DNA of 64,000 bases, taken from positions 186,001-250,000 of the forward strand of contig NZ_QJRL01000002.1 of NCBI RefSeq assembly GCF_003205205.1, read 5' to 3'. A program made the translations under genes and the position numbers. Below, piece after piece: positions 1 through 64,000 of the stretch. Origin of the DNA: Pseudomonas sp. LB-090624 (GTDB taxonomy: Bacteria > Pseudomonadota > Gammaproteobacteria > Pseudomonadales > Pseudomonadaceae). Within the stretch, counting starts at the first letter, position 1. Every line of letters begins with the position of its first letter. The notes under the pieces were generated by a model, which was given only the letters and a program-made list of their open reading frames with translations, was not told where the DNA came from and made no database searches.

Positions 1-437
1 TGAGCAGCGTCGAGTACGTGCAGACCGGGGTCATTCTCGACGTGGTGCCACGAATCAACCCCGGCGGGCTGGTGTACATGGACATCCAGCAACAGGTAAG
101 CGACGCCGATGACAGCGCGGTGACCACCACCCAGCCCAACCCGCGCATCTCCAGCCGCGCGGTGTCGACCCAGGTGGCGGTGCAGAGCGGCCAGACAGTG
201 CTGCTCGGCGGCCTGATCAAGCAGGACAACACTCAGTCGGACACCCGCGTCCCGGGGCTGTCGCGCATTCCCGGCCTGGGCTGGCTGTTTGGCAGCAGCT
301 CCAAGAGCCGTGACCGCACTGAGCTGATCGTGCTGATCACCCCGAAGGTCGTCAACAACCCGGAGCAAGCGCGCCAGGTCACAGCCGATTACCGTCAGCA
401 GATGCAACTGCTGAAGGCCCAGGTGACCGGCTCATGA
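1..437 (+). CDS. gspD: Type II secretion system secretin GspD, C-terminal part (5' end outside window)
   Basis: This is the last ~145 codons of a secretin, the outer-membrane ring of a type II secretion system; the reading frame is open at base 3 and continues upstream of the window. Visible secretin hallmarks are the strand stretch GVILDVVPRINPGGLV, a serine/threonine-rich gate segment, VAVQSGQTVLLGGLIKQ, and the block VPGLSRIPGLGWLFGS followed by RTELIVLITPKVV. After the barrel only ~25 residues remain, so no long pilotin-binding S-domain is present. An internal GTG at base 18 is not the true start. Family assignment is firm. Whether it belongs to an Xcp- or Hxc-type system cannot be told from this fragment. 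Confidence 0.93.
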   Translation, partial: SSVEYVQTGVILDVVPRINPGGLVYMDIQQQVSDADDSAVTTTQPNPRISSRAVSTQVAVQSGQTVLLGGLIKQDNTQSDTRVPGLSRIPGLGWLFGSSSKSRDRTELIVLITPKVVNNPEQARQVTADYRQQMQLLKAQVTGS

Positions 438-598
438 TAGTGCAACTGCCAGAGCCGACGTTGACGCTCAGCGGGTCTTCGCTGGCGATCCGACGTATCG
501 TGTTTCGCTCCCCCTTGGCAGGCACCCTCCTCCTCGGGTCAAGAGCGCCGCTGAACATGATCAGCCGCCTCTGCTTCGGCAGATTGTGGACATCCCGC

Positions 599-1294
599 TC
601 ATATCACTTTTACCGCACGGCCAATGAATTTCACCGGCCCCGTCGGCCGTCCGGTAGGTGAACCGCCAGATCTCTCCAGCGTCAGCTCGAACAACTGGTT
701 GGCCTCCAACGGTGGCAGGCTCTGAAGCGGAACACGGTAGGGTTCACCAGGGTTGACCAGACCTAGCGAAACCGGTGCGCCCCACTGCTCGCCCTTGGTC
801 CAGAACTGCAGGGCCATGCCTTCGGGGACGGCATCCTTGCCAAGCGGGATCAACTCGATCGTGCGGCTATCGCTGGTCTGCACCACCCAGCCGGGCGCCT
901 GGCTGCTCGGCGCCACCAGCACCACCACGAATTCAGTGGCTGGCGGGGGGGCGGTTAGCAAGGTAAACGCCAGCAACACGCTTGCAGCCAACCCCGCAGC
1001 ACTTAACCCTTGCCACAGGCCGAGGCGCTGCCACCACTTGCCCGGGTGCTGCTGTTGTGCAGCCAGTTCATTCAGGCTGCGCTGGATTCGGCCCCATAGG
1101 CGGGCGCTCGGTGGCTGCGGCGCTGCCAGTGCGGTCAGCTCCAGCAAGCGTGCCTCCCAGGCATCCACCGCGGCGCGCAATGAAAGGTCGGTGCGCAGGC
1201 GTTCGGTTACTGCGGCGTGTTGCTCCGGCGACAATGTCCCCAGTACGAACTCGCCAGCCAGGGTGTCCAGTGCTTCGGCAGTATCCGGCTTCAT
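599..1294 (-). CDS. Anti-sigma factor, RskA-like
   Basis: 231 residues. A cytoplasmic N-terminal zone (1-90) contains LAGEFVLGTLSPEQHAAV, the pattern seen at the start of RskA/ChrR-type anti-sigma domains. One membrane segment follows (~95-117, GLSAAGLAASVLLAFTLL), then a periplasmic C-terminal domain rich in beta strands, with VVVLVAPSSQAPGWVV near residue 125. Members of this family bind and hold an ECF sigma factor at the membrane. The ATG at 1294 overlaps the TGA of the upstream sigma gene by 4 bases (ATGA), so the two are translationally coupled. A longer frame back to 1453 exists but lies wholly inside the sigma gene. The inducing signal is unknown. Confidence 0.88.
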   Translation of the reverse strand: MKPDTAEALDTLAGEFVLGTLSPEQHAAVTERLRTDLSLRAAVDAWEARLLELTALAAPQPPSARLWGRIQRSLNELAAQQQHPGKWWQRLGLWQGLSAAGLAASVLLAFTLLTAPPPATEFVVVLVAPSSQAPGWVVQTSDSRTIELIPLGKDAVPEGMALQFWTKGEQWGAPVSLGLVNPGEPYRVPLQSLPPLEANQLFELTLERSGGSPTGRPTGPVKFIGRAVKVI

Positions 1295-1839
1295 TCCAGG
1301 CACTCCCGCAGCGCCTTCAGGCTGCGCTTGATCCAGGCCTTGACGGTGCCCAATGGCGCGCCCAACAGCCCAGCGATTTCGGCGTGGCTGCAGCCGTCCA
1401 CATAGGCGTGCAGGATGCAACGCTGTGGTGCGGGTTGCAATTGTTCGAGGCAACGGTAGATTTTCGCCGAGCCCGACCAGAGGTCAATGTCATCGAGCGC
1501 CCCGTGCAGTGCTGGCGCAGTGTCGATGTCGGCGTCATCCAGCACGGTTTCGCGGCGAGTGTCGCGGATGGTATTCAGTGCCAGGTGGCGCGTGATGCTG
1601 TAGATCCAGCCTCGCGCCGAGCCGCGCGCCGGGTCGTAGCTGGCAGCGCGGGTCCATATGCGAATCATCGCATCGTGGACAATGTCTTCTGCGGTGGCGT
1701 CATCACGCGCGATGCGCCGGGCAACCCCCAGCAGGCGCGCGCCCTCATGATCGTAGAGCGCCTGCAGGGCCCGCCGGTCACCCTGTGCACAGGCCAGCAG
1801 GCAGCGATGGAAGTCGAAGGGGGCGACGGGCGAATTCAA
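1291..1839 (-). CDS. ECF RNA polymerase sigma factor (SigK-like)
   Basis: About 182 residues with sigma-70 region 2 (YDHEGARLLGVARRI, EDIVHDAMIRIWTRA, then ARGWIYSITRHLALN) and region 4 (QRCILHAYVDGCSHAEIAGL, APLGTVKAWIKRSL). It directs RNA polymerase to a small regulon and is normally held by the anti-sigma factor encoded immediately downstream with a 4-base overlap. I chose the TTG at 1839 because AAGGAAG lies 9 bases upstream. The ATG at 1923 would add 28 residues unlike the family N-terminus and has no clear ribosome site. The DUF3455 gene just upstream, in the same direction, is probably part of the same transcription unit. Confidence 0.9.
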   Translation of the reverse strand: MNSPVAPFDFHRCLLACAQGDRRALQALYDHEGARLLGVARRIARDDATAEDIVHDAMIRIWTRAASYDPARGSARGWIYSITRHLALNTIRDTRRETVLDDADIDTAPALHGALDDIDLWSGSAKIYRCLEQLQPAPQRCILHAYVDGCSHAEIAGLLGAPLGTVKAWIKRSLKALRECLE

Positions 1840-1943
1840 CGTGTGCGGCTTCCTTGTGTCATGCCAGGTACCCCGGCCATCCAGCCGGGGGGCTTGCCGA
1901 TGAGCGTAGATGAACGATTGCAAGACGTCTGCCCGAATGCGCT

Positions 1944-2471
1944 TTACCTGGTGGTCCAGAACACATAGTCGGCCTGGTACTGGACGACCTGCCTGGCCCC
2001 CTTGTTCTGCGCTGTGCAGTCGCTTGTTGGGGCCACGCCGCCGCGAGTGGCCAGGCGCTGAATATAGCTGACCCCCTGCATCGCGCCCTTGCCCTCTGCC
2101 GGGTTCGCCTTGACCAGTTGATAGGGTATGGCGCCTGCGCCTGCGGGTGCCACCGCCACCTGGGTGCCGGTGACTTTCGAGCCATCTTTCGCCTGCCAGG
2201 TGGCGGGTGGGCCAAAGTAATCACCCACCTGCTTGCCGGCGCGATCATTGAGCACTGCCTTGGGGCCGACGAACGTCCATTCAGTCTGCCCAGGGGCGTT
2301 GGCCTTGTCGCGGCACTCATAGGTAATCTCGCCAGCGCCAACGGTCTCGAGCATGACGCGATGGCCATCAGGGACCTTGACTGCCTCTGGTAGCGCGGAC
2401 TGGGCGTGGGCAGGCTGCAGCGCCACGGCGATGCTGCAGGCGAGCAGGCAAGCTGAGAGTTTTAGGTTCAT
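1944..2471 (-). CDS. DUF3455 family exported protein
   Basis: 175 residues starting MNLKLSACLLACSIAVALQPAHA, a clear Sec signal peptide with likely cleavage after AHA. The mature part has the DUF3455 pattern: an N-terminal YECRDK segment, WTFVGPKAVL, FGPPATWQAKDGSKV, IPYQLVKANP and a conserved IQRLATRGGVAP. Two cysteines (in YECRD and SDCTAQ) could form a disulfide. The start at 2471 is preceded by AGGAG at good spacing; the frame extends 13 codons further but without a ribosome site. Function is unknown. Its place upstream of an ECF sigma/anti-sigma pair suggests an envelope or stress-related target or partner. Confidence 0.85.
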   Translation of the reverse strand: MNLKLSACLLACSIAVALQPAHAQSALPEAVKVPDGHRVMLETVGAGEITYECRDKANAPGQTEWTFVGPKAVLNDRAGKQVGDYFGPPATWQAKDGSKVTGTQVAVAPAGAGAIPYQLVKANPAEGKGAMQGVSYIQRLATRGGVAPTSDCTAQNKGARQVVQYQADYVFWTTR

Positions 2472-2623
2472 GCGCAGAGCTCCTGAAAAGTCATTGGGCT
2501 GGGCAGTCACAGGCTACCCACTCTCAATACCCGCCAACCGACGTACTGGATGCACCCATTAGAAAAAATTCTGCGATGGCCATCCGCTCGGCCCATTCCG
2601 GAGGGTGTCCATGAGGGTTGCGT

Positions 2624-4006
2624 CTAAGCACCCAGCGCCCGTTTCAACACTTCGTAAATTTTGGCATCGGCCGATTGGGCAACGTTGAAGCGCAAGAAAT
2701 CACCCGCAGCCATGGACTGGCTGAACGCATTCCCAGGCGCCAGCACCACACCCTCCTTCACGCAAGCCCTGGCCAAGGTTGCTGCATCCTTGCCTCGAGG
2801 GAGTTGGCACCAGACATACATGCCCGCCTGGGGAGTTATCCAGGGCTGGATACCCATGGCCCGAAGCCTCGCTACCGTGCTGTCCATTGCCTCGGCCAGC
2901 CTGAGGCGGACGCTTTCCATGTGTTTGCGGTACCCGCCATCAGTGATCACCTGATGGATGATGTCGGCGGCCAGGCGACCACCCCCGAATGTGGTGGCAA
3001 TCTTGAGATCGGCCAGGCTCTCGATCCATTCACTGCGAGCAGCGATATAGCCGCATCGAATCGAAGCGGAGATGGTCTTGGAAAAGCTGCCTATCTGGAT
3101 GACCCGAGACAGGCCATCGAAGGCAGACAGCCGTGGAGCCGGCGTATGTTCGAAATCCCCGAAGATGTCGTCCTCTACAATCACCAGGCTGGAGCTGTCG
3201 GCCAGCTTCAGCAGCCTGTGTGCCGTAACCGGAGACAGGGCGGCCCCGGTCGGGTTATGGATGCCGGCATTGGTGATATACAACCGGGGAGCATGCTCCA
3301 GCAGGGCAGCGCCGAACGCATCGATGTCCGGCCCGGTCGCCGTGAAGGGAACGCCGACGATGTTAACCCTGTGTGCTTTGAGCAGTGCGTGAAAATTGAA
3401 ATAACACGGGTCATCCACCAGCACGGTATCCCCAGGCTCCAGCAGAAAACGGCAGATCAGGTCGATGGCGTGGGTGCCGGACTCCGTGAGCATGATCTGT
3501 TCAAGCGGGGCTTCGATACCGATGCCTGCCAGCCTTCGCGACAAGAACTGCCTGAGGGGCGGGTGCCCAAGCGGTGACGCGTACTCGGTCAGTGCCAACA
3601 TGTCCGCACGGGCAATGGTTCGCAGCGCTTTACGCATGCCCGTTTCGTACATCCAGGATGCCGGTAGCCATCCGCATCCCGGTTTCAACGCGTCGCTGGA
3701 GGTTGCCAGCGACTGGCGCGAGATCCACAAGGGGTCGACTTCACGATCGAGCCTGGGGCCGAGTTCGGTGAGTATCAATGGCGCCACCGGGCCGGCCACG
3801 TAAAAGCCCGAGCCCGGGCGAGAATTGAGCACGCCCTCTGCCATCAACCTTTCATAGGCCTCCAGAACGGTAGAAACCGAAACCTGCATGGTCTGAGCCA
3901 TGGCGCGGACCGAGGGAACCCTCGCGCCAGGTGTGTAGGTTCGAGAGGTTATCCGCGACTGAATCTCAGCCATGACCGATCGAATTCGCGTTCCGTTGCG
4001 TTTCAT
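2624..4006 (-). CDS. MocR-type transcriptional regulator (GntR HTH fused to aminotransferase fold)
   Basis: 460 residues. Residues 5-75 form a GntR winged helix (RTYTPGARVPSVRAMAQTM, VSVSTVLEAYERL). Residues ~110-460 form a class I PLP-dependent aminotransferase-like domain with the PLP-lysine motif GSFSKTISASIRCGY near residue 307 and an aspartate motif VIVEDDIFGDF. MocR proteins use PLP or an amino-acid adduct as effector rather than catalysing transamination. The gene is divergent from an EamA exporter, a very common MocR arrangement, so it probably controls that exporter and itself. The ATG at 4006 follows GGGGGTGTG; longer upstream frames run through the promoter region and were rejected. 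Confidence 0.92.
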   Translation of the reverse strand: MKRNGTRIRSVMAEIQSRITSRTYTPGARVPSVRAMAQTMQVSVSTVLEAYERLMAEGVLNSRPGSGFYVAGPVAPLILTELGPRLDREVDPLWISRQSLATSSDALKPGCGWLPASWMYETGMRKALRTIARADMLALTEYASPLGHPPLRQFLSRRLAGIGIEAPLEQIMLTESGTHAIDLICRFLLEPGDTVLVDDPCYFNFHALLKAHRVNIVGVPFTATGPDIDAFGAALLEHAPRLYITNAGIHNPTGAALSPVTAHRLLKLADSSSLVIVEDDIFGDFEHTPAPRLSAFDGLSRVIQIGSFSKTISASIRCGYIAARSEWIESLADLKIATTFGGGRLAADIIHQVITDGGYRKHMESVRLRLAEAMDSTVARLRAMGIQPWITPQAGMYVWCQLPRGKDAATLARACVKEGVVLAPGNAFSQSMAAGDFLRFNVAQSADAKIYEVLKRALGA

Positions 4007-4039
4007 CACACCCCCAACTGTGCTGGATCCATATACATA

Positions 4040-4057
4040 ACAGTTCGGCTGAACTGT
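4040..4057. promoter_or_regulatory. Inverted repeat, candidate MocR operator
   Basis: A perfect 7-bp inverted repeat ACAGTTC-4-GAACTGT lies in the 121-bp gap between the divergent MocR and EamA genes. The right arm runs into ACTGTATTGGATTGTAC, so the element overlaps the likely promoter. MocR operators are often repeats placed in such divergent gaps. Assignment is by position and symmetry only. Confidence 0.5.
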
Positions 4058-4127
4058 ATTGGATTGTACATGGCCTGCGTAAGCCTGTCGGTGATGTACT
4101 GAGCACTGGCTTAGCGAGGACATACCG

Positions 4128-4997
4128 ATGGAAAAATCAACAAGCGGATGGATCAATGGCTTCATAGGTGTCGCCATTTTCGCGGGTTCGCTGCCGGCAA
4201 CCCGTGTTGCCGTAGCGGCCTTCGAACCCACCTTCCTGACCTGCGCCAGGGCAACCATCGCCGCCCTTTTGGCTGCGTTTTTCCTGCTGGTACTCCGGCA
4301 ACCTCGGCCAGCACGCGGAGATCTGTCGTCATTGGCGGTGACAGCACTTGGGGTGGTTATCGGCTTTCCGCTACTGACGGCACTGGCCCTTCAGCACGTC
4401 ACCTCAGCCCATTCCATTGTCTTTGTCGGGCTTCTGCCACTGTGCACCGCAGCGTTCGCTGTCCTGCGGGGCGGTGAGCAACCTCGGCCACTGTTCTGGG
4501 TGTTCTCGCTGGCAGGTGCCGGGCTGGTCGCTGGCTACGCGTGGATGAACGGCGGAGAAGCGTCGCCAGTGGGGGACGTGCTGATGATGGCTGCGGTGGT
4601 TGCCTGCGGGTTGGGCTATGCGGAGGGGGCACGTCTGTCTCGAACACTGGGTGGCTGGCAAGTGATCAGCTGGGCATTGATCGTGGCGTTGCCGCTAATG
4701 CTGCTGCTGACCATCGCCAACCTTCCAACCCTCGATGCCCTCGCCAAGGTAACCGCCCCTGCCTGGTTCAGCTTCGGCTACGTGTCACTGTTCAGCATGC
4801 TGATCGGGTTTGTATTCTGGTACCGAGGGCTTGTGCAGGGTGGCATTGCGGCGGTGGGCCAACTGCAACTCGTTCAGCCGTTCATGGGGCTTGCCCTGGC
4901 CGCGTTGCTGCTGCACGAACAGGTGAGCTGGATGATGCTCGTGGTCACGCTGGGCGCTGTCATCTGTGTTGCCGGTGCAAGGAAATACGCCCGCTGA
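4128..4997 (+). CDS. EamA/DMT family transporter
   Basis: 289 residues, almost entirely hydrophobic, with about ten predicted membrane helices in two EamA repeats (roughly 5-135 and 148-287). The second repeat ends with LALAALLLHEQVSWMMLVV, the usual Leu-rich-plus-Glu signature of the family. These proteins export amino acids or related small metabolites across the inner membrane. GCGAGGA lies 7 bases before the ATG. It is transcribed away from the MocR regulator at 2624-4006 and is the probable target of that regulator; the substrate cannot be read from the sequence. Confidence 0.9.
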   Translation: MEKSTSGWINGFIGVAIFAGSLPATRVAVAAFEPTFLTCARATIAALLAAFFLLVLRQPRPARGDLSSLAVTALGVVIGFPLLTALALQHVTSAHSIVFVGLLPLCTAAFAVLRGGEQPRPLFWVFSLAGAGLVAGYAWMNGGEASPVGDVLMMAAVVACGLGYAEGARLSRTLGGWQVISWALIVALPLMLLLTIANLPTLDALAKVTAPAWFSFGYVSLFSMLIGFVFWYRGLVQGGIAAVGQLQLVQPFMGLALAALLLHEQVSWMMLVVTLGAVICVAGARKYAR

Positions 4998-5167
4998 GCC
5001 GGCGGCAATAAAACTGAACCGGAAATCGCCTTTTTTGTCATCCGTCGGCATAGGCGCGCCGTCACACGGCGGCTGCTTCAACACGCCGATCAATACTTGC
5101 CCGGTACATGTCATTTACTATCTGTTCACGACACGGCCAAGTAGAACCTGATTTTCCGGAGACAAGC

Positions 5168-7021
5168 ATGCTTCGTATCTTTGAGCGCTGGCTCGACCCC
5201 TTCCCTCCCGACGAGGTGCCACCGCCGCCCATGGGGTTGTTGCGCTTCATGTGGGCCTGCACCCGCGGCGCTCGTGGCTACATCCTGGCGCTGGCACTGC
5301 TCAGTGCCGGGGTGTCGGTGTATGAGGCCTGGTTGTTCGCCTTCCTCGGTCAAGTGGTCGACCTGCTCTCGGCCTGGCAGGCTGGCGGCACCGTTGGCCC
5401 GGAGGACACCCGCGTGCTGTGGGGCATCGGCATCGTCCTGCTGGTCAGCGTCGGGCTGGTGGCGCTGCGCACCATGGTCCAGCACCAGGTCCTGGCAATC
5501 AACCTGCCGCTGCGGCTGCGTTGGGACTTTCACCGGTTGATGCTACGCCAAAGCCTTTCGTTTTTTTCTGACGAATTTTCCGGCCGCGTTACCACCAAGG
5601 TGATGCAGACAGCGCTGGCGGTTCGCGATGTGCTGTTCACCCTGATTGAAATCCTGCCTGGCATTGGCGTGTACTTCATCGCGATCATTGCCTTGGCCGG
5701 TGGCTTTGCCCTGAAGTTGATGCTGCCCTTCATTGCCTGGGTGGTGCTGTTCGGCCTGGCCATGCTGTACTTCGTACCCCGCCTGGGCAAGGTTGGGCAG
5801 GAGCAGGCCAATGCCCGCTCGTCGATGACCGGGCGGGTATCCGACGCCTACACCAACATCACCACGGTGAAGCTGTTCTCGCACTCGAATCGCGAAGCGC
5901 ACTTTGCCCGTGCTGCCATGGAGGATTTCAAGCAGACCGGTTTCCGCCAAATGCGCCTGGTCAGCCAGTTCGAAATCGTCAACCAGGCGCTGGTGGTGGG
6001 CCTGATCATGGCTGCCGGCGGCTATGCCCTGTGGCTGTGGCATCAGGGCCAGGTCGGTACCGGGGCCGTCGCAGCGATTACCGCCATGGCTTTGCGTATC
6101 AACGGTATGTCGCACTGGATCATGTGGGAAATCACCTCGTTGTTCGAGAACATCGGCACCGTGCAAGACGGCATGGCCACCCTCACCCGCGGTCCACAGG
6201 TGAAGGATGCGCCAGATGCGGCGCAGCTGGGGACCAAGGGGGGCGCGGTAAGCTTCGACAAGGTCAGCTTCAACTACAACGGCGAGCGCCAGGTACTGAA
6301 CGACCTGAGCCTGCACATTCGCCCGGGCGAGAAAGTCGGCTTGGTCGGCCGCTCCGGCGCCGGCAAGTCCACCTTGATCAACCTCCTGCTGCGTTTCTAC
6401 GACGTGGACAAGGGTGAAATCCGCATCGACGGGCAGAATGTGGCCAAGGTCACCCAGGACAGCCTGCGCAGTGCCATCGGCATGGTCACCCAGGACACCT
6501 CACTGTTGCACCGTTCGATTCGTGACAACATTGCCTACGGCCGCCCCGACGCGACCGACACGCAAATTCGCGCCGCAGCGGCCAATGCCCAGGCCGATAG
6601 TTTCATCAGCCAACTCAGCGACCGCCACGGCAACAGCGGTTACGACACCCTGGTGGGCGAGCGCGGCATCAAGCTGTCGGGCGGTCAACGCCAGCGCATC
6701 GCCATTGCCCGTGTAATGCTGAAGAACGCGCCAATCCTGTTGCTGGACGAAGCCACCAGTGCCCTGGACTCGGAAGTGGAAGTGGCCATTCAGGAAAGCC
6801 TGGATGAAATGATGCAAGGCAAGACCGTCATTGCCATCGCCCACCGTTTGTCGACGATCGCCGCCATGGACCGGCTGATCGTGATGGACCAGGGGCACAT
6901 CATCGAGCAAGGCACCCATGCCGAACTGCTGGCAAGGAAGGGTACCTATGCGCGCTTATGGCAGCACCAGAGTGGCGGGTTCCTGGGTGAAGACCAGGGC
7001 GTCGCCGAGCAGGTAGAGTAG
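5168..7021 (+). CDS. ABC exporter, fused membrane and ATPase domains (MsbA/MDR-like)
   Basis: 617 residues: a six-helix ABC type IV exporter domain (about 35-340) followed by a nucleotide-binding domain (about 360-600). The ATPase shows Walker A GRSGAGKST (~394), a Q-loop (MVTQDTSLL), signature LSGGQRQR (~502), Walker B ILLLDEATSALD (~523) and the switch histidine in IAHRLSTI. It should work as a homodimer or heterodimer exporting lipid or drug-like compounds. The ATG at 5168 follows CCGGAGACAAGC; the open frame back to 5108 has no good ribosome site. It stands alone, and its 3' end faces the IclR gene, with a small GC-rich hairpin near 7036-7055 between them. Confidence 0.92.
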   Translation: MLRIFERWLDPFPPDEVPPPPMGLLRFMWACTRGARGYILALALLSAGVSVYEAWLFAFLGQVVDLLSAWQAGGTVGPEDTRVLWGIGIVLLVSVGLVALRTMVQHQVLAINLPLRLRWDFHRLMLRQSLSFFSDEFSGRVTTKVMQTALAVRDVLFTLIEILPGIGVYFIAIIALAGGFALKLMLPFIAWVVLFGLAMLYFVPRLGKVGQEQANARSSMTGRVSDAYTNITTVKLFSHSNREAHFARAAMEDFKQTGFRQMRLVSQFEIVNQALVVGLIMAAGGYALWLWHQGQVGTGAVAAITAMALRINGMSHWIMWEITSLFENIGTVQDGMATLTRGPQVKDAPDAAQLGTKGGAVSFDKVSFNYNGERQVLNDLSLHIRPGEKVGLVGRSGAGKSTLINLLLRFYDVDKGEIRIDGQNVAKVTQDSLRSAIGMVTQDTSLLHRSIRDNIAYGRPDATDTQIRAAAANAQADSFISQLSDRHGNSGYDTLVGERGIKLSGGQRQRIAIARVMLKNAPILLLDEATSALDSEVEVAIQESLDEMMQGKTVIAIAHRLSTIAAMDRLIVMDQGHIIEQGTHAELLARKGTYARLWQHQSGGFLGEDQGVAEQVE

Positions 7022-7087
7022 CGCGGTGACGCAGCGCAGGCGCGGGCTTGCCCGCAAGAGTTCACGCGGTACCGGGGCTCGGCCAGC

Positions 7088-7858
7088 TCAGTCCAGCACC
7101 GGCCGCAACAACGCCTGCGCCTCATACAATGCCGGCAGATAGCGCAAACGTATTTCATCCATGCTCAACCGCGAAGCGTGAGTGGTGATGGTGAGCGTCG
7201 CTTTCAGCCGACCCGCCCGGTCCAGTAACGGCACGCCCAGCACCCGCATGCCGATTTCGTACTCCTGGTCGACAATGCAGAACCCCTGCCCCTTCACCCG
7301 CTGCAACTCTGCCTCCAGTGGGCCTCGGTCAGTCTGCGTATAAGGGGTCAACGGCCGCAGCGGATTACGCGCAAAGTATTCATCCCGTGCGCCCTCATCC
7401 AGCCAAGCCAGCCATACCCGCCCACCGGCCGTGCAATACATCGGCACCCGTGAGCCCGGCCGGATCGACAACGACGCCACATGGCTGTAGCGGCTGCGCA
7501 CCAGGTGAATGATCTCATCACCATCGCGGGTCCCTACCGACACATGTTCCTGGGTTTGCCGTGCCACCTGCTCGACGATCGGCCGTAGCATGCGCGGCAA
7601 CTGAGCCGAGTCCACATAGGCCTGGCCAAGGCGCAAGGCCTTGGGCGTCAGCCAGTACTCACGGCTGTCCGTTTCGGCAAAGCCTTCGTGCACCAGCGTC
7701 AGCAAAAAGCGTCGCGCGGCGCTGGGTGTGAGGCCGGACAACCTGGCCGCTTGCGGCACGCTCAGGCGCGGCTGCTCGGCGCTGAACAGCTGCATCAGCG
7801 CCAGCCCCTTCTGCAAGCCGGCGATCAGGTCACGGGGATGAACAGGGGGGGTGTGCAT
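7088..7858 (-). CDS. IclR-family regulator (PcaR/PobR-like branch)
   Basis: 256 residues. An N-terminal winged helix (17-80: LSVPQAARLSGLTPSAARRFLLTLV) is followed by an IclR effector domain (95-255) with SIRPGSRVPMYCTAGGRVWLA and GFCIVDQEYEIGMRVLGVPL. This branch includes PcaR and PobR, which control aromatic-acid catabolism. GAGGTCAACGC precedes the ATG. It is divergent from the AroE-like gene at 8014, with direct and inverted repeats in the gap at 7897-7931, so control of the catabolic operon 8014-12581 is likely. Confidence 0.92.
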   Translation of the reverse strand: MHTPPVHPRDLIAGLQKGLALMQLFSAEQPRLSVPQAARLSGLTPSAARRFLLTLVHEGFAETDSREYWLTPKALRLGQAYVDSAQLPRMLRPIVEQVARQTQEHVSVGTRDGDEIIHLVRSRYSHVASLSIRPGSRVPMYCTAGGRVWLAWLDEGARDEYFARNPLRPLTPYTQTDRGPLEAELQRVKGQGFCIVDQEYEIGMRVLGVPLLDRAGRLKATLTITTHASRLSMDEIRLRYLPALYEAQALLRPVLD

Positions 7859-7896
7859 GCGTTGACCTCATACGCTAGGAGAAAAAAACGTCGATT

Positions 7897-7931
7897 ACTG
7901 CGATATCCGGATCATGACTGCGATTATCGCA
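7897..7931. promoter_or_regulatory. Candidate IclR operator in divergent promoter region
   Basis: The octamer ACTGCGAT occurs twice in direct orientation (7897-7904 and 7917-7924), 20 bp apart, i.e. about two helical turns. The second copy forms a perfect palindrome TGCGATTATCGCA (7919-7931). From memory, sites reported for PcaR-type IclR proteins have the form GTTCGATAATCGCAC, which is similar. Location between IclR and its probable target supports the call. Confidence 0.55.
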
Positions 7932-8013
7932 TCAATCGCCCGATCAACGCATTGTCGCCTGACCTCACCTGCCTCACCCTTGCCTCCATAACAACGCCAA
8001 TAAGGAGGTCAGC

Positions 8014-8823
8014 ATGATTCGTGGTTCAAGTGAACTGGTTGCCATCGTCGGTTCGCCCATCGCCCAGGTAAAGTCCCCGGAAAACTTCAACACCTGGTTC
8101 GCCAACAACAACTGCAACGTCGCCATGCTGCCCATTGATTTGCATGAGGCAGCGCTGGACAGCTTTGCCGGGGCTTTGCGCGGCTGGCAAAACCTGCGCG
8201 GTTGCGTGGTCACCGTACCGTACAAACAAGCCCTTGCCAGCCGCCTGGACGGCCTGAGCGAACGCGCAACAGCACTGGGCTCGGTCAATGTGATTCGCCG
8301 CGAGCGCGACGGGCGCCTGATGGGCGACAACGTGGACGGCGCGGGCTTCATCGGTGCCGCGCGCAAACACGGTTTCTCGCCAGCGGGCAAGCGGGCGTTG
8401 GTCATCGGTTGCGGCGGCGTCGGCAGTGCCATCGCCTATGCACTGGGTGAGGCCGGTATCACCAGCATTACCCTCAGCGACCCCAGCACCGCACGCATGG
8501 GCGCGCTGTGCGAACTGCTCGGCAATGCCTTCCCAGGGCTGACGACAAGTACGCAGTTGAGTGGGCTGGAAGACTTCGACCTGGTGGCCAACGCATCTCC
8601 CGTCGGCATGGGCACCTGCGCAGAGCTGCCTGTGTCAGCGGCCTTGCTGGCCACTCTGCAGCCCGACACGCTGGTTGCCGACGTAGTCACCTCGCCAGAA
8701 ATCACCCCCCTGTTGAACCGTGCCCGACAGGTCGGTTGCACAATCCAGACCGGGCCGGAAATGGCCTTCGCCCAACTGGGCCACCTTGGCGCCTTCATGG
8801 GCGTCACGCCGCTGGAGATCTGA
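8014..8823 (+). CDS. Shikimate dehydrogenase-like NAD(P)-dependent oxidoreductase (AroE family paralogue)
   Basis: 269 residues with the two AroE domains. The catalytic lysine motif VVTVPYKQ (~70) and the aspartate motif GDNVDGAGF (~111) are kept, as is the nucleotide fold VIGCGGVGSAIAYAL (~131). The substrate-binding motif near residue 20 reads GSPIAQVKSPENFN instead of the biosynthetic HSxSP, so one of the two serines that bind the shikimate carboxylate is lost and the substrate is probably altered. AAGGAGG precedes the ATG. It starts a catabolic operon under an IclR regulator, not an aro locus, so a catabolic role on a quinate/shikimate-like compound is more likely than chorismate synthesis. 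Confidence 0.88.
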   Translation: MIRGSSELVAIVGSPIAQVKSPENFNTWFANNNCNVAMLPIDLHEAALDSFAGALRGWQNLRGCVVTVPYKQALASRLDGLSERATALGSVNVIRRERDGRLMGDNVDGAGFIGAARKHGFSPAGKRALVIGCGGVGSAIAYALGEAGITSITLSDPSTARMGALCELLGNAFPGLTTSTQLSGLEDFDLVANASPVGMGTCAELPVSAALLATLQPDTLVADVVTSPEITPLLNRARQVGCTIQTGPEMAFAQLGHLGAFMGVTPLEI

Positions 8824-8827
8824 AGCC

Positions 8828-10561
8828 ATGGCGACTCATGAACCTACACCACACAGTTTTGACCTGGTTGTACTGGGCAGCGGCGCTGGTGGCTTTGCCG
8901 CTGCCGCCACGGCGGCCCGCCATGGGCTGAAGGTGCTGGTGGTGGAAAAGGCCGGGCACTTTGGTGGAACCTCGGCTATTTCCGGTGGCGCGGTGTGGCT
9001 GTATGGCACCGATCAGGCTCGCGCGGCCGGGGCCGAGGACTCCGCCGAGGCCATGCGTACCTACCTCCAGCACGTCATCGGCGCTGGCTACGACCCGACC
9101 CTGGCCGACGCCTTCATCGACCAAGGCCACAAGGCCCTGCGCTGGCTGGAGCAGCATACCGAGCTGCGCTATGCCCTGCGCCCGCACTCGCCGGACTATT
9201 ACCCGGATGCACCCGGCGCCACCCAGTTTGGGCGGGCGCTGGAAATGGTCGAATACGATGGCAAGCACCTCGGCCCGCGCTTCAAGGACCTGCAGATGCC
9301 TCCGCCCGGCATGCTGCTGTTCGGCGGCATGATGGTCAACCGCGTGGACATCCAGCACTTCCTTAGCATTCGCCAGTCGCCCAGGTCGCTGTGGCATTGC
9401 CTGAAACTGATGGCGCGCTATGCGCGAGACCGTCTGCAGCACCCGCGTGGCACCCGGCTGACCACCGGCAACGCCTTGATCGCCCGGCTTGCCACCAGCG
9501 CTTTCGGCTGCGGCGCCCATTTGTGGTTGCACAGCGAAGCCGTAGAACTGATCGTCGAACAGGGTGTGGTCACTGGCGTGCTGGTAGAGCGCGAAGGCCG
9601 CCGCGAGCGGGTGTTGGCCCGGGGCGGCGTGGTGTGCGCCATGGGCGGGTTCGCCGCCGGCGCGCTGGCCGCCGACTATCGCCCGGCTCAGGGCGCGCCA
9701 CACCTGAGCATGTCCCCCCCTGGCAACGACGGTGCCGCCCTGCGCCTTGGCCAGGCGGTTGCAGCAGCGACCGGTGAAGGCTTGGCAGCCAATTTCTTCT
9801 GGGCACCGGTTTCCGAATTGCGCCATGCCAGTGGTCAGCGCGAGCGCTTCCCGCACCTGGTCACCGACCGCGCCAAACCGGGCGTGATTGCGGTAGACCC
9901 AACCGGGCGGCGCTTCGTCAACGAGTCCGACTCGTACCACCATTTTGTGCAAACCATGTTCGCCAAGGGCATTGCCAGCTGCTGGCTGGTCTGCGATGCC
10001 GAAGCGATGAACCGCTATGGGCTGGGCCTGGCGCGACCCAAGCCGGTAAACAACCAGGCGTTGATCGATGCCGGCTACTTGTACCAGGCCGCTACCCCGC
10101 AGGCCCTGGCCCAGGCCATAGGCGTCGACCCGCAAGTGTTTGCGCACACCTTGGAGCAGTTCAACCGTGATGCCGGCAATGGCATCGACCGTGTGTTCGG
10201 CAAAGGTGGCAACAGCTACAACCACTACATGGGCGACCCGCTGCACACGCCGAACCCCTGCCTGGCGCCACTGGCCAGCGGCCCGTTCTACGCCATCCGC
10301 ATCCACACCGGCGACCTCGGTTCGGCCCGCGGCCTGGTTACCAACGCCAATGCCAATGTACTGAACCGCAACGGCCAGCCCATCCCCGGGCTGTACGCGG
10401 TCGGTAACGACATGAACTCACTGATGAAAGGCACCTACCCCGGCCCTGGCATCACTCTGGGCCCTGCCCTCACCTTCGGCTGGCTCGCTGCCAACCACAT
10501 TACCGCGCGCCTGCAGGCGCCGACCACCCAAACGGAGACCCCAGCATGTACTACGAACTGA
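8828..10561 (+). CDS. FAD-dependent dehydrogenase, FAD_binding_2 / 3-ketosteroid dehydrogenase-like
   Basis: 577 residues. The FAD-binding Rossmann motif VVLGSGAGGFAAAATAARHG lies at ~15, followed by VEKAGHFGGTSAISGGAVW, typical of the fumarate reductase/3-ketosteroid dehydrogenase flavoprotein family. Near the C-terminus IPGLYAVGNDMNS and GTYPGPGITLGPALTFG close the FAD domain. Family members oxidise or reduce C-C bonds next to a carbonyl. The ATG at 8828 lies 4 bases after the AroE-like stop, and the end overlaps the NIPSNAP gene by 16 bases, so the genes are tightly coupled. Two more genes of this family lie in the cluster (10908, 17667); this is the most divergent of the three. Confidence 0.9.
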   Translation: MATHEPTPHSFDLVVLGSGAGGFAAAATAARHGLKVLVVEKAGHFGGTSAISGGAVWLYGTDQARAAGAEDSAEAMRTYLQHVIGAGYDPTLADAFIDQGHKALRWLEQHTELRYALRPHSPDYYPDAPGATQFGRALEMVEYDGKHLGPRFKDLQMPPPGMLLFGGMMVNRVDIQHFLSIRQSPRSLWHCLKLMARYARDRLQHPRGTRLTTGNALIARLATSAFGCGAHLWLHSEAVELIVEQGVVTGVLVEREGRRERVLARGGVVCAMGGFAAGALAADYRPAQGAPHLSMSPPGNDGAALRLGQAVAAATGEGLAANFFWAPVSELRHASGQRERFPHLVTDRAKPGVIAVDPTGRRFVNESDSYHHFVQTMFAKGIASCWLVCDAEAMNRYGLGLARPKPVNNQALIDAGYLYQAATPQALAQAIGVDPQVFAHTLEQFNRDAGNGIDRVFGKGGNSYNHYMGDPLHTPNPCLAPLASGPFYAIRIHTGDLGSARGLVTNANANVLNRNGQPIPGLYAVGNDMNSLMKGTYPGPGITLGPALTFGWLAANHITARLQAPTTQTETPACTTN

Positions 10562-10866
10562 GAACCTACACCCTCGACCCACTGAAGATGGCCGACTGGC
10601 TGGCCCTCTACCAAAGCCACGCCCTGGAGGTGCAACGCGAACACCTGGGCGAGCTGGTGGGCTTTTTCACTACCGAGTTCGGCGACGTCAACCAGGTGGT
10701 GCACCTCTGGGGCTACACCAGCCTCGACGAGCGCATCGCACGCCGTGCTGCCATGGCAGCGGACCCACGCTGGACGGAATTCTCGCGGCGCAACCGCGAG
10801 CTGGGGGCGGTACTGCGCCTGCAATCCCGGCTGCTGCGGCCCACCGGCTTTTCGCCGCTGCAGTAA
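10546..10866 (+). CDS. NIPSNAP family protein
   Basis: 106 residues forming a single dimeric alpha/beta-barrel (ferredoxin-like) domain: MYYELRTYTLDP at the start, then VGFFTTEFGDVNQVVHLWGY and ERIARRAAMAADPRWTEF. These features are typical of NIPSNAP proteins. The molecular role of bacterial NIPSNAPs is not settled; in catabolic operons they accompany flavoenzymes. The start lies inside the end of the FAD gene (16-base overlap), which argues for obligate co-expression. Confidence 0.88.
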   Translation: MYYELRTYTLDPLKMADWLALYQSHALEVQREHLGELVGFFTTEFGDVNQVVHLWGYTSLDERIARRAAMAADPRWTEFSRRNRELGAVLRLQSRLLRPTGFSPLQ

Positions 10867-10907
10867 GCCATACGCCGTCTCTTTCACACCCCTAGCGGAA
10901 CACTGAC

Positions 10908-12581
10908 ATGCAATCCCTCGAATGTGACGTACTCGTCATTGGCTCCGGTGCATCTGGCCTGGCTGCCGCCGTTACCGCCGCGCATCATGGCCTGCGCGTG
11001 ATCGTCGCGGAAAAAGCCAGCCAGCTGGGCGGCACCAGCGCCTGGTCGGGGGGCTGGCTGTGGATACCGCGCAACCCGCTGGCCATCGCCGAAGGCATCG
11101 TCGAGGCTGACGATGCGCCGGAGCGCTACCTGCGTGGGCAAACCCACAGCAGCGCGCTGGATCCGCGCCAGCGCGCGTTCCTGCGTCATGGCCCGGAAAT
11201 GGTGGCATTTTTCCAGCAGCACACTGCCGTGCAATTCCAAAGCGGCAGCCGCATGCCCGACATGCATGAAGGGGACGGCAGTGCACGCGGCGGCCGTTCG
11301 CTGTGCGCCCTGCCCTACGACGGTCGTCTGCTGGGGCCATGGTTGCACACGCTGCGGCCGCCGCTGGACATCGTCAGCCTGGCCGGCATGGGTATCGCTG
11401 GAGGCGCCGACATGGCCGCCTTTTTCAACGCCACCCGCTCGCCCAAGGCGGCGCTGCATGTCGGCAAGCGCCTGCTGCGTCATGGACGGGACCTGCTGCT
11501 GCACAGTCGCAGTCAGCAGTTGGTCAATGGCAACGCGCTGGTGGCACGCCTGCTGCGCAGCGCCCTCGATCTTGGAGTGACCTTGCTGACGGGCAAACCA
11601 GCCACTCGCCTGCTCGGCGAAGGCCGGGTCAGCGGCGCCCAGTTCGCCGATGGCCAAGTGATCCATGCGCACCGTGGCGTGGTGCTGGCTTGCGGTGGCT
11701 TCCCCCATGACCGCCAGCGCATCGCACAACTGATGCCGCACGCACCCGATGGTGAGCAGCATTACTCGGCGGCACCCAAGGAAAACACCGGTGATGGCCT
11801 GCGCCTTGGCGAACACGCCGGGGGACAGGTCTCCACCGATGCGGCGCAGGGTGGTGCCTGGGCGCCGGTATCACGGGTGCCGCGACGCGATGGCAGTTTC
11901 GCTCACTTCCCGCACCTGATTGACCGCGCCAAACCCGGTTTCATCGCCGTGCGCCGCAATGGTCGGCGCTTCGTCAACGAAGCCGACTGCTATCACGACT
12001 TCATGAACGCACTGTTTGCCGCCACGCCGCAGGGTGAACCTGTGGAGGCCTGGCTGATCTGCGACCATGCCGCGCAACGCCGCTATGGCATTGGCTGGGC
12101 CAAGCCCTTCCCTTTCCCGGCCCGCTTCTACCAACGCAGTGGCTACCTGCACAGGGGCGCCAGCTTGGCGCAACTGGCGCAGCGCTGCGGCATTGATCAT
12201 GCGCAGCTGCAACGCACAGTGGCGCGATTCAACCAACATGCGGCCCAGGGCCTCGACCCCGCTTTCCAGCGTGGCGTATCCGCCTACAACCGGGCCCAGG
12301 GCGAACCGTTGCATGGGCCCAATCCGTCGCTACGGCCACTGCTGAAGGGCCCGTTTTACGCGGTCAGGCTGTTACCAGGCAGCCTGGGTACCTTTGCCGG
12401 CCTGGCAACAGACGCTGCAGCCCGCGTGCTGGACGGCGCGGCACAGCCGATCCCCGGGCTGTATGCGGTGGGCAACGACATGCACAGCGTGATGGGCGGG
12501 CACTATCCGAGCGGCGGTATCACTTTGGGGCCGGGAATGACATTCGGCTACCTGGCTGGCAAATCGTTGAGCGGTCTGTAA
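10908..12581 (+). CDS. FAD-dependent dehydrogenase, FAD_binding_2 / KstD-like
   Basis: 557 residues with an N-terminal FAD motif (DVLVIGSGASGLAAAVTAAH), the GGTSAWSGGWLWIPRNP segment and the C-terminal IPGLYAVGNDMHSVMGG / GGITLGPGMTFGYLAG block. It is clearly paralogous to the 17667-19379 protein: both share WIPRNPLA or WVPRNPLA, a VAFF(Q/E)QHTA segment, the ATRSP/MTRSP region and PHLIDRAKPGF/PHIIERGKPGI. Likely reaction: flavin-dependent desaturation of a cyclic ketone or acid. It is the last gene of the operon that begins at 8014, 41 bases after the NIPSNAP gene. It faces a tssM remnant. Confidence 0.9.
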   Translation: MQSLECDVLVIGSGASGLAAAVTAAHHGLRVIVAEKASQLGGTSAWSGGWLWIPRNPLAIAEGIVEADDAPERYLRGQTHSSALDPRQRAFLRHGPEMVAFFQQHTAVQFQSGSRMPDMHEGDGSARGGRSLCALPYDGRLLGPWLHTLRPPLDIVSLAGMGIAGGADMAAFFNATRSPKAALHVGKRLLRHGRDLLLHSRSQQLVNGNALVARLLRSALDLGVTLLTGKPATRLLGEGRVSGAQFADGQVIHAHRGVVLACGGFPHDRQRIAQLMPHAPDGEQHYSAAPKENTGDGLRLGEHAGGQVSTDAAQGGAWAPVSRVPRRDGSFAHFPHLIDRAKPGFIAVRRNGRRFVNEADCYHDFMNALFAATPQGEPVEAWLICDHAAQRRYGIGWAKPFPFPARFYQRSGYLHRGASLAQLAQRCGIDHAQLQRTVARFNQHAAQGLDPAFQRGVSAYNRAQGEPLHGPNPSLRPLLKGPFYAVRLLPGSLGTFAGLATDAAARVLDGAAQPIPGLYAVGNDMHSVMGGHYPSGGITLGPGMTFGYLAGKSLSGL

Positions 12582-12590
12582 CCCCATTTT

Positions 12591-13010
12591 TTACAATGAC
12601 CTCTCAGCCGACAGCACCACCTGCCCCCCACGGGCAGGCTGTTGCAACAAGCCCCGAGGCAAGTGAAAACCCTTGAATGGTTGCTGGGTTATGGGATTGA
12701 AGGCTTTTTCCGCATTCAGCCGGTAGCGCATCACGCCATCGCCGGCCCTGAAGCTCAGGTCGACGCTGGTGGCCGTTCGCCCATTCAGCGAGCCACGGCT
12801 GAGCAAGCGGAACATCGACCAGGGACCCCGGTATTCCAGGCTGCTGCTATTGCCATTCTGCGTTAGCAGGGTCAGGTTGCTACGCACGTGCTGCCTCAGC
12901 GTGTTGGGCCAGACGATCCCAATGATCTGGCGCGGGCCGTGGGTGTAGGAAATCAACTGGCCATCCAGGTCCAGCAGGCTGGTACGTTGATTGGCGCTCA
13001 GGCGGAAGGG
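12591..13010 (-). pseudogene. Remnant of type VI secretion gene tssM/icmF (C-terminal ~140 codons)
   Basis: The minus strand encodes an open stretch ending in a natural stop at 12591. It reads LSANQRTSLLDLDGQLISYT, HGPRQIIGIVWPNT, SVDLSFRAGDGVMRYRL and FKGFHLPRGLL, which match the C-terminal domain of TssM/IcmF, the inner-membrane protein of the type VI secretion complex. An in-frame TGA at 13011-13013 blocks the frame, and the >1000 preceding residues of a normal TssM are absent. No other T6SS gene is near. It is therefore a fragment left by a deletion or recombination event at this edge of the catabolic island. Confidence 0.85.
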
Positions 13011-13221
13011 TCAGATGCCGTCTACGCTTGAACAACGTGGATACCTGCCGCGCCCACTGACCTACGCAACCGTTCGATAACCGAACAGTAGCCCGTCTCT
13101 TGAATTGACGCTGCCGCCTTCACTGCGCACCATGCACCGGCCTTGCGTGCCCCCCTGCCTGGGAACCGGTCACGTACTCGTAGCACCGCAGCTGAATACA
13201 ATTTCAAGAAACGAGCAGTTT

Positions 13222-14547
13222 ATGAACCACTCCAAGATCACCCCCGCCGCTACCCGGATGCCTCAGGGTTCGATCGGCGACAAGCTTCGCGGCGCCTTCG
13301 GCGTCGGCAAGACCCGTTGGGGCATGCTGGCCCTGGTGTTCTTCGCCACTACCCTGAACTACATCGACCGCGCCGCCCTTGGCATCATGCAACCTGTGCT
13401 GGCCAAGGAAATGAGCTGGACGGCGATGGACTACGCCAACATCAACTTCTGGTTCCAGGTCGGTTACGCCATCGGCTTTCTGCTGCAGGGCCGCCTGATC
13501 GACAAGGTGGGAGTGAAACGCGCCTTCTTCTTTGCCGTGCTGCTATGGAGCCTGGCCACTGGCGCACATGGCCTGGCCACCTCGGCGGCAGGCTTCATGG
13601 TCTGCCGCTTCATCCTAGGCCTGACCGAGGCCGCCAACTACCCGGCTTGCGTAAAGACCGTGCGTTTGTGGTTCCCAGCGGGTGAGCGGGCGATTGCCAC
13701 CGGGCTGTTCAATGCCGGCACCAACGTCGGCGCCATGGTTACCCCGGCGCTGTTGCCGTTGATTCTGGCGGTGTGGGGCTGGCAAGCCGCGTTCATCGCC
13801 ATGGGCAGCCTGGGCCTGGTGTGGGTGGTGCTGTGGCTGTTGAAGTACTACAACCCTGAGGACCACCCCAGCGTACGCCAGAGCGAGGTGCAGTACATTC
13901 AGCAGGATGAAGAGCCCGAGCCGTCCCGCGTACCGTTCAGCCGAATCCTGCGGCTACGTGGCACCTGGGCGTTCGCGGTGGCCTATGCGATTACCGCGCC
14001 GGTGTTCTGGTTCTACCTGTACTGGCTGCCGCCGTTCCTCAACCAGCAATACAGCCTGGGCATCAACGTGACCCAGATGGGTATCCCGCTGATCATCATC
14101 TGGCTGACAGCGGACTTTGGCAGCATCGGTGGCGGCATCCTGTCGTCGTGGCTGATCGGCCGTGGCGTGCGCGCCACGACGGCGCGGCTGGTGTCGATGC
14201 TGATCTTCGCCTGCACCATGGTCAGCGTGGTCTTCGCCGCCAACGCCAGCGGGCTGTGGGTCGCGGTGGCGGCCATCTCGCTGGCGGTGGGCGCGCACCA
14301 GGCATGGACGGCAAACATCTGGAGCCTGGTGATGGACTACACGCCCAAGCACCTGGTGAGCACGGTGTTCGGCTTCGGCAGCATGTGCGCGGCAATCGGC
14401 GGGATGTTCATGACCCAGATCGTCGGCAGTGTGCTGACCGCGACCAACAACAACTATGCCGTGTTGTTCACCATGATCCCCGCGATGTACTTCCTGGCGC
14501 TTGTATGGATGTACTTCATGGCGCCGCGCAAGGTCGAGAGCGCCTGA
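13222..14547 (+). CDS. MFS transporter, anion:cation symporter (ExuT/GudP-like)
   Basis: 441 residues with 12 predicted membrane helices. ACS-family marks include TTLNYIDRAALGIMQPVL in TM1, GRLIDKVGVKRAF, and RFILGLTEAANYPACVKTVRLWF, which is close to the signature of the hexuronate/glucarate branch. It should import an organic anion such as a sugar acid or hydroaromatic acid with protons. I chose the ATG at 13222; an upstream frame to 13105 is poorly supported. Neighbours on both sides are catabolic genes, so it is the probable entry port for the cluster substrate. A strong terminator follows at 14571-14594. Confidence 0.9.
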   Translation: MNHSKITPAATRMPQGSIGDKLRGAFGVGKTRWGMLALVFFATTLNYIDRAALGIMQPVLAKEMSWTAMDYANINFWFQVGYAIGFLLQGRLIDKVGVKRAFFFAVLLWSLATGAHGLATSAAGFMVCRFILGLTEAANYPACVKTVRLWFPAGERAIATGLFNAGTNVGAMVTPALLPLILAVWGWQAAFIAMGSLGLVWVVLWLLKYYNPEDHPSVRQSEVQYIQQDEEPEPSRVPFSRILRLRGTWAFAVAYAITAPVFWFYLYWLPPFLNQQYSLGINVTQMGIPLIIIWLTADFGSIGGGILSSWLIGRGVRATTARLVSMLIFACTMVSVVFAANASGLWVAVAAISLAVGAHQAWTANIWSLVMDYTPKHLVSTVFGFGSMCAAIGGMFMTQIVGSVLTATNNNYAVLFTMIPAMYFLALVWMYFMAPRKVESA

Positions 14548-14570
14548 GGGCGCTGACCCGTTACCTCTAC

Positions 14571-14594
14571 GGGGCCCTTGCGGGCCCTTTTTTT
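14571..14594 (+). terminator. Rho-independent terminator after MFS gene
   Basis: GGGCCC-TTGC-GGGCCC followed directly by seven T residues, 24 bases after the MFS stop codon. Confidence 0.85.
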
Positions 14595-14661
14595 CGGCGG
14601 GCAGTTATCGTTGTGCGGGGCACGTGATGCATGGCACGGGCCATGCGCCACGTGTTTGGAT

Positions 14662-15477
14662 TCAGACCGCGGCCAACACTGCCTTGGCCCTTTCCAGCGC
14701 CATACGCGCGCGCTGTTCGCCACTGATCCCTTGCTCCAGCAATTGCCGTGTCGGGATTTCCAGGCTTAGCGGAACGGTTGCCGGCAACGCGCGCAGCAGG
14801 CCGACCAGATCGGCGTCGCCTTCACCGGGGAACCGTCGTTCGTTACGCGCCTGGCGCAGGATTTCGTCCATCTCGGCCGGCACCGGGCCGGCAACGTCAC
14901 ACAGCTGGGCATAGCGCATGCGCTGCGGTGCCAACTGCGCCAGGTCGCTCAGCGACGAGCGCGAGCGGTTGAAGTGGAATGCATCCACCAACACGCAGCC
15001 ATTGGCGTGATCGGCGTTGGCCACCACGCGCATGGCCTGGCGCAGGTCGCGCACATCGGTCCACGGCATGAACTCCAGGTGTGGGTAGATGCCATGCACT
15101 GCCGCCAGTTCGCACAGGGCAGCAAAGCGATCGGTCAGGCGAGCTTCATCCGGGTCGTTGCCCGCCACCAGCAACTCTGTCCCGCCCAACTCGGCGCCCA
15201 CCGCCAGGATCGGCTCGAAATCCGCAACGCAGGTTTCCGGCTTGAGGCGCAGGATCTCCAGGTCAAGCACCTTGATACCGGTATCACGCAAGCGCGCCAG
15301 GGTCTGCCGGCGCAGGTCTGCATCGGCCACCAGCGGGAAGTGCTGCTCCTGCTCGGTGGCCGGCACCAGGCGCAGACCAACATGGCTATAGCCGGCGCGG
15401 GCGGCTGCCTCGACCATGTCCGGTGGGGACAGTTCGAGCACCGTCAGGGCGGCAAGAGAGAAAATACGGTCAGTCAT
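14662..15477 (-). CDS. Sugar phosphate isomerase/epimerase-like TIM barrel (AP endonuclease 2 family)
   Basis: 271 residues of the xylose-isomerase-like TIM-barrel superfamily. Likely metal ligands are the glutamates in LDLEILRL and HLEFMPW, the DAFHFNRS segment and a C-terminal LSLEIP. The family includes sugar isomerases, inosose dehydratases and 3-dehydroshikimate dehydratases. In a cluster that also has an AroE-like enzyme, the last activity deserves thought, but the sequence does not decide it. It is co-directional with the Gfo/Idh gene upstream (27-base gap), so they form one operon. Confidence 0.87.
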   Translation of the reverse strand: MTDRIFSLAALTVLELSPPDMVEAAARAGYSHVGLRLVPATEQEQHFPLVADADLRRQTLARLRDTGIKVLDLEILRLKPETCVADFEPILAVGAELGGTELLVAGNDPDEARLTDRFAALCELAAVHGIYPHLEFMPWTDVRDLRQAMRVVANADHANGCVLVDAFHFNRSRSSLSDLAQLAPQRMRYAQLCDVAGPVPAEMDEILRQARNERRFPGEGDADLVGLLRALPATVPLSLEIPTRQLLEQGISGEQRARMALERAKAVLAAV

Positions 15478-15504
15478 TTATCGTCACCAAAAATTGAGGG
15501 CGTA

Positions 15505-16557
15505 CTAGGCAATGTGCTCCGGCGCACAGGCACGGCCGCTTTCGGCGGCTTGGCGAATAGCGTCGATCAGCGCCAGGGTGCGACCACCGTCGGCGGCATC
15601 GATCAGCGGCGCCTGTTCACCCCGGGCAACCCGCACGAAGTGCTGCATCTGCAAAGTCAGTGCATCGCCAGCGGGGATGGCTTCCTGGTTCTGCAGCAAC
15701 GGCGTATGCCAGCCCGAACCAGCGTCGGCGTAGTGCCAGCGCTTGAGCTGGGGAATGCTCAACGCGCCCTGGGTACCCGCCAGCAGGTAGCACGGCTGGT
15801 CGGCCTGGCGTGGGTAGACCGGGCTTTCGCCAGAGTCCAGTTCCCAGCTCCACGGCGCCGCCACGGCGTCGGAGCCGGTCAAGCTGCCCAACGCCCCATT
15901 GGCGAACTGCAACAGCACTGCAGCGCTGTCTTCGTTGGCGAAACCGCGCACGTCGTTGCGGGTGAACGCCTGCACCTGTACCACTTCGCCACACAAGTGG
16001 CGCAGCAGGTCGAGGTCGTGGATCAGGTTGGTCAGCAAGAAGCCGGCGCCCGGCTCGCGACGCCATGGCGTTTCAAAGTAGCTGTCGGGCTTTTGCAACT
16101 GCCACAGTGCAGTGACATTGATCAGCCGGCCCAGCTTGCCTGCACTGATTACCTGATGCGCTTTGGCGATCAGGGGGTTGTGCCGGCGATGATGACCAAC
16201 CAGGACCGGCACATTGCGCCTGCGCGAGGCCTCTACCAAGGCCCGAACTTCATCCAGATGCACGCCGACCGGCTTTTCTACCAGTACCGGCACACCGGCT
16301 TCGACGCAATCCAATGCGGTGGCCACATGCTGATTATTCGGGTTGGCGATGATGGCTGCTTCTGGGCGCACGCGCTCCAGCATCTGCCGGTGGTCAGCAA
16401 AATACGGCACGCCGCATTCGGCTGCGAAAGCCTCGGCCTGTGGGCCAGGATCGGCCACCGCGCACAGTTGAGCCTGAGGCACGTTGCACATGTGCTGGTA
16501 GTGCTGGCGACCCATGATGCCAGCACCGATCAGGGCAATACGAAGGGGTGCGTTCAA
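15505..16557 (-). CDS. Gfo/Idh/MocA family NAD(P)-dependent oxidoreductase
   Basis: 350 residues. The N-terminal Rossmann fold shows IALIGAGIMGRQHYQHM and later AIIANPNNQHVATA. The catalytic-lysine motif is PVLVEKPVGVHLDE (~95), followed by a C-terminal alpha/beta domain with LIHDLDLLRHLCGEVVQVQA. Family members oxidise inositols, sugars or sugar acids. The likely start is a TTG at 16557 with GAGGA ahead of it; the nearest in-frame ATG would cut into the Rossmann motif. It forms an operon with the TIM-barrel gene. A TGTGGAAC motif lies in its promoter (16603-16613). Confidence 0.88.
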   Translation of the reverse strand: MNAPLRIALIGAGIMGRQHYQHMCNVPQAQLCAVADPGPQAEAFAAECGVPYFADHRQMLERVRPEAAIIANPNNQHVATALDCVEAGVPVLVEKPVGVHLDEVRALVEASRRRNVPVLVGHHRRHNPLIAKAHQVISAGKLGRLINVTALWQLQKPDSYFETPWRREPGAGFLLTNLIHDLDLLRHLCGEVVQVQAFTRNDVRGFANEDSAAVLLQFANGALGSLTGSDAVAAPWSWELDSGESPVYPRQADQPCYLLAGTQGALSIPQLKRWHYADAGSGWHTPLLQNQEAIPAGDALTLQMQHFVRVARGEQAPLIDAADGGRTLALIDAIRQAAESGRACAPEHIA

Positions 16558-16602
16558 CAGCCTGTCCTCTTGTCATTGTTGTGTAATGAATTCTGAAACC
16601 AC

Positions 16603-16613
16603 GTTCCACAATT
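16603..16613. promoter_or_regulatory. TGTGGAAC-type motif upstream of Gfo/Idh operon
   Basis: GTTCCACAATT here reads AATTGTGGAAC on the minus strand. Closely similar words occur at 17514-17523 and 17628-17637, in front of the IclR gene and the FAD gene. A nearby GAATTCTGAA also recurs near 17500 (GAATTCTAGAA), giving the same two-part arrangement. Confidence 0.5.
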
Positions 16614-16696
16614 CACTTTCAGCAATTTAGAACCAGGTTCAGCTTTTCAGAAGAACCCGGACAAGAGACTGTGCGGTAATCGACCGGAATATCCCC

Positions 16697-17473
16697 TTAG
16701 GCGAACAGTTCGCTGGCCGGGCTGGCGGCCGACAACTCCTCTGCAGCTCCCAGCAACAGGGGCGCCAGCTCTGCGAGGCGGCTCTGCGCCATGCGGGCGC
16801 TGGGCCCGGCAATGCTCAGCACACCGATGACCTCGGTGCTTTGCGGGCGCCGTACCACCGCAGCCAGGGCCGAAGTACCGATGGCCGACGTTTCTTCCAC
16901 CCAGGCATAACCACGTTCTCGGGCTCGGTGCAGGTAGGCGATCAGCTCATCGGTGGAACGTGGGGCGTTCGGGCCGAACCGGGTGGGGTCGGCAATGCCT
17001 TGGCGCAACACCATCTGCAGCGCCTGTTCATCGTCCAGGCTGGCCAGCCAGGCATGCCCCGACGCGGTGTAGAACAGCGGGGCATCCCGGCCCATGTCCG
17101 GGTCGTAGCGCAGCCCGGAGCGGGCGCCCTGCGACTTGGCGATCCAGGTTTGTCGGGCGCCATCGATCACCCCAAGGCGCACCAGCTCGCCGCTGTCCTG
17201 AGCCAGGCGGTCGAGAATCGGCTGAATGATGTCGGCGCCACTGCTGGCCAGATAACGGAACCCCAGGGCTACCAGCTTGGCCGACAACTGGTAGCGGCTA
17301 GTGTCGCGGTTTTGCCGCACATAACCCAGCCGCACCAGCTCGGCGAGCATGCGATGGGCCGCGCTTTTAGGGATGTCCAGGCGCTCGGCCAGGGTTTGCA
17401 GCGGCAGCCCCTGAGGCTCACCGGTAAGGGTTTCAACAAGACTGAAGGCGCGTTCGATCTGACTACCAGCCAT
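16697..17473 (-). CDS. IclR-family transcriptional regulator
   Basis: 258 residues. N-terminal winged helix: LPLQTLAERLDIPKSAAHRM then LAELVRLGYVRQNR. Effector domain from ~80: LDRLAQDSGELVRLGVIDGA, YTASGHAWLASL, and GYAWVEETSAIGTSALAAVV. It lies between the Gfo/Idh-isomerase operon (same strand) and the divergent FAD gene at 17667. Shared AATGTGGAAC-like words occur in all three promoters, so it probably controls the right half of the catabolic island. AGGGA lies ahead of the ATG. Confidence 0.92.
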   Translation of the reverse strand: MAGSQIERAFSLVETLTGEPQGLPLQTLAERLDIPKSAAHRMLAELVRLGYVRQNRDTSRYQLSAKLVALGFRYLASSGADIIQPILDRLAQDSGELVRLGVIDGARQTWIAKSQGARSGLRYDPDMGRDAPLFYTASGHAWLASLDDEQALQMVLRQGIADPTRFGPNAPRSTDELIAYLHRARERGYAWVEETSAIGTSALAAVVRRPQSTEVIGVLSIAGPSARMAQSRLAELAPLLLGAAEELSAASPASELFA

Positions 17474-17513
17474 GACACAGGTCCCTGCTATTTTTTGCGA
17501 ATTCTAGAAGATG

Positions 17514-17637
17514 ATTCCACATTGCCGATAGCGGCCGCATCCAGCCGGCCACTAAATGGCCGATTATCGCCCGCTTCTTGCCCTGCTCGCTGCCCTCTCC
17601 CTTGCAGATCACGGGAGCGGCGATGAGAATGTGGAAC
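17514..17637. promoter_or_regulatory. Two TGTGGAAC-type motifs between IclR and FAD genes
   Basis: ATTCCACATT (17514-17523, minus-strand AATGTGGAAT) sits just upstream of the IclR start. AATGTGGAAC (17628-17637), continuing as GAAC-AAC-GTTC, sits ~30 bases before the FAD gene. Their inverted placement facing the two divergent genes suits a common operator for the IclR protein. Confidence 0.5.
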
Positions 17638-17666
17638 AACGTTCTAATAAACAATAGGATTGCGCA

Positions 17667-19379
17667 ATGCCTTCTGCTCCCTTCGAAACCGAGTGCGACG
17701 TACTGGTCATAGGTTCTGGTGCTGCCGGGCTGGCTGCCGCGGTAACGGCTGCCTGGCATGGGCAGAAGGTCATCGTGGTGGAGAAGGAGCCGGTATTCGG
17801 CGGCGCTACGGCCTGGTCCGGTGGCTGGGCCTGGGTGCCGCGCAACCCGCTGGCTCGGCGGGCCGGCATCGAGGAGGACATCGAGCAGCCGCGTACCTAT
17901 CTGCGCAATGAATTGGGGGCCAATTATGACGCCGAGCGCGTCGATGCCTTTCTTGAGGCGTGCCCGCACATGGTGGCGTTTTTCGAGCAGCACACGGCGC
18001 TGCAGTTCGCCGACGGCAATGGCATCCCGGACATGCACGGCGACACCCCGGGCGCGGCCCAGGGCGGGCATCAGGTGATTGCAGCCCCGTATGATGCCCG
18101 CGAGGTGGGTGCGCTGCTGCCGCGCCTGCGCAAGACCCTGCGCGAAACCTCGTTCATGGGTATGCCGATCATGGCCGGCACCGACCTTGCCGCGTTCCTC
18201 AACATGACCCGCTCGCCCAGAGCCTTGCTGCACGTATGCAAACGTTTTGGCCGCCACCTGTATCACCTGGCCCGCCATGGCCGGGCAATGCACCTGGTGA
18301 ACGGCGTGGCACTGGTGGCGCGGCTGGCCAAGTCGGCGCAGGATCTGGGCGTGCACCTGCAAGAGTCGGCGCCGGCCAAGCGCTTGCTGGTCGAGGATGG
18401 CCAGGTGCGCGGCGCGTTGGTGGCGACGCCACAGGGCGAGCAACGAATCCGGGCCAAGGCTGTGGTGCTGGCGGCAGGAGGCTTCCCCAACGACACTGCG
18501 CGGCGTCGGCAGTTGTTCCCGCGTGACGCCACCGGCCACGACAACCTGGCCCTGCCGCCAACGGGCTGTTCAGGGGATGGCCTGCGCCTGGGCGAGTCGG
18601 CCGGTGGCGTTGTCGCTACCGACCTGCAGTCGCCTGTGGCCTGGGCACCGGTTTCGCAGGTGCCGCACCGCGATGGCAGTGTCGGCCACTTCCCGCACAT
18701 CATCGAGCGTGGCAAGCCGGGCATTATCGGCGTGCTGGCCAACGGCAAGCGCTTCGTCAATGAAGCCCATGGCTACTACGACTATGTATCGGCCATGGTC
18801 GCGGCAGTGCCGCAGGATGAGGAAGTGTGTTCGTGGTTGGTGTGTGACCATCGCTTCCTGCGCCGCTATGGCCTGGGCCATGCCCGCCCTGCCCCGCTGC
18901 CGGTGTGGCCACATGTGCGCAGCGGCTACCTGAAACGCGGCGCCACGCTCGATGAATTGGCCGCTGCCTGCGGCATCGACCCCGCCGGGTTGCGCGCCAC
19001 GATCAGCGATTTCAACAGCCATGCCCGTAATGGCCAGGACCCAGCGTTTGGCCGTGGTTCCACACCGTTCAACCGCAAGCAAGGCGACCCGCAGCACAAA
19101 GGGCCAAACCCCTGCGTGGCGCCAATCGAGCATGGGCCGTTCTATGCGGTGAAGGTCAAGCCGGGTTGCTTTGGGACCTTCGCCGGGTTGCGCACCGACG
19201 CCAGCGCCAGGGTGCTGGATGAGTCCGGGCGGCCGATAGGCGGGCTGTATGCGGCAGGTACCGACATGGCCAGTGTGTTTGGTGGTTGGTATCCGTCTGG
19301 CGGTATCAACCTGGGGCCGGCATTGACCTTTGGCTATGTGGCCGGTCGGCATATTGCCGGGGTGCGGGAGTATGAGTGA
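17667..19379 (+). CDS. FAD-dependent dehydrogenase, FAD_binding_2 / KstD-like
   Basis: 570 residues with FAD motif DVLVIGSGAAGLAAAVTAAW (~12), EKEPVFGGATAWSGGWAWVP, and C-terminal IGGLYAAGTDMASVFGG and GGINLGPALTFGYVAG. It is a close paralogue of the 10908 protein and more distantly of the 8828 protein. It has its own promoter, divergent from an IclR regulator. Flavin-dependent dehydrogenation of a cyclic substrate is the most likely chemistry, and FAD is almost certain. The substrate is not known. Confidence 0.9.
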   Translation: MPSAPFETECDVLVIGSGAAGLAAAVTAAWHGQKVIVVEKEPVFGGATAWSGGWAWVPRNPLARRAGIEEDIEQPRTYLRNELGANYDAERVDAFLEACPHMVAFFEQHTALQFADGNGIPDMHGDTPGAAQGGHQVIAAPYDAREVGALLPRLRKTLRETSFMGMPIMAGTDLAAFLNMTRSPRALLHVCKRFGRHLYHLARHGRAMHLVNGVALVARLAKSAQDLGVHLQESAPAKRLLVEDGQVRGALVATPQGEQRIRAKAVVLAAGGFPNDTARRRQLFPRDATGHDNLALPPTGCSGDGLRLGESAGGVVATDLQSPVAWAPVSQVPHRDGSVGHFPHIIERGKPGIIGVLANGKRFVNEAHGYYDYVSAMVAAVPQDEEVCSWLVCDHRFLRRYGLGHARPAPLPVWPHVRSGYLKRGATLDELAAACGIDPAGLRATISDFNSHARNGQDPAFGRGSTPFNRKQGDPQHKGPNPCVAPIEHGPFYAVKVKPGCFGTFAGLRTDASARVLDESGRPIGGLYAAGTDMASVFGGWYPSGGINLGPALTFGYVAGRHIAGVREYE

Positions 19380-19518
19380 GGCGGGCCCTTGCTCACAGTC
19401 GCTGCTCTGATCGCCCTGGAAAGACGAGTCATGTGGGGCCTTGCGCCGCAATGGGGTGCGAAGCGCCCCCCGGGATCTGAGCTTCACCCACTACACGCGC
19501 GTGGGCAAAGGGTCATGC

Positions 19519-22401
19519 TCAGGCCGGGCAGCGCATCTGCTCAAGCCAGTAGGCCACATCCACCTCATCGATCTGCTCGGCGCGCAGGAAGCGCTCAGCA
19601 TACTGGCGGTAGACACCGCTGTTGAGGAACAACTGCAGCAGTTGCCCGTCGAGGTGCCCGTCACGGGCCATGAACACCAGGATCTTCACTGACTCGGACA
19701 AGGTCTTCGCTGGCTTGTAAGGTCGATCAGCGGCCGTCAGCGCCTCGAATACATCGGCAATCGCCATCACCCGCTCAGCCACACCCAGGTCGCGCTCGCC
19801 AAGCCGGCGCGGGTAGCCGCTGCCGTCCATTTTTTCGTGGTGGTTGCCGGCGATATCCGGTACCCGCCTGAGCTGCCGCGGGAATGGCAGCGAACTGAGC
19901 ATGATGATGGTCTGCACAATGTGTTCGTTGATCTTGAAGCGCTCCTCGTCATTCAACGTGCCACGGCGGATCGCCAGGTTGTACAACTCGCCATGGTTGC
20001 TGGCATTGGCCGGCAAGCGCATGTCGAAGCCCCAGGTATTACGCGGGTCGTCCTTGGCCACGGGCGGCTTGCGCGCGCCCCAGGGCACCCGATGTTCCGG
20101 CCGGTCGGCCAGCAGCGGCTCGTCCACGGGCAGCGTGGCTGGCGGCACCCCGGCAAAGCGTTCGGCTTCATCGCGGGAAATGCCCAGGCGGTTATCGAAG
20201 TGGCGTTGCCAACGACGCTGGCCGATCAGCTGCAGGCGCTCGATATCCGCGTCCTGCATGAACTCCCCGCCAATGTTGGCTTGGGCGACAAAGGCAAAAT
20301 CGTCCTGCAGCCGGGCCTGGCTGCGCGCGCGTGCGGCTTGCAGTGCCTGCGGCTCGGCACCGCTGGCAAGGCCCTGCCAGTAGGCCAGTTCGGCATCACG
20401 CCACAGCACTTCGAAGCGCATGCGCACTTCGTGAATGCGGTTGTACAGGGTTTCCAGCTTGGTCGCCTTGTCGACCACGTACTCGGGGCTGGTGACCTTG
20501 CCACAATCGTGCAGCCAGGCCGCCACGCGGAATTCGTAGCGTTCGGCTTCGCTCATGCTGAAGCTGGCAAAGGGGCCTCTGTCAGCGGCCACCGCCTGGT
20601 CCAGCAGCATTTGCGCCAGCTGTGGCACCCGCTCGCAGTGGCCACCGGTATAGGGGCTCTTGGCGTCGATGGCGTCGGCCAGCAGCTTGATCATGGCATC
20701 CAGCAGGTTCTGCTGGGCTTCGGCCAGTTGCCGCGTTTCGATGGCCACTGCTGCCACCCCGGACAACTCTTCGACAAACCGGCGGAACGGCAACCCCACC
20801 TGCTCGCACGCCTGTTCATCGTTCAGTTGCAACACCAGAATGCCCAGCAATGCCTGGCCACGGTCGTTGAGCACCACGGCCAGGCTGCGCTCATGCAAGC
20901 CTAGGGCGGCAGCCACCCTGACGGCCAACTGCTGGTCGCCATCATCCACAGCCAGTTCGCCGGGGTACTGCTCTCCCCGGCAAGAGGCGGCCAGGCGCAA
21001 TACGGTGTGGTCGTCATCATAAAGGTACACCGCCCCGCCGCTGACCCCGGCCGCTTCCACCAAGTGGGTCAGTACGCCGTCGAGCATGTGCTCCAGGTTG
21101 CGCTCCCGGCTGAGCGTGAGAGTAATCGCCTGGAAGCTGACAATGGTGCCTGACATCTGGCTGAGTACCCGGCTCAACTCACGCACCTCGGTCACTCGTG
21201 AACGCACCCCCACCTCACGGCTGAAGTCGAAGCTGGCAAGGCCTTGCACCTGCGCGGCCAGCAAGCGCAACGGGCGGCCGATGCGCCGCCCGAGCACGCC
21301 GCCGAGTACCAGCAGCACGGCCATCAGCGCGGCGGTCCAGAGCAGTTGTTCGAACAGCACCTTGCGTGCGCCCGCCAGCAGCTCATGGGCCGGTACTGCA
21401 ATCAGCAGCTGCAAGTCCTGCCCGGCCAGGGTTGTCAGCGGTACCCGCATGCCAAACCAGGTCTCGCCGTGCACCTGATAAGGCTGCGGCCGGGTGCCTT
21501 GCGGCAGGTCGGCAAACAGTTGCTGCAGGCTGGCGATGCCCAGCTCGCCAACCCGCGACAGCCGCACTGCCGGCCCTTCATGCACGATCACCCGTTGCAG
21601 GTTGGGGTAGGCCACCACATTGCCCCGGTCGTCGATCACGACAATCTCGGTGCCGGGGGTCATGCGCAGGTCCTGAGCCTCACTGGCCAGGTCGTTGACC
21701 GAAACATCCATACCGATCACCGCCCCGCTGTCGACACTGCGTTGGGCCATGGTCATGCCGATTTCACCGGTGGTGAAAAACACGTAGGGGCGGGTCAGCA
21801 CTGTGTCGGGTTGTGCGGTGGCCTCGGTAAACCAGGGGCGCATGCGCGGATCGTAGCGGTAGTCCGGCCTGGCCTGGGTTTGCAGCAGGTTCAGTGCCCG
21901 GTCGTAGAACCGCCATTCCCCCTGCACTGCCCCGCCTTCACGGCTGACGGTCTGCACCAGGAACGCCGTGCCCGGTGGTGCAGCGAAACGCTGCAGCAGC
22001 TGCGGGTCGCGCAGGTGACGCACCAGCATGAACTCGCCATTGGGGTACCCCATGTAGGCGGCGCTGAGCATGCGATTGGCGTCCAGCGCCGCGACCAGTT
22101 GCGGCAGCTGTTGCAGGCGCTGTGCAAGGGTGCGGGCGGACGGGTTGTAGGCCAACAGGCGGATGCTGCTTTGCACCGGCTCGATCAGGCGACGGGCGCG
22201 TTCGTCAATGGTCTTGCCGACTTGCTGGGCAGCATCGCCCGCGGCGGCCACGAGGGTCTGGCGAAGGCCGCTATAGCCTTGCCAGGCCAGGGCAGCGCCC
22301 AGTACCAGCATGCCCAGCATGATGGCCAGGGCCACCAGCCATTGCAGCGAAACGCCCCGTGCGGCGCTGCCAGAGGCACGACCATTCGACACGTAGCCCA
22401 T
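19519..22401 (-). CDS. Membrane HD-GYP phosphodiesterase with dCache, HAMP and GAF domains
   Basis: 960 residues. A first membrane helix (18-41), a periplasmic dCache-type sensor (about 45-330) with RPWFTEATAQPD and GMTMAQRSV, a second helix (~340-362), HAMP (~363-415), GAF-like (~425-570) and an HD-GYP domain. Catalytic motifs are GGHCERV, HDCGK (~631) and NHHEKMDGSGYP (~852). The two halves of the catalytic domain are ~220 residues apart, far more than the ~60 of ordinary HD-GYP enzymes, so an insertion of roughly 150 residues rich in Arg/Gln sits in the middle. Likely activity: hydrolysis of cyclic di-GMP in response to a periplasmic ligand. Confidence 0.9.
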   Translation of the reverse strand: MGYVSNGRASGSAARGVSLQWLVALAIMLGMLVLGAALAWQGYSGLRQTLVAAAGDAAQQVGKTIDERARRLIEPVQSSIRLLAYNPSARTLAQRLQQLPQLVAALDANRMLSAAYMGYPNGEFMLVRHLRDPQLLQRFAAPPGTAFLVQTVSREGGAVQGEWRFYDRALNLLQTQARPDYRYDPRMRPWFTEATAQPDTVLTRPYVFFTTGEIGMTMAQRSVDSGAVIGMDVSVNDLASEAQDLRMTPGTEIVVIDDRGNVVAYPNLQRVIVHEGPAVRLSRVGELGIASLQQLFADLPQGTRPQPYQVHGETWFGMRVPLTTLAGQDLQLLIAVPAHELLAGARKVLFEQLLWTAALMAVLLVLGGVLGRRIGRPLRLLAAQVQGLASFDFSREVGVRSRVTEVRELSRVLSQMSGTIVSFQAITLTLSRERNLEHMLDGVLTHLVEAAGVSGGAVYLYDDDHTVLRLAASCRGEQYPGELAVDDGDQQLAVRVAAALGLHERSLAVVLNDRGQALLGILVLQLNDEQACEQVGLPFRRFVEELSGVAAVAIETRQLAEAQQNLLDAMIKLLADAIDAKSPYTGGHCERVPQLAQMLLDQAVAADRGPFASFSMSEAERYEFRVAAWLHDCGKVTSPEYVVDKATKLETLYNRIHEVRMRFEVLWRDAELAYWQGLASGAEPQALQAARARSQARLQDDFAFVAQANIGGEFMQDADIERLQLIGQRRWQRHFDNRLGISRDEAERFAGVPPATLPVDEPLLADRPEHRVPWGARKPPVAKDDPRNTWGFDMRLPANASNHGELYNLAIRRGTLNDEERFKINEHIVQTIIMLSSLPFPRQLRRVPDIAGNHHEKMDGSGYPRRLGERDLGVAERVMAIADVFEALTAADRPYKPAKTLSESVKILVFMARDGHLDGQLLQLFLNSGVYRQYAERFLRAEQIDEVDVAYWLEQMRCPA

Positions 22402-22539
22402 CCCAGGTACTCCATGTGCGGCACACTGCCTTGGCTGATATCCGCAGCAGTGTAGAGGGCGCGTGGGCTTTTTGCCGGGGTGGACGGCTAAATTAGTGCA
22501 GGTGGGCGTCGGGTACGTGCCGACCGGTTTACCCGGCGG

Positions 22540-24033
22540 TTAGCTGCGCAACTGATACCAGGTGGTCTTGAGCTGCGAGTACTTGTCGAACGAATGCAGC
22601 GACAGGTCGCGGCCAAACCCCGACTGCTTGCCACCACCGAACGGTACCGTCACATCCAGCGCATCGACCGTGTTCACCGACACGGTGCCAGCCTTCAGTG
22701 CCCGTGCCACCCGGTGCACCTGGTTGAAATCATCGCTCCACAGCGAGGCTGCCAGGCCATAAATGCTGTCATTGGCCAAGCGCACCGCCTGCTCTTCACT
22801 GTCGAAAACACTGACCGCCAGCACCGGCCCGAACACTTCCTCCTGCGCCAGGCTGAAGTGCTGTTCGACACCGGCAAAAATGGTTGGCTCGATGTAGTTG
22901 TCCGAACCGTCGATGGTCAGGCGTCGGCCGCCACACACCCGCTGAGCGCCTTGATGGCCAGCACGGGCGATGGCAGCCTCGATGCGGCTGGTCTGCTGGG
23001 CATCGACAATCGCCCCGGCGCGGCTTGCCGGGTTCAGCGGATTGCCGGGCAACCAGTGGCGGGCCTTGGCCTGCAGGCGCTCGATGAACTCATCATGGAT
23101 GGAGCGCTGCACGTACAGCCGCGAGTTGGCCGAACACACCTCGCCCTGGTTGAAGAAAATGCCGAAGGCGGCCTTTTCCGCTGCCAGGTCCAGGTCCTGG
23201 CAGTTTTCGAACACCAGGTTGGGGCTCTTGCCTCCGCACTCCAGCCACACCTGCTTGAGGTTGGACTGCGCCGAATACTGCATGAAGTACTTACCCACCT
23301 GGGTGGAGCCGGTGAACACCAGGCAGTCCACATCCGGGTGCAGGCCCAGGGCCTGCCCGGCCTGCTCGCCCAGACCCGGCACCACGTTCAGTACACCTTC
23401 CGGCATGCCGGCTTCCAGCGCCAGCCGGGCCAGGCGCAGGGCCGAGAACGGTGATTGTTCCGCAGGCTTGAGCACCACGCTGTTACCGGCAGCCAGCGCG
23501 GGGGCCAGCTTCCAGGCGGCCATGTCGAGGGGGAAATTCCACGGCACCACGGCGGCCACAACGCCCAGCGCTTCGCGGGTAATGGTGGCCAACGCATTGG
23601 CTGCGGTGGGCGCGACCTGGTCGTAAAGCTTGTCCAGCGCCTCGCCGTACCAGGCGAAGACATGCGCCGAGCCCGGTACATCGATGTTGTAGGCGTCCAT
23701 GACCGGCTTGCCCATGTTCAGCGAATCGAGCAAGGCCAGCTCTTCGCGATGGGCCATGATCAGTTCGGCCAGGCGCAGCAGCACCTTCTTGCGCTCGCCG
23801 GGGGCCATACGCGGCCACGGGCCTTGCTCGAAGGCTCGACGGGCGCTGGCGACGGCCAGGTCGACTTCGGCATGGCCGCAGGCGGCAACCTGTGCCATTA
23901 CGTGGTTGGTGGCGGGGTTGATGGCTGCGAAGGTAGCACCATCCTGTGCGTTGACGGGCTTGCCGTCGATCAGTGCACTGGCCGGGAGGTAGAGGTCTGC
24001 GGCGCGTTGTTGCCAGAATTCGAGGGTGTACAT
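22540..24033 (-). CDS. Aldehyde dehydrogenase, PuuC/KauB-like (gamma-aminobutyraldehyde type)
   Basis: 497 residues, the usual length of KauB/PuuC proteins. The catalytic glutamate lies in LECGGKSPN (~266) and the nucleophile in NQGEVCSAN (~300). VPWNFPLDMAAWKLAPALA and FTGSTQVGKYF form the NAD site. It should oxidise aldehydes made by diamine or polyamine transamination, such as 4-aminobutyraldehyde or 3-aminopropionaldehyde. GGAG precedes the ATG at 24033; the frame to 24090 is not needed. It lies downstream of the SpuC-like aminotransferase gene, separated by a REPIN. Confidence 0.9.
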   Translation of the reverse strand: MYTLEFWQQRAADLYLPASALIDGKPVNAQDGATFAAINPATNHVMAQVAACGHAEVDLAVASARRAFEQGPWPRMAPGERKKVLLRLAELIMAHREELALLDSLNMGKPVMDAYNIDVPGSAHVFAWYGEALDKLYDQVAPTAANALATITREALGVVAAVVPWNFPLDMAAWKLAPALAAGNSVVLKPAEQSPFSALRLARLALEAGMPEGVLNVVPGLGEQAGQALGLHPDVDCLVFTGSTQVGKYFMQYSAQSNLKQVWLECGGKSPNLVFENCQDLDLAAEKAAFGIFFNQGEVCSANSRLYVQRSIHDEFIERLQAKARHWLPGNPLNPASRAGAIVDAQQTSRIEAAIARAGHQGAQRVCGGRRLTIDGSDNYIEPTIFAGVEQHFSLAQEEVFGPVLAVSVFDSEEQAVRLANDSIYGLAASLWSDDFNQVHRVARALKAGTVSVNTVDALDVTVPFGGGKQSGFGRDLSLHSFDKYSQLKTTWYQLRS

Positions 24034-24117
24034 GTGTACTCCAGACGACCGTCGTCGCGGTCCTTCTTGCGCAAGTAACAAGTACCGCACCGTTCGCAGG
24101 CACGCCGCACTCGCTCC

Positions 24118-24200
24118 GTGGGAGCGGGCATGCCCGCGAATCAGGCGACACGGTGGATGGCACCGGCTTTGCCGGTGTTCGCGGGCGTGCCCGCTCCCAC
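24118..24200. repeat. REPIN: inverted pair of P. putida-type REP elements
   Basis: GTGGGAGCGGGC.TGCCCGCGAA at 24118-24140 is repeated in reverse as TTCGCGGGCGTGCCCGCTCCCAC at 24178-24200 (each given here in part). Between them is a smaller hairpin, CACCGGCTTTGCCGGTG. This is the classic symmetric REPIN, placed in the aminotransferase-ALDH intergenic gap, where it may affect mRNA stability or attenuate transcription. Confidence 0.88.
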
Positions 24201-24228
24201 AGGGAAGTGCGTTGCCCAGGTCAGCGGT

Positions 24229-25611
24229 TCAGAGCTTGCCGACCAGGCGCGCCGTGCGGTCGACGGCAATGCGGGTCTTCTCCACCAGCTCATCCAGCTC
24301 ACTGTGGTTGGCGATCAACGCCGGGGCCATGATCATCCGCCCCAGGGTCGAGCGGATGATCACCCCTTCCTCGAAACCGAAGGTGCGGCACTGCCAGGCC
24401 AGGTCGTTCTCATTGGCAAAGCGCTTGCGCGTCGGCTTGTGCTCGGCGAACTGCAATGCCGCCACCAGCCCGGCGCCCTGCACCTGGCCGATCAACGGGT
24501 GGTCGGCGAACACCTCGCGCAGGATGCGCTGCAGGTAAGGCCCGGTGTCGTCCTTCACCTGGCGAACGATGCCTTCATCCCGCAGCGCCTTCAGGTTGGC
24601 AATGGCCACCGCCGCGGCCACCGGGTGGCCGGAATAGGTCAGGCCGTGGGCGAACACCCCACCACGCTCCACCAGCGCCTCGGCAATGCGCTTGCTCAGC
24701 ACCAGGCCGCCCATGGGCACATAGCCGCTGGTCAGGCCCTTGGCAATCGACAGGGTGTCGGGCTCGAAACCGAAGTATTCATGGGCAAACCACTCGCCAG
24801 TGCGACCAAAACCACCAATCACCTCATCGGCGCACAGCAGCACGTCGTACTGGCGGCAGATGCGCTGGATTTCCGGCCAGTAGCTTTCCGGCGGGAAAAT
24901 CATCCCCCCTGCCCCCTGGAACGGTTCGGCGATGAAGCCGGCCACGTTCTCGGCACCCAGCTCAAGGATCTTTTCCTCCAGCTGCAAGGCGCAGCGGCGG
25001 CCAAACTCGGCCGGGCTCAACTCGCCCCCTTCGGCATACCAGTACGGCTCGTCGATGTGCGCCACATCCGGGATCAACCCGCCCATCTCGTGCATGAATT
25101 TCATGCCGCCCAGCGCCGTGGCCGCCAGGGTCGAGCCGTGGTAGCCGTTCCAGCGGCCGATCATGATCTTCTTGCTCGGCTGGCCGGCCACCTGCCAGTA
25201 GCGGCGCACGGTGCGGATCAACACCTCGTTGGCCTCGGAGCCGGAGTTGGTATAGATCGCGTGGCTGTAGTGCCCGGGCAGCAGGCTGAACAGCAGCTCG
25301 GACAGCTCGATCACCGCCGGGTGGGTGGTGTGGAAGAACATGTTGTAGTAGGCCAGCTGGTCCATCTGCGTGGCAGCAGCGGCAGTCAGGTCGCGGCGGC
25401 CGTAACCGAGCTGGGTGCACCACAGGCCAGACATGCCGTCCAGGTAGCGCTTGCCCTCGCTGTCCCACAGGTGCAGGCGTTCACCACCGACGATCACCCG
25501 CGGCCCTTCGGCGTTCAGCGCCTTCTGGTCAAGAAAGGCATGGATATGGTGCGCGGCATCGGCTGCCTGGTAGTCACGGGTCTGGCGTTGCGGGGCGAAA
25601 GGCGCGTTCAT
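24229..25611 (-). CDS. Class III aminotransferase, SpuC-like (polyamine:pyruvate type)
   Basis: 460 residues. PLP-binding motifs: YTNSGSEANEVLIRTVRRYW, the aspartate in LLCADEVIGGFGRTGEWF and the Schiff-base lysine in LSIAKGLTSGYVPMGG (~291). The start DAAHHIHAFLDQKALNAEGP matches omega-transaminases that move an amino group from putrescine, spermidine or other diamines to pyruvate. It follows the LuxR regulator by 40 bases and precedes the aldehyde dehydrogenase, giving a two-step conversion of a terminal amine to an acid. Confidence 0.9.
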   Translation of the reverse strand: MNAPFAPQRQTRDYQAADAAHHIHAFLDQKALNAEGPRVIVGGERLHLWDSEGKRYLDGMSGLWCTQLGYGRRDLTAAAATQMDQLAYYNMFFHTTHPAVIELSELLFSLLPGHYSHAIYTNSGSEANEVLIRTVRRYWQVAGQPSKKIMIGRWNGYHGSTLAATALGGMKFMHEMGGLIPDVAHIDEPYWYAEGGELSPAEFGRRCALQLEEKILELGAENVAGFIAEPFQGAGGMIFPPESYWPEIQRICRQYDVLLCADEVIGGFGRTGEWFAHEYFGFEPDTLSIAKGLTSGYVPMGGLVLSKRIAEALVERGGVFAHGLTYSGHPVAAAVAIANLKALRDEGIVRQVKDDTGPYLQRILREVFADHPLIGQVQGAGLVAALQFAEHKPTRKRFANENDLAWQCRTFGFEEGVIIRSTLGRMIMAPALIANHSELDELVEKTRIAVDRTARLVGKL

Positions 25612-25650
25612 TGTTGGTTTTCCTTTGCGGTGGGGGTGCAGGGCAGGCGC

Positions 25651-26493
25651 TCAGCGCAACTTGCCCATGTAGCTTTCCAGCGGGTCCTTGCCCAGCACGC
25701 CCTGGGCATTGGCCAGCGCGTCGATGAACAGGGAAAACAGCTCGGACTGGGTGCCGATGTCGAGCTTGGCGTAGACGTTCTTGCGGTGCGACTTGATGGT
25801 GTCTTCCGACACGCCCAAGCGCTCGGCCAGCGACTTGGTCGAGTGGCCACGCAAGATCAACTGGGCGATGCGGCATTCACGCTCGGTCAGCAGCGAACTG
25901 CCGAAATTGTTGAGCGCGGCGTGGATACGTTGCTCAAGGATGTTCTCGAAGCGCCCGGCGCGGCTGTCCAGCCCGGCAAAATGCTTGCGCAGGACCGCAA
26001 GCACCCAGGGCGTGATGCACCCGAACAACGCGCGGCTGTGCGGGTCGAGTTTGTCGGTGAAGGCCAGCGATACCGCCAGGCTCTGGCCGGGCGCCAGTTG
26101 CAGGATGTAGTTGAGCTCGTCCTCCAGGTGCGAGTGGCGATAGAACGATTGGTAGTACTCGCTGACCTCGAAATGGTCGGGCGCCACGTCGAACAGGCCG
26201 TAGCTACCCGACTCGACCTGCTCCACGCAGGCACCGTAAAACGGGTCGAGCAGGTAAAAGCCCGACAGGTAGCGGCTGACATTGCCCTCGGGCTGCCAGG
26301 GCGCCTTGTCGTCCTGTTCGAACAGTGCGCAGGGCATGCCGTCGTGCGGGTACAGGTACACCGTGGTGGCCTGGATCGGCCGGACCACGCCGAGCGCCGC
26401 AAACAGGTTGGCGGCAAAGCCCGGCCGGCCGATCGCCTCGGTGACCTTGGCCAGGTGCTCGAACCACTGTTCTGAAAGCAATTGATTAGTCAC
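25651..26493 (-). CDS. LuxR-type transcriptional regulator
   Basis: 280 residues. A C-terminal LuxR/GerE helix-turn-helix (about 205-265) reads LLTERECRIAQLILRGHSTK, SLAERLGVSEDTIKSHRKNV. The N-terminal ~190 residues have no REC or acyl-homoserine-lactone motif that I recognise and may bind a metabolite. The start is probably the GTG at 26493 (CAGG upstream); an ATG at 26583 would place the inverted repeat 26578-26597 in the coding region. It is divergent from the APC permease and co-directional with the aminotransferase, so it likely controls the whole diamine locus. Confidence 0.86.
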   Translation of the reverse strand: MTNQLLSEQWFEHLAKVTEAIGRPGFAANLFAALGVVRPIQATTVYLYPHDGMPCALFEQDDKAPWQPEGNVSRYLSGFYLLDPFYGACVEQVESGSYGLFDVAPDHFEVSEYYQSFYRHSHLEDELNYILQLAPGQSLAVSLAFTDKLDPHSRALFGCITPWVLAVLRKHFAGLDSRAGRFENILEQRIHAALNNFGSSLLTERECRIAQLILRGHSTKSLAERLGVSEDTIKSHRKNVYAKLDIGTQSELFSLFIDALANAQGVLGKDPLESYMGKLR

Positions 26494-26577
26494 TGTAGGC
26501 CTGCCGTATAAGGTGAGGCACCGCTGCCAGTGCGGTGCGTTGTTGAGCAGATACTCCCATGGCCTTGCCGGCACCGA

Positions 26578-26635
26578 AATCACCCTTTGGGGTGAGCCGC
26601 CACGTCGCTGCTTCAGCTCACCCCAAAGGGTGATT
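26578..26635. promoter_or_regulatory. Large inverted repeat, candidate LuxR-type operator pair
   Basis: Two perfect 20-bp arms (26578-26597 and 26616-26635) separated by 18 bp. Each arm itself holds a quasi-palindrome, TCACCCTTTGGGGTGA (26580-26595) and TCACCCCAAAGGGTGA (26618-26633). The element lies in the 281-bp gap between the LuxR gene and the permease gene. It has no T-run and lies upstream of both starts, so an operator is likelier than a terminator. Confidence 0.6.
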
Positions 26636-26774
26636 CCGGGTGCCGTCGGGGTGTGGGAGCATCAACCTGCCCCAGCGCTGCGAGCCTTCCGCTCGACCTC
26701 CTTGCATGACGCCCACCGGTAGCGAGCCCTGCTCGCCTGCCGCGGTGCCCTGCATCCCTTTTCAGGAGTTAGCA

Positions 26775-28157
26775 ATGCATACAACAACAAGTACAGCTCA
26801 TCCCGCCGCCCCGCATGCACCCTCGCAACCCGCTCCCAGCAGCGGGCGCTTTCGCAAGTCCATGGGGATGACCGCTCTGGTGCTGTTCGGCCTGGCCTAC
26901 ATGGTGCCGCTGGCCGTCTTCACCACCTATGGGCTGGTCACCCAGATGACCAAGGGGCACCTGCCCACCGCCTATCTGCTGACCCTCGCCGCCATGTTGC
27001 TCACCGCCTACAGCTACGGCCGCATGGTCCAGGCCCACCCCTACTCCGGTTCGGTCTACACCTACACGCGCAAGGCCTTTGGCAGCCACATCGGCTTCAT
27101 CACGGGCTGGACCCTGCTGCTCGATTACATTTTCCTGCCATTGCTCAGCTACCTCCTGATCGGCATCTACATGTCGGAGTACTTCCCGACCATTCATGCG
27201 TGGGTGTGGGTGGCAGGATCCATAGCCCTGGTCACCTTCCTCAACCTGATCGGCATCGAATCGATCACCCGGGTCAACTGGATCCTGGTGGTGGCGCAGC
27301 TGGTATTCATTGTCGTGTTCGTCAGCTTGTCCGTGCTCAAGCTCAACGGCCAGGCGCAACCGGTGTCGCTGCTGGCACCGTTCCACCACGAGGGCTTCAG
27401 CGTGCCGCTGATCATGACGGGCGCGGCCGTGTTGTGCCTGTCGTTCCTGGGCTTCGATGCGGTATCGACCATGGCCGAGGAAACCAGCAACCCGACGTAT
27501 CGCATACCGGTGGCGATCCTTGCCGTGTCCCTGATCGGCGGCTTGCTGTTCCTGGTGGTCTCGTACTGCGCGCAGATGGTGTTCCCCGACTGGGGCAGCT
27601 TCGCCGACCCAGATTCGGCCTCGGTAGACGTGATGCGCCGGGTGGGCGGCGAGCTGCTGGTCACCGCCTTTACCGCTACCTACGTGGCCGGCTGCTTTGC
27701 ATCGGCCATGGTGTCGCAGGCCAGTGTGTCGAGGGTGCTGTTCGCCATGGGCCGTGACGGTGCGTTGCCGCGTGCATTCGGCCAGCTGGTGACGAAGAAA
27801 CGCGTGCCGGCCACGGCCATCCTGGTGGTGAGCCTGCTGTCGTTGATCGCCCTGGTGATCACCCTCGACACGGTGGCCAACATGATCAGCTTCGGCGCGC
27901 TGTTCGCGTTTTCGGCGGTGAACCTGGCGGTGGTCAAGCACTACCTGGTAGACCAGCGACTGCGTGGTGGCCGTAATGTCCTGCTCTATGGCGCCATTCC
28001 CGGGTTGGGCTTCCTAAGCACGCTGTGGCTGTGGAGCAGCCTGACCAGCCTGTCGTTCACCATCGGCCTGTGCTGGATGGGCCTGGGCCTGCTGGTGCTG
28101 CTGGGGCTGACCCGGGCGTTCCGGGTCAAGCTGCCGGCGTTGCAGATGGCCGACTGA
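26775..28157 (+). CDS. APC family amino acid/polyamine permease (PuuP-like)
   Basis: 460 residues with about 12 membrane helices. The first helix has GMTALVLFGLAYMVPLAVF, followed by a Tyr-rich loop YSYGRMVQAHPYSGSVYTYT, as in putrescine importers of the APC superfamily. AGGAG lies 7 bases before the ATG at 26775; the open frame back to 26640 is not coding. It is divergent from the LuxR-aminotransferase-ALDH genes and is the likely importer of their substrate. Confidence 0.9.
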   Translation: MHTTTSTAHPAAPHAPSQPAPSSGRFRKSMGMTALVLFGLAYMVPLAVFTTYGLVTQMTKGHLPTAYLLTLAAMLLTAYSYGRMVQAHPYSGSVYTYTRKAFGSHIGFITGWTLLLDYIFLPLLSYLLIGIYMSEYFPTIHAWVWVAGSIALVTFLNLIGIESITRVNWILVVAQLVFIVVFVSLSVLKLNGQAQPVSLLAPFHHEGFSVPLIMTGAAVLCLSFLGFDAVSTMAEETSNPTYRIPVAILAVSLIGGLLFLVVSYCAQMVFPDWGSFADPDSASVDVMRRVGGELLVTAFTATYVAGCFASAMVSQASVSRVLFAMGRDGALPRAFGQLVTKKRVPATAILVVSLLSLIALVITLDTVANMISFGALFAFSAVNLAVVKHYLVDQRLRGGRNVLLYGAIPGLGFLSTLWLWSSLTSLSFTIGLCWMGLGLLVLLGLTRAFRVKLPALQMAD

Positions 28158-28271
28158 GCACGGTCTTTGCGGAAGGGGCCTTGTGTTGCGCAAGCCCCCC
28201 TCTGCGATGGCAGATCATTGTCAACCGCCTGGACCTGCCTGTTCACGGAGTGTCGCTGGCGCATTGCAAGA

Positions 28272-28279
28272 TGTATACA
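28272..28279. promoter_or_regulatory. TGTATACA palindrome upstream of 8-oxoguanine deaminase
   Basis: An 8-bp perfect palindrome, TGTATACA, in ATGTATACAA lies 80 bases before the deaminase start. GntR-type operators often have this form. No regulator gene is adjacent, so the assignment is weak. Confidence 0.25.
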
Positions 28280-28358
28280 ACTTCAAGGTTTCCTGATTAC
28301 ATAAGCGCTCGCCTACGACATCGGTAACCGCCGATGCGTATTGCGACGGGCTTAAGCC

Positions 28359-29732
28359 ATGTCATTTGCTACTACCAAGAAAACCCTTCTCGTCAAAAAC
28401 GCCGAACTTCTGGTCACCATGGACGGCGAGCGCCGTGAGATCAAGAACGGCGGCCTGTACATCGAAGACAACCTGATCAAGCAGGTCGGCCCCAGCGATA
28501 CCCTGCCGCAGCACGCCGACGTGGTGCTGGACATGGCCGGCAAGGTGGTCATCCCCGGCCTGGTCAACACCCACCACCACATGTACCAGAGCCTGACCCG
28601 CGTGGTGCCGGCAGCCCAGGATGGCGAACTGTTCAACTGGCTGACCAACTTGTACCCGATCTGGGCACGCCTGACCCCGGAAATGATCGCGGTGTCGACG
28701 CAGACCGCCATGGCCGAGCTGATCTTGTCCGGCTGCACCACCTCCAGCGACCACCTGTACATCTACCCCAACGGCTGCAAGCTCGATGACAGCATCCATG
28801 CTGCCGCCGAAATCGGCATGCGCTTCCACGCCGCGCGCGGCAGCATGAGCGTGGGCCAGAGCCAGGGTGGCTTGCCGCCTGATTCGGTGGTGGAAAAGGA
28901 AGCTGACATCCTCAAGGAATCCCAGCGCCTGATCGAGGACTACCACGACGCCAGCCACGGATCGATGCGGCGCATCGTGGTAGCACCTTGCTCGCCGTTC
29001 TCTGTCAGCCGCGACCTGATGCGCGAAGCCGCCGTGCTGGCGCGCCAGTACGGCGTGTCGCTGCATACCCACCTGGCCGAAAACGTCAACGACATCGCCT
29101 ACAGCCGCGAGAAATTCGGCATGACCCCTGCTGAGTACGCCGAAGACCTCGGCTGGGTCGGCCACGATGTCTGGCACGCCCACTGCGTGCAACTCGACCA
29201 GCACGGCATCGAGCTGTTCGCCCGTACCGGTACCGGTGTCGCCCACTGCCCGTGTTCGAACATGCGCCTGGCCTCCGGCATCGCCCCGGTACGCAAGATG
29301 CGCGACCACGGCGTACCGGTCGGCCTGGGGGTCGACGGTTCGGCGTCCAACGACGGCGCCAGCATGATCGGCGAAGTGCGCCAGGCCCTGCTGCTGCAAC
29401 GCGTGGGTTTCGGCCCCGACGCCATGACCGCCCGCGAAGCGCTGGAAATTGCCACCCTGGGGGGCGCCAAGGTGCTCAACCGCAATGACATCGGTGCCCT
29501 GGCCCCGGGCATGGCCGCCGACTTCGTCGCCTTCGACCTGGGCCACGTGGCCTATGCCGGCGGCCTTCACGACCCGTTGGCGGCCCTGGTGTTCTGCACC
29601 CCGACCCAGGTGCACACCAGCGTGATCAATGGCCGCGTGGTGGTCAAGGACGGGCAGTTGGCAACCGTCGATCTGCCACGGGTGCTGGAACGCCACAACC
29701 AACTGGCCCACCAACTGGTCAGCGGCGCCTGA
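28359..29732 (+). CDS. 8-oxoguanine deaminase (amidohydrolase superfamily)
   Basis: 457 residues. Amidohydrolase metal-site motifs: GLVNTHHHMYQSLTR (~66), SLHTHLAENVNDI, WHAHCVQLD and the aspartate in GLGVDGSASND. The family of ~450-residue Pseudomonas enzymes with GCTTSSDHLYIYPNG deaminates 8-oxoguanine to urate, feeding oxidised guanine into purine salvage or catabolism. It stands alone, with a terminator at 29738-29771. No clear Shine-Dalgarno precedes the ATG at 28359, but the family N-terminus (TLLVKNAELLVTMD) fits this start. Confidence 0.9.
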   Translation: MSFATTKKTLLVKNAELLVTMDGERREIKNGGLYIEDNLIKQVGPSDTLPQHADVVLDMAGKVVIPGLVNTHHHMYQSLTRVVPAAQDGELFNWLTNLYPIWARLTPEMIAVSTQTAMAELILSGCTTSSDHLYIYPNGCKLDDSIHAAAEIGMRFHAARGSMSVGQSQGGLPPDSVVEKEADILKESQRLIEDYHDASHGSMRRIVVAPCSPFSVSRDLMREAAVLARQYGVSLHTHLAENVNDIAYSREKFGMTPAEYAEDLGWVGHDVWHAHCVQLDQHGIELFARTGTGVAHCPCSNMRLASGIAPVRKMRDHGVPVGLGVDGSASNDGASMIGEVRQALLLQRVGFGPDAMTAREALEIATLGGAKVLNRNDIGALAPGMAADFVAFDLGHVAYAGGLHDPLAALVFCTPTQVHTSVINGRVVVKDGQLATVDLPRVLERHNQLAHQLVSGA

Positions 29733-29737
29733 TTCAG

Positions 29738-29771
29738 GCGGGCCGCTTGGCGGCCCGCATCCTCCTTTTTG
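29738..29771 (+). terminator. Rho-independent terminator after 8-oxoguanine deaminase
   Basis: Perfect 9-bp stem GCGGGCCGC-TTG-GCGGCCCGC followed by ATCCTCCTTTTT, directly after the stop codon. Confidence 0.88.
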
Positions 29772-29916
29772 TTGCAGGATTGGCTGCCAACGCCGTCATG
29801 GGCGGCTTCAACGGTGTTCGGCCCTGGGGGTCCCATGGTCGACATGCGTGGTGCTTGCTGCTTGCCTGGGATGGCAAGCATGATGAGCTCATTGCCCTTA
29901 TGCCACGGATATGCCA

Positions 29917-30507
29917 ATGACCGCTGCACCCTCACTTATACCGGACTCAGGCCGCTGCAAACGCTTGAAAGCGGCCAGCAGCCGGGACCATGACAGCGTC
30001 GATCAACTGGTGATGGCCGCCCGGCCCTTCGAGAGCCGCGAACGCTATGGCCGCTTCCTGCAGGTGCAGCACCGGTTTCATGGCAGCCTGTTGGCGCTGT
30101 ACCAGGATGAACGCCTCAACCTGCAACTGCCGGGCTTGCTGGCACTGTCGCGCTTTGCGGCGGTCGAGGCCGATTTGCGCGACCTGGGCCTGCCGCTGCC
30201 GTCGCCTGTGCAACCGGTGTGCGCCAGCCCGGCCCAGGCCCTGGGCTGGCTGTACTGCAGTGAAGGTTCGAACCTGGGCGCGGCGTTTCTGTTCAAGCAC
30301 ACCCAACGCCTGGGGCTGGCTGGCGACCTAGGCGCGCGTCACCTGGCGCCGCACCCGGATGGCCGAGCGCTGCACTGGCGCGAGTTCGTTGCCAGGCTGG
30401 ATGGCTTGCTGCTGGATGAACGGGAAGAAGCCCAAGTGGTGGCAGGGGCAATTGCTGCGTTCGACAGTTATCGGGGGCACTTGCGCGAGGTGTTCACGGA
30501 CGGTTGA
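29917..30507 (+). CDS. Biliverdin-producing heme oxygenase
   Basis: 196 residues of the bacterial heme oxygenase family (HemO/PigA/BphO). SSRDHDSVDQLVMAARPF near residue 25 carries the proximal histidine that binds heme. FLQVQHRFHGSLLALY and ALGWLYCSEGSNLGAAFLFK (distal helix with its glycine-rich kink) are also typical. It would cleave heme to biliverdin, iron and CO for iron supply or for a bacteriophytochrome chromophore. Neither a heme transporter nor a phytochrome gene is adjacent, and I see no convincing Fur box. The start could be 29911 or 29917. Confidence 0.88.
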   Translation: MTAAPSLIPDSGRCKRLKAASSRDHDSVDQLVMAARPFESRERYGRFLQVQHRFHGSLLALYQDERLNLQLPGLLALSRFAAVEADLRDLGLPLPSPVQPVCASPAQALGWLYCSEGSNLGAAFLFKHTQRLGLAGDLGARHLAPHPDGRALHWREFVARLDGLLLDEREEAQVVAGAIAAFDSYRGHLREVFTDG

Positions 30508-30632
30508 CTGCGCGCATGGCACCTGCAGCCTCGGTGTTAGCAACCGCAGCCAGTCCACAGAAATCGTCAGCCCGAAACCTGCGCAGCATGTGTATGTGCA
30601 AGCACGCAAGTTCTACAAGTTGTTGCTGCAGC

Positions 30633-30657
30633 GAACTTTTTCTCGATTGCAGGTCTA
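30633..30657 (+). promoter_or_regulatory. Possible AlgU (RpoE-type) promoter
   Basis: GAACTT at 30633-30638 and TCTA at 30654-30657 resemble the AlgU consensus GAACTT...TCTGA, but the spacer is 15 bp, one or two short of the usual 16-17. It lies ~97 bases before the small basic exported protein. Confidence 0.3.
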
Positions 30658-30753
30658 TGAGTGAGGCGCAGAAAGGCGGCGGCAGGCGAGAAAAGCTCCG
30701 CCCCGTCCCTGCTGGCCAGATAGCTCAATTGTGATCAGAGGTTGGCTTCGCTC

Positions 30754-31128
30754 ATGAAAAAACATGTCGCTAGGTTGATGCTGCTCGGCCTGTTCTCGTT
30801 CGCGGCTGTGGGCACGGCATCGGCAACACAAATGAAAGCACCAGACGCCGTTGCACCGGCCGTTCAGTCACCGCTGCAGCCGGCCAGCAACCCCTGGTCG
30901 AGGGTGGCCAGTGTGGCCGACACACAGCCGGCCACGCTGCTGGCGCACGATGACGATCGTTGGCACGACCACAGGAGCGACTGGCGCCGCGAGCAATGGC
31001 GGCGTGAGCAGGCCCGTCGAGATTGGGAGCGGCGCCGCGACTGGGAACGCCGCCGGGATTGGGAGCGCCGTCACGAGCGGGCAATGCACCAGCGCCACTA
31101 TGACGAGCACCGTCACTACCGCCGCTGA
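30754..31128 (+). CDS. Small exported Arg/His/Trp-rich repeat protein
   Basis: 124 residues. The N-terminus MKKHVARLMLLGLFSFAAVG is a Sec signal peptide, with likely cleavage near ASA. The mature part has a Pro/Ala linker and then a highly charged C-terminal half made of repeated RRDWER units; three 18-bp tandem DNA repeats encode them at 31021-31074. Many His residues (DDRWHDH, HYDEHRHYRR) suggest metal or nucleic-acid binding, but function is unknown. The ATG at 30754 starts the signal peptide; a TTG at 30742 is possible. Low-complexity envelope proteins of this kind are common in pseudomonads. Confidence 0.75.
   Translation: MKKHVARLMLLGLFSFAAVGTASATQMKAPDAVAPAVQSPLQPASNPWSRVASVADTQPATLLAHDDDRWHDHRSDWRREQWRREQARRDWERRRDWERRRDWERRHERAMHQRHYDEHRHYRR
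31021..31074 (+). repeat. Three 18-bp tandem repeats inside the small basic protein gene
   Basis: Units at 31021-31038, 31039-31056 and 31057-31074 each begin GA(T/C)TGGGA(G/A)C and encode RDWERR-type hexapeptides. Copy number could vary between strains. Confidence 0.8.
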
Positions 31129-31148
31129 AGCTGACCCGCCCCAGCTGT

Positions 31149-31184
31149 AGCGGCCTTGCGTTGCATTCGCGACACAAGGCCGCT
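31149..31184. terminator. Hairpin (REP-like) between convergent genes
   Basis: AGCGGCCTTG (31149-31158) pairs with CAAGGCCGCT (31175-31184) around the loop CGTTGCATTCGCGACA. It lies between the end of the small exported protein and the end of the DUF2986 gene. It resembles the GCGGCC...TTCGCG REP type and probably serves as a bidirectional terminator. Confidence 0.65.
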
Positions 31185-31196
31185 CCAGGGTTTGCC

Positions 31197-31352
31197 TCAG
31201 TCGGCCCGTTGGCTGATGTCCCCTGCCGCCTCGGCCTCCATCTTCAAACGCTCAGCCTTGCATATGTATTTCGGCTTGCGCGGCGCCAGCTTGGCGCTGG
31301 CCTTCTTCTGGTGCGCCTGCAACAGCTGCTTGATCTTCTTACGACGGTTCAT
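31197..31352 (-). CDS. DUF2986 family small basic protein
   Basis: 51 residues: MNRRKKIKQLLQAHQKKASA followed by KLAPRKPKYICKAERLKMEA and a short acidic tail. This is the DUF2986 pattern: a very short Lys/Arg-rich protein with a conserved KPKYI(S/C)KAER core. Function is unknown; it could bind nucleic acid. It is short enough to be missed by automated gene calling. It is convergent with the small exported protein, with a hairpin between them. Confidence 0.82.
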   Translation of the reverse strand: MNRRKKIKQLLQAHQKKASAKLAPRKPKYICKAERLKMEAEAAGDISQRAD

Positions 31353-31589
31353 GGTCCACGGGCCTTTCAGTACGGTTCGCTACCGCCATCATACCCGTGC
31401 GCCTGGCGCATTGCGCAGCCGTTGCGCCAGACGCCCTTTCGGCCTCGAGGCCCCGGCACAACCAGCAGATCAGCGGTGATGGCTATCTGGCGCGTGGCCT
31501 TGACGTTATTTTCACAGCCCACCGATTAGCGTCACGCCCCTATCGGCCGCGGGCATATCCGCAGGCTGCCAAGGTACGACGAGGCATAC

Positions 31590-33344
31590 GTGTCACACAC
31601 TCTATCCCCCGCAGCGCACAAGCGCGTGGACTGGGCCGGCCTGGGCTGGCTGTTGCTGTTCTTCTGGTACTTTTCCGGGGTTACCCAGGCGTTGCTGTTG
31701 TTCAGCGGTACCACCGGCTTTTCCGGCTTCCGTAACGCACTCTTCCTCAGCAGCCTGTGGCTTGCCCCTGTCTTGCTGCTGCCGCGCTTCACCCGCGTCA
31801 CTGCCGCTATCCTGGGCGTGGTGCTGTGGGCTGCATCGCTGGTAGGCCTGAGCTATTTCGGCATCTATCGCCAAGAGTTCTCGCAAAGCGTCATTTTCGT
31901 GATGTTCGAGTCCAATACCGCCGAGGCCGGGGAGTACTTCAGCCAGTATTTCAGTATCTGGCTGGGCCTGGCGCTGCTGCTGTACACGCTACTGGCGGTG
32001 CTGCTGTGGCGGCGCGTACGCCCGGTCTACCTGCCGCTGCGCAGCCGCCTGCCAGTGGTCGTACTGTTGCTGGCAGCCAACCTGGTGCTGCCGTTCTACA
32101 AGCAAATGGTCACCCAGGACCGCAATTTCGCCGACGCCCTGGAAAAAGTGCAGCAGCGCCTGGAACCGGCTGTGCCCTGGCAATTGCTGGTCGGCTACCG
32201 GCAGTACCGCCAGCAACTGGACAACATGCAGGAGTTGCTGGCCCAGAACGCCGCGCTGCCGCCCTTGCAAAACCTGCGTGACAGCAGCGGCACGGCCCCT
32301 CGCACCCTGGTACTGGTGCTGGGTGAATCCACCACCCGCGAGCACATGCACCTGTACGGCTACAACCGCGACACCACGCCCAACCTGGACGCGCTGGCCG
32401 CCCACGACAAAGGCCTGACCGTGTTCCGCGACGTGGTATCGCCTCGGCCGTACACCATCGAAGTGATGCAGCAGATTCTCACCTTCGGCGACGAGCAGAA
32501 CCCCGACCGCTTCCTCACCGCCCCGTCGCTGATCAACCTGATGAAACAGGCAGGCTACAAGACCTTCTGGATCACCAACCAGCAGACGATGACCAAGCGC
32601 AACACCATGCTGACCACCTTCTCGCAGCAGACGGACGCGCCGATCTACCTGAACAACCAGCGCAACCAGAATGCCAGCCAGTATGACGACGTGGTGCTGG
32701 CACCGTTCGAAAAGGCCTTGCAAGACACTGCGCCGAACAAGTTCATCATCGTGCACTTGCTGGGCACGCACATGGACTATCGCTTCCGCTACCCGGACAG
32801 CTACACCCATTTCAAAGACAGACAGGGCGTACCAGGCGCACTGACAGATGACCAGGTAGAAACCTACAACTTCTACGACAACGCGGTACGTTACAACGAC
32901 TATGTGGTTTCGAGCCTGATCAAGCGTTACTCGGCCGGCACGCCCAATGGCTTCCTGATGTACCTGTCCGACCATGGTGAAGACGTGTACACCTCTGGCA
33001 ACCACGACCGCCTGGGACGGAATGAAGGGGCGCCGACCCGGCCGATGTACACCATCCCGTTCCTGCTGTGGACCTCCCCAAGCTGGCAGGCCGCGCACCC
33101 GCGGGACTTGCAGGCAATGGCCAGCCGCCCGTACAGCAGTTCGCACCTGATCCACACGCTGTCCGACCTGGCTGGGTTGAGCTATGACCGGTTCGAGCCA
33201 GCCAAGAGCCTGGTGAGCCCACTGTTCGTGGTGGCGCCGCGCTGGATTGGTGACCCGTATCGCAAGGATGGCTTGCGTGAGTTCGATCACCTGCCGCTGG
33301 ACAAGGCTGAACGCGTTCAGCAGACGGCCAGTAGTGACGAGTAA
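31590..33344 (+). CDS. cptA: Phosphoethanolamine transferase, CptA-like (sulfatase fold)
   Basis: 584 residues. Four or five N-terminal membrane helices (to ~170) precede a periplasmic alkaline-phosphatase-like catalytic domain. Metal and nucleophile motifs: LVLGESTTREHMHLYGYNRD (~245), the nucleophile threonine in SPRPYTIEVMQQ (~288), and LSDHGEDVYTSGNHDR (~460). The enzyme moves phosphoethanolamine from phosphatidylethanolamine to lipopolysaccharide; CptA-type enzymes act on core heptose, while related EptA acts on lipid A and affects polymyxin resistance. The start is a GTG at 31590 with GACGAGG upstream. CptA versus another Ept subgroup is not certain. Confidence 0.87.
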   Translation: MSHTLSPAAHKRVDWAGLGWLLLFFWYFSGVTQALLLFSGTTGFSGFRNALFLSSLWLAPVLLLPRFTRVTAAILGVVLWAASLVGLSYFGIYRQEFSQSVIFVMFESNTAEAGEYFSQYFSIWLGLALLLYTLLAVLLWRRVRPVYLPLRSRLPVVVLLLAANLVLPFYKQMVTQDRNFADALEKVQQRLEPAVPWQLLVGYRQYRQQLDNMQELLAQNAALPPLQNLRDSSGTAPRTLVLVLGESTTREHMHLYGYNRDTTPNLDALAAHDKGLTVFRDVVSPRPYTIEVMQQILTFGDEQNPDRFLTAPSLINLMKQAGYKTFWITNQQTMTKRNTMLTTFSQQTDAPIYLNNQRNQNASQYDDVVLAPFEKALQDTAPNKFIIVHLLGTHMDYRFRYPDSYTHFKDRQGVPGALTDDQVETYNFYDNAVRYNDYVVSSLIKRYSAGTPNGFLMYLSDHGEDVYTSGNHDRLGRNEGAPTRPMYTIPFLLWTSPSWQAAHPRDLQAMASRPYSSSHLIHTLSDLAGLSYDRFEPAKSLVSPLFVVAPRWIGDPYRKDGLREFDHLPLDKAERVQQTASSDE

Positions 33345-33388
33345 AACGGCAAGCGCTTGAACGGACTGCTTCAGGCTTGAGATGACCC

Positions 33389-33429
33389 GAGGCGCTTTGC
33401 GCCTCCAATGGGGGTGCCTACTACCCCCA
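33389..33429 (+). terminator. Tandem hairpins after cptA
   Basis: GAGGCGC-TTT-GCGCCTC (33389-33405) is followed by TGGGGGT...ACCCCCA (33409-33429), then an AT-rich stretch. Together they probably end the cptA transcript before the TetR promoter. Confidence 0.6.
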
Positions 33430-33447
33430 TAAATTAAATTTAAATTG

Positions 33448-33462
33448 GATTTAGACTAAATC
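33448..33462. promoter_or_regulatory. Candidate TetR operator
   Basis: GATTTAG-A-CTAAATC is a perfect 15-bp palindrome in an AT-rich promoter zone, 46 bases before the chosen TetR start and immediately ahead of an alternative ATG at 33469. It suits autoregulation by the TetR protein and control of the exporter behind it. Confidence 0.65.
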
Positions 33463-33507
33463 TAAGACATGCTCTGCCCATCTTCCTCGCCCGCAGAGCT
33501 CCCCACC

Positions 33508-34176
33508 ATGTCCACAGCCCCCCGCGAACCGCGCAAGGACGGCGCCGTCACCCGCACCCGCATCCTCGAAGCCGCCGGCGAACTGTTCGCCGCGCTCGGC
33601 TACGCCGAAACCAGCAACAAGGCAGTCGCTGCCAAAGCCGAGGTCGACTTGGCCTCGATCAACTACCACTTCGGTAGCCGCAACGGCCTGTACCTGGCCG
33701 TGCTCGACGAAGCCCGCCAACGTTTCCTCGACCTCAGCGACCTGCAACGCATCACTCAAGGTCCACAAGCGCCCGAGGACAAATTGCGGGTGCTGGTGGA
33801 CCTGGTGGTGCATAAAGCCACTTCGGCCCGGGACAACTGGCACCTGCGGGTGCTGGCTGCGGAAATCCTGGCCCCCAGCCCCCATGGCCAGGCGCATTTG
33901 CAGGCTGCCGCACCGCTGCGCCTGTCGCTGCTCAAAGCGTTGTTCAGCGAGGTAAGCCACATTCCCGCAGACGACCCTGCCCTGACCCGCTGCATTCTGT
34001 GCGTCACCGCGCCCTGGGCCATGTTGCTGATCGGCCCCCGCGGTGGCTCTGGGGCGCTGAACGAGATTCTACAAATGCCGGTCGACGCAGTTGCCGCCCA
34101 GTTGTACCGCTTTGCCCTGGCAGGCTTGCAGGACGCCGGCCAACAGCATGCCCAGGCCCACGCCACACCCCGTTGA
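33508..34176 (+). CDS. TetR-family repressor
   Basis: 222 residues. N-terminal TetR helix-turn-helix (~10-60): TRTRILEAAGELFAALGYAE, then ASINYHFGSRNGLYLAVLDE. The C-terminal ligand domain ends in a Gln/His-rich tail. It is followed after 10 bases by a 14-helix drug exporter gene, so it is presumably the local repressor. The start at 33508 gives the usual short arm before the helix-turn-helix; an ATG at 33469 would add 13 residues and abut the operator. Confidence 0.9.
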   Translation: MSTAPREPRKDGAVTRTRILEAAGELFAALGYAETSNKAVAAKAEVDLASINYHFGSRNGLYLAVLDEARQRFLDLSDLQRITQGPQAPEDKLRVLVDLVVHKATSARDNWHLRVLAAEILAPSPHGQAHLQAAAPLRLSLLKALFSEVSHIPADDPALTRCILCVTAPWAMLLIGPRGGSGALNEILQMPVDAVAAQLYRFALAGLQDAGQQHAQAHATPR

Positions 34177-34186
34177 GGTCCGCCCA

Positions 34187-35701
34187 ATGCAACCGACTTC
34201 CACAGATACTTCCCCGGCCGCCACAGACGCGCAGACCTCCATCCCGCTGCTGCTGGCAGCGCTGATGCTGGTGATGTTCCTGGCCGCCCTCGACCAGACC
34301 ATCGTCTCGACCGCGCTGCCGACCATCGTCAGCGATCTGGGCGGCCTGCGCTGGCTGTCGTGGGTAGTTACCGCTTACCTGCTGGCCTCGACGGTGGTGG
34401 TGCCGCTGTATGGCAAATTCGGCGACCAGTTCGGCCGCAAGCGCGTACTGCAGGTCGCCGTCGTGCTGTTTCTGCTGGGCTCGGCGCTGTGTGGCGCGGC
34501 GCAGACCATGGGTGAGCTAATCGCCTTTCGGATCCTGCAAGGCCTGGGGGGTGGCGGCCTGATGGTGGTGGCGATGGCCGCTATCGGTGATGTCATCCCG
34601 CCCGCCGAACGCGGCCGCTACCAAGGCCTGTTCGGCGGCGTGTTCGGCCTGGCCACGGTGGTCGGGCCATTGATCGGCGGCTTCCTCGTCGAGCACCTGT
34701 CCTGGCACTGGATTTTTTACATCAACCTGCCGCTGGGCTTGCTGGCGCTGCTGGTGATCGGCAGCGTGTTTCGCCCGCATGTGGCACTGGTGCAGCACAA
34801 GGTGGACTACATCGGCGCGTTCTTCCTTACCGTGGCACTGGGCGCGGTGGTGCTCATCACCAGCCTGGGCGGTAGCCTGCTGGCGTGGCAATCGCTGGAC
34901 ATGCTGTGCCTGTCGCTGTTCGCCCTGATCGGCCTGGTCGGTTTCGTTGTCGAGCAACGCCGCGCCGCCGAGCCGATCATGCCGCTGCACCTGTTCCGCC
35001 ACCGCACCTTCGTGCTTGCCGGCCTGATTGGCTTTATCGTCGGGGTGTCGTTGTTCGGTGCAGTCACCTTCCTGCCGCTGTACATGCAGGTGGTAAAGAA
35101 TGCCACCCCGACCAGTGCCGGGTTGCAGATGCTGCCGCTGATGGGCGGCTTGCTGGTGGTGTCGGCGATCACCGGGCGACTGATCAGCCGCTGGGGCCGC
35201 TACCGGATGTTCCCGATCCTCGGCACGCTGCTGCAGGTGGTTGCGCTGGGCCTGCTTAGCCGGCTTGACCTGGACACCCCCATGGCGCTGATGAACCTGT
35301 ACATGGGCCTGCTGGGGGCTGGCCTGGGCATGGTCATGCAGGTGCTGATTCTGGCGGTGCAGAACAGCGTCGAACCGCAGCACATGGGCGTGGCCACCTC
35401 CGGGGCAACCTTGTTCCGCTCGATTGGCGGCGCCATCGGTGTGTCGCTGTTCGGCGCGCTGTTCTCCCATGCCCTGCTGGGCGGCCTGGCAAGCGATTTC
35501 GCCGCGGGTGCCGGTGGCCCGGCGAGCCTGTCGCCTACCGCCGTGCACGCCCTGCCTGCGGCCCTGCAGCACAGTTACCTGCAGGCGTTTTCCCGCGCCA
35601 TGCATGAGGTGTTCCTGCTGGCCGGCGGCATTACCAGCGTCGCGTTCGCGCTCTCCTGGCTGCTGCGCGAAGTGCCGCTACGCCAGGCCGCACAGCGGTG
35701 A
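34187..35701 (+). CDS. EmrB/QacA-type 14-TM MFS multidrug exporter (DHA2)
   Basis: 504 residues with 14 predicted membrane helices. DHA2 signatures: LAALDQTIVSTALPTIVSDL in TM1, GKFGDQFGRKR in loop 2-3 (motif A), and GVFGLATVVGPLIGGFLVEH (motif C). It exports drugs or toxic metabolites with protons. GAGG lies 8 bases before the ATG, which follows the TetR stop by 10 bases, so the two form an operon under TetR control. No EmrA-like membrane fusion protein is adjacent. Confidence 0.92.
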   Translation: MQPTSTDTSPAATDAQTSIPLLLAALMLVMFLAALDQTIVSTALPTIVSDLGGLRWLSWVVTAYLLASTVVVPLYGKFGDQFGRKRVLQVAVVLFLLGSALCGAAQTMGELIAFRILQGLGGGGLMVVAMAAIGDVIPPAERGRYQGLFGGVFGLATVVGPLIGGFLVEHLSWHWIFYINLPLGLLALLVIGSVFRPHVALVQHKVDYIGAFFLTVALGAVVLITSLGGSLLAWQSLDMLCLSLFALIGLVGFVVEQRRAAEPIMPLHLFRHRTFVLAGLIGFIVGVSLFGAVTFLPLYMQVVKNATPTSAGLQMLPLMGGLLVVSAITGRLISRWGRYRMFPILGTLLQVVALGLLSRLDLDTPMALMNLYMGLLGAGLGMVMQVLILAVQNSVEPQHMGVATSGATLFRSIGGAIGVSLFGALFSHALLGGLASDFAAGAGGPASLSPTAVHALPAALQHSYLQAFSRAMHEVFLLAGGITSVAFALSWLLREVPLRQAAQR

Positions 35702-35735
35702 TCGAGGGCCAACGCGGCGGCAGTACCGACGAAAA

Positions 35736-35794
35736 CGCTTTACATCCATTCGCATGATTGCAACCGCGTGATCATGCTCATTGGATGTAAAGCG
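35736..35794. repeat. 13-bp inverted repeat between convergent genes
   Basis: CGCTTTACATCCA (35736-35748) and TGGATGTAAAGCG (35782-35794) are perfect complements around a 33-base loop that contains a smaller GCATGAT/ATCATGC pairing. It could act as a two-way terminator for the exporter and the 35837 gene, or be a trace of a small mobile element. No T-run is present. Confidence 0.6.
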
Positions 35795-35836
35795 CCTGGA
35801 TCGCAGGTAAGCGATGTGTCTTGCGCAGGTCCGTGC

Positions 35837-36109
35837 CTACTTGCCGCGTGCCTTGTTATAGATGGTCTTGGCCCGATCGGCCGAAGCCTGGCATTTGCTC
35901 ATGTCCCCTGAGGCCTGAGCTTCTTTGGCCTGCATTAACAGCTCATGGTAATCGTGCGCCATGCCGCCGTGCAGGGCCTGGCCATCGGTTTTCTTGATGT
36001 CCTCGAGCTCCTTGATCTTGGCCGCACAGTTGCCCGCAGGGTCTGCATGTGCGGCAAGACTGAGGACGGAAGCGATTACCAGCAGAGGGATGCATTTCGT
36101 GGATTTCAT
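35837..36109 (-). CDS. Small exported protein of unknown function
   Basis: 90 residues. Signal peptide MKSTKCIPLLVIASVLSLAAHA, then a ~68-residue helical mature part with two cysteines (GNCAAKIKELED and SKCQASADRAK) likely to form a disulfide linking two helices, as in small periplasmic four-helix or hairpin proteins. I do not recognise the family with confidence; it looks broadly like small periplasmic proteins such as DUF1090 but lacks their motif. GGAGAACGCTTC lies before the ATG. It is monocistronic. Confidence 0.75.
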   Translation of the reverse strand: MKSTKCIPLLVIASVLSLAAHADPAGNCAAKIKELEDIKKTDGQALHGGMAHDYHELLMQAKEAQASGDMSKCQASADRAKTIYNKARGK

Positions 36110-36254
36110 GAAGCGTTCTCCTGGAAAACCCTAAGGTGGGTCGAGGTGCATGCGGCTCGACGGAAAAAAGCATAGTTGCCCGGTGCCAGCCCCGCAGCGC
36201 TTCAGCCCGGCGGTAGCGGGGCCTTGTCAGACAGGGACCACTACCCGCCACTCT

Positions 36255-37136
36255 TCACTGGCGCAACCGCTCCAGTGCCTGCAACACATGCCCCGTCGCC
36301 CGCTCCACCTGCCCTTCCCGGCAAGCAATGCCCAGCTGGCGCCACAGCCCCGGCCGCAAGGGCCGGCGGGCAACACGTCGGTCCAGTTCCGCCACCTCTC
36401 CCTCCTGCGGCAACAGCGTCGCCCCATACCCGGCACCCACCAGGCTTTTGATCGCATCGTTGTAGTTCAGCTCGATACGCGGCTCTGGGTATAGCCCCGC
36501 CGCCGCAAACCATTCGCTCGTCACCCTCGACAGCTGGGTGCTGCTGTCATTGAGAATCAACGCCCGCTGCGCCAGCCAGCCAGGGGTGACCCTGGCCGGT
36601 GGCTGCCAGTCAGCCGGTATGTAGGCCAGGATCGGGTCGCGCCGCCAGGGGGTGACCATCACCCCCTTACCGGCCACTTGCGGCAAGGCTACCAGGCCAA
36701 TATCCAGCGTGCCCTCGCGCAAGCCCGCCAGTGATGCCTGGGAGGTCAGCACCTGTACCTGCACATCGATCCGCGGGTGCTCGACCCGCAAACGCGCCAA
36801 TGCCTGGGGCAGCAAATGGGCGATGGCACCGGTAGACGCACCCAGGCGTACCCGCCCGGTCAGGCCCTCGACCTGGCGGCGTACTTCGTCCAGCGCCAAG
36901 CCGGCGTCGGCCAGCAGGCGCCGGGCACGCGTCAGCAGCGTTTCACCGATGGCCGTAGGCCGAACCTGGCCACGGGTGCGGGTGAGCAACGGGGCGCCAA
37001 TGCGCGCTTCCAGCTCGGCTATGTGCAAGCTGATGGTGGGTGGCGCGAGGTTGAGTTGGCGGGCGGCCTCGGCAAACGAGCCGAGGTCGCTGATGACTAC
37101 CAACGTGCGGAGGCGGTCGAGGCTGATTTCGCGCAT
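36255..37136 (-). CDS. LysR-family transcriptional regulator
   Basis: 293 residues. N-terminal LysR winged helix (2-60): SFAEAARQLNLAPPTISLHI, then AELEARIGAPLLTRTRGQV. Substrate-binding-type effector domain from ~90 (GRVRLGASTGAIAHLLPQAL). The start at 37136 (MREISLDRL) fits the family; the frame extends 9 codons further. It is divergent from argC at 37328 and could regulate it, though LysR control of argC is not something I know as established. Confidence 0.9.
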   Translation of the reverse strand: MREISLDRLRTLVVISDLGSFAEAARQLNLAPPTISLHIAELEARIGAPLLTRTRGQVRPTAIGETLLTRARRLLADAGLALDEVRRQVEGLTGRVRLGASTGAIAHLLPQALARLRVEHPRIDVQVQVLTSQASLAGLREGTLDIGLVALPQVAGKGVMVTPWRRDPILAYIPADWQPPARVTPGWLAQRALILNDSSTQLSRVTSEWFAAAGLYPEPRIELNYNDAIKSLVGAGYGATLLPQEGEVAELDRRVARRPLRPGLWRQLGIACREGQVERATGHVLQALERLRQ

Positions 37137-37327
37137 GGCATCAAGTTTTCCTGGCAGTGGCACTTTTGCAGAAAAGCGCCTTAGCCCGCGGCCGCAGCCT
37201 TGGGCTGCGCGGAGGTCACGGAAGCTCTCTCATTCATTAAAAATGAACATCAGCATCATGATATTCAAATTTCCTTTATCAAGGCCACCAGCGAGCATAG
37301 GCCATCCCCTCTGAACGGAACGCGACC

Positions 37328-38269
37328 ATGCCCACCCCTGTTGTCTTCATCGATGGTGACCAAGGCACCACCGGCCTGCAGATTCATGCCCGCCTGCAAG
37401 GCCGTAACGATTTGCGTCTGCTGACCCTGCCCGAGGCCGAACGCAAGGACCCACAGCGCCGTCGCGAAGCGATCAACAGCGCCGACATCGCGCTGCTGTG
37501 CCTACCCGACGCCGCCGCCCGCGAGGCGGTGGCGGCCATCCTCAACCCTCAGGTGAGGGTGATCGACGCCAGCTCCGCGCACCGCACTGCGCCAGGCTGG
37601 GTCTATGGCCTGCCTGAGCTGGATGACCAACAGGCCGAGCGTATTGCCCAAAGCAAACGCGTAAGCAACCCGGGCTGCTACCCGACCGGCGCCATCGCCC
37701 TCCTGCGCCCGCTGATCAAAGCAGGCCTGCTGCCGGCCGACTACCCGCTGAATATCCATGCCATTTCCGGCTATTCCGGTGGCGGCCGCGCAGCCGTCGA
37801 GCGGCATGAGCAACCCGGCGCCGACCCAGCCCCGACCCTGCAGCTGTACGGGCTGGACCTGGCGCACAAGCACGTGCCGGAGATCCAGCTGCACGCTGGG
37901 CTGTCGGCGCGGCCGATGTTCATGCCGGGTTATGGCGCCTACCGCCAAGGGATCGTACTGAGCATCCCGCTGCAGTTGCGCCTGCTGCCCGGGCAGGTCA
38001 GTGCCGAACAGCTGCAAGGCTGCCTGGAGCAGCACTACCAAGGCGCCCGTCACGTCCGGGTGATGCCGCTGCACCAGCACGGGGCCGCGCCAAACCTGGA
38101 CCCCGAGGCGCTGAACGACAGCAACGACCTGCGCCTGGCCCTGTACGCCAACCCCGAACATGGCCAGGTATTGCTCACTGCCGTGTTCGACAACCTGGGC
38201 AAAGGCGCCTCTGGCGCGGCGGTGCAAAACCTCGACCTGATGCTGGGCGCACTACAGGCACAAGGCTGA
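37328..38269 (+). CDS. argC: N-acetyl-gamma-glutamyl-phosphate reductase, short (type 2) form
   Basis: 313 residues, the length of type 2 ArgC. It has an N-terminal nucleotide motif [17 protein letters not shown], the active-site cysteine in [15 protein letters not shown] (~117), and [15 protein letters not shown]. It reduces N-acetyl-glutamyl phosphate to the semialdehyde in arginine synthesis. Pseudomonads normally also carry a longer type 1 ArgC elsewhere, so this may be a second copy. Its pairing with a divergent LysR regulator suggests conditional expression. Confidence 0.92.
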
Positions 38270-38347
38270 TTGGGCAAAACCGGTTAGACTGTACCCCCGC
38301 GTCGACACGGCGCGGGCTGTATTCCCACCCGCCGGAGCCTGCCCCCG

Positions 38348-39034
38348 ATGTTCATCCTGAGCCGCCTCGACAGCGTGCCGCCCGAGTCTTTCCAAAACCA
38401 GATCCGCGAGCTGGTGATCCACAATGTCGGCGAACTGAGCAGTGTCGCCATCACCGTCGACAACCCGCTGTACCCGCTGTACCAGTACGGCGTGGGCATG
38501 GAGGTGCACCAGTACCTGCAAGCGCTGGACGGCACCCGCGGCCTGGCCGTGGCGCTGACCCTGGCGCTGGACGCCGAAGCACCAGACCAGTTGCTGGGCT
38601 TTGCCCTGTCACTGCCGGCCGAGGACGACGAGCAGGCCTGTGCCTTGGCATTTCTCGCCGTGCGCCCCAGCCATCGGCGCCAAGGCATCGCCCGCGCCCT
38701 GCTGGGCGACCTGCAGGCGCATCATGCCTGTGTCGAGCTGAACGCCTTTGCCAGCCAGGTGCCCTGGTTCGAGGCCATGGGCATGCAGGTGGTGGCCGCC
38801 AGTGGTCCGCAGGTGCTGATGAGCAGCACCGGGCAGGCCAGCGGCGCACTGATCGGTCGGCTGGACATAGCACCGATCTACCAGACGGCGGAAGTGCTGC
38901 AGATTCATACCTACCTGCTGAATCAGCAGGGTGAGGATGCGATGCTCGAAGCAGAGCAGATGCGAGATGAGCGGCTGGATGAACTGACCGCCCAAGCACT
39001 GGAGTGTGTACGCCAGCGCAAGACCGTGCATTGA
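38348..39034 (+). CDS. GNAT family N-acetyltransferase
   Basis: 228 residues. The acetyl-CoA binding motif is FLAVRPSHRRQGIARALLGD (~105-125), preceded by the beta strand LLGFALSLP. An extra C-terminal helical section (~165-228) ends with many Glu/Gln residues. The acceptor is unknown. It lies 78 bases after argC in the same direction and may share its transcript; a link to arginine metabolism is only positional. Confidence 0.82.
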   Translation: MFILSRLDSVPPESFQNQIRELVIHNVGELSSVAITVDNPLYPLYQYGVGMEVHQYLQALDGTRGLAVALTLALDAEAPDQLLGFALSLPAEDDEQACALAFLAVRPSHRRQGIARALLGDLQAHHACVELNAFASQVPWFEAMGMQVVAASGPQVLMSSTGQASGALIGRLDIAPIYQTAEVLQIHTYLLNQQGEDAMLEAEQMRDERLDELTAQALECVRQRKTVH

Positions 39035-39102
39035 CCCAAGGGGCTGTTGGCGACTAACCCCACTCACAGGTACAACGCAGGCCTTGAGCACTGTGCCGTA
39101 CC

Positions 39103-39126
39103 TGTGGGAGCGGGTTTACCCGCGAA
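39103..39126 (+). repeat. Single REP element
   Basis: TGTGGGAGCGGG-TTTA-CCCGCGAA, the P. putida REP type, lies between the convergent GNAT and ABC permease genes. Confidence 0.85.
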
Positions 39127-39143
39127 GTAGCAGCCTTGGCCCC

Positions 39144-39899
39144 TCAGCCATGCACCCAACGCCGATGCAGCCCGCGCGCCAAGGCATCGAGCACGAACCC
39201 CAGCACGCCGATCAGCAGCACCATCGCCATCAGCTCCGAGTACGCCAACCGGTCCCGGGTATCGAGAATGAAATACCCCAGCCCCGCACTCACCCCCAGC
39301 ATTTCGCACGGCACCAGCACGATCCACAGGATGCCGATGGCCAGGCGCACGCCAGTCAGCACATGGCCAATCACCCCCGGCACGATCACCTTGCACAAGG
39401 TTTCCCAGCGCGTGGCGCTCAAGCTGCGGCTCAGTTGCAGCCAGCGCGGGTCCAACTGCCGTACTCCGGCGGCCGTGTTGAGCAGGATCGGCCACAAGGC
39501 GGCAAATGCCAGCAGGAAGTAGATCGGCTGGTCCCCCACGCCCATCAGCATCACCACCACCGGCATCCACGACAACGGCGAGATCATGCGCAGGAACTGA
39601 AACGCTGGCGTCGTAGCAGCCTCCAGGTGCCGGTAGCTGCCCACCAGCAAACCCAGCGGCACACCGATCAGCAGCGCCAGCAGCAGCCCCACCAGAATGC
39701 GCTTGAGGCTGACCCAGATGTGCCCGTATACCTCACCCTGCCCCAGCAATTCGACCAGGCTGGCCAGGGTTGCCGCCGGCGAAAAGCGTGCCGACAGGCC
39801 ATCGGCCTGACCAAACACAGCCACACCGGCCCACCACAACAGCAACAGCCCCAGTAAGCCGGCCAGACCAAGCCCGGCATGTACGACATGCGTGCGCAT
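39144..39899 (-). CDS. ABC transporter permease, SsuC/TauC-like
   Basis: 251 residues with six predicted membrane helices. The binding-protein-dependent transport signature (EAA loop) appears as LSRSLSATRWETLCKVIVPG, the contact site for the ATPase. The family serves sulfonate, nitrate, taurine and pyrimidine-precursor importers. Its ATG overlaps the stop of the binding-protein gene by one base (TGATG), showing translational coupling. It is the last gene of a four-gene operon read from 42973 to 39144. Confidence 0.9.
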   Translation of the reverse strand: MRTHVVHAGLGLAGLLGLLLLWWAGVAVFGQADGLSARFSPAATLASLVELLGQGEVYGHIWVSLKRILVGLLLALLIGVPLGLLVGSYRHLEAATTPAFQFLRMISPLSWMPVVVMLMGVGDQPIYFLLAFAALWPILLNTAAGVRQLDPRWLQLSRSLSATRWETLCKVIVPGVIGHVLTGVRLAIGILWIVLVPCEMLGVSAGLGYFILDTRDRLAYSELMAMVLLIGVLGFVLDALARGLHRRWVHG

Positions 39900-41104
39900 C
39901 AGACCACGAACTCCTCGCTACGCTCGAAGTTATCGGCAATACCGAACACCGACGGTCCGCCCACTGCAGCAATGGCATTGCGCACAAAGCGGTCGTCGAC
40001 CAGGTCGCGAGCGGTCTGCACCGGGTCCAGCCCGGCGAGGAAGGCGTTGTCACCTTCGATCAGGGTGTTTTTCAGGCGCTTGACCAGTTCTTCGGTGTAG
40101 CTCGGGAACGGGTATGGCTGGAAGTCGATGCGCTTTTCATCCCACTGCTGATGGCGAATGGCCCCACTGGCGATGTAGCCGGCGCGATCCTCGGCGGCCG
40201 GGGCGAGAACCTTGCTCAACACCGCCGGCTCGTGCGGGGTGTATTTGTTGGGGCCGGCCTTGGACAGCAAGGCTGCGGCTTCAGCGCGGTGGTCCCGGGT
40301 CCAGTGCTGGGCCTTGACGATGGCGTTGACTACCTTCTGCGACCACTCCGGGCGGTTGTTCAGATCGTGCTCGTGCATGAACACCACACAGCAGGCATGG
40401 TTGCGCCAGACGTCCCCGGTGAAGCGCTGCACGCGGCCAACCTTGAGGTTCTCGGCCAGCGCGTTGAACGGCTCGGCGACGATGTAGCCGGCGATGCGCT
40501 TGCTGGCCAGGGCTGGCGGCATGTCCGATGGCGGTAGCACCAGCAGGTTGACCTCGTTGGCGGCCAGATGCGCGTTGGCCGGCTTCGACACCGGCGTCAG
40601 ACCATTGTCATTGAGCATCTGCTGCAGCACCACGTTATGGATCGAGTACCAGAACGGGATGGCCACGGTCCTGCCGCCGAGGTGTTTCACGTCGCTGATG
40701 TCCGGGGCCACGGTCAGGCCGGAACCGCCCACGTGGTTCCAGGCCACCACCTTGGCCGGCACCTTGCTGCCATAGCGTGCCCACACGGTCATCGGCGACA
40801 GCAGATGGATGACGTTGACCTGGCCAGAAATGAACGCCTCGATCACCTGGGCCCAACTGCGCAGCAGCACCGGGCGCTCGGCCTTGATGCCCTCGGCCTC
40901 GAACAGGCCATTGTTGTGCGCCACCAGCAATGGCGTGGCGTCGGTGATCGGCAGGTAACCGATGCGCACCGGCGCGTCGGGCTCGGCAGCGGCGCGGGCC
41001 TGCAGGCTCGACAGTAAGGGCAACGCCCCGGCAGCGGTCAGCATGGCACCGAGCTTGAGAAAATCACGACGTGAAGAAGCGGAACAGCAGTCATCCATGC
41101 ACAT
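39899..41104 (-). CDS. ABC transporter substrate-binding protein, NrtA/SsuA-like, Tat signal
   Basis: About 401 residues. The N-terminus has a twin-arginine signal, SSRRDFLKLGAMLTAAGALP, cut after QARA, so it is probably folded before export. The mature part shows VRIGYLPITDATPLLVAHNN and an NMT1/CmpA-like fold with VAIPFWYSIHNVVLQQML. The residues before the Tat motif (MCMDDCCSAS) are cysteine-rich; starts at 41104 or 41098 are possible. It overlaps the ATPase gene by 14 bases. The ligand is unknown; the partners in the operon are an ATPase, a permease and an acyl-CoA-dehydrogenase-like enzyme. Confidence 0.9.
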   Translation of the reverse strand: MCMDDCCSASSRRDFLKLGAMLTAAGALPLLSSLQARAAAEPDAPVRIGYLPITDATPLLVAHNNGLFEAEGIKAERPVLLRSWAQVIEAFISGQVNVIHLLSPMTVWARYGSKVPAKVVAWNHVGGSGLTVAPDISDVKHLGGRTVAIPFWYSIHNVVLQQMLNDNGLTPVSKPANAHLAANEVNLLVLPPSDMPPALASKRIAGYIVAEPFNALAENLKVGRVQRFTGDVWRNHACCVVFMHEHDLNNRPEWSQKVVNAIVKAQHWTRDHRAEAAALLSKAGPNKYTPHEPAVLSKVLAPAAEDRAGYIASGAIRHQQWDEKRIDFQPYPFPSYTEELVKRLKNTLIEGDNAFLAGLDPVQTARDLVDDRFVRNAIAAVGGPSVFGIADNFERSEEFVV

Positions 41105-41912
41105 GGACAGCCTCCGAGGGCAACGGGGTTGAGGTAGGTTCGACTGTGCGGCTTGCCCGCCGAAGGGTTTTGAGAATTTCGATGCGCAAGGCGCCCAGTT
41201 CCTCGACCCGCTGCGTCCGTGGTTGCGGCAGGTCGATGTGCCACTGGCCAAGGATGTGCGCTGGGTGGTTGCCCAGTAGCAGAACCCGGTCTGACAGCAG
41301 CAAGGCTTCGTCGATATCGTGGGTGATCAGTACCGCCGCCGTGTTGTGGGTGGCGATCAGTTGCAGCAGCAGTTGCTGCATGTCGGCGCGAGTCACTTCA
41401 TCCAGTGCGCCGAACGGTTCGTCGAGCAGCAGCACTTCGGGCTGGCGGGCCAGGCAGCGGGCCAGTGCGGTGCGCTGGGCCATGCCGCCAGACAGCTGCG
41501 CCGGGTACTGGCTGCGCGCGTGGGCCAGCCCAACGGCGGCAATGGCATGGTCGATACGGGCACGACGCTCGGCAGCCGCCACCTTGGGCTGGCGGGCGAA
41601 GTCCAAGCCGAACGCGACGTTTTTTTCAAGGCTCAGCCAAGGCAGCAGGCTGGGGTCTTGAAAAGCCACCGCCAGGCGCGGGTGCGGGCCCTGCAGCCGC
41701 TGGCCGTGCAGGCTCACGCTGCCGCCGCTCGGCTGCTGCAAACCGGCCAGCACCCGCAGCAAGCTGGACTTGCCGACACCACTGGGGCCAAGGATGCTTA
41801 CCACCTCGCCCGGTGCCAGTTGCAGGTCGAACTGCGCCAGCACCTGCTGCCAGCCGCCCTCGCCTGGGTAGCCCAAGCTGATAGTGCGGGCCTCGAGCAA
41901 CACTGCACTCAT
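41091..41912 (-). CDS. ABC transporter ATP-binding protein, SsuB/TauB-like
   Basis: 273 residues. Walker A LGPSGVGKSSLLRVLAGL (~42), Q-loop VAFQDPSLLPWLSL, signature LSGGMAQRTALARCLA (~138), Walker B VLLLDEPFGALDEVTR (~160) and switch VLITHDIDEALLLSDRV. All motifs are intact, so it should power import by the permease at 39144. It overlaps the upstream acyl-CoA-dehydrogenase-like gene by 4 bases (ATGA) and the downstream binding-protein gene by 14. Confidence 0.93.
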   Translation of the reverse strand: MSAVLLEARTISLGYPGEGGWQQVLAQFDLQLAPGEVVSILGPSGVGKSSLLRVLAGLQQPSGGSVSLHGQRLQGPHPRLAVAFQDPSLLPWLSLEKNVAFGLDFARQPKVAAAERRARIDHAIAAVGLAHARSQYPAQLSGGMAQRTALARCLARQPEVLLLDEPFGALDEVTRADMQQLLLQLIATHNTAAVLITHDIDEALLLSDRVLLLGNHPAHILGQWHIDLPQPRTQRVEELGALRIEILKTLRRASRTVEPTSTPLPSEAVHVHG

Positions 41913-42973
41913 GCGGCGCCCGCCTGGCGTTGCAGCTCGGCGCGCAGTTGCACCAGGCTGGGCGTGACGATCGGCACGAAGGCCGATTCCCGCCAGCGGC
42001 GGGCAAAGCCTTCGCCGTACTCGCTGAGGTACGCCTTGCCACCACTGGCCTGCAACTCCAGCTGCACCGCGTCGGCAGCACTTTCGGCCAGCGTGATGCG
42101 CAGCTTGAACAAGGCCCCCGGCTGTTGCTGGAAGCGGCTCTCCAGCAGGCCCTGCTTAAGCTCGCTGACGGTGTTTTCCAGTCGCTCGCTGAGCACTTGG
42201 CGCGCTTCATCCAGGAACGACGCGCGACCGTGCAGGTGCATGTGCACCTCAGCCAGTGCGCGCCGCGCCAGGCCGATGGCCATGCCGCACTGCAGCCCCA
42301 AAAACGCCGGGCGGACACCTGGCAGAAACTCGCGGGCATTTTCGTGCAGCAGCCAGTCACGCGTCAGGTGCACCTGCTGGAAAGCCAGTGCTGCCGTGTT
42401 GCTCGACTGCAGGCCCATCAACTGCAGGTCCTCGGAGCGTTCCAGGCCCGGGGCGTCCGAAGGGATGGCCAACACGAACGGCGTGCCGCCGTCGTCATCT
42501 TCGATGGCTGCCGCCACCACGAAACCGCTTCGGCGCAGGTTGGTCACCCAGTGCAGGCGGCCTGCAAGGTGCCAACCATCGGCTGCCGGGCGACCACGCA
42601 CCTGCAACGCTTCGATACCGGAGAGGAATTTCATGGCGTTGGAAAGCCCGGTGGCCCCGGCCAGTTCGCCGGTCAGCAGGCGCGGTAGCAGGCGCTCGCG
42701 CAGGGGCTGGTTGGGGCTGTGCAACAGGTATTCGATGAAGGCGCGCTGGCCCCAGCAGACGAAGGCTGCGGCCAACGAGCGGCTGGCAATGGCGGCAATC
42801 GCCTCGACGGCGTCGGTCACCTGCCCACCCGTGCCGCCCAGGGCCGGGTCGACACCAATGCGCAACAGTTGCGATTCGGCGATCTGCGCCAGCACCTGGT
42901 GCGGCTCGCACAGGCCCCGGTCGATGGACTCGGCATTGGCATCCAGCCAGTGTCGAAATGCACAATCCTGCAT
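41909..42973 (-). CDS. Acyl-CoA dehydrogenase-like flavoprotein (SfnB/DszC-like)
   Basis: 354 residues. The sequence follows the acyl-CoA dehydrogenase fold: an N-terminal helical domain (LAQIAESQLLRIGVDPALGG), a middle beta domain around GATGLSNAMKFLSG, and a C-terminal helical domain with LSEYGEGFARRWRES. The family includes FMNH2-dependent monooxygenases such as SfnB and DszC, which often sit next to ABC importers for organosulfur compounds. It is the first gene of the operon, so the transporter probably supplies its substrate. Sulfur scavenging is a reasonable guess and no more. Confidence 0.82.
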   Translation of the reverse strand: MQDCAFRHWLDANAESIDRGLCEPHQVLAQIAESQLLRIGVDPALGGTGGQVTDAVEAIAAIASRSLAAAFVCWGQRAFIEYLLHSPNQPLRERLLPRLLTGELAGATGLSNAMKFLSGIEALQVRGRPAADGWHLAGRLHWVTNLRRSGFVVAAAIEDDDGGTPFVLAIPSDAPGLERSEDLQLMGLQSSNTAALAFQQVHLTRDWLLHENAREFLPGVRPAFLGLQCGMAIGLARRALAEVHMHLHGRASFLDEARQVLSERLENTVSELKQGLLESRFQQQPGALFKLRITLAESAADAVQLELQASGGKAYLSEYGEGFARRWRESAFVPIVTPSLVQLRAELQRQAGAA

Positions 42974-43015
42974 GGTCTTGCTCCTTTAGAAAACGCCGGG
43001 GCTACTCTGCAGCCC

Positions 43016-43038
43016 ATTCGCGGCACAGGGCCGCTCCT
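43016..43038. repeat. REP-like fragment
   Basis: ATTCGCGGCACAGGGCCGCTCCT matches one half of the GGAGCGGCC...GCGAAT REP class also seen at 31149-31184. It lies between the acyl-CoA-dehydrogenase-like gene and the AhpD-fold gene. Confidence 0.5.
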
Positions 43039-43073
43039 GCAACGACCGCGCGAGGGCCGCTTGCAAACGTGGG

Positions 43074-43634
43074 CTACGCAGAAGGCTGCCAACGGTATTT
43101 GCCAAGCTCCTCGTTGAGTGGCGTCTGGGCGAAGACATTAGCAAAGTTGCAGAGGGTTGCGAGACTTACCCCCAGAATCACTTCCAGCGCGTTGCCTTCG
43201 CTGAAGCCGGCTTCACGGAACGTCTGGTAGGTGGCTTGGCTGACATTGCCACGGGTGGCGATCACTTCGCGGGCAAAAGCGGCCAGGGCTTCATGGCGGG
43301 CGTTGGGCAATTCGTCACGCGCACGCAGGGCATCGACCACCTCCGGCGGCAGTTTGGCCTTGTTCAGCGCCACCGCTGTGTGGCCGGCCACACAAAAGTC
43401 GCAGCCATGCTGGGTGGCGGCGATCAGCTGCACCACCTCGCGATCGGCCAGGCTCAAGTCGGACTTGCCATTCAGCGCCGAGACGGTGACGTAGGTTTCC
43501 AGCGCCGCCGGAGCGTTGGCCAGCACGCCAAGCAGGTTGGGAATGAAGCCGGAATTCTTCTGCGCAATCTCAAGAAACGGCCGTGCCGCTTCCGGGGCGC
43601 TCTGCAGCGTGTGTAAAGTGATGCGCGAGGACAT
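43074..43634 (-). CDS. AhpD-fold carboxymuconolactone decarboxylase family protein
   Basis: 186 residues of the peroxidase-related AhpD fold. The redox motif CDFCVAGH (C78, C81, H85) matches the CxxCxxxH site of alkylhydroperoxidase-type members, so peroxide reduction is likelier than true decarboxylation. GGAGATCACTGC precedes the ATG at 43634. It is divergent from an AraC regulator at 43737 and lies next to the SsuABC-like operon, transcribed in the same direction but with a 100-base gap and a REP fragment. Confidence 0.87.
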   Translation of the reverse strand: MSSRITLHTLQSAPEAARPFLEIAQKNSGFIPNLLGVLANAPAALETYVTVSALNGKSDLSLADREVVQLIAATQHGCDFCVAGHTAVALNKAKLPPEVVDALRARDELPNARHEALAAFAREVIATRGNVSQATYQTFREAGFSEGNALEVILGVSLATLCNFANVFAQTPLNEELGKYRWQPSA

Positions 43635-43736
43635 GCAGTGATCTCCGTTGATGGGTGTCACTACAGTCTGTTGGTTATAAGAACTACCCTCCATATTCGT
43701 CAGTCGCCTTTCCTTGCTCCTGAGTCTTTGCTTTAG

Positions 43737-44648
43737 ATGATTTCTTCCAGCCCGCTTGTCGATTGGTTATTAGAAGGCCTGGAGCTCGATGCCAGCCTGT
43801 TCCACGTAGGCCGCTATTGCGGCGGCTGGCACGCCAGTACCCAGGGCATGGGCCGGGCCAGCTTCCACCTGGTGGTGCAAGGCCATTGCTGGCTGCACAT
43901 TGACGGCCAGCCCCGGGCCCTGCGCTTGGAGCAAGGTGATGCCGTGTTCCTGCTGCGCGACTTGGCTTATCGCTTGTCCAGCGACCATGACCCGGTCGAC
44001 GCCTGCGCGCAACCGCGTCAGGTCATGCAGGCACTGGACAATACGGCTGGCGACGGGGTCGGGCTGGTCTGCGGCTTCTTTCATTTCCACTCGGGCCTGT
44101 CATCGCTGATCGTCGACGGCCTGGCCGAGTGGATCCTGCTGCGCGCCAAAGACCCCGCAGGCAGTGCAGCGGGGGCGCTGTTCGGGTTGATTCTGGAAGA
44201 GTGTCGGCGCAACCCCGGGCCATCGCAGACGCTGCTGGAGCGGCTGACACATTTGCTGTTTCTGTATGTGCTGCGCCAGCAGGTGCACGCCGGCCAATCG
44301 CTTGGCGGCCTGGTCGCCCTCGCCCGCCAACCGGCATTTGCCGGGCTGCTGGAGCAATTGATCGAGCAGCCGGGGCAAGCGTGGACACTGGAGAGCATGG
44401 CAGCTTGCACCGGGTTGTCACGCTCGGCTTTTTTCAAGCGTTTCAGCGAGCTGGCGGGTCAATCGCCGGGGCAGGTTCTGCTGGCGCTGCGCATGCGCCA
44501 GGCCTGCCAGTTGCTGCAGGCCGGGCACACCGTGGAGCACGTGGGCGCGCAGGTGGGGTACCAATCGGTGGCGGCCTTTACCCGGGCGTTCGCCAAGGTG
44601 GTGGGGGTGCAGCCTGGGGCCTATCGGCGACAGCATGAAGGGCGCTGA
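43737..44648 (+). CDS. AraC-family regulator with cupin_6 domain
   Basis: 303 residues. The N-terminal cupin_6 sensing domain (1-185) contains GRASFHLVVQGHCWLHID and LEQGDAVFLLRDLAYRL. The C-terminal AraC double helix-turn-helix (200-300) contains MAACTGLSRSAFFKRFSELA and VGAQVGYQSVAAFTRAFAKV. AraC proteins of this type often control oxidoreductases that respond to reactive aldehydes or peroxides, and this one is divergent from the AhpD-fold gene. The 102-bp gap contains ACTACAGTCTGTTGGTTATA but no clear repeat. Confidence 0.9.
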   Translation: MISSSPLVDWLLEGLELDASLFHVGRYCGGWHASTQGMGRASFHLVVQGHCWLHIDGQPRALRLEQGDAVFLLRDLAYRLSSDHDPVDACAQPRQVMQALDNTAGDGVGLVCGFFHFHSGLSSLIVDGLAEWILLRAKDPAGSAAGALFGLILEECRRNPGPSQTLLERLTHLLFLYVLRQQVHAGQSLGGLVALARQPAFAGLLEQLIEQPGQAWTLESMAACTGLSRSAFFKRFSELAGQSPGQVLLALRMRQACQLLQAGHTVEHVGAQVGYQSVAAFTRAFAKVVGVQPGAYRRQHEGR

Positions 44649-44694
44649 TCGGCGTCTATCCCTACCCGCGCAAAGGCCAGTACGGGCAACCCCT

Positions 44695-45234
44695 TCACAC
44701 CTGCTCTACCGGAATATCCCCAGCCCCCTTGGCCTCCCGCCGCTCCCCCATCCAGGCAACGACCTGCTGGCCGAATTCAGCCGGGGCCTTGCGCCCGAAA
44801 CGCATGGCCAGGTCCAGCACAGTCTGCTGTGCCAATGACTCTTCCATGCGCTTCTGCGCCCCCAGCATCACCGCGTGGATCGCACAGGTACCCTCGGTCG
44901 CCCAAGTCGGCGGCGAGCCGTCGAACAAGGTGCAACGCTCGCGCACCTCGCGGCAATCGAAGATCTTCTTCGGTCCATCAATGGCAGTGACGATATCCAG
45001 CACGCTGATCTGCGCCGCCGGCCGCGCCAGGCGGAAGCCGCCGCGCACGCCTTCGGTAGCCGCCACCAGCCCGGCACGGGCCAGCTTGGTGAAGACCTTG
45101 GCCAGGTATTCCTGCGGCACACCTTGCAGCTCGGCCAGGTCGCGCACGCTGGAATCACGGGTTTCACCGCGCTCGTCGACTAAAAACAACAGGCAATGGA
45201 TGCCGTATTCCACGCCAGCACTGTAAAGCGACAT
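44695..45234 (-). CDS. Rrf2-family regulator with three conserved cysteines
   Basis: 179 residues. N-terminal winged helix with SLYSAGVEYGIHCLLFLVD, VRDLAELQGVPQEYLAKVFT and GGFRLARP. C94, C101 and C117 (in DCREVRERCTLF and EGTCAIH) are placed as in Fe-S-binding Rrf2 proteins, so it may sense redox state, nitric oxide or iron-sulfur status. It is divergent from the NDH-2-like gene, with a 9-bp inverted repeat in the gap at 45342-45368. Confidence 0.9.
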   Translation of the reverse strand: MSLYSAGVEYGIHCLLFLVDERGETRDSSVRDLAELQGVPQEYLAKVFTKLARAGLVAATEGVRGGFRLARPAAQISVLDIVTAIDGPKKIFDCREVRERCTLFDGSPPTWATEGTCAIHAVMLGAQKRMEESLAQQTVLDLAMRFGRKAPAEFGQQVVAWMGERREAKGAGDIPVEQV

Positions 45235-45341
45235 TCTAATCTCCGACCGATTTTGTCGTATATGTTACGCCGATGCTCCGGCACTGACAAAACAAGCGTC
45301 GAGAGGTAGCGCCACTGCAAAGGGAAAACCCTTGCCGAAGA

Positions 45342-45368
45342 TAACTACGATCGATATAGTCGTAGTTA
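45342..45368. promoter_or_regulatory. Candidate Rrf2 operator
   Basis: TAACTACGA (45342-45350) and TCGTAGTTA (45360-45368) are a perfect inverted repeat around 9 bases, lying 58 bases before the oxidoreductase start. A related string, GTCGTATATGTTAC, occurs near 45255-45268, just upstream of the Rrf2 gene. Confidence 0.65.
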
Positions 45369-45425
45369 ATCGAAGGCCATACAGCTGGTCCTCGAGGCCC
45401 TCTTCGAACCTTGCGGAGTACCTTC

Positions 45426-46628
45426 ATGAAATCCAACATCCTGATCATCGGTGCCGGCTTTGCCGGTGTCTGGAGCGCCCTGAGCGCTGCACGCCTGCTC
45501 GACCAGGCGCAACGTGGCGACCTCAGCATCAGCGTGCTGGCGCCTCAGCCAGAACTGCGTATTCGTCCGCGTTTTTACGAGGCCGACGTGCATGGCATGA
45601 AGGCGCCGCTGGGTGATCTGTTCGCGGCTGTGGGCGTTCACTTCATCCCGGGCAACGCCGACAGCATCGACACCGAAGGTCGCAGCGTCAGCTATATCGA
45701 TACCCACGGCCAGCCACAGCGCATCGCCTACGACCGCCTGATCCTGGCGGCAGGCAGCCAGGTTGCCCGCCCGGCAGTACCAGGCCTGGCTGAGCATGCG
45801 TTCGATGTCGACCAGATGGAATCGGCCATGCGCCTGGAGCAGCACCTGGTCGATCTGGCCGCCCTGCCGGCTTCGCCAGCTCGCAATACCGTGGTGGTAT
45901 GCGGTGGCGGCTTCACCGGTATCGAGACCGCAACCGAAATGCCTAATCGCCTGCGCTCGATCCTCGGGGCCAAGGCGGCATTGCGGGTAGTGGTGGTCGA
46001 CCGTGGTGCGCAAGTGGGCGCGGCATTGGGTGCAGGGATCACACAGTCGATTGTTGCCGCGTGTGAACAGGCCGGTGTCGAATGGCTGGCCGGCGCTTCG
46101 GTGGTGGCTGTCGATGCGGCGGGAGTCACCCTGGACAACGGCGAGCACATCGCCAGCAACACGGTAATCTGGACCGTTGGCGTCAAGGCCAGCCCGTTGA
46201 CGGCGCAAGTTGCCGGGGAGCGCGATCACTTCGGCCGGCTGAAAGTGGATGGTCATTTGAAAGTGCTGGGCCAGGACCACGTTTATGCCACCGGCGACAC
46301 CGCCTGGGCTGCGGTAGATGACTTGGGCAACCATGCCCTGATGACGTGTCAGCACGCCATCCCCATGGGCCGCCACGCCGGCAACAACGCCGTCGCCGAC
46401 CTGCTCGGCCTGCATCCGGTGGTATATCGCCAGCCCAAGTACGTCACTTGCCTTGACCTGGGTGGCTGGGGCGCCGCCTTCAGCGAAGGCTGGGAGCGTG
46501 AACTGAAGCTGCACGGCCAGGAAGGCAAAGAGCTCAAACGCCAGATCAACTCGGTGTGGATTTACCCGCCAGCGGCTGACCGCACCGTGGCGCTGGCTGC
46601 GGCGGACCCAATGATCGCCATCGTTTAA
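45426..46628 (+). CDS. NDH-2-like NAD(P)/FAD-dependent oxidoreductase
   Basis: 400 residues. The first FAD motif is ILIIGAGFAGVWSALSAARL (~5), the NAD motif is TVVVCGGGFTGIETATEM (~157) and the C-terminal FAD contact is DHVYATGDTAWAAV (~285). The order matches type II NADH:quinone oxidoreductases, which lack proton pumping, though a clear C-terminal membrane anchor is not evident. Control by the divergent Rrf2 protein suggests induction under redox or metal stress. The start at 45426 was chosen over 45411 because it fits the family N-terminus. Confidence 0.88.
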   Translation: MKSNILIIGAGFAGVWSALSAARLLDQAQRGDLSISVLAPQPELRIRPRFYEADVHGMKAPLGDLFAAVGVHFIPGNADSIDTEGRSVSYIDTHGQPQRIAYDRLILAAGSQVARPAVPGLAEHAFDVDQMESAMRLEQHLVDLAALPASPARNTVVVCGGGFTGIETATEMPNRLRSILGAKAALRVVVVDRGAQVGAALGAGITQSIVAACEQAGVEWLAGASVVAVDAAGVTLDNGEHIASNTVIWTVGVKASPLTAQVAGERDHFGRLKVDGHLKVLGQDHVYATGDTAWAAVDDLGNHALMTCQHAIPMGRHAGNNAVADLLGLHPVVYRQPKYVTCLDLGGWGAAFSEGWERELKLHGQEGKELKRQINSVWIYPPAADRTVALAAADPMIAIV

Positions 46629-46642
46629 CGGCATTTTCCTCA

Positions 46643-46669
46643 CAAAACCGTCAACAATTGGCGGTTTTG
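46643..46669 (+). terminator. Hairpin after NDH-2-like gene
   Basis: CAAAACCG (46643-46650) pairs with CGGTTTTG (46662-46669), 15 bases after the stop codon. The right arm supplies the T-rich strand. Confidence 0.6.
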
Positions 46670-46856
46670 CCAGTTCTGGCCGTTACGTTGAATGACTGTT
46701 CAATAATGATGGCCATATGGCATCATTCAAACAAAAAAGTCACGAGGGTGAGACACACAACCAACTTCGCAGCGCATCAAGAGCCTGGCGCCATACCGGT
46801 GACCGGCCATCCGCCCAAGCTCCTGAGGCCTGCACGCCACCGTCAAGGAGCATTCC

Positions 46857-48482
46857 ATGCAGTTACGGAATTTGAAGATCGGCATTCGCGCTGCAAGCGT
46901 GTTCGCCCTGTTGGGCATCCTGGTCCTGTTCATGGGCTTGATCGCACTTTATGAAACCCGGCAGATGGACAAGGCCACGGATGAAATCCGGGTGACCTGG
47001 ATGCCGGCCGTAATAGCCCTGGGTGACATCAGCAGCAACCTCGGGCGCGCCCGCGCCGTCACCTTGCGTGCCGCCCTGGACGACAACCCCAGTGACCGCG
47101 TGCGCAACCTGCAGATGCTCGACGGTATAAATACCGAGCTGAATAATGCTCTGAAGAATTATGCCGACACGATCATCGCTGCCGATGACCGCGCCCTGTT
47201 CAATGCCTTCAGCGCTGCTCATCAGCACTATTTCGAATTACAGACCCGCGTGCTGCAAGACATCCAAGCCGGGCGTATGGACGACGCCAAGCAGCAGATC
47301 AGCGGCGCGCTGACTCAGCGCGCCGACAGCATGATGCAGGCCATGGCAGCGTTGATCGCGTATAACGGCACAGGCGCCGAACAAGCCTCGCAGCGCAGCA
47401 GCGACGTCGCTGACGAAGCGTTCACCGCGCTGGTCGCCGCACTGGTGGTGATCATGCTGGCCCTTGCCGCCATCGCCACCCTGCTCACCCGCAGTATCGT
47501 CGTGCCGCTGGCCGATGCGCTGGCGGTGGCCGAGCGCGTTGCGACCGGCGACCTGACCCGCGAGATACGGGTAACCGGTCGCGATGAGCCGGCCATGCTA
47601 TTGCGCGCCCTGAGCCGGATGCAGGGCAGCCTGCGCGATACCATTCGCCAGATCGCCGCGTCTTCCGACCAACTGGCCTCGGCCTCGGAAGAACTGCACA
47701 CCGTCACTGAAGACACCAGCCGCGGCCTGCATCAGCAGAGTGCAGAAATCGACCAGGCCGCCACGGCGGTGAACCAGATGACTGCGGCAGTCGAGGAAGT
47801 GGCGAACAACGCGGTCAGCACTGCTGATGCTTCCAAAGGCGCTGACCAGACCACCCGAGATGGCCGCGACCAAGTCAACCAGGCGCTGGCATCCATTCAG
47901 CATCTGGTAGCGGATGTGACCGGCACATCGGCCGAGATCGAACAACTGGCCAGCAACGCCAACGAGATCAGCCGGGTGCTGGACGTGATTGGAGCGATTG
48001 CCGGGCAGACCAACCTGCTGGCACTGAACGCCGCCATCGAGGCGGCAAGGGCCGGCGAGGCAGGACGTGGGTTTGCCGTGGTGGCTGACGAGGTACGCGC
48101 CCTCGCCCACCGTACCCAGCAATCGACGGCGGAGATCGAGCAGATGATTGCCGGTATCCAGAACGGCACCGAGCGGGCGGTGACGGCAATGCACAGCAGC
48201 CAGGGTCGCGCCACGGGTACGCTGGCAGTGGCGCAAAGCGCAGGGCAGGCGTTGGAGGTGATAGCCGAGGCCATCGCTTCGATCAACCAGCGCAACCTGG
48301 TGATTGCCAGTGCCTCGGAAGAGCAGGCGCAGGTCGCACGCGAGGTGGACCGGAACCTGGTGAATATTCGTGACTTGGCGACGCAAACGTCGGCGGGCGC
48401 GAACCAGACCAGTGCGGCGGCGCAGGATCTGTCGCGGTTGGCGGTGGACCTGAACGGGATGGTGGCGCAGTTCAAGGTTTGA
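46857..48482 (+). CDS. Methyl-accepting chemotaxis protein (4HB ligand domain)
   Basis: 541 residues. TM1 (~11-31), a periplasmic four-helix-bundle domain (~32-190) with [22 protein letters not shown]2 (~192-212), HAMP (~213-265) and a cytoplasmic signalling domain with the hairpin tip [18 protein letters not shown]. Gln/Glu-rich helices carry likely methylation sites. It senses an unknown ligand and drives chemotaxis through CheW/CheA. No che genes are adjacent. AAGGAG precedes the ATG. The nearby heterocycle cluster makes its substrate a conceivable ligand, but that is only positional. Confidence 0.93.
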
Positions 48483-48492
48483 TCCAAAACAG

Positions 48493-48515
48493 CCGGGGCC
48501 GCATTGCGGCCCCGG
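48493..48515. terminator. Bidirectional hairpin between MCP and NCS1 permease genes
   Basis: CCGGGGCCGC-ATT-GCGGCCCCGG, a perfect 10-bp stem between two convergent genes. There is no T-run. Confidence 0.65.
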
Positions 48516-48534
48516 TTACAGCAACAGCGGTCTG

Positions 48535-49941
48535 TCAATCGTTGACGCTTACCACCCGCCCCGCCTTCTCGACAGCCTTGCCGCGCGTCGCCAGGCAGTA
48601 GTACAACGGCACGGTCACCAGCAAGCCGAACAGCCATGACAGGTCGGCCCCTTCGACAATGTTCGAGTACGGCCCCACATACAGCGAAGTATTGGCAAAC
48701 GGCAGCTGCACCAGGATGCCGCAGGCATAGGCGATGATCGCGTGGTGGTTGAAGCGGCCATAGATACCGCCGTCGGCGCTGAAGATCGACGCAATGTCGT
48801 ACTGGCCTTTCTTGATCAGGTAGAAGTCGATCAGGTTGATCGAAGCCCACGGCACCAGCACCAGCAGCAGCGCCAGGATCAGGCCGATGAAGTGGCTGAT
48901 GAAGTCCGCCGAGGCGTTCAGTGCCACCATCCCGCAGCCCAGCAGAATCACTGAAGCCAGGATCACCCGCACCTTGATGCTCGGCGTCCACTCGGCCATG
49001 AAGGTCTGGATCGCGGTCACGATCGACAGCACGGCGCCGTAGAGGTTGAGGGCGTTGTGGCTGATGATGTTGAGCAGGAACAGCACCATCAGGATCGGGC
49101 CCAGCCAGCCGGTGGCCTGCTTTACCGCATCCATTGCGTCGGTGCCTTCCGGCACGCACAGCACGGCCACCGTACCAAAGCTGAAGCACAGGATGGTACC
49201 CAGGGTGGCGCCGAAGTAAGTGGCCCAGAACGGCTTGGCAATGCCCACTTCACGGGGCAGATAGCGCGAGTAGTCGGAGGTGTACGGGGAGAAGCTGATC
49301 TGCCAGATCACACCCAGCGACACGGTGGCAATGAAGCCCGACAGGTTGAACGCGCCACGGCTGAAGAAGTCAGCCGGCAGATCCTGGACGAACATCATGA
49401 TGAAACCGGCAAGCAACGCCGAGCCCATCACCCAGGTACCGATGCGGTTGAGGATATGGATGAAGCGGTAGCCGATCACGCCAATAGCAGTCGCACTCAG
49501 CGCACCGATCACGATCGCACCGGGCATCGGCACGCTCGGCGCGATGCCGTGAATGGTCTTGCCTGCCAGGACGATATTGGAAATGAAGAAGCCGACATAG
49601 ATCAGCGCGGTGAAGAACACGATCAGCAAGGCACCGTAGCGGCCAAACTGGCCACGGCTCTGCACCATCTGCGGAATGCCCAGCTGCGGCCCCTGCGCAG
49701 AGGCCAGGGCGATGACCACACCCCCGACCAGATGGCCCAGTACGATGGCGATCAGGCCCCACAACAGGTTCAGGTGGAACACCTGGACCACCATGGCACC
49801 GGTCACGATAGGCAGTGGCGCAATGTTGGTACTGAACCAGAGGGTGAACAGGTCGCGCGCCTTCCCATGGCGCTCGGCAGGTGGAACGTAATCGACCGTG
49901 TGATTCTCGACAAACTGGTGTTGCGACGACGGTTGGGACAT
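48535..49941 (-). CDS. NCS1-family nucleobase/N-heterocycle permease
   Basis: 468 residues with 12 predicted helices. It is of the cytosine/purine/allantoin/hydantoin NCS1 family, with RDLFTLWFSTNIAPLPIVTG in TM1, SAQGPQLGIPQMVQSRGQFG (substrate site) and SFSPYTSDYSRYLPREV. It is a paralogue of the permease at 60612. It is divergent from the flavin reductase and carries a TGGTATTCCA operator-like word 79 bases upstream (50020-50029), so it is probably the importer of the substrate degraded by the 50258-56346 enzymes. Confidence 0.9.
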   Translation of the reverse strand: MSQPSSQHQFVENHTVDYVPPAERHGKARDLFTLWFSTNIAPLPIVTGAMVVQVFHLNLLWGLIAIVLGHLVGGVVIALASAQGPQLGIPQMVQSRGQFGRYGALLIVFFTALIYVGFFISNIVLAGKTIHGIAPSVPMPGAIVIGALSATAIGVIGYRFIHILNRIGTWVMGSALLAGFIMMFVQDLPADFFSRGAFNLSGFIATVSLGVIWQISFSPYTSDYSRYLPREVGIAKPFWATYFGATLGTILCFSFGTVAVLCVPEGTDAMDAVKQATGWLGPILMVLFLLNIISHNALNLYGAVLSIVTAIQTFMAEWTPSIKVRVILASVILLGCGMVALNASADFISHFIGLILALLLVLVPWASINLIDFYLIKKGQYDIASIFSADGGIYGRFNHHAIIAYACGILVQLPFANTSLYVGPYSNIVEGADLSWLFGLLVTVPLYYCLATRGKAVEKAGRVVSVND

Positions 49942-50019
49942 GGTTTTCAGCTCGAAAGGTCGTTTTTATCTTTGTAAGGAAACCGCATCAAGGCGGCCTC
50001 TCAGCTGCGGACCATATTA

Positions 50020-50029
50020 TGGTATTCCA
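50020..50029. promoter_or_regulatory. GntR/FCD operator-like site 1
   Basis: TGGTATTCCA in ATATTATGGTATTCCAAG, one mismatch from the palindrome TGGTATACCA. It lies 79 bases upstream of the NCS1 permease start on the minus strand. Confidence 0.6.
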
Positions 50030-50190
50030 AGCTTTTGACAACACTGATCCGCACGAAAAAACGGCCGCTGATCCGCTTCGCAAACCCCTGCGACAAACCG
50101 CCCCACTGCTCAAGGCCACGGTTTACGTGGCTTTGGGCCGTTCATCGCGAAAAAACAGGGATAAAAATTCTGCTTGCAAAATAGGTATTA

Positions 50191-50200
50191 CGGTATACCA
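50191..50200. promoter_or_regulatory. GntR/FCD operator-like site 2
   Basis: CGGTATACCA followed by TCAGACACAT, 58 bases before the flavin reductase start. The flanks match site 3 almost base for base over about 22 bp. Confidence 0.65.
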
Positions 50201-50257
50201 TCAGACACATCAACGATAAAAACCGCGGACCACCGCAGCCCTTTAGAGGTACACGAG

Positions 50258-50743
50258 ATGATCGACGCAACCGTCTACAAGAACGTCCTGGGCTCCTTCC
50301 CGTCCGGCGTTACCGTCATCACCACCCTGGACGACGACGGCTCGGTCGTCGGCCTGACCGCCAGCGCTTTCTCTTCCTTGTCGATGGACCCGCCGCTGGT
50401 GCTGTTCTGCCCCAACTACACCTCCGATTCCTACCCGGTACTGATCAAGCAGAAGCGCTTTGCCATTCACCTGCTGTCCGGTGAACAGCAGGCCGAAGCC
50501 TACGCGTTCGCCAAGAAGGGCAAGGACAAGGCCAGCGGCATCGAGTGGACCCTGAGCGAACTGGGCAACCCGATCCTGGCCGGCGCCACCGCCGTCATCG
50601 AATGCGAACTGTGGCGTGAATATGAAGGTGGCGACCACGCCATCATGGTCGGCAAGGTACACAACCTGATCGTCCCTGCCGAAGCGCCACGGCCGATGGT
50701 GTACTGCCGCGGCAAGATGGCCAGCCTGCCGGCCTTTGCCTGA
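50258..50743 (+). CDS. Flavin reductase (HpaC/RutF family), copy 1
   Basis: 161 residues of the NAD(P)H:FMN/FAD reductase fold. MGSFPSGVTV-type start (here LGSFPSGVTVITTLDDDG), GLTASAFSSLSMDPPLVLFC (flavin binding) and FAIHLLSGEQQ are typical. It would supply reduced flavin to the LLM monooxygenase 80 bases downstream, making a two-component system. A second paralogue at 55336, about two-thirds identical by eye, ends the neighbouring operon. The start at 50258 follows an AGAGGT ribosome site; the frame to 50174 runs through the operator. Confidence 0.92.
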   Translation: MIDATVYKNVLGSFPSGVTVITTLDDDGSVVGLTASAFSSLSMDPPLVLFCPNYTSDSYPVLIKQKRFAIHLLSGEQQAEAYAFAKKGKDKASGIEWTLSELGNPILAGATAVIECELWREYEGGDHAIMVGKVHNLIVPAEAPRPMVYCRGKMASLPAFA

Positions 50744-50823
50744 AGCCTGCACTAGGACGCAGCCCGCCCCCACACTGAAGCCCGCTTGACTGACGGGCAA
50801 CAACAAGCGTTGAGGAAAAACCC

Positions 50824-51864
50824 ATGAAATTTTCGTTGTTCGTGCACATGGAACGTTGGGATGAACAGGTCAGCCACCGCCAGCTGTTCGAAGACCTGAC
50901 CGAACTGACCCTGATGGCCGAAGACGGCGGTTTCAGCACCGTATGGATCGGCGAACACCACGCCATGGAATACACCATTTCGCCAAGCCCGATGCCGCTA
51001 CTGGCCTACCTGGCCGCACGCACCGAGAAGATCCGCCTGGGCGCCGGCACCATCATCGCGCCGTTCTGGAACCCGATCCGCGTGGCTGGCGAATGCGCCC
51101 TGCTCGACGTGATCAGCAACGGCCGCATGGAAGTGGGCCTGGCCCGTGGTGCCTACCAGTTCGAGTTCGACCGCATGGCAGGTGGCATGCCGGCCACCGA
51201 CGGCGGCAAGGCGCTGCGCGAGATGGTGCCCGTGGTGCGTAAGCTGTGGGAGGGCGACTACGCCCACGACGGCGAAGTCTACAAGTTCCCGACCTCCACC
51301 AGCGTACCGAAACCGTTCAACGCCACGCCGCCTATGTGGATCGCCGCCCGTGATCCGGACTCGCACAACTTTGCCGTTGCCAATGGCTGCAATGTCATGG
51401 TCACCCCGCTGATGAAGGGTGACGAAGAGGTGCTGGACCTCAAGAACAAGTTCCAGGCTGCCCTGGACAACAACCCGGACGTGCCGCGCCCGCAATTGAT
51501 GGTGCTGCGCCACACCCATGTGCACAGCCCGGCCGAACCGGAGGGCTGGAAGGTTGGCGCCCAGGCGATCTCGCGCTTCTACCGCACCTTCGATGCCTGG
51601 TTCGGCAACAAGACCACCCCGGTGAATGGCTTCCTGGAGCCGAGCCCGGAGTCCAAGTTCGCCGAAGTACCGGCGTTCCAGCTGGAGAACATCCGCAAGA
51701 ACACCATGATCGGCACGCCGGAAGAGATCATTGCGCGCATCAAGTACTACCAGGAGCTTGGCGTCGACGAGTTCAGCTTCTGGTGCGACAACAGTCTGCC
51801 CCACGCCGAGAAGAAGAAGTCGCTCGAGCTGTTCATCAAGGAAGTGGTGCCGGCGTTCGCCTGA
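50824..51864 (+). CDS. LLM-class flavin-dependent monooxygenase
   Basis: 346 residues of the bacterial luciferase-like TIM-barrel family. Visible hallmarks: VWIGEHHAMEYTISPSPM (EHH motif), AARTEKIRLGAGTIIAPFWN, HDPIRVAGE-type segment (here NPIRVAGECALLDVISNGR), and IGTPEEIIARIKYYQELG. These enzymes use FMNH2 from a partner reductase to oxidise or open substrates such as uracil (RutA), nitrilotriacetate, pyridine or trigonelline. With the reductase upstream and a terminator at 51895-51941, it forms a two-gene unit. The exact substrate is inferred only from context. Confidence 0.92.
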   Translation: MKFSLFVHMERWDEQVSHRQLFEDLTELTLMAEDGGFSTVWIGEHHAMEYTISPSPMPLLAYLAARTEKIRLGAGTIIAPFWNPIRVAGECALLDVISNGRMEVGLARGAYQFEFDRMAGGMPATDGGKALREMVPVVRKLWEGDYAHDGEVYKFPTSTSVPKPFNATPPMWIAARDPDSHNFAVANGCNVMVTPLMKGDEEVLDLKNKFQAALDNNPDVPRPQLMVLRHTHVHSPAEPEGWKVGAQAISRFYRTFDAWFGNKTTPVNGFLEPSPESKFAEVPAFQLENIRKNTMIGTPEEIIARIKYYQELGVDEFSFWCDNSLPHAEKKKSLELFIKEVVPAFA

Positions 51865-51894
51865 ATTCCCATTGCCTGAATCATTGCGGGACGC

Positions 51895-51941
51895 AGCCCG
51901 CTCCCGTGGGCCCTTGTGGCTCGCGTGAGCGGGCTTTTTTT
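51895..51941 (+). terminator. Rho-independent terminator after LLM monooxygenase
   Basis: AGCCCGCTC (51895-51903) pairs with GAGCGGGCT (51927-51935), followed by seven T residues. Confidence 0.85.
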
Positions 51942-51965
51942 GAGGGGTACGCCTTGGGTCTTGCG

Positions 51966-52208
51966 GTGTATTCGAAATCGAGCGCCGCCCGCGCGGCGCA
52001 TCGCGAGCTGCGCTCGCTCCTACGTTTGTTTCGGGCCAGTGATTCCTGTGGGATTTGCGCGCGAACGCCTTGGCGCATGGCGCGAAATCGCGTCGTACAA
52101 ACAAGGCGGTCGCGCGCGCCTGCAACAGGCGTTACTGGCCAAAAACAAACGTAGGAGCGAGCGCAGCTCGCGATGCGCCGCGCGGGCGGCGCTCGATTTC
52201 GAATACAC
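51966..52208. repeat. Long inverted repeat with 75-bp arms
   Basis: Left arm 51966-52040 (begins GTGTATTCGAAATCGAGCGC) and right arm 52134-52208 (ends in the reverse complement) match except for about two bases near the loop. The 93-bp centre is itself rich in CGCG/GCGC pairing. The arms contain CGCGAGCTGCGCTCGCTCC, a smaller hairpin of the kind seen in REP families. It is probably an oversized REPIN or a non-autonomous mobile element. Confidence 0.85.
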
Positions 52209-52295
52209 CACAAAAACTCAAGGCATACCCAACAGCCCCACCTTTCGTCCCCCCGCAAGAGAAATTTCCAGCCACCTCTTGCACAACAAATATTA

Positions 52296-52305
52296 TGGTA
52301 TACCA
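52296..52305. promoter_or_regulatory. GntR/FCD operator-like site 3
   Basis: Perfect palindrome TGGTATACCA in ATTATGGTATACCATCAGAC, 40 bases before the DUF1185 gene. The same word and flanks occur at site 2. Confidence 0.68.
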
Positions 52306-52345
52306 TCAGACAACAAGAGCTGATAACCCTCACCAGGAGCCATCC

Positions 52346-52942
52346 ATGAGTTTCGAAATCCGCAAGATCGTCACCTACTCCGAAGAGACCCGCATCGAAG
52401 GCGGCAAGGCCACCGACAAGCCGGTGACCATGGTCGGCCTGGCCGTCGTGATCAAGAACCCATGGGCCGGTCGCGGTTTCGTTGAAGATCTGAAGCCGGA
52501 AATCCGCGCCAACTGCTCGGAGCTGGGTGCACTGATGGTCGAGCGCCTGACTGCCGCCATTGGCGGTGCCGACAAGATCGAAGCCTACGGCAAGGCCGCG
52601 GTGGTCGGCGCCGACGGCGAAATCGAGCACGCCTCTGCGGTGATCCACACCCTGCGCTTCGGCAACCACTACCGTGAAGCGGTACAGGCCAAGAGCTACC
52701 TGAGCTTCACCAACAAGCGCGGCGGCCCAGGCACCTCGATCCAGATCCCAATGATGCAGAAGGACGATGAAGGCCTGCGTTCGCACTACATCACCCTGGA
52801 AATGCAGATCGAAGACGCCCCTCGCGCCGATGAAATCGTCGTGGTCCTGGGTGCTGCCGACGGTGGCCGTCTGCACCCACGTATCGGCAACCGCTACATC
52901 GACCTGGAAGAACTGGCTGCCGAAAAAGCCAACGCTCAATAA
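52346..52942 (+). CDS. DUF1185 (AA_synth) family protein
   Basis: 198 residues, soluble. Conserved stretches: EIRKIVTYSEETRIEGGK, AVVIKNPWAGRGFVEDLKPE, GKAAVVGADGEIEHASAVIH and GTSIQIPMMQKDD, all of the DUF1185 family, sometimes labelled amino acid synthesis protein without a proven reaction. It heads a four-gene operon (hydrolase, aldehyde dehydrogenase, flavin reductase). From memory, a conserved hypothetical protein assists the semialdehyde step in the Acinetobacter trigonelline pathway; whether this is its equivalent needs a direct comparison. CAGGAGCCATCC precedes the ATG. Confidence 0.85.
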   Translation: MSFEIRKIVTYSEETRIEGGKATDKPVTMVGLAVVIKNPWAGRGFVEDLKPEIRANCSELGALMVERLTAAIGGADKIEAYGKAAVVGADGEIEHASAVIHTLRFGNHYREAVQAKSYLSFTNKRGGPGTSIQIPMMQKDDEGLRSHYITLEMQIEDAPRADEIVVVLGAADGGRLHPRIGNRYIDLEELAAEKANAQ

Positions 52943-53010
52943 CAACAACCAAGACGGGCCGGGGCGTGGCGTGCTTACCCGCCGCGCCCGACCTTCAAGG
53001 AGCGCCCTCC

Positions 53011-53844
53011 ATGATTCAGCCTGTCGCTGAACGCACACCTGCCGGCACCAGCTACCTGTCCGTCGGCCAGGGCCAACCCGTGGTATTGATCCACGGCGTG
53101 GGCCTGAACAAGGAAATGTGGGGCGGTCAGTTCGTTGGCCTGGCCAACGACTACCGCGTCATTGCCTACGATATGCTCGGCCACGGCCAAAGCCGTGTAC
53201 CGGCCGCAGACACGCCGCTGGAGGGCTACGCCGACCAGCTCGCCGAACTGCTCGACCACCTGCAAATTGCCCAAGCCACCGTGATCGGTTTTTCCATGGG
53301 CGGCCTGGTCGCCCGCGCCTTTGCGCTCAACTACCCACAGCGCCTGGCCGCCTTGGTCGTGCTCAACAGCGTGTTCAACCGCAGCCCCGAGCAGAGTGCC
53401 GGCGTCATCGCCCGCGCCGCCCAGGCTGCAGAGCTAGGCCCTGACGCCAACGTCGATGCAGCGCTCGACCGCTGGTTCAGCCGTGAATACAAGGCTGCCA
53501 ACCCGGCGCAGGTCGCTGCCATCCGCCAGGTGCTGGCGAGCAACGACCCGCAGGGCTACCACACCACTTATTCGCTGTTCGCCACTCAGGACATGTACCG
53601 CGCAGGCGACCTGGGCAGTATCCAGGTGCCGACGCTGATCGCCACCGGCGAACTCGACTCGGGCTCCACCCCGGCCATGACCCGCCAGCTCGCCGCCAGC
53701 ATTCCTGGCGCACACAGTGTGGTCCTCGCCGAGCAACGGCATATGATGCCGGTGGAAGCACCGCGTGAAGTCAACAAGATGCTGCTGGACTTCCTCACCC
53801 AAGCCCGCACCCTCACCGAATCCGCCAAGGGGATTGTTGCATGA
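53011..53844 (+). CDS. Alpha/beta hydrolase (RutD-like)
   Basis: 277 residues. An alpha/beta hydrolase fold with oxyanion segment VVLIHGVGLNKEMWGGQF, nucleophile serine in VIGFSMGGLVARAFAL (~94) and a late histidine in EQRHMMPVEAPREV (~244); the acid is probably in ATGELDSGSTP. Its place between DUF1185 and aldehyde dehydrogenase suggests hydrolysis of an N-formyl enamide, carbamate or lactone released by ring opening. CAAGGAG precedes the ATG at 53011, and the stop overlaps the next start by 4 bases. Confidence 0.9.
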   Translation: MIQPVAERTPAGTSYLSVGQGQPVVLIHGVGLNKEMWGGQFVGLANDYRVIAYDMLGHGQSRVPAADTPLEGYADQLAELLDHLQIAQATVIGFSMGGLVARAFALNYPQRLAALVVLNSVFNRSPEQSAGVIARAAQAAELGPDANVDAALDRWFSREYKAANPAQVAAIRQVLASNDPQGYHTTYSLFATQDMYRAGDLGSIQVPTLIATGELDSGSTPAMTRQLAASIPGAHSVVLAEQRHMMPVEAPREVNKMLLDFLTQARTLTESAKGIVA

Positions 53845-55322
53845 CCCTCGTTCGTTTCCAGATGTGCATCGACGGCCAATGGCGCGATGCCCAGAGCGGC
53901 AAGACCTTCGACAGCCTCAACCCGGCCACTGCCCAGGCCTGGGCGCAACTGCCCGATGCCGACGAAGCCGATGTCGAGCTGGCCGTACAGGCCGCCCAGC
54001 GTGCCTTCGACAGCAAGGAATGGCGCAGCATCACTGCCACTGCACGCGGCAAGTTGCTGCGTCGCCTGGGTGACCTGATTGCCGAGAACAAGGAACACCT
54101 GGCCCAGCTGGAAAGCCGTGACAACGGCAAGCTGATCCGCGAAACCCGCGGCCAGGTCGGCTACCTGCCCGAGTTCTTCCACTACACCGCAGGCTTGGCC
54201 GACAAGCTCGAAGGCGGCACCCTGCCGCTGGACAAGCCCGACCTGTTCGCCTACACCGTGCACGAGCCGATCGGCGTGGTCGCCGGCATCATCCCGTGGA
54301 ACAGCCCGCTGTACCTCACGGCGATCAAACTGGCCCCGGCCCTGGCAGCCGGCAACACCATCGTACTGAAACCGTCCGAGCACGCCTCGGCGACCATCCT
54401 CGAACTGGCCCGGCTGGCCCTTGAAGCCGGTTTCCCGGCTGGCGTGGTCAACGTGGTCACCGGTTACGGGCCAAGCACCGGCGCGGCGCTGACTCGCCAC
54501 CCGCTGGTGCGCAAGATCGCCTTCACCGGCGGCGCGGCCACCGCCCGCCACGTGGTGCGCAGCAGTGCCGAAAACTTCGCCAAGCTGTCGCTGGAGCTGG
54601 GCGGCAAGTCGCCGAACATCATCTTTGCCGACGCCGATCTGGACAGCGCCATCAACGGCGCCGTGGCCGGCATCTATGCCGCCTCCGGGCAAAGCTGCGT
54701 GGCTGGTTCGCGCCTGCTGGTGCAGGACGAGATTTTTGACCAGTTCGTCGAGCGCCTGATCGCCCGCGCCAAGCGCATCCGCATCGGCAACCCGCAGGAC
54801 GACGCCAGCGAAATGGGCCCGATGGCCACGGCACAACAACTGGCCGTGGTCGAAGGCCTGGTCGCTGCGGCCAAGGCCGAGGGCGCGAAGCTGCACATGG
54901 GTGGCAAGCGTGCCGAGGTCGAAGGCGATGGCTGGTTCTACGAGCCGACCCTGTTCGAATGCGACAGCAATTCGATGACCATCATGCAGGAAGAAGTGTT
55001 CGGCCCGGTCGCTGCGGTCATCCGTTTCAAGACCGAGGAAGAAGCCCTGGAAATTGCCAACGACTCGCAGTTCGGCCTGGCTGCCGGCATCTGGACCCGC
55101 GACCTGGGCCGCGCCCACCGCCTGGCCCGTGACGTGCGTTCGGGGATCATCTGGGTCAACACCTACCGCGCCGTGTCGGCCATGGCACCGATCGGTGGCT
55201 TCAAGAACAGCGGCTACGGCCGTGAGAGCGGCATCGATTCGGTGCTGGCCTATACCGAGCTGAAGACCGTGTGGATCAACTTGTCCACCGCGCCGATGCC
55301 CGACCCGTTTGTGATGCGTTGA
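53841..55322 (+). CDS. NAD(P)-dependent aldehyde dehydrogenase
   Basis: 493 residues. Catalytic glutamate in LELGGKSPNIIFADADLD (~252) and nucleophile in ASGQSCVAGSRLLV (~285). Cofactor segments are GIIPWNSPLYLTAIKLAPAL and FTGGAATARHVV. It is translationally coupled (ATGA) to the hydrolase. In a ring-opening pathway it would oxidise a semialdehyde or hydroxylactone intermediate, such as succinic semialdehyde. It differs strongly from the PuuC/KauB-like enzyme at 22540. Confidence 0.92.
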   Translation: MTLVRFQMCIDGQWRDAQSGKTFDSLNPATAQAWAQLPDADEADVELAVQAAQRAFDSKEWRSITATARGKLLRRLGDLIAENKEHLAQLESRDNGKLIRETRGQVGYLPEFFHYTAGLADKLEGGTLPLDKPDLFAYTVHEPIGVVAGIIPWNSPLYLTAIKLAPALAAGNTIVLKPSEHASATILELARLALEAGFPAGVVNVVTGYGPSTGAALTRHPLVRKIAFTGGAATARHVVRSSAENFAKLSLELGGKSPNIIFADADLDSAINGAVAGIYAASGQSCVAGSRLLVQDEIFDQFVERLIARAKRIRIGNPQDDASEMGPMATAQQLAVVEGLVAAAKAEGAKLHMGGKRAEVEGDGWFYEPTLFECDSNSMTIMQEEVFGPVAAVIRFKTEEEALEIANDSQFGLAAGIWTRDLGRAHRLARDVRSGIIWVNTYRAVSAMAPIGGFKNSGYGRESGIDSVLAYTELKTVWINLSTAPMPDPFVMR

Positions 55323-55335
55323 GAGGTAGCACGAG

Positions 55336-55821
55336 ATGATCGAACCCGGCATCTACAAAGACGTGATGGGCTCCTTCCCGTCCGGCGTCACGGTTGTCAC
55401 CACCCTGGACGCCGACGGCGGCATCGTCGGCATCACCGCCAGCGCGTTCAGCGCGCTGTCGATCGACCCGGCACTGGTGCTGTTCTGTCCCAACTACGCC
55501 TCGGACACCTACCCGATCCTGCGCGACAGCAAGCAGTTTGCGATCCACCTGCTGTCTGCCGACCAGACCGCCGAGGCCTATGCCTTCGCCGGCAAGGGCA
55601 AGGACAAGGCCAAGGGTGTCGAGTGGCAGCTGAGCGAACTGGGCAACCCGCTGCTGACCAAGGCCACCGCGATCATCGAGTGCGAACTGTGGCGCGAGTA
55701 CGACGGCGGTGACCACGCGATCATCGTTGGCGCGGTGAAGAACCTGGTGCTGCCGGCCGAGCCGGTGACACCCATGGTCTACCACAAAGGCAAGCTGGGC
55801 GCCTTGCCGCCGTTGGGCTGA
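55336..55821 (+). CDS. Flavin reductase (HpaC/RutF family), copy 2
   Basis: 161 residues, the same length as copy 1 and alike over the whole sequence: MGSFPSGVTVVTTLDADGG, ITASAFSALSIDPALVLFC, and ECELWREYDGGDHAIIVG versus ECELWREYEGGDHAIMVG. Both copies could serve the single LLM monooxygenase, or this one may reduce flavin for another oxygenase. It follows the aldehyde dehydrogenase by 13 bases and ends the operon; a terminator follows. Confidence 0.92.
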   Translation: MIEPGIYKDVMGSFPSGVTVVTTLDADGGIVGITASAFSALSIDPALVLFCPNYASDTYPILRDSKQFAIHLLSADQTAEAYAFAGKGKDKAKGVEWQLSELGNPLLTKATAIIECELWREYDGGDHAIIVGAVKNLVLPAEPVTPMVYHKGKLGALPPLG

Positions 55822-55833
55822 GACACCTTGAGC

Positions 55834-55894
55834 ATCGGTGTTGGCTGTTCGCGAGTGAACCGGCGACAAAGCCAACACCGATAGTACTGTTTTT
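55834..55894 (+). terminator. Rho-independent terminator after flavin reductase copy 2
   Basis: ATCGGTGTTGGCT (55834-55846) pairs perfectly with AGCCAACACCGAT (55870-55882), followed by TTTTT at 55890-55894. Confidence 0.82.
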
Positions 55895-55956
55895 AGGGGG
55901 CCGCGCTATCGTCTCACCCTCGGTTGCGGCCCCTGTTTTATTCCGGAGTACTGCGC

Positions 55957-56346
55957 ATGAGCAATGAAAAGTACGAGAAAGGCCTGCAGATCCGTACCCA
56001 GGTGCTGGGCGAGGACTACGTCAACCGCTCGATCCAGAACGCCGACGCGTTCACCCAGCCGCTGCAAGAGCTGGTCACCGAATACTGCTGGGGCCATGTC
56101 TGGGGCCGCGAAGGCCTCTCGCTGAAGGAGCGCAGCATGATAAACTTGGCCATGATTTCCGCGCTCAACCGGCCCCACGAGCTCAAGCTGCACATTCGCG
56201 GCGCATTGCGCAATGGCCTGAGCCGTGAACAGATTCGCGAGATCCTGCTCCAGGTCGGCATTTATTGCGGCGTGCCCGCGGCGGTGGACAGTTTCCGCCT
56301 GGCCCGCGAAGCGTTCGCTGAAGCCGATGCGGAGTCAACCCGTTAA
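55957..56346 (+). CDS. Carboxymuconolactone decarboxylase family protein (PcaC-like)
   Basis: 129 residues. The PcaC-like segment is LQELVTEYCWGHVWGREGLS, LKERSMINLAMISALNRPHE, LKLHIRGALRNGLSREQIRE, with the His-Gly-Val/Trp pattern in place of the AhpD CxxC motif. A decarboxylase, lactonase or tautomerase-like step is possible. The start at 55957 (MSNEKYEKG) fits family members; the frame extends back to 55924. It lies after a terminator and so has its own promoter; no TGGTATACCA site was seen in front of it. Confidence 0.87.
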   Translation: MSNEKYEKGLQIRTQVLGEDYVNRSIQNADAFTQPLQELVTEYCWGHVWGREGLSLKERSMINLAMISALNRPHELKLHIRGALRNGLSREQIREILLQVGIYCGVPAAVDSFRLAREAFAEADAESTR

Positions 56347-56436
56347 CACCGGGCTGTTCGAACCCACGCAAGGAGCACCCAAGGTTCGTGGTGCTGTTGC
56401 GGTTGCGGCCGGGCAGCCTCTTTAAGAGCGCACTTG

Positions 56437-57189
56437 ATGAAACGCCAGCCACTCGACGACAGCTTCAAGGTCAACCGCAACCCCGTTACCCTGCGCGAAA
56501 TCGTGCTCGACAAGCTGCGCACCGCGATCATGAACTTCCATTTGCTGCCCGGCGACCGCCTGGTCGAGCGCGACCTTTGCGACCGCCTCGGCGTCAGCCG
56601 CACCTCGGTGCGTGAAGCGCTGCGGCACCTGGAGTCCGAAGGCCTGGTGGAATTCGCCGACGCCAAGGGGCCGCGGGTGGCCATCATCACCCTGGAAGAC
56701 GCCCGCGACATCTACGAGCTGCGCTGCGTGCTCGAAGGCCTGATCGTGCAGCTGTTCACCCTCAACGCCAAGGCCAAGGACATCCGCGCCCTTGAGCGCG
56801 CGCTGGAGGTGAACCGCGAGGCCCTGGAAGAGGGCGAGCTGCAACAGGTGCTGGATTCGGTGCAAGGCTTCTACGATGTGCTGCTGGAGGGTTCAGGCAA
56901 CCAGGTGGCTGCGCAACAGTTGCGCCAGTTGCAGGCACGCATCAGTTACTTGCGGGCCACTTCGGTGTCGCAAGAAAACCGCCGCGGCGCCAGCAACCGC
57001 GAAATGGAAAAAATCGTCGAAGCCATCAAGGGTGGCGACCCGCTGGTCGCGCACCAGGCTTCGGTCGATCATGTCCGCGCTGCCGCCAAGGTGGCCCTGG
57101 ACTACCTGCGCCAGAAGCAGGATGACAACGCCAAGGTGCGCGACATCGTCGAGCCCCTGGCCCTGAAGGAACCTCGTATAGGCCGCTGA
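56437..57189 (+). CDS. GntR-family (FCD) transcriptional regulator
   Basis: 250 residues. N-terminal GntR winged helix (15-80): LLPGDRLVERDLCDRLGVSR, TSVREALRHLESEGLVEF. A C-terminal FCD ligand domain follows (about 90-235), with DARDIYELRCVLEGLIVQL and histidines in HQASVDHVRAA that may bind a metal. FCD regulators bind TNGTNNNACNA-type operators; TGGTATACCA at 50191 and 52296 and a variant at 50020 fit this form. It is therefore the likely regulator of the NCS1/LLM/DUF1185 regulon. Two bases separate it from the Nudix gene. Confidence 0.92.
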   Translation: MKRQPLDDSFKVNRNPVTLREIVLDKLRTAIMNFHLLPGDRLVERDLCDRLGVSRTSVREALRHLESEGLVEFADAKGPRVAIITLEDARDIYELRCVLEGLIVQLFTLNAKAKDIRALERALEVNREALEEGELQQVLDSVQGFYDVLLEGSGNQVAAQQLRQLQARISYLRATSVSQENRRGASNREMEKIVEAIKGGDPLVAHQASVDHVRAAAKVALDYLRQKQDDNAKVRDIVEPLALKEPRIGR

Positions 57190-57191
57190 CC

Positions 57192-57755
57192 ATGCCCAAC
57201 GCCCCGCGCTACTGCCCGCACTGCACCACGGAACTGGCCCGGGGCGTTCCCACAGGCGATACCCACGAACGCCTGCACTGCACCGGCTGCGGTTACATCC
57301 ACTACATCAACCCGAAGCTCATCGCGGGCTGCATCATCGAGCGCGAGGGCAAGTACTTGCTGTGCCAGCGTGCCATCCCGCCGCGCCCCGGCACCTGGAC
57401 ATTGCCGGCCGGGTTCATGGAGGCCGGTGAAACCACCGAGCAGGCAGCGCTGCGCGAGGTCTGGGAAGAAAGCGGCGTGCGCGCCGACATCGTTTCGCCC
57501 TACTCGATCTTCAGCGTGCCGAAAATCAGCGAGGTGTACATCATCTTCCGCGCCATCGCCACTGAAGAGACCGGTCAGTATGGCCCGGAGACCCTGGCTT
57601 ACAAGTTCTTCGAACCGGATGAAATTCCTTGGGACGAGATCTATTACCCGGCGATCCGGCAGATTCTCGAGCGCTACATCCTGGAACGGCAGGCCGGGGT
57701 TTACGGCATTTACATGGGTAATGACGACACCGGCAAAGTGCACTTCATGCGCTAG
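57192..57755 (+). CDS. Nudix hydrolase with N-terminal zinc ribbon (NudC/YjaD-like)
   Basis: 187 residues. A zinc ribbon, CPHC...CTGC (positions ~8-34), precedes a complete Nudix box, GFMEAGETTEQAALREVWEE followed by SGV (~77-99). Members hydrolyse NADH, ADP-ribose or capped-RNA-like compounds with Mg2+. It is 2 bases downstream of the GntR gene and must share its transcript, although a link to the catabolic pathway is not obvious; a role in nicotinamide nucleotide turnover would be consistent with a pyridine-type substrate. Confidence 0.9.
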   Translation: MPNAPRYCPHCTTELARGVPTGDTHERLHCTGCGYIHYINPKLIAGCIIEREGKYLLCQRAIPPRPGTWTLPAGFMEAGETTEQAALREVWEESGVRADIVSPYSIFSVPKISEVYIIFRAIATEETGQYGPETLAYKFFEPDEIPWDEIYYPAIRQILERYILERQAGVYGIYMGNDDTGKVHFMR

Positions 57756-57857
57756 CCTGCGCCGGGCAAGGACCGGTACCGGCAACACGAAAACACTCGC
57801 CAAGCGGCTATTCTCGGTGCACCCTAATGGCCTTGAGCAAACGGACCGGCAGCGTAT

Positions 57858-60041
57858 ATGGCGAAATGGCTAGACGGCGGCGGCTTGATGGCAGAGCGCA
57901 TCCGCCATCACGACTGGACAAACACTTCCCTGGGGCCCCTCCCCACCTGGCCCGACGCCCTGAAAACTACCCTGGCCCTGTGCCTGGCCTCGCGCTTTCC
58001 GCAGGCAGTGCTCTGGGGCCCGGAATTGCTTACCCTGCACAATGACGCCTTCTCCCAGATCCTCGGGCAGAAGCCACTGGCGCTTGGCAAGCCTTTCAGC
58101 GAAGTGTGGCAGGAAGCCTGGGCCGACATCAGCAGCATGGCCCAACGAGCGCTGGCTGGCGAAGCGGTTTATATCGAAGACTATTTGCTCACCATCGACC
58201 GCAATGGCGGGCCCGAACGCGCCTACTTCACCTTCTGCTACAGCCCTATCCGTGGCCACGACGGCCAGGTACTGGGCATGCTCGATACCGTCACCGAAAC
58301 CACCGCCAACGTGCTGGCCAACCAGCGCCTGAAGTTCCTTGACGACCTTGGCCGCAGCATTGCCGATGCCACCGAACCGGACCATGTGCTCGCCATCACC
58401 ACCCGCCGACTCCTCGAGCACCTGCAGTTGTCGAGTTGCGCCTACGCAGTCATGGATCCCGACGAGGACGGCTTCACCATTTGTGGCGACGCGGTAGCAC
58501 CCGGCTCGCCGCACCTTGTCGGGCAATATCAGCTGCGCGACTTCGGCCACCTGGCAGTCAGCCGCCTGCGCAGCGGCCAGGCCCTGGTGATCAACGACAA
58601 TCTTCGCGAGCTGGCCCCTGAGGAAGCGGCCACCTTCCAGGCAATCGGCATTACCGCGACCATTTGCATGCCCCTGATCAAGGGCGGCCGGCTGACCGCG
58701 CTGATGGCCATTCACGATAAAGCACCACGGGCATGGACCCACTATGAGCAAGCGCTGATCAGCGAAGTCACCGAGCGCTGCTGGGCGCATATCCAGCGCG
58801 TACAGGCCAACGCCGAGGTTCGCGAAGCCATGGCGGCGCTGGAAGCGCTCAATGCCACCCTGGAGCACCGCGTGGAGGAGCGCACCACCCAGTTGCTGCA
58901 CACCGAAGCCGTATTGCGCCAGGCGCACAAGCTGGAGGCGATCGGCCAGCTGACCGGCGGCGTGGCCCATGACTTCAACAACCTGCTGACCATCATTCGC
59001 TCGTCACTGCACTTTCTGCAACGCCCCAGCCTGGACGAAAAACGCCGCGAGCGCTATCTCAAGACCATGTCCGACACCGTTGACCGTGGCGCCAAACTGA
59101 CCGGCCAGCTGCTTGCATTTGCCCGCCGCCAGGCGTTGAGCCCGGAGGTGTTCGAGGCCGGGGCACGGCTGGAGGCCATGGCCGATATGCTCGACACCGC
59201 CACCGGTGCGCGCATCCAGATCGATTTGCAGCTGCCGCAGGCGCCCTGCCATATCCGCGCCGACCTCAGCCAGCTGGAAACCGCAGTGATCAACCTGATG
59301 CTCAATGGCCGCGATGCCATGGCCGGCGAAGGCACCCTGCAACTGCGCTTGCAAGCGGACCAGCCGCTACCCGGCCTGCGCGGCCATGCGCCGCAGCCAG
59401 GCCCGTTCGCGGCGATATCAGTGCGCGACAGCGGCGTCGGCATCGCCAACGAATTGCTGGAGCGCATTTTCGACCCGTTCTTCACCACCAAGGCGCCGGG
59501 TGAAGGCACCGGTCTTGGCTTGTCACAGGTGTTCGGCTTTGCCAAGCAGTCAGGGGGCGATGTGCACGTTCACAGCATCCCCGGCCAGGGCACCACCTTC
59601 ACCCTGTACCTGCCGCAGCAGGCGCCACCGGCAGACCACGCCGAAGACGCCACGGCGACCCGCCAGCCGCAGGCAGAGGGCGGGCGGCGACGGATACTGG
59701 TGGTAGAAGACAACCCGGATCTGGGCAACTTCACTGCGCAGATCCTGGAAGACCAGGGCTACCGGATCAGCTATGCGCGTTCGGCGGAAGAAGCGCTGGC
59801 ACAGCTTACCGGCCCGGCGGGTGATTTTGATGCGGTGTTTTCCGATGTGATCATGCCCGGCATGGGTGGCCTGGCGCTGGCCCGTGAACTACGCCGTCAG
59901 CGTCCACAGTTGCCGATAATCCTGACCTCGGGGTACAGCGAGGCGGTTGCCGAAGGCGGCCATCAAGGGTTCGCCTTTCTGGCCAAGCCCTATTCGGCAG
60001 AACAATTGTGCCAGGTACTTGGCCAGATGCTGGGCAGTTAG
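57858..60041 (+). CDS. Hybrid sensor histidine kinase/response regulator
   Basis: 727 residues. A PAS-like N-terminus (1-140: [20 protein letters not shown]), GAF (~155-310), coiled coil (~312-355), HisKA with phospho-histidine in [17 protein letters not shown] (~370), HATPase with [20 protein letters not shown], and a C-terminal receiver (about 612-727) with phospho-aspartate in [14 protein letters not shown] (~662). No membrane helix, so it senses a cytoplasmic signal. The N-terminal block is usual in soluble pseudomonad hybrid kinases. No separate regulator gene is adjacent; an Lrp/AsnC fragment follows. Confidence 0.92.
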
Positions 60042-60069
60042 CCTGGGGCGCTAGGAGTCCGGGGCGATT

Positions 60070-60234
60070 ATGGGCTACCACGCTCGCCTGGCACCGAGCG
60101 CCCTGGGGCTGAATTTTGCCGCGTTGGTGTTCGTTACCCTGCGCGAAGTCACCCGCCAGCCGGTGGCTGACTTTGAAGCGGCGTTGGCTGAGATCCCGCA
60201 GATTGTCGAAGCGCAGCGGTTGTTTAGCGGCTGA
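60070..60234 (+). pseudogene. Remnant of Lrp/AsnC-family regulator (C-terminal part)
   Basis: A 54-residue frame, MGYHARLAPSALGLNFAALV then FVTLREVTRQPVADFEAALA and EIPQIVEAQRLFSG, matches the start of the RAM effector domain of Lrp/AsnC regulators. The N-terminal helix-turn-helix is missing, and the frame stops where a normal protein would continue with a PDYLLRV-type segment. It is thus truncated at both ends and should be non-functional. Confidence 0.75.
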
Positions 60235-60328
60235 ACCCCCACCCATTGACGGCAGGTTATGAAAAGCGCACCGGACCTCTGGCGGCGTGTTTACCCGCGA
60301 AGAGGCCGCTACAGGCAACCTTTTCACC

Positions 60329-60345
60329 TGCACTGTAAACGTGCA
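60329..60345. promoter_or_regulatory. NtrC-like upstream activator site
   Basis: TGCAC-TGTAAAC-GTGCA, a 17-bp palindrome matching the NtrC consensus TGCACC-N5-GGTGCA in length and outer bases. It is ~80 bases before the -24 element of the sigma-54 promoter, the usual distance. A weaker half-site, TGCACG, lies at 60375-60380. Confidence 0.65.
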
Positions 60346-60420
60346 CACCGCACCACTCCAGCCCACCACAAACCTGCACGCCCCCAAGCAAACCCTTCTG
60401 GCCCAAGCCTTCCGACCAGC

Positions 60421-60436
60421 TGGCACCCTCCTTGCT
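60421..60436 (+). promoter_or_regulatory. Sigma-54 (RpoN) promoter for NCS1 permease
   Basis: TGGCACCCTCCTTGCT matches the consensus TGGCAC-N5-TTGCW exactly, with 10 bases between the -24 GG and -12 GC. It is 176 bases upstream of the NCS1 start. With the NtrC-like site it indicates nitrogen-limitation control. Confidence 0.82.
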
Positions 60437-60611
60437 ACTGTCAGCCGCTTAAGCTTTTGTCAGCCTTAGGTTTTTTAACGCTTATGGGTACATATTTACT
60501 AATTTCCCCTTACCCCAGCGCCCCGCATCATCGCTCCAACAAGAACGCGTCGCCCTTCGCCGGCACGCCCCCGGGCAGCTCCCTATGCCCTACCTTGCCT
60601 TGGAGTCAGTC

Positions 60612-62024
60612 ATGACCAGTGCAGCCAATTCGGCACCCTTGATAGAAAAACACACGATCGGCTATGTGCCGCCGGAAGACCGCCATGGAAAGGTAAGGGA
60701 TCTATTCACACTGTGGTTCGGCGGCAATATCGCGCCACTGCCCATCGTCACCGGCGCGCTGGGGGTGCAGTTGTTTCACCTGAACCTGGTATGGGGCATC
60801 GTCGCCATCCTCGTCGGTCACCTGGTCGGTGGCGTGCTGATGGCATTGCACTCGGCCCAGGGCCCGCAGATGGGCATCCCGCAGATGATCCAGAGCCGCG
60901 CCCAGTTCGGCACCCTTGGTGCGCTGCTGGTGGTGGTGATCGCCGGGGTCATGTACATCGGCTTCTTCGCCTCCAACATCGTGCTTGCCGGCAAGTCGCT
61001 GCATGGCGTGGTCGACGCCGTACCCGTGCCGGTCGGCATCGTCATCGGTGCGCTGGGTTCGGGCATCATCGGCATCATCGGCTACCGCTTCATCCACGTA
61101 CTCAACCGCATCGGCACCTGGGTGCTGGGCATCGGTATCGTGGTCGGGTTCGGCTACATCTTCACCCATGTGCAAAGCGACGACTTCCTCACCCGCGGCG
61201 GCTTCAATTTGGCCGGCTGGCTGGCCACCGTGTCGCTGGCGGCGCTGTGGCAGATCGCCTTTGCACCCTACGTGTCGGACTACTCGCGCTACCTGCCGGC
61301 AGACGTGAAAGTCAGCTCGACCTTCTGGACTACCTACCTGGGTTCAGCCCTGGGTTCAAGCCTGTCGTTCATCTTCGGCGCCGTGGCGGTGCTGGCAATC
61401 CCGGCCGGTATGGACACCATGGACGCGGTCAAGCTGGCCACCGGCACCCTCGGCCCGATCATGCTGGTGCTGTTCCTGCTCAGCGTCATCAGCCACAACG
61501 CCCTCAACCTGTATGGCGCAGTGCTGTCGATCATCACCCTGGTGCAGACCTTCGCCTACCGCTGGATTCCGACCGCCAAGAGCCGCGCGGTGCTGTCGCT
61601 GATCGTGCTGTCCGCCTGCTGCGTGGTGGCGGTGTTCGCCTCGGCAGACTTCATCGGCCATTTCGTCGACATGGTGCTGGTGCTGCTGGTGGTGCTGGTG
61701 CCATGGACGGCAATCAACCTGATCGACTTCTATGCCATTCACAAGGGCGACTATGACATTCAGTCGATCTTCCAGGTGGATGGCGGCGTCTACGGGCGTT
61801 ACAACCCGCAGGCATTGATCGCCTATGCGATCGGTATCGTGGTGCAGATCCCGTTCATGAACACACCGCTGTACGTCGGGCCGATTTCCGAGCACATCAA
61901 CGGGGCTGACCTGTCGTGGCTGGTAGGCCTGGCAGTGACCTCGCCGCTGTACTGGTGGCTGGCCAGCCGTGACAGCGCCTACCGCCGTCGGCAGACCAGT
62001 GCGAAGTTGGCCATGGGGCACTGA
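60612..62024 (+). CDS. NCS1-family nucleobase/N-heterocycle permease, copy 2
   Basis: 470 residues, 12 predicted helices, clearly paralogous to the 48535 protein (GYVPPEDRHGKVRDLFTLWF; IAPLPIVTGALGVQLFHL; AFAPYVSDYSRYLPADV). It should import a purine, pyrimidine or other N-heterocycle with Na+ or H+. GGAGTCAGTC precedes the ATG at 60612; the frame to 60585 is not needed. A sigma-54 promoter with an NtrC-like site lies upstream, so it is probably a nitrogen-scavenging permease induced when ammonium is low. A strong terminator hairpin follows. Confidence 0.92.
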   Translation: MTSAANSAPLIEKHTIGYVPPEDRHGKVRDLFTLWFGGNIAPLPIVTGALGVQLFHLNLVWGIVAILVGHLVGGVLMALHSAQGPQMGIPQMIQSRAQFGTLGALLVVVIAGVMYIGFFASNIVLAGKSLHGVVDAVPVPVGIVIGALGSGIIGIIGYRFIHVLNRIGTWVLGIGIVVGFGYIFTHVQSDDFLTRGGFNLAGWLATVSLAALWQIAFAPYVSDYSRYLPADVKVSSTFWTTYLGSALGSSLSFIFGAVAVLAIPAGMDTMDAVKLATGTLGPIMLVLFLLSVISHNALNLYGAVLSIITLVQTFAYRWIPTAKSRAVLSLIVLSACCVVAVFASADFIGHFVDMVLVLLVVLVPWTAINLIDFYAIHKGDYDIQSIFQVDGGVYGRYNPQALIAYAIGIVVQIPFMNTPLYVGPISEHINGADLSWLVGLAVTSPLYWWLASRDSAYRRRQTSAKLAMGH

Positions 62025-62032
62025 TCGAATCG

Positions 62033-62074
62033 GTGCCGGCCTTTTCGCGGGTCAAGCTGCGAAAAGGCCGGCAC
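62033..62074. terminator. Bidirectional terminator between NCS1 permease and amtB
   Basis: GTGCCGGCCTTTTCGC (62033-62048) pairs perfectly with GCGAAAAGGCCGGCAC (62059-62074); the stem is 16 bp and carries its own T/A run, so it can work in both directions. Confidence 0.85.
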
Positions 62075-62088
62075 AGGCACCGCATCAA

Positions 62089-63390
62089 TCAGAGGTTGTA
62101 CGCCCGCTCATTGTGCTCCGCCAGGTCCAGCCCCTGCTCTTCCTCTTCTCGGCTGGCCCGCAGCCCCACGGTCAGCTTGATGGCCCCGAGAATCGCCCAG
62201 CTCACCACGAAGCAATAGACAACGGTAAACGCCACGCCCTTGAGCTGTATCAGCGCCTGCCCGAGCGGCGAAGCCCCTTCCACATATCCGCCCAGCGACG
62301 GCGCGGCAAACACACCGGTCAACACGGCCCCGATCATCCCGCCAACACCATGCAGCCCGAATACATCGAGGCTGTCGTCATACCCCAGCGCCTGCTTGAG
62401 CCGGGTCACGGCAAAGAAGCAGATCGCCCCAGTCAACAAGCCGATTACTATCGCGCCCAACGGCCCGACAAAAGCACAGGCTGGTGTGATTCCGACCAGT
62501 CCGGCCAGCGCACCGGAAGCCGCACCCAGCGCTGTCGGTCGACCATGCATCACCTGTTCGGTCAACAACCAGCCGACAATCCCGGCACAGGCCGCCACCA
62601 TGGTCGCCAACATCACCACCCCTGCCCCTTGGTTGGCCGCAAGCCCTGAACCGACGTTGAAGCCGAACCAGCCCACCCACAATAACCCTGCCCCTACCAG
62701 GGTGAAACCGAGGTTGTGCGGCGGCATCGCCACCTGCGGGTAACCCTTGCGCTTACCCAGCATCAACGCCGCCGCCAGGGCTGCCACGCCAGAGTTGATG
62801 TGCACCGCCGTACCGCCAGCAAAGTCCAGGACGCCCCAGTTGACCATCAATGCCCCCGGCCCGCCCCATACCATGTGGGCGATTGGCGCATACACCAGCA
62901 CGAACCACGCCGCCATGAACAGCAGCGAAGCGCTGAACTTCATGCGTTCGGCAAACCCACCGGCAATCAGCGCCGGCGTGATGATCGCGAAGGTCAGCTG
63001 GAACACCGCGAACACGCCTTCGGGGATGGTGCCGACCAGGCTGTCATGGCCGATGTCGAGCATCAGGGCCTTGTCCAGCCCGCCGATGAAGCTGTTGACG
63101 GTGATCTGCCCTTCGACCATGCCGCTGGTAGCGACCACCAGGCTGTAGCCGAACAGCACCCAGAGAATGCCGATGACACCGGCCACGGCGAACAGCTGGG
63201 TAAATACCGAAAGAAAGTTCTTCGCCCGCACCATGCCGCCATAGAACAGCGCAAGGCCAGGGATGCACATCATCAACACGAACATCGCGGCGCAGATCAT
63301 CCAGGCGGTATTGCCGGTGTCCAGAGTGGGTTCGGCGGCGTAGGCCAATGGCGTCAACGCGAGCAGCACAACAGCAAGGGTATGCTTCAT
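62089..63390 (-). CDS. amtB: Ammonium transporter AmtB
   Basis: 433 residues. A signal-like first helix (MKHTLAVVLLALTPLAYAAE) and 11 further helices. Typical motifs: PGLALFYGGMVRAKNFLSVF, MAAWFVLVYAPIAHMVWG, DFAGGTAVHINSGVAALAAA and the twin-histidine region ending in VFGLHGVGGMIGAVLTGVFA. It carries ammonium across the inner membrane and may also pass methylammonium. It lies 52 bases behind a glutamate-synthase-like gene in the same direction, and no glnK is beside it in this window, which is unusual for amtB and suggests a special-purpose copy. Confidence 0.93.
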   Translation of the reverse strand: MKHTLAVVLLALTPLAYAAEPTLDTGNTAWMICAAMFVLMMCIPGLALFYGGMVRAKNFLSVFTQLFAVAGVIGILWVLFGYSLVVATSGMVEGQITVNSFIGGLDKALMLDIGHDSLVGTIPEGVFAVFQLTFAIITPALIAGGFAERMKFSASLLFMAAWFVLVYAPIAHMVWGGPGALMVNWGVLDFAGGTAVHINSGVAALAAALMLGKRKGYPQVAMPPHNLGFTLVGAGLLWVGWFGFNVGSGLAANQGAGVVMLATMVAACAGIVGWLLTEQVMHGRPTALGAASGALAGLVGITPACAFVGPLGAIVIGLLTGAICFFAVTRLKQALGYDDSLDVFGLHGVGGMIGAVLTGVFAAPSLGGYVEGASPLGQALIQLKGVAFTVVYCFVVSWAILGAIKLTVGLRASREEEEQGLDLAEHNERAYNL

Positions 63391-63442
63391 GGGTCACTCC
63401 TGTGCGAATGGGGGGCTGCTTCGCAGTCCCCCGAGGGTCAAC

Positions 63443-64000
63443 TCAATACTGCGCCTGGCCCGGCACCCACGTGGTCCCTGCCAACGGCACCCGGGCCATG
63501 GCCGCCGCCTCGACGGTCAACGCCACCAAGTCCTCCGGGTCAAGGTTGTGCAGATGCGACTTGCCACACGCCCGCGCCATGGTCTGCGCCTCCAGCACCA
63601 GTACCCGCAAGTAGTTGGCCAGCCGCCGCCCGGCTTCCTCCGGGTTCAGCCGCTTGGCCAGCTCCGGGTCCTGAGTGGTAATCCCGGCCGGGTCGCGACC
63701 GTTCTGCCAGTCGTCATAGAACCCTGCCGCCGAACCGATCTTCTTCAGCTCGCTGTCCAGCCGCGGGTGGTTGTCGCCCAGGGCAATCAGCGCCGCCGTG
63801 CCAATCGCCACCGCATCCGCCCCCAAGGCCATGGCCTTGGCCACATCGGCACCGTTACGGATACCCCCCGAGACGATCAGCTGCACCTTGCGGTGCATAC
63901 CCATTTCCTGCAGCGCCTGCACCGCCTGGGGAATAGCCGGCAAGATCGGGATGCCAACGTGCTCGATGAACACTTCCTGGGTTGCAGCCGTACCACCCTG
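63443..64000 (-). CDS. FMN-binding glutamate synthase-like protein, GlxD/MgsC type, C-terminal part (5' end outside window)
   Basis: The last ~185 codons of a glutamate synthase (GltS) FMN-domain protein; the frame is open through base 64000. Motifs: QGGTAATQEVFIEHVGIPIL, QLIVSGGIRNGADVAKAMAL (FMN phosphate site) and GADAVAIGTAALIALG. The end is short, without the beta-helix GXGXG domain of full-length GltB. That layout is found in stand-alone GlxD/MgsC subunits that act with GlxB/GlxC-like partners, including N-methylglutamate synthase. It sits directly upstream of amtB, so a role in ammonium or methylamine assimilation is likely. Confidence 0.85.
   Translation of the reverse strand, partial: QGGTAATQEVFIEHVGIPILPAIPQAVQALQEMGMHRKVQLIVSGGIRNGADVAKAMALGADAVAIGTAALIALGDNHPRLDSELKKIGSAAGFYDDWQNGRDPAGITTQDPELAKRLNPEEAGRRLANYLRVLVLEAQTMARACGKSHLHNLDPEDLVALTVEAAAMARVPLAGTTWVPGQAQY

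What the first reader, a model, noticed from the sequence alone, without database searches (positions are those of the whole stretch)
48535..57189. Candidate N-heterocycle ring-opening pathway, trigonelline- or pyridine-like
The set of an NCS1 permease, flavin reductase plus LLM monooxygenase, DUF1185 protein, alpha/beta hydrolase, aldehyde dehydrogenase, second flavin reductase, PcaC-like protein and GntR regulator matches known two-component flavin-dependent ring-cleavage pathways. Established comparison, from memory: trigonelline degradation in Acinetobacter baylyi uses a two-component flavin oxygenase, a dehydrogenase, a hydrolase, a semialdehyde dehydrogenase and a conserved hypothetical protein. 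RutA/RutF of the uracil pathway uses the same LLM-reductase pairing. Here the permease is NCS1-type, a PcaC-like protein is added, and only one aldehyde dehydrogenase is present, so this may be a variant with a different substrate.
Basis: partly seen in the sequence, partly recalled or inferred. Interest (0 to 1): 0.85.

Follow-up and report, generated by a model that had tools for sequence, protein, structure and literature searches.

The report
Trigonelline ring-opening regulon in Pseudomonas
A Pseudomonas gene set whose three units share one palindromic DNA motif is predicted to break open the ring of the plant compound trigonelline, or of a close N-methylated pyridine, and likely feeds the pieces into central metabolism; relatives of its key oxygenase are in 112 of 199 sampled Pseudomonas genomes.

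Summary
They are best read as the Pseudomonas form of the trigonelline-degradation (tgn) system of Acinetobacter. A record annotated tgnA-tgnB-tgnC (Acinetobacter sp. PK01 plasmid) holds the same kinds of DUF1185 protein, hydrolase, NCS1 permease, GntR regulator and PcaC-like protein, so the permease and the PcaC-like protein are not departures. Identities to it: oxygenase 48%, aldehyde dehydrogenase 53% (to TgnC), DUF1185 56%, permease 55%, hydrolase 35%, PcaC-like 78%. The palindrome ATGGTATACCAT lies (exact or one mismatch) before both operons here, before a riboflavin-synthesis/ABC-transporter operon 125 kb away, and before DUF1185 in clusters of Acinetobacter, Pantoea, Leisingera and Mesorhizobium. 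What differs is the reductase: TgnA is a flavin reductase fused to a degenerate NUDIX-like domain; here there are two short reductases and a free NUDIX protein with an intact NUDIX box. The oxygenase forms its own clade, with 95 shared invariant columns and 8 fixed differences from the TgnB side. The substrate is inferred, not shown.

The parts
48535..49941 (-). NCS1 permease (likely uptake of the N-heterocycle)
   Evidence: Transp_cyt_pur PF02133 1.2e-46; 55-56% to the NCS1 permeases in the Acinetobacter and Pantoea tgn-type clusters; a site within one mismatch in the 400 nt upstream (a gap shared with the reductase operon) in 61 of 65 Pseudomonas loci
50019..50030 (.). degenerate operator-like site on the permease side (ATGGTATTCCAA, 2 mismatches)
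50190..50201 (.). operator-like site (ACGGTATACCAT, 1 mismatch), before the reductase-oxygenase operon
   Evidence: within one mismatch before this gene in 67 of 74 loci against 12 of 370 control windows
50258..50743 (+). short flavin reductase A (161 aa)
   Evidence: Flavin_Reduct 6.4e-44; 38% to the N-terminal domain of TgnA
50824..51864 (+). LLM oxygenase, TgnB-type, predicted ring-opening enzyme
   Evidence: Bac_luciferase 1.5e-55; 48% to annotated TgnB over full length; own clade 100/99; 95 shared invariant columns, 8 fixed differences
51918..51935 (+). terminator-like hairpin with T run after the oxygenase
   Evidence: a consensus match; 16 such in the region against 8.9 in shuffles
52295..52306 (.). 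operator-like palindrome ATGGTATACCAT (exact)
   Evidence: exact before DUF1185 in 51 of 51 Pseudomonas loci; exact or near before DUF1185 in tgn-type clusters of other genera
52346..52942 (+). DUF1185 / AA_synth protein (TgnF type)
   Evidence: PF06684 7.7e-72; 56% to the Acinetobacter and Pantoea ones; TgnF named as homologue of a DUF1185 protein in PMC7913881 (passage)
53011..53844 (+). alpha/beta hydrolase (TgnD position), predicted to hydrolyse the ring-opened formamide
   Evidence: 35-38% to the hydrolases in the Acinetobacter and Pantoea clusters; GxSxG, Asp and His aligned
53841..55322 (+). aldehyde dehydrogenase (TgnC type)
   Evidence: Aldedh 2.8e-175; 53% to annotated TgnC, 37% to the Acinetobacter SSADH; LELGGKS and GQSC motifs as in TgnC
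55336..55821 (+). short flavin reductase B (161 aa, 71% to A)
55957..56346 (+). PcaC-like (CMD) protein, predicted decarboxylase of a pathway intermediate
   Evidence: PF02627; 78% to the CMD protein of the Acinetobacter tgn-annotated cluster but 42% to the CMD beside the PcaD-like gene at G000:C11
56434..57189 (+). GntR-FCD regulator, presumed to bind the palindrome
   Evidence: 36-38% to the GntR of the Acinetobacter and Pantoea clusters, which carry the same palindrome
57192..57755 (+). free-standing NUDIX hydrolase, homologous to the C-terminal half of TgnA-type reductases; predicted flavin (FAD to FMN) role
   Evidence: NUDIX + Zn_ribbon_Nudix; E 7e-16 to a B. multivorans TgnA-type C-terminal half, 2.5e-10 to TgnA; intact NUDIX box
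62089..64000 (-). start of a neighbouring block (ammonium transporter, glxD cut by the window end, then glxC, glxB, glnT outside) of the kind used for methylamine assimilation; link to the pathway inferred
   Evidence: found beside the cluster in 4 of 13 further Pseudomonas stretches

Best explanation
These genes are predicted to form the Pseudomonas version of the trigonelline (tgn) ring-opening pathway, with a likely order of uptake by the NCS1 permease, oxidative opening of the N-methylpyridine ring by the LLM oxygenase with reduced FMN, oxidation of the aldehyde, hydrolysis and decarboxylation to succinate semialdehyde, methylamine, formate and CO2. Shown: the gene families, their homology and shared content with a record annotated tgnA-B-C, and the shared palindrome before the units. 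Inferred: (1) the two short reductases supply FMNH2, replacing the reductase half of TgnA; (2) the NUDIX protein, homologous to the other half of TgnA, likely cleaves FAD to FMN, and RibBA at the distant operon likely raises flavin supply; (3) the aldehyde dehydrogenase acts as TgnC; (4) the hydrolase acts as TgnD; (5) the PcaC-like protein would catalyse the decarboxylation step; (6) the DUF1185 protein acts as TgnF and an SSADH encoded elsewhere acts as TgnE; (7) the GntR protein controls all three units through ATGGTATACCAT, likely as a repressor released by the substrate or a product; (8) methylamine is likely assimilated by the nearby amt-glxDCB-glnT block.
For: Same kinds of genes as the Acinetobacter sp. 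PK01 plasmid cluster annotated tgnA, tgnB, tgnC, with identities 48/53/56/55/35/78% for oxygenase/ALDH/DUF1185/permease/hydrolase/CMD. NCBI names Acinetobacter proteins 90-92% identical to that TgnB 'flavin-dependent trigonelline monooxygenase oxygenase component'. Same palindrome: exact before DUF1185 in 51 of 51 Pseudomonas loci, exact in the GntR|DUF1185 gaps of the Acinetobacter, Pantoea, Leisingera and Mesorhizobium clusters, one mismatch in S. meliloti; exact TGGTATACCA in 15 of 24 chosen loci. In the whole genome it occurs at 5 places with <=1 mismatch: two here, one exact before RibBA-ABC; before RibBA <=1 mismatch in 24 of 25 loci. TgnA-NUDIX homology. Oxygenase: 95 shared invariant columns against 8 mostly conservative fixed differences between 17 TgnB-side and 16 window-side sequences; the third type differs at 17 of the 41 shared columns that the outgroup lacks. 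Oxygenase and DUF1185 go together in 114 of 114 genomes. SSADH-type genes beside related oxygenases in Arthrobacter, G131 and Pseudomonas G789 fit succinate semialdehyde as product; BCCT betaine-type transporters beside three related oxygenases, and a purU-folD-soxB-soxD-soxA-type block beside tgn-type genes in Acinetobacter, G125 and this genome's RibBA-ABC locus, fit an N-methylated substrate.
Against: The oxygenase is only 48% identical to TgnB and sits in its own clade; the hydrolase is only 35%; both could mean another ring substituent. No SSADH in the local cluster. The Arthrobacter member of the same oxygenase clade lacks the palindrome, has no CMD gene in the stretch seen, and its two-domain reductase shows no match to the NUDIX protein. 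One Paraburkholderia cluster has no site in the gap scanned (L100). The transporter differs between lineages (NCS1, ABC, BCCT). The glnT block is adjacent in only 4 of 13 further stretches and bears no copy of the palindrome at <=1 mismatch. The pathway chemistry is recalled from Perchat et al. 2018, which is not held.
Confidence: 0.66

Rival explanations
1. A tgn-type pathway with the same logic and products but a different N-heterocycle, for example homarine (N-methylpicolinate), N-methylpyridinium or a nicotinamide derivative. The oxygenase clade diverged with its substrate.
For: Separate clade, 48% identity to TgnB and 35% for the hydrolase, one non-conservative fixed difference M192/Q.
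Against: Only 8 fixed differences against 95 shared invariant columns; same palindrome, CMD 78%. No match above 53% to TgnB in 199 Pseudomonas genomes, so under this rival those genomes would hold no trigonelline enzyme of the TgnB side.
Confidence: 0.2
2. A pyridine pathway of the Arthrobacter PyrA-E kind: C2-C3 cleavage of unsubstituted pyridine, aldehyde oxidation, deformylation, SSADH.
For: An Arthrobacter plasmid carries a 77% identical oxygenase with SSADH, riboflavin kinase, reductase, hydrolase and ALDH; the pathway is recalled from Casaite et al. 2020, not read.
Against: That record is not shown to be the pyr cluster, and the p2MP accession tried is not held; the window's palindrome and CMD link it to tgn instead; presence in 112 of 199 Pseudomonas genomes fits a common natural compound better.
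Confidence: 0.1
3. A RutA-F type pyrimidine pathway.
For: LLM plus flavin reductase plus alpha/beta hydrolase; DUF1185 has a chorismate-mutase-like fold (PMC2954203, passages).
Against: RutF 61.7 and 65.2 bits against 254.75, RutD 91.9 against 238.5; no RutA model among the 25 of 31 families shown for the oxygenase; no isochorismatase-type family among the ten proteins scanned.
Confidence: 0.02
4. An aromatic beta-ketoadipate branch, with the PcaC-like and PcaD-like proteins acting on lactones.
For: PcaC model 154.1 bits against cut-off 155.7; PcaD model 180.6 against 255.85.
Against: A PcaD-like and a PcaC-like gene lie side by side at G000:C11:227338-228463; the window CMD is 78% to the CMD of the Acinetobacter tgn-annotated cluster.
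Confidence: 0.02

Closest known systems
Trigonelline degradation cluster tgnA-F of Acinetobacter (seen here on Acinetobacter sp. PK01 plasmid NZ_CP094644.1)
   Same: Oxygenase, reductase, TgnC-type ALDH, hydrolase, DUF1185, NCS1 permease, GntR, CMD; same palindrome before DUF1185
   Different: Two short reductases and a free NUDIX with an intact motif in place of the fused TgnA; no local SSADH; RibBA and ABC transporter in a separate operon with the same palindrome; oxygenase in another clade (48%)
S. meliloti pSymA cluster between noeB and nifT
   Same: DUF1185, hydrolase, oxygenase (50%), ALDH; palindrome with one mismatch. Genes essential for trigonelline catabolism were mapped to pSym by Goldmann et al. 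1991 (seen only as a reference-list title in PMC6297676); that they are these genes is not shown
   Different: Fused reductase, ABC transporter, a further ALDH-type gene (37%) after it, no CMD recognised in the stretch
Arthrobacter dokdonellae plasmid pDCT5 cluster
   Same: Oxygenase 77%, hydrolase, ALDH, NCS1-type permease, GntR, DUF1185, a NUDIX-domain protein
   Different: Two DUF1185 genes, tautomerase, riboflavin kinase, SSADH; no palindrome at <=1 mismatch; NCS1 only 25%, NUDIX not alignable to the window's at 1e-5
Rut pyrimidine pathway
   Same: LLM-reductase pairing, alpha/beta hydrolase
   Different: Fails RutD and RutF cut-offs, no RutB-type gene among the proteins scanned

Membership tests
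Trigonelline (tgn) degradation system | LLM oxygenase of the TgnB family | tested here: met
   48% over full length to annotated TgnB, 95 shared invariant columns; but a separate clade
Trigonelline (tgn) degradation system | Dedicated flavin reductase component | tested here: met
   Two reductases, 38% to the TgnA reductase domain; the fused TgnA architecture itself is absent
Trigonelline (tgn) degradation system | TgnC-type aldehyde dehydrogenase | tested here: met
   53% to TgnC against 37% to SSADH
Trigonelline (tgn) degradation system | TgnD-type hydrolase | tested here: inconclusive
   Same neighbours and fold family, catalytic residues aligned, but only 35-38%
Trigonelline (tgn) degradation system | TgnE succinate-semialdehyde dehydrogenase | tested here: inconclusive
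   None in the local cluster; GabD-type over cut-off elsewhere in the genome; within the cluster of Pseudomonas G789
Trigonelline (tgn) degradation system | TgnF (DUF1185) protein | tested here: met
   PF06684, 56%; that TgnF is of this family comes from a passage of PMC7913881
Trigonelline (tgn) degradation system | Turnover of trigonelline | not testable with these tools
   needs biochemistry or growth tests
Arthrobacter pyridine (Pyr) pathway | Homology to PyrA-PyrE | not testable with these tools
   the accession tried for p2MP is not held
Rut pyrimidine pathway | RutD and RutF at curated cut-off | tested here: not met
Rut pyrimidine pathway | RutB isochorismatase-type hydrolase in the cluster | tested here: not met
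   no such family among the ten proteins scanned
Beta-ketoadipate pathway (PcaC/PcaD) | PcaD and PcaC models at cut-off | tested here: not met
   180.6 of 255.85 and 154.1 of 155.7 bits (the second only just below); an adjacent PcaD-like/PcaC-like pair is at G000:C11

The most novel reading that the evidence does not exclude
Ring opening of N-methylpyridines comes with its own FMN-supply module: the NUDIX protein (free here, fused and degenerate in TgnA) makes FMN from FAD, RibBA is co-regulated through the same operator, and the PcaC-like protein catalyses a decarboxylation that the known in vitro scheme (recalled) gave to no enzyme of its own. One operator, ATGGTATACCAT, then unites this module from rhizobia to Pseudomonas and makes trigonelline use a trait of more than half of the sampled Pseudomonas species.
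Probability: 0.35. Interest if true: 0.68.

Novelty: new variant of a known kind. Interest (0 to 1): 0.52.

Why it matters
If true, a large share of Pseudomonas species can use trigonelline, a plant compound, which bears on life around roots and gives a sharp, testable substrate for many genes now named only 'LLM class flavin-dependent oxidoreductase'. The shared palindrome lets anyone find the full pathway in a genome even where its genes are scattered. The reductase-NUDIX link suggests a role for a NUDIX protein in feeding a two-component monooxygenase, and gives the PcaC-like and DUF1185 proteins a defined chemical context.

Tried and rejected
Rut and beta-ketoadipate readings were tested on curated cut-offs and dropped. 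The NCS1 permease and PcaC-like gene were dropped as marks of a variant after the Acinetobacter record was read. The second NCS1 permease (60585-62024) and the sensor kinase (57858-60041) were left out: no copy of the palindrome at <=2 mismatches near them; the NCS1b row is, by its positions, a cross-hit to the first permease and is not used. The 2-mismatch match at 55774 lies inside the second reductase gene and is taken as chance. I looked for Acinetobacter genomes by 16S in 293 and 369 genomes: best identity 94% over a short piece and 91% or less over the main matches, with 104 of 293 matching, pattern in 0 of 369; the plasmid collection supplied the cluster instead. Two genomes with only the third oxygenase type (G699, G771) are not counted in the 112; two of the 112 are partial matches (G701, G735). 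L106, L107 and L109 were left out of the invariant-column count. No structure was predicted. Paper searches made; among the rows shown (lists capped, some from thousands of papers) none was on trigonelline genes of Pseudomonas. Perchat et al. 2018 is not held. Papers seen: PMC7913881, PMC2954203, PMC8269262, PMC9151330, PMC11354265, PMC9385208, PMC6297676, all as passages only; the rest as search listings.

Full report
What is there. The window lies in a Pseudomonas, by its nearest oxygenase loci one of the P. putida group: loci at 100-94% bear names such as P. putida, P. monteilii and P. plecoglossicida (the first, at 100%, is labelled Pantoea sp. Ap-967). All nine genes of the finding are confirmed, and a NUDIX gene follows the regulator directly (57192-57755). 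There are two likely transcription units: reductase A and oxygenase, ended by a terminator-like hairpin at 51918-51935, and DUF1185-hydrolase-ALDH-reductase B-CMD-GntR-NUDIX. The permease is divergent from the first. The ten-gene order is the same in 50 of the 80 loci.

The nearest annotated system. tblastn of the DUF1185 protein against plasmids led to Acinetobacter sp. PK01, whose record names tgnA, tgnB and tgnC and has, around them, DUF1330, GntR, DUF1185, an alpha/beta hydrolase, an NCS1 'cytosine permease', a porin-like protein, SSADH and a CMD-family protein. Identities of the window proteins to it are 48% (oxygenase), 53% (ALDH to TgnC; 37% to the SSADH), 56% (DUF1185), 55% (NCS1), 35% (hydrolase), 36% (GntR), 38% (reductase domain) and 78% (CMD). 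Acinetobacter proteins 90-92% identical to this TgnB carry the NCBI name 'flavin-dependent trigonelline monooxygenase oxygenase component', and four relatives of the window oxygenase at 75-79% bear a like name from JGI; such names rest on homology. The reaction scheme (ring opening to an N-methylformamido hydroxybutyrolactone, oxidation, hydrolysis to CO2, methylamine, formate and succinate semialdehyde, SSADH assisted by a conserved protein) is recalled from Perchat et al. 2018, not read; the TgnC product name agrees with it, and PMC7913881 (passage read) states that TgnF is homologous to a DUF1185 protein and stimulates TgnE.

The operator. The palindrome ATGGTATACCAT is exact at 52295, with one mismatch at 50190 and two at 50019; the window holds 4 matches at <=2 mismatches against 0.67 (sd 0.89) in shuffles, 1 of 100 shuffles reaching 4. 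Over the Pseudomonas loci it is exact upstream of DUF1185 in 51 of 51 and within one mismatch upstream of reductase A in 67 of 74, against 10 of 255 and 12 of 370 control windows; a site stands before the oxygenase gene in 13 of 80, among them loci where the oxygenase is parted from the reductase. These loci are close kin, so distant clusters matter more: it is exact between GntR and DUF1185 in Acinetobacter, Pantoea, Leisingera and Mesorhizobium; its inner ten bases are exact before DUF1185 in Gemmobacter, B. multivorans and G125; S. meliloti has it with one mismatch; and it stands at one mismatch before the Acinetobacter SSADH-CMD pair. The gaps scanned in Arthrobacter, Paraburkholderia L100 and third-type L158 had none. 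Of 24 chosen loci scanned whole, 15 hold an exact TGGTATACCA; Arthrobacter, G281 and the three third-type loci hold none at <=1 mismatch. In the window's own genome there are five places at <=1 mismatch, and none for the reversed control. Two are here; one, exact, lies 125 kb away between a DUF1330 gene and RibBA followed by an ABC transporter of the type found in the rhizobial and Burkholderia clusters (85% and 61/58/55/47%). At the other two, on C44 and C50, no pathway gene was recognised. Upstream of RibBA the site is within one mismatch in 24 of 25 loci. In some other Pseudomonas (P. syringae GR12-2 L079, G706) these units lie in one stretch.

The reductase and the NUDIX protein. TgnA-type reductases are about 310 aa; Pfam sees only the reductase domain in TgnA, but the C-terminal halves match the window NUDIX protein (E 7e-16 and 1.7e-12 for two B. 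multivorans reductases, 5e-11 S. meliloti, 2.5e-10 Acinetobacter, 6e-8 Pantoea; the Arthrobacter reductase gave no match). They lack the NUDIX catalytic motif, which is intact in the window protein (GFMEAGETTEQAALREVWEESG). So one lineage holds the two parts fused, the other holds two short reductases (71% to each other) and a free NUDIX; the related G197 and G131 clusters also have a free NUDIX. A flavin role for it is inference, helped by RibBA in the regulon and by a riboflavin kinase next to a NUDIX gene in the Arthrobacter cluster.

Is the oxygenase a TgnB? In the tree, the window's clade (Pseudomonas, actinobacteria, Nitrincola) has support 100/99, apart from Acinetobacter TgnB with Burkholderia and Xanthomonas kin (99/98); long outgroup branches leave the deep order unsure. 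Across 17 TgnB-side and 16 window-side sequences (L106, L107 and L109 left out) 95 columns are invariant and identical and 8 are fixed but different, mostly conservative (Y/F, A/T, L/M, L/I, F/Y, G/A, S/T, M/Q); a third type (three sequences) departs at 17 of the 41 shared columns that the two outgroup sequences lack. Among 199 Pseudomonas genomes 114 match TgnB at E <= 1e-60: 112 at 48-53% (two of them partial), and four genomes hold a third type at 41-42%, two of them besides the first. All 114 also hold a DUF1185 gene; 2 further genomes hold it alone, one of these as a fragment. I read this as one function kept by the genus, but a shifted substrate is not excluded.

Hints on the substrate. 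Three related gammaproteobacterial clusters place a BCCT betaine-type transporter beside the oxygenase. SSADH-type genes stand in the clusters of Acinetobacter, Arthrobacter, G131 and Pseudomonas G789 (73% to the Acinetobacter one). A purU-folD-soxB-soxD-soxA-type block lies beside the tgn genes of Acinetobacter, beside the related G125 cluster and beside the RibBA-ABC locus here (56-88% to the Acinetobacter proteins); the SoxB-like proteins score below the curated cut-off for that family (452.6, 453 and 479.4 of 529.45), so their substrate is open. Just past the second NCS1 permease lies amt-glxD-glxC-glxB-glnT, of the kind known (recalled) from methylamine assimilation, with GlnT over its cut-off; it is adjacent in 4 of 13 further stretches, and glnT and amt genes are on the PK01 plasmid too. 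All this fits a substrate that carries an N-methyl group and ends as succinate semialdehyde plus methylamine, which is what trigonelline would give.

What remains open. I saw no assay of an enzyme of this clade. The hydrolase is the least conserved step (35%). PyrA could not be compared. The PcaC-like protein's reaction, the NUDIX substrate and the GntR effector are predictions.

Noticed in passing
window 62089-64000 (-), continuing outside: Ammonium transporter and glxD, then glxC, glxB, glnT outside the window: a methylamine-assimilation type block beside the second NCS1 permease.
   Followed up: partly
window 51961-52213: A 112-nt inverted repeat (89% complementary arms, 29-nt loop) between the two operons; may be a dispersed intergenic element.
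   Followed up: no
window 46857-48482: A chemoreceptor with a four-helix-bundle sensor domain stands next to the permease here and directly before it in 37 of 80 loci; a dCache chemoreceptor stands inside the cluster of Pseudomonas G789 (L161). Possibly taxis to the substrate.
   Followed up: partly
L158, L159, L160 (Pseudomonas G699, G703, G771): A third oxygenase type (44-45% to the Arthrobacter one) with its own SSADH-type gene, ABC transporter, hydrolase, ALDH, reductase and DUF1185, CMD in two of the three, and no palindrome; it co-occurs with the window type in two genomes (G703, G781), so it may serve another ring.
   Followed up: partly
L173 (G000:C55:215-219 kb): A second PcaC-like gene (59% to the window one) with a GntR gene (41%) and a distant hydrolase: perhaps another catabolic cluster.
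   Followed up: no
window 60585-62024: A second NCS1 permease, 62% identical to the first, without the palindrome.
   Followed up: no
L101 (S. meliloti pSymA): The S. meliloti relative lies between noeB and nifT in the symbiotic region.
   Followed up: no
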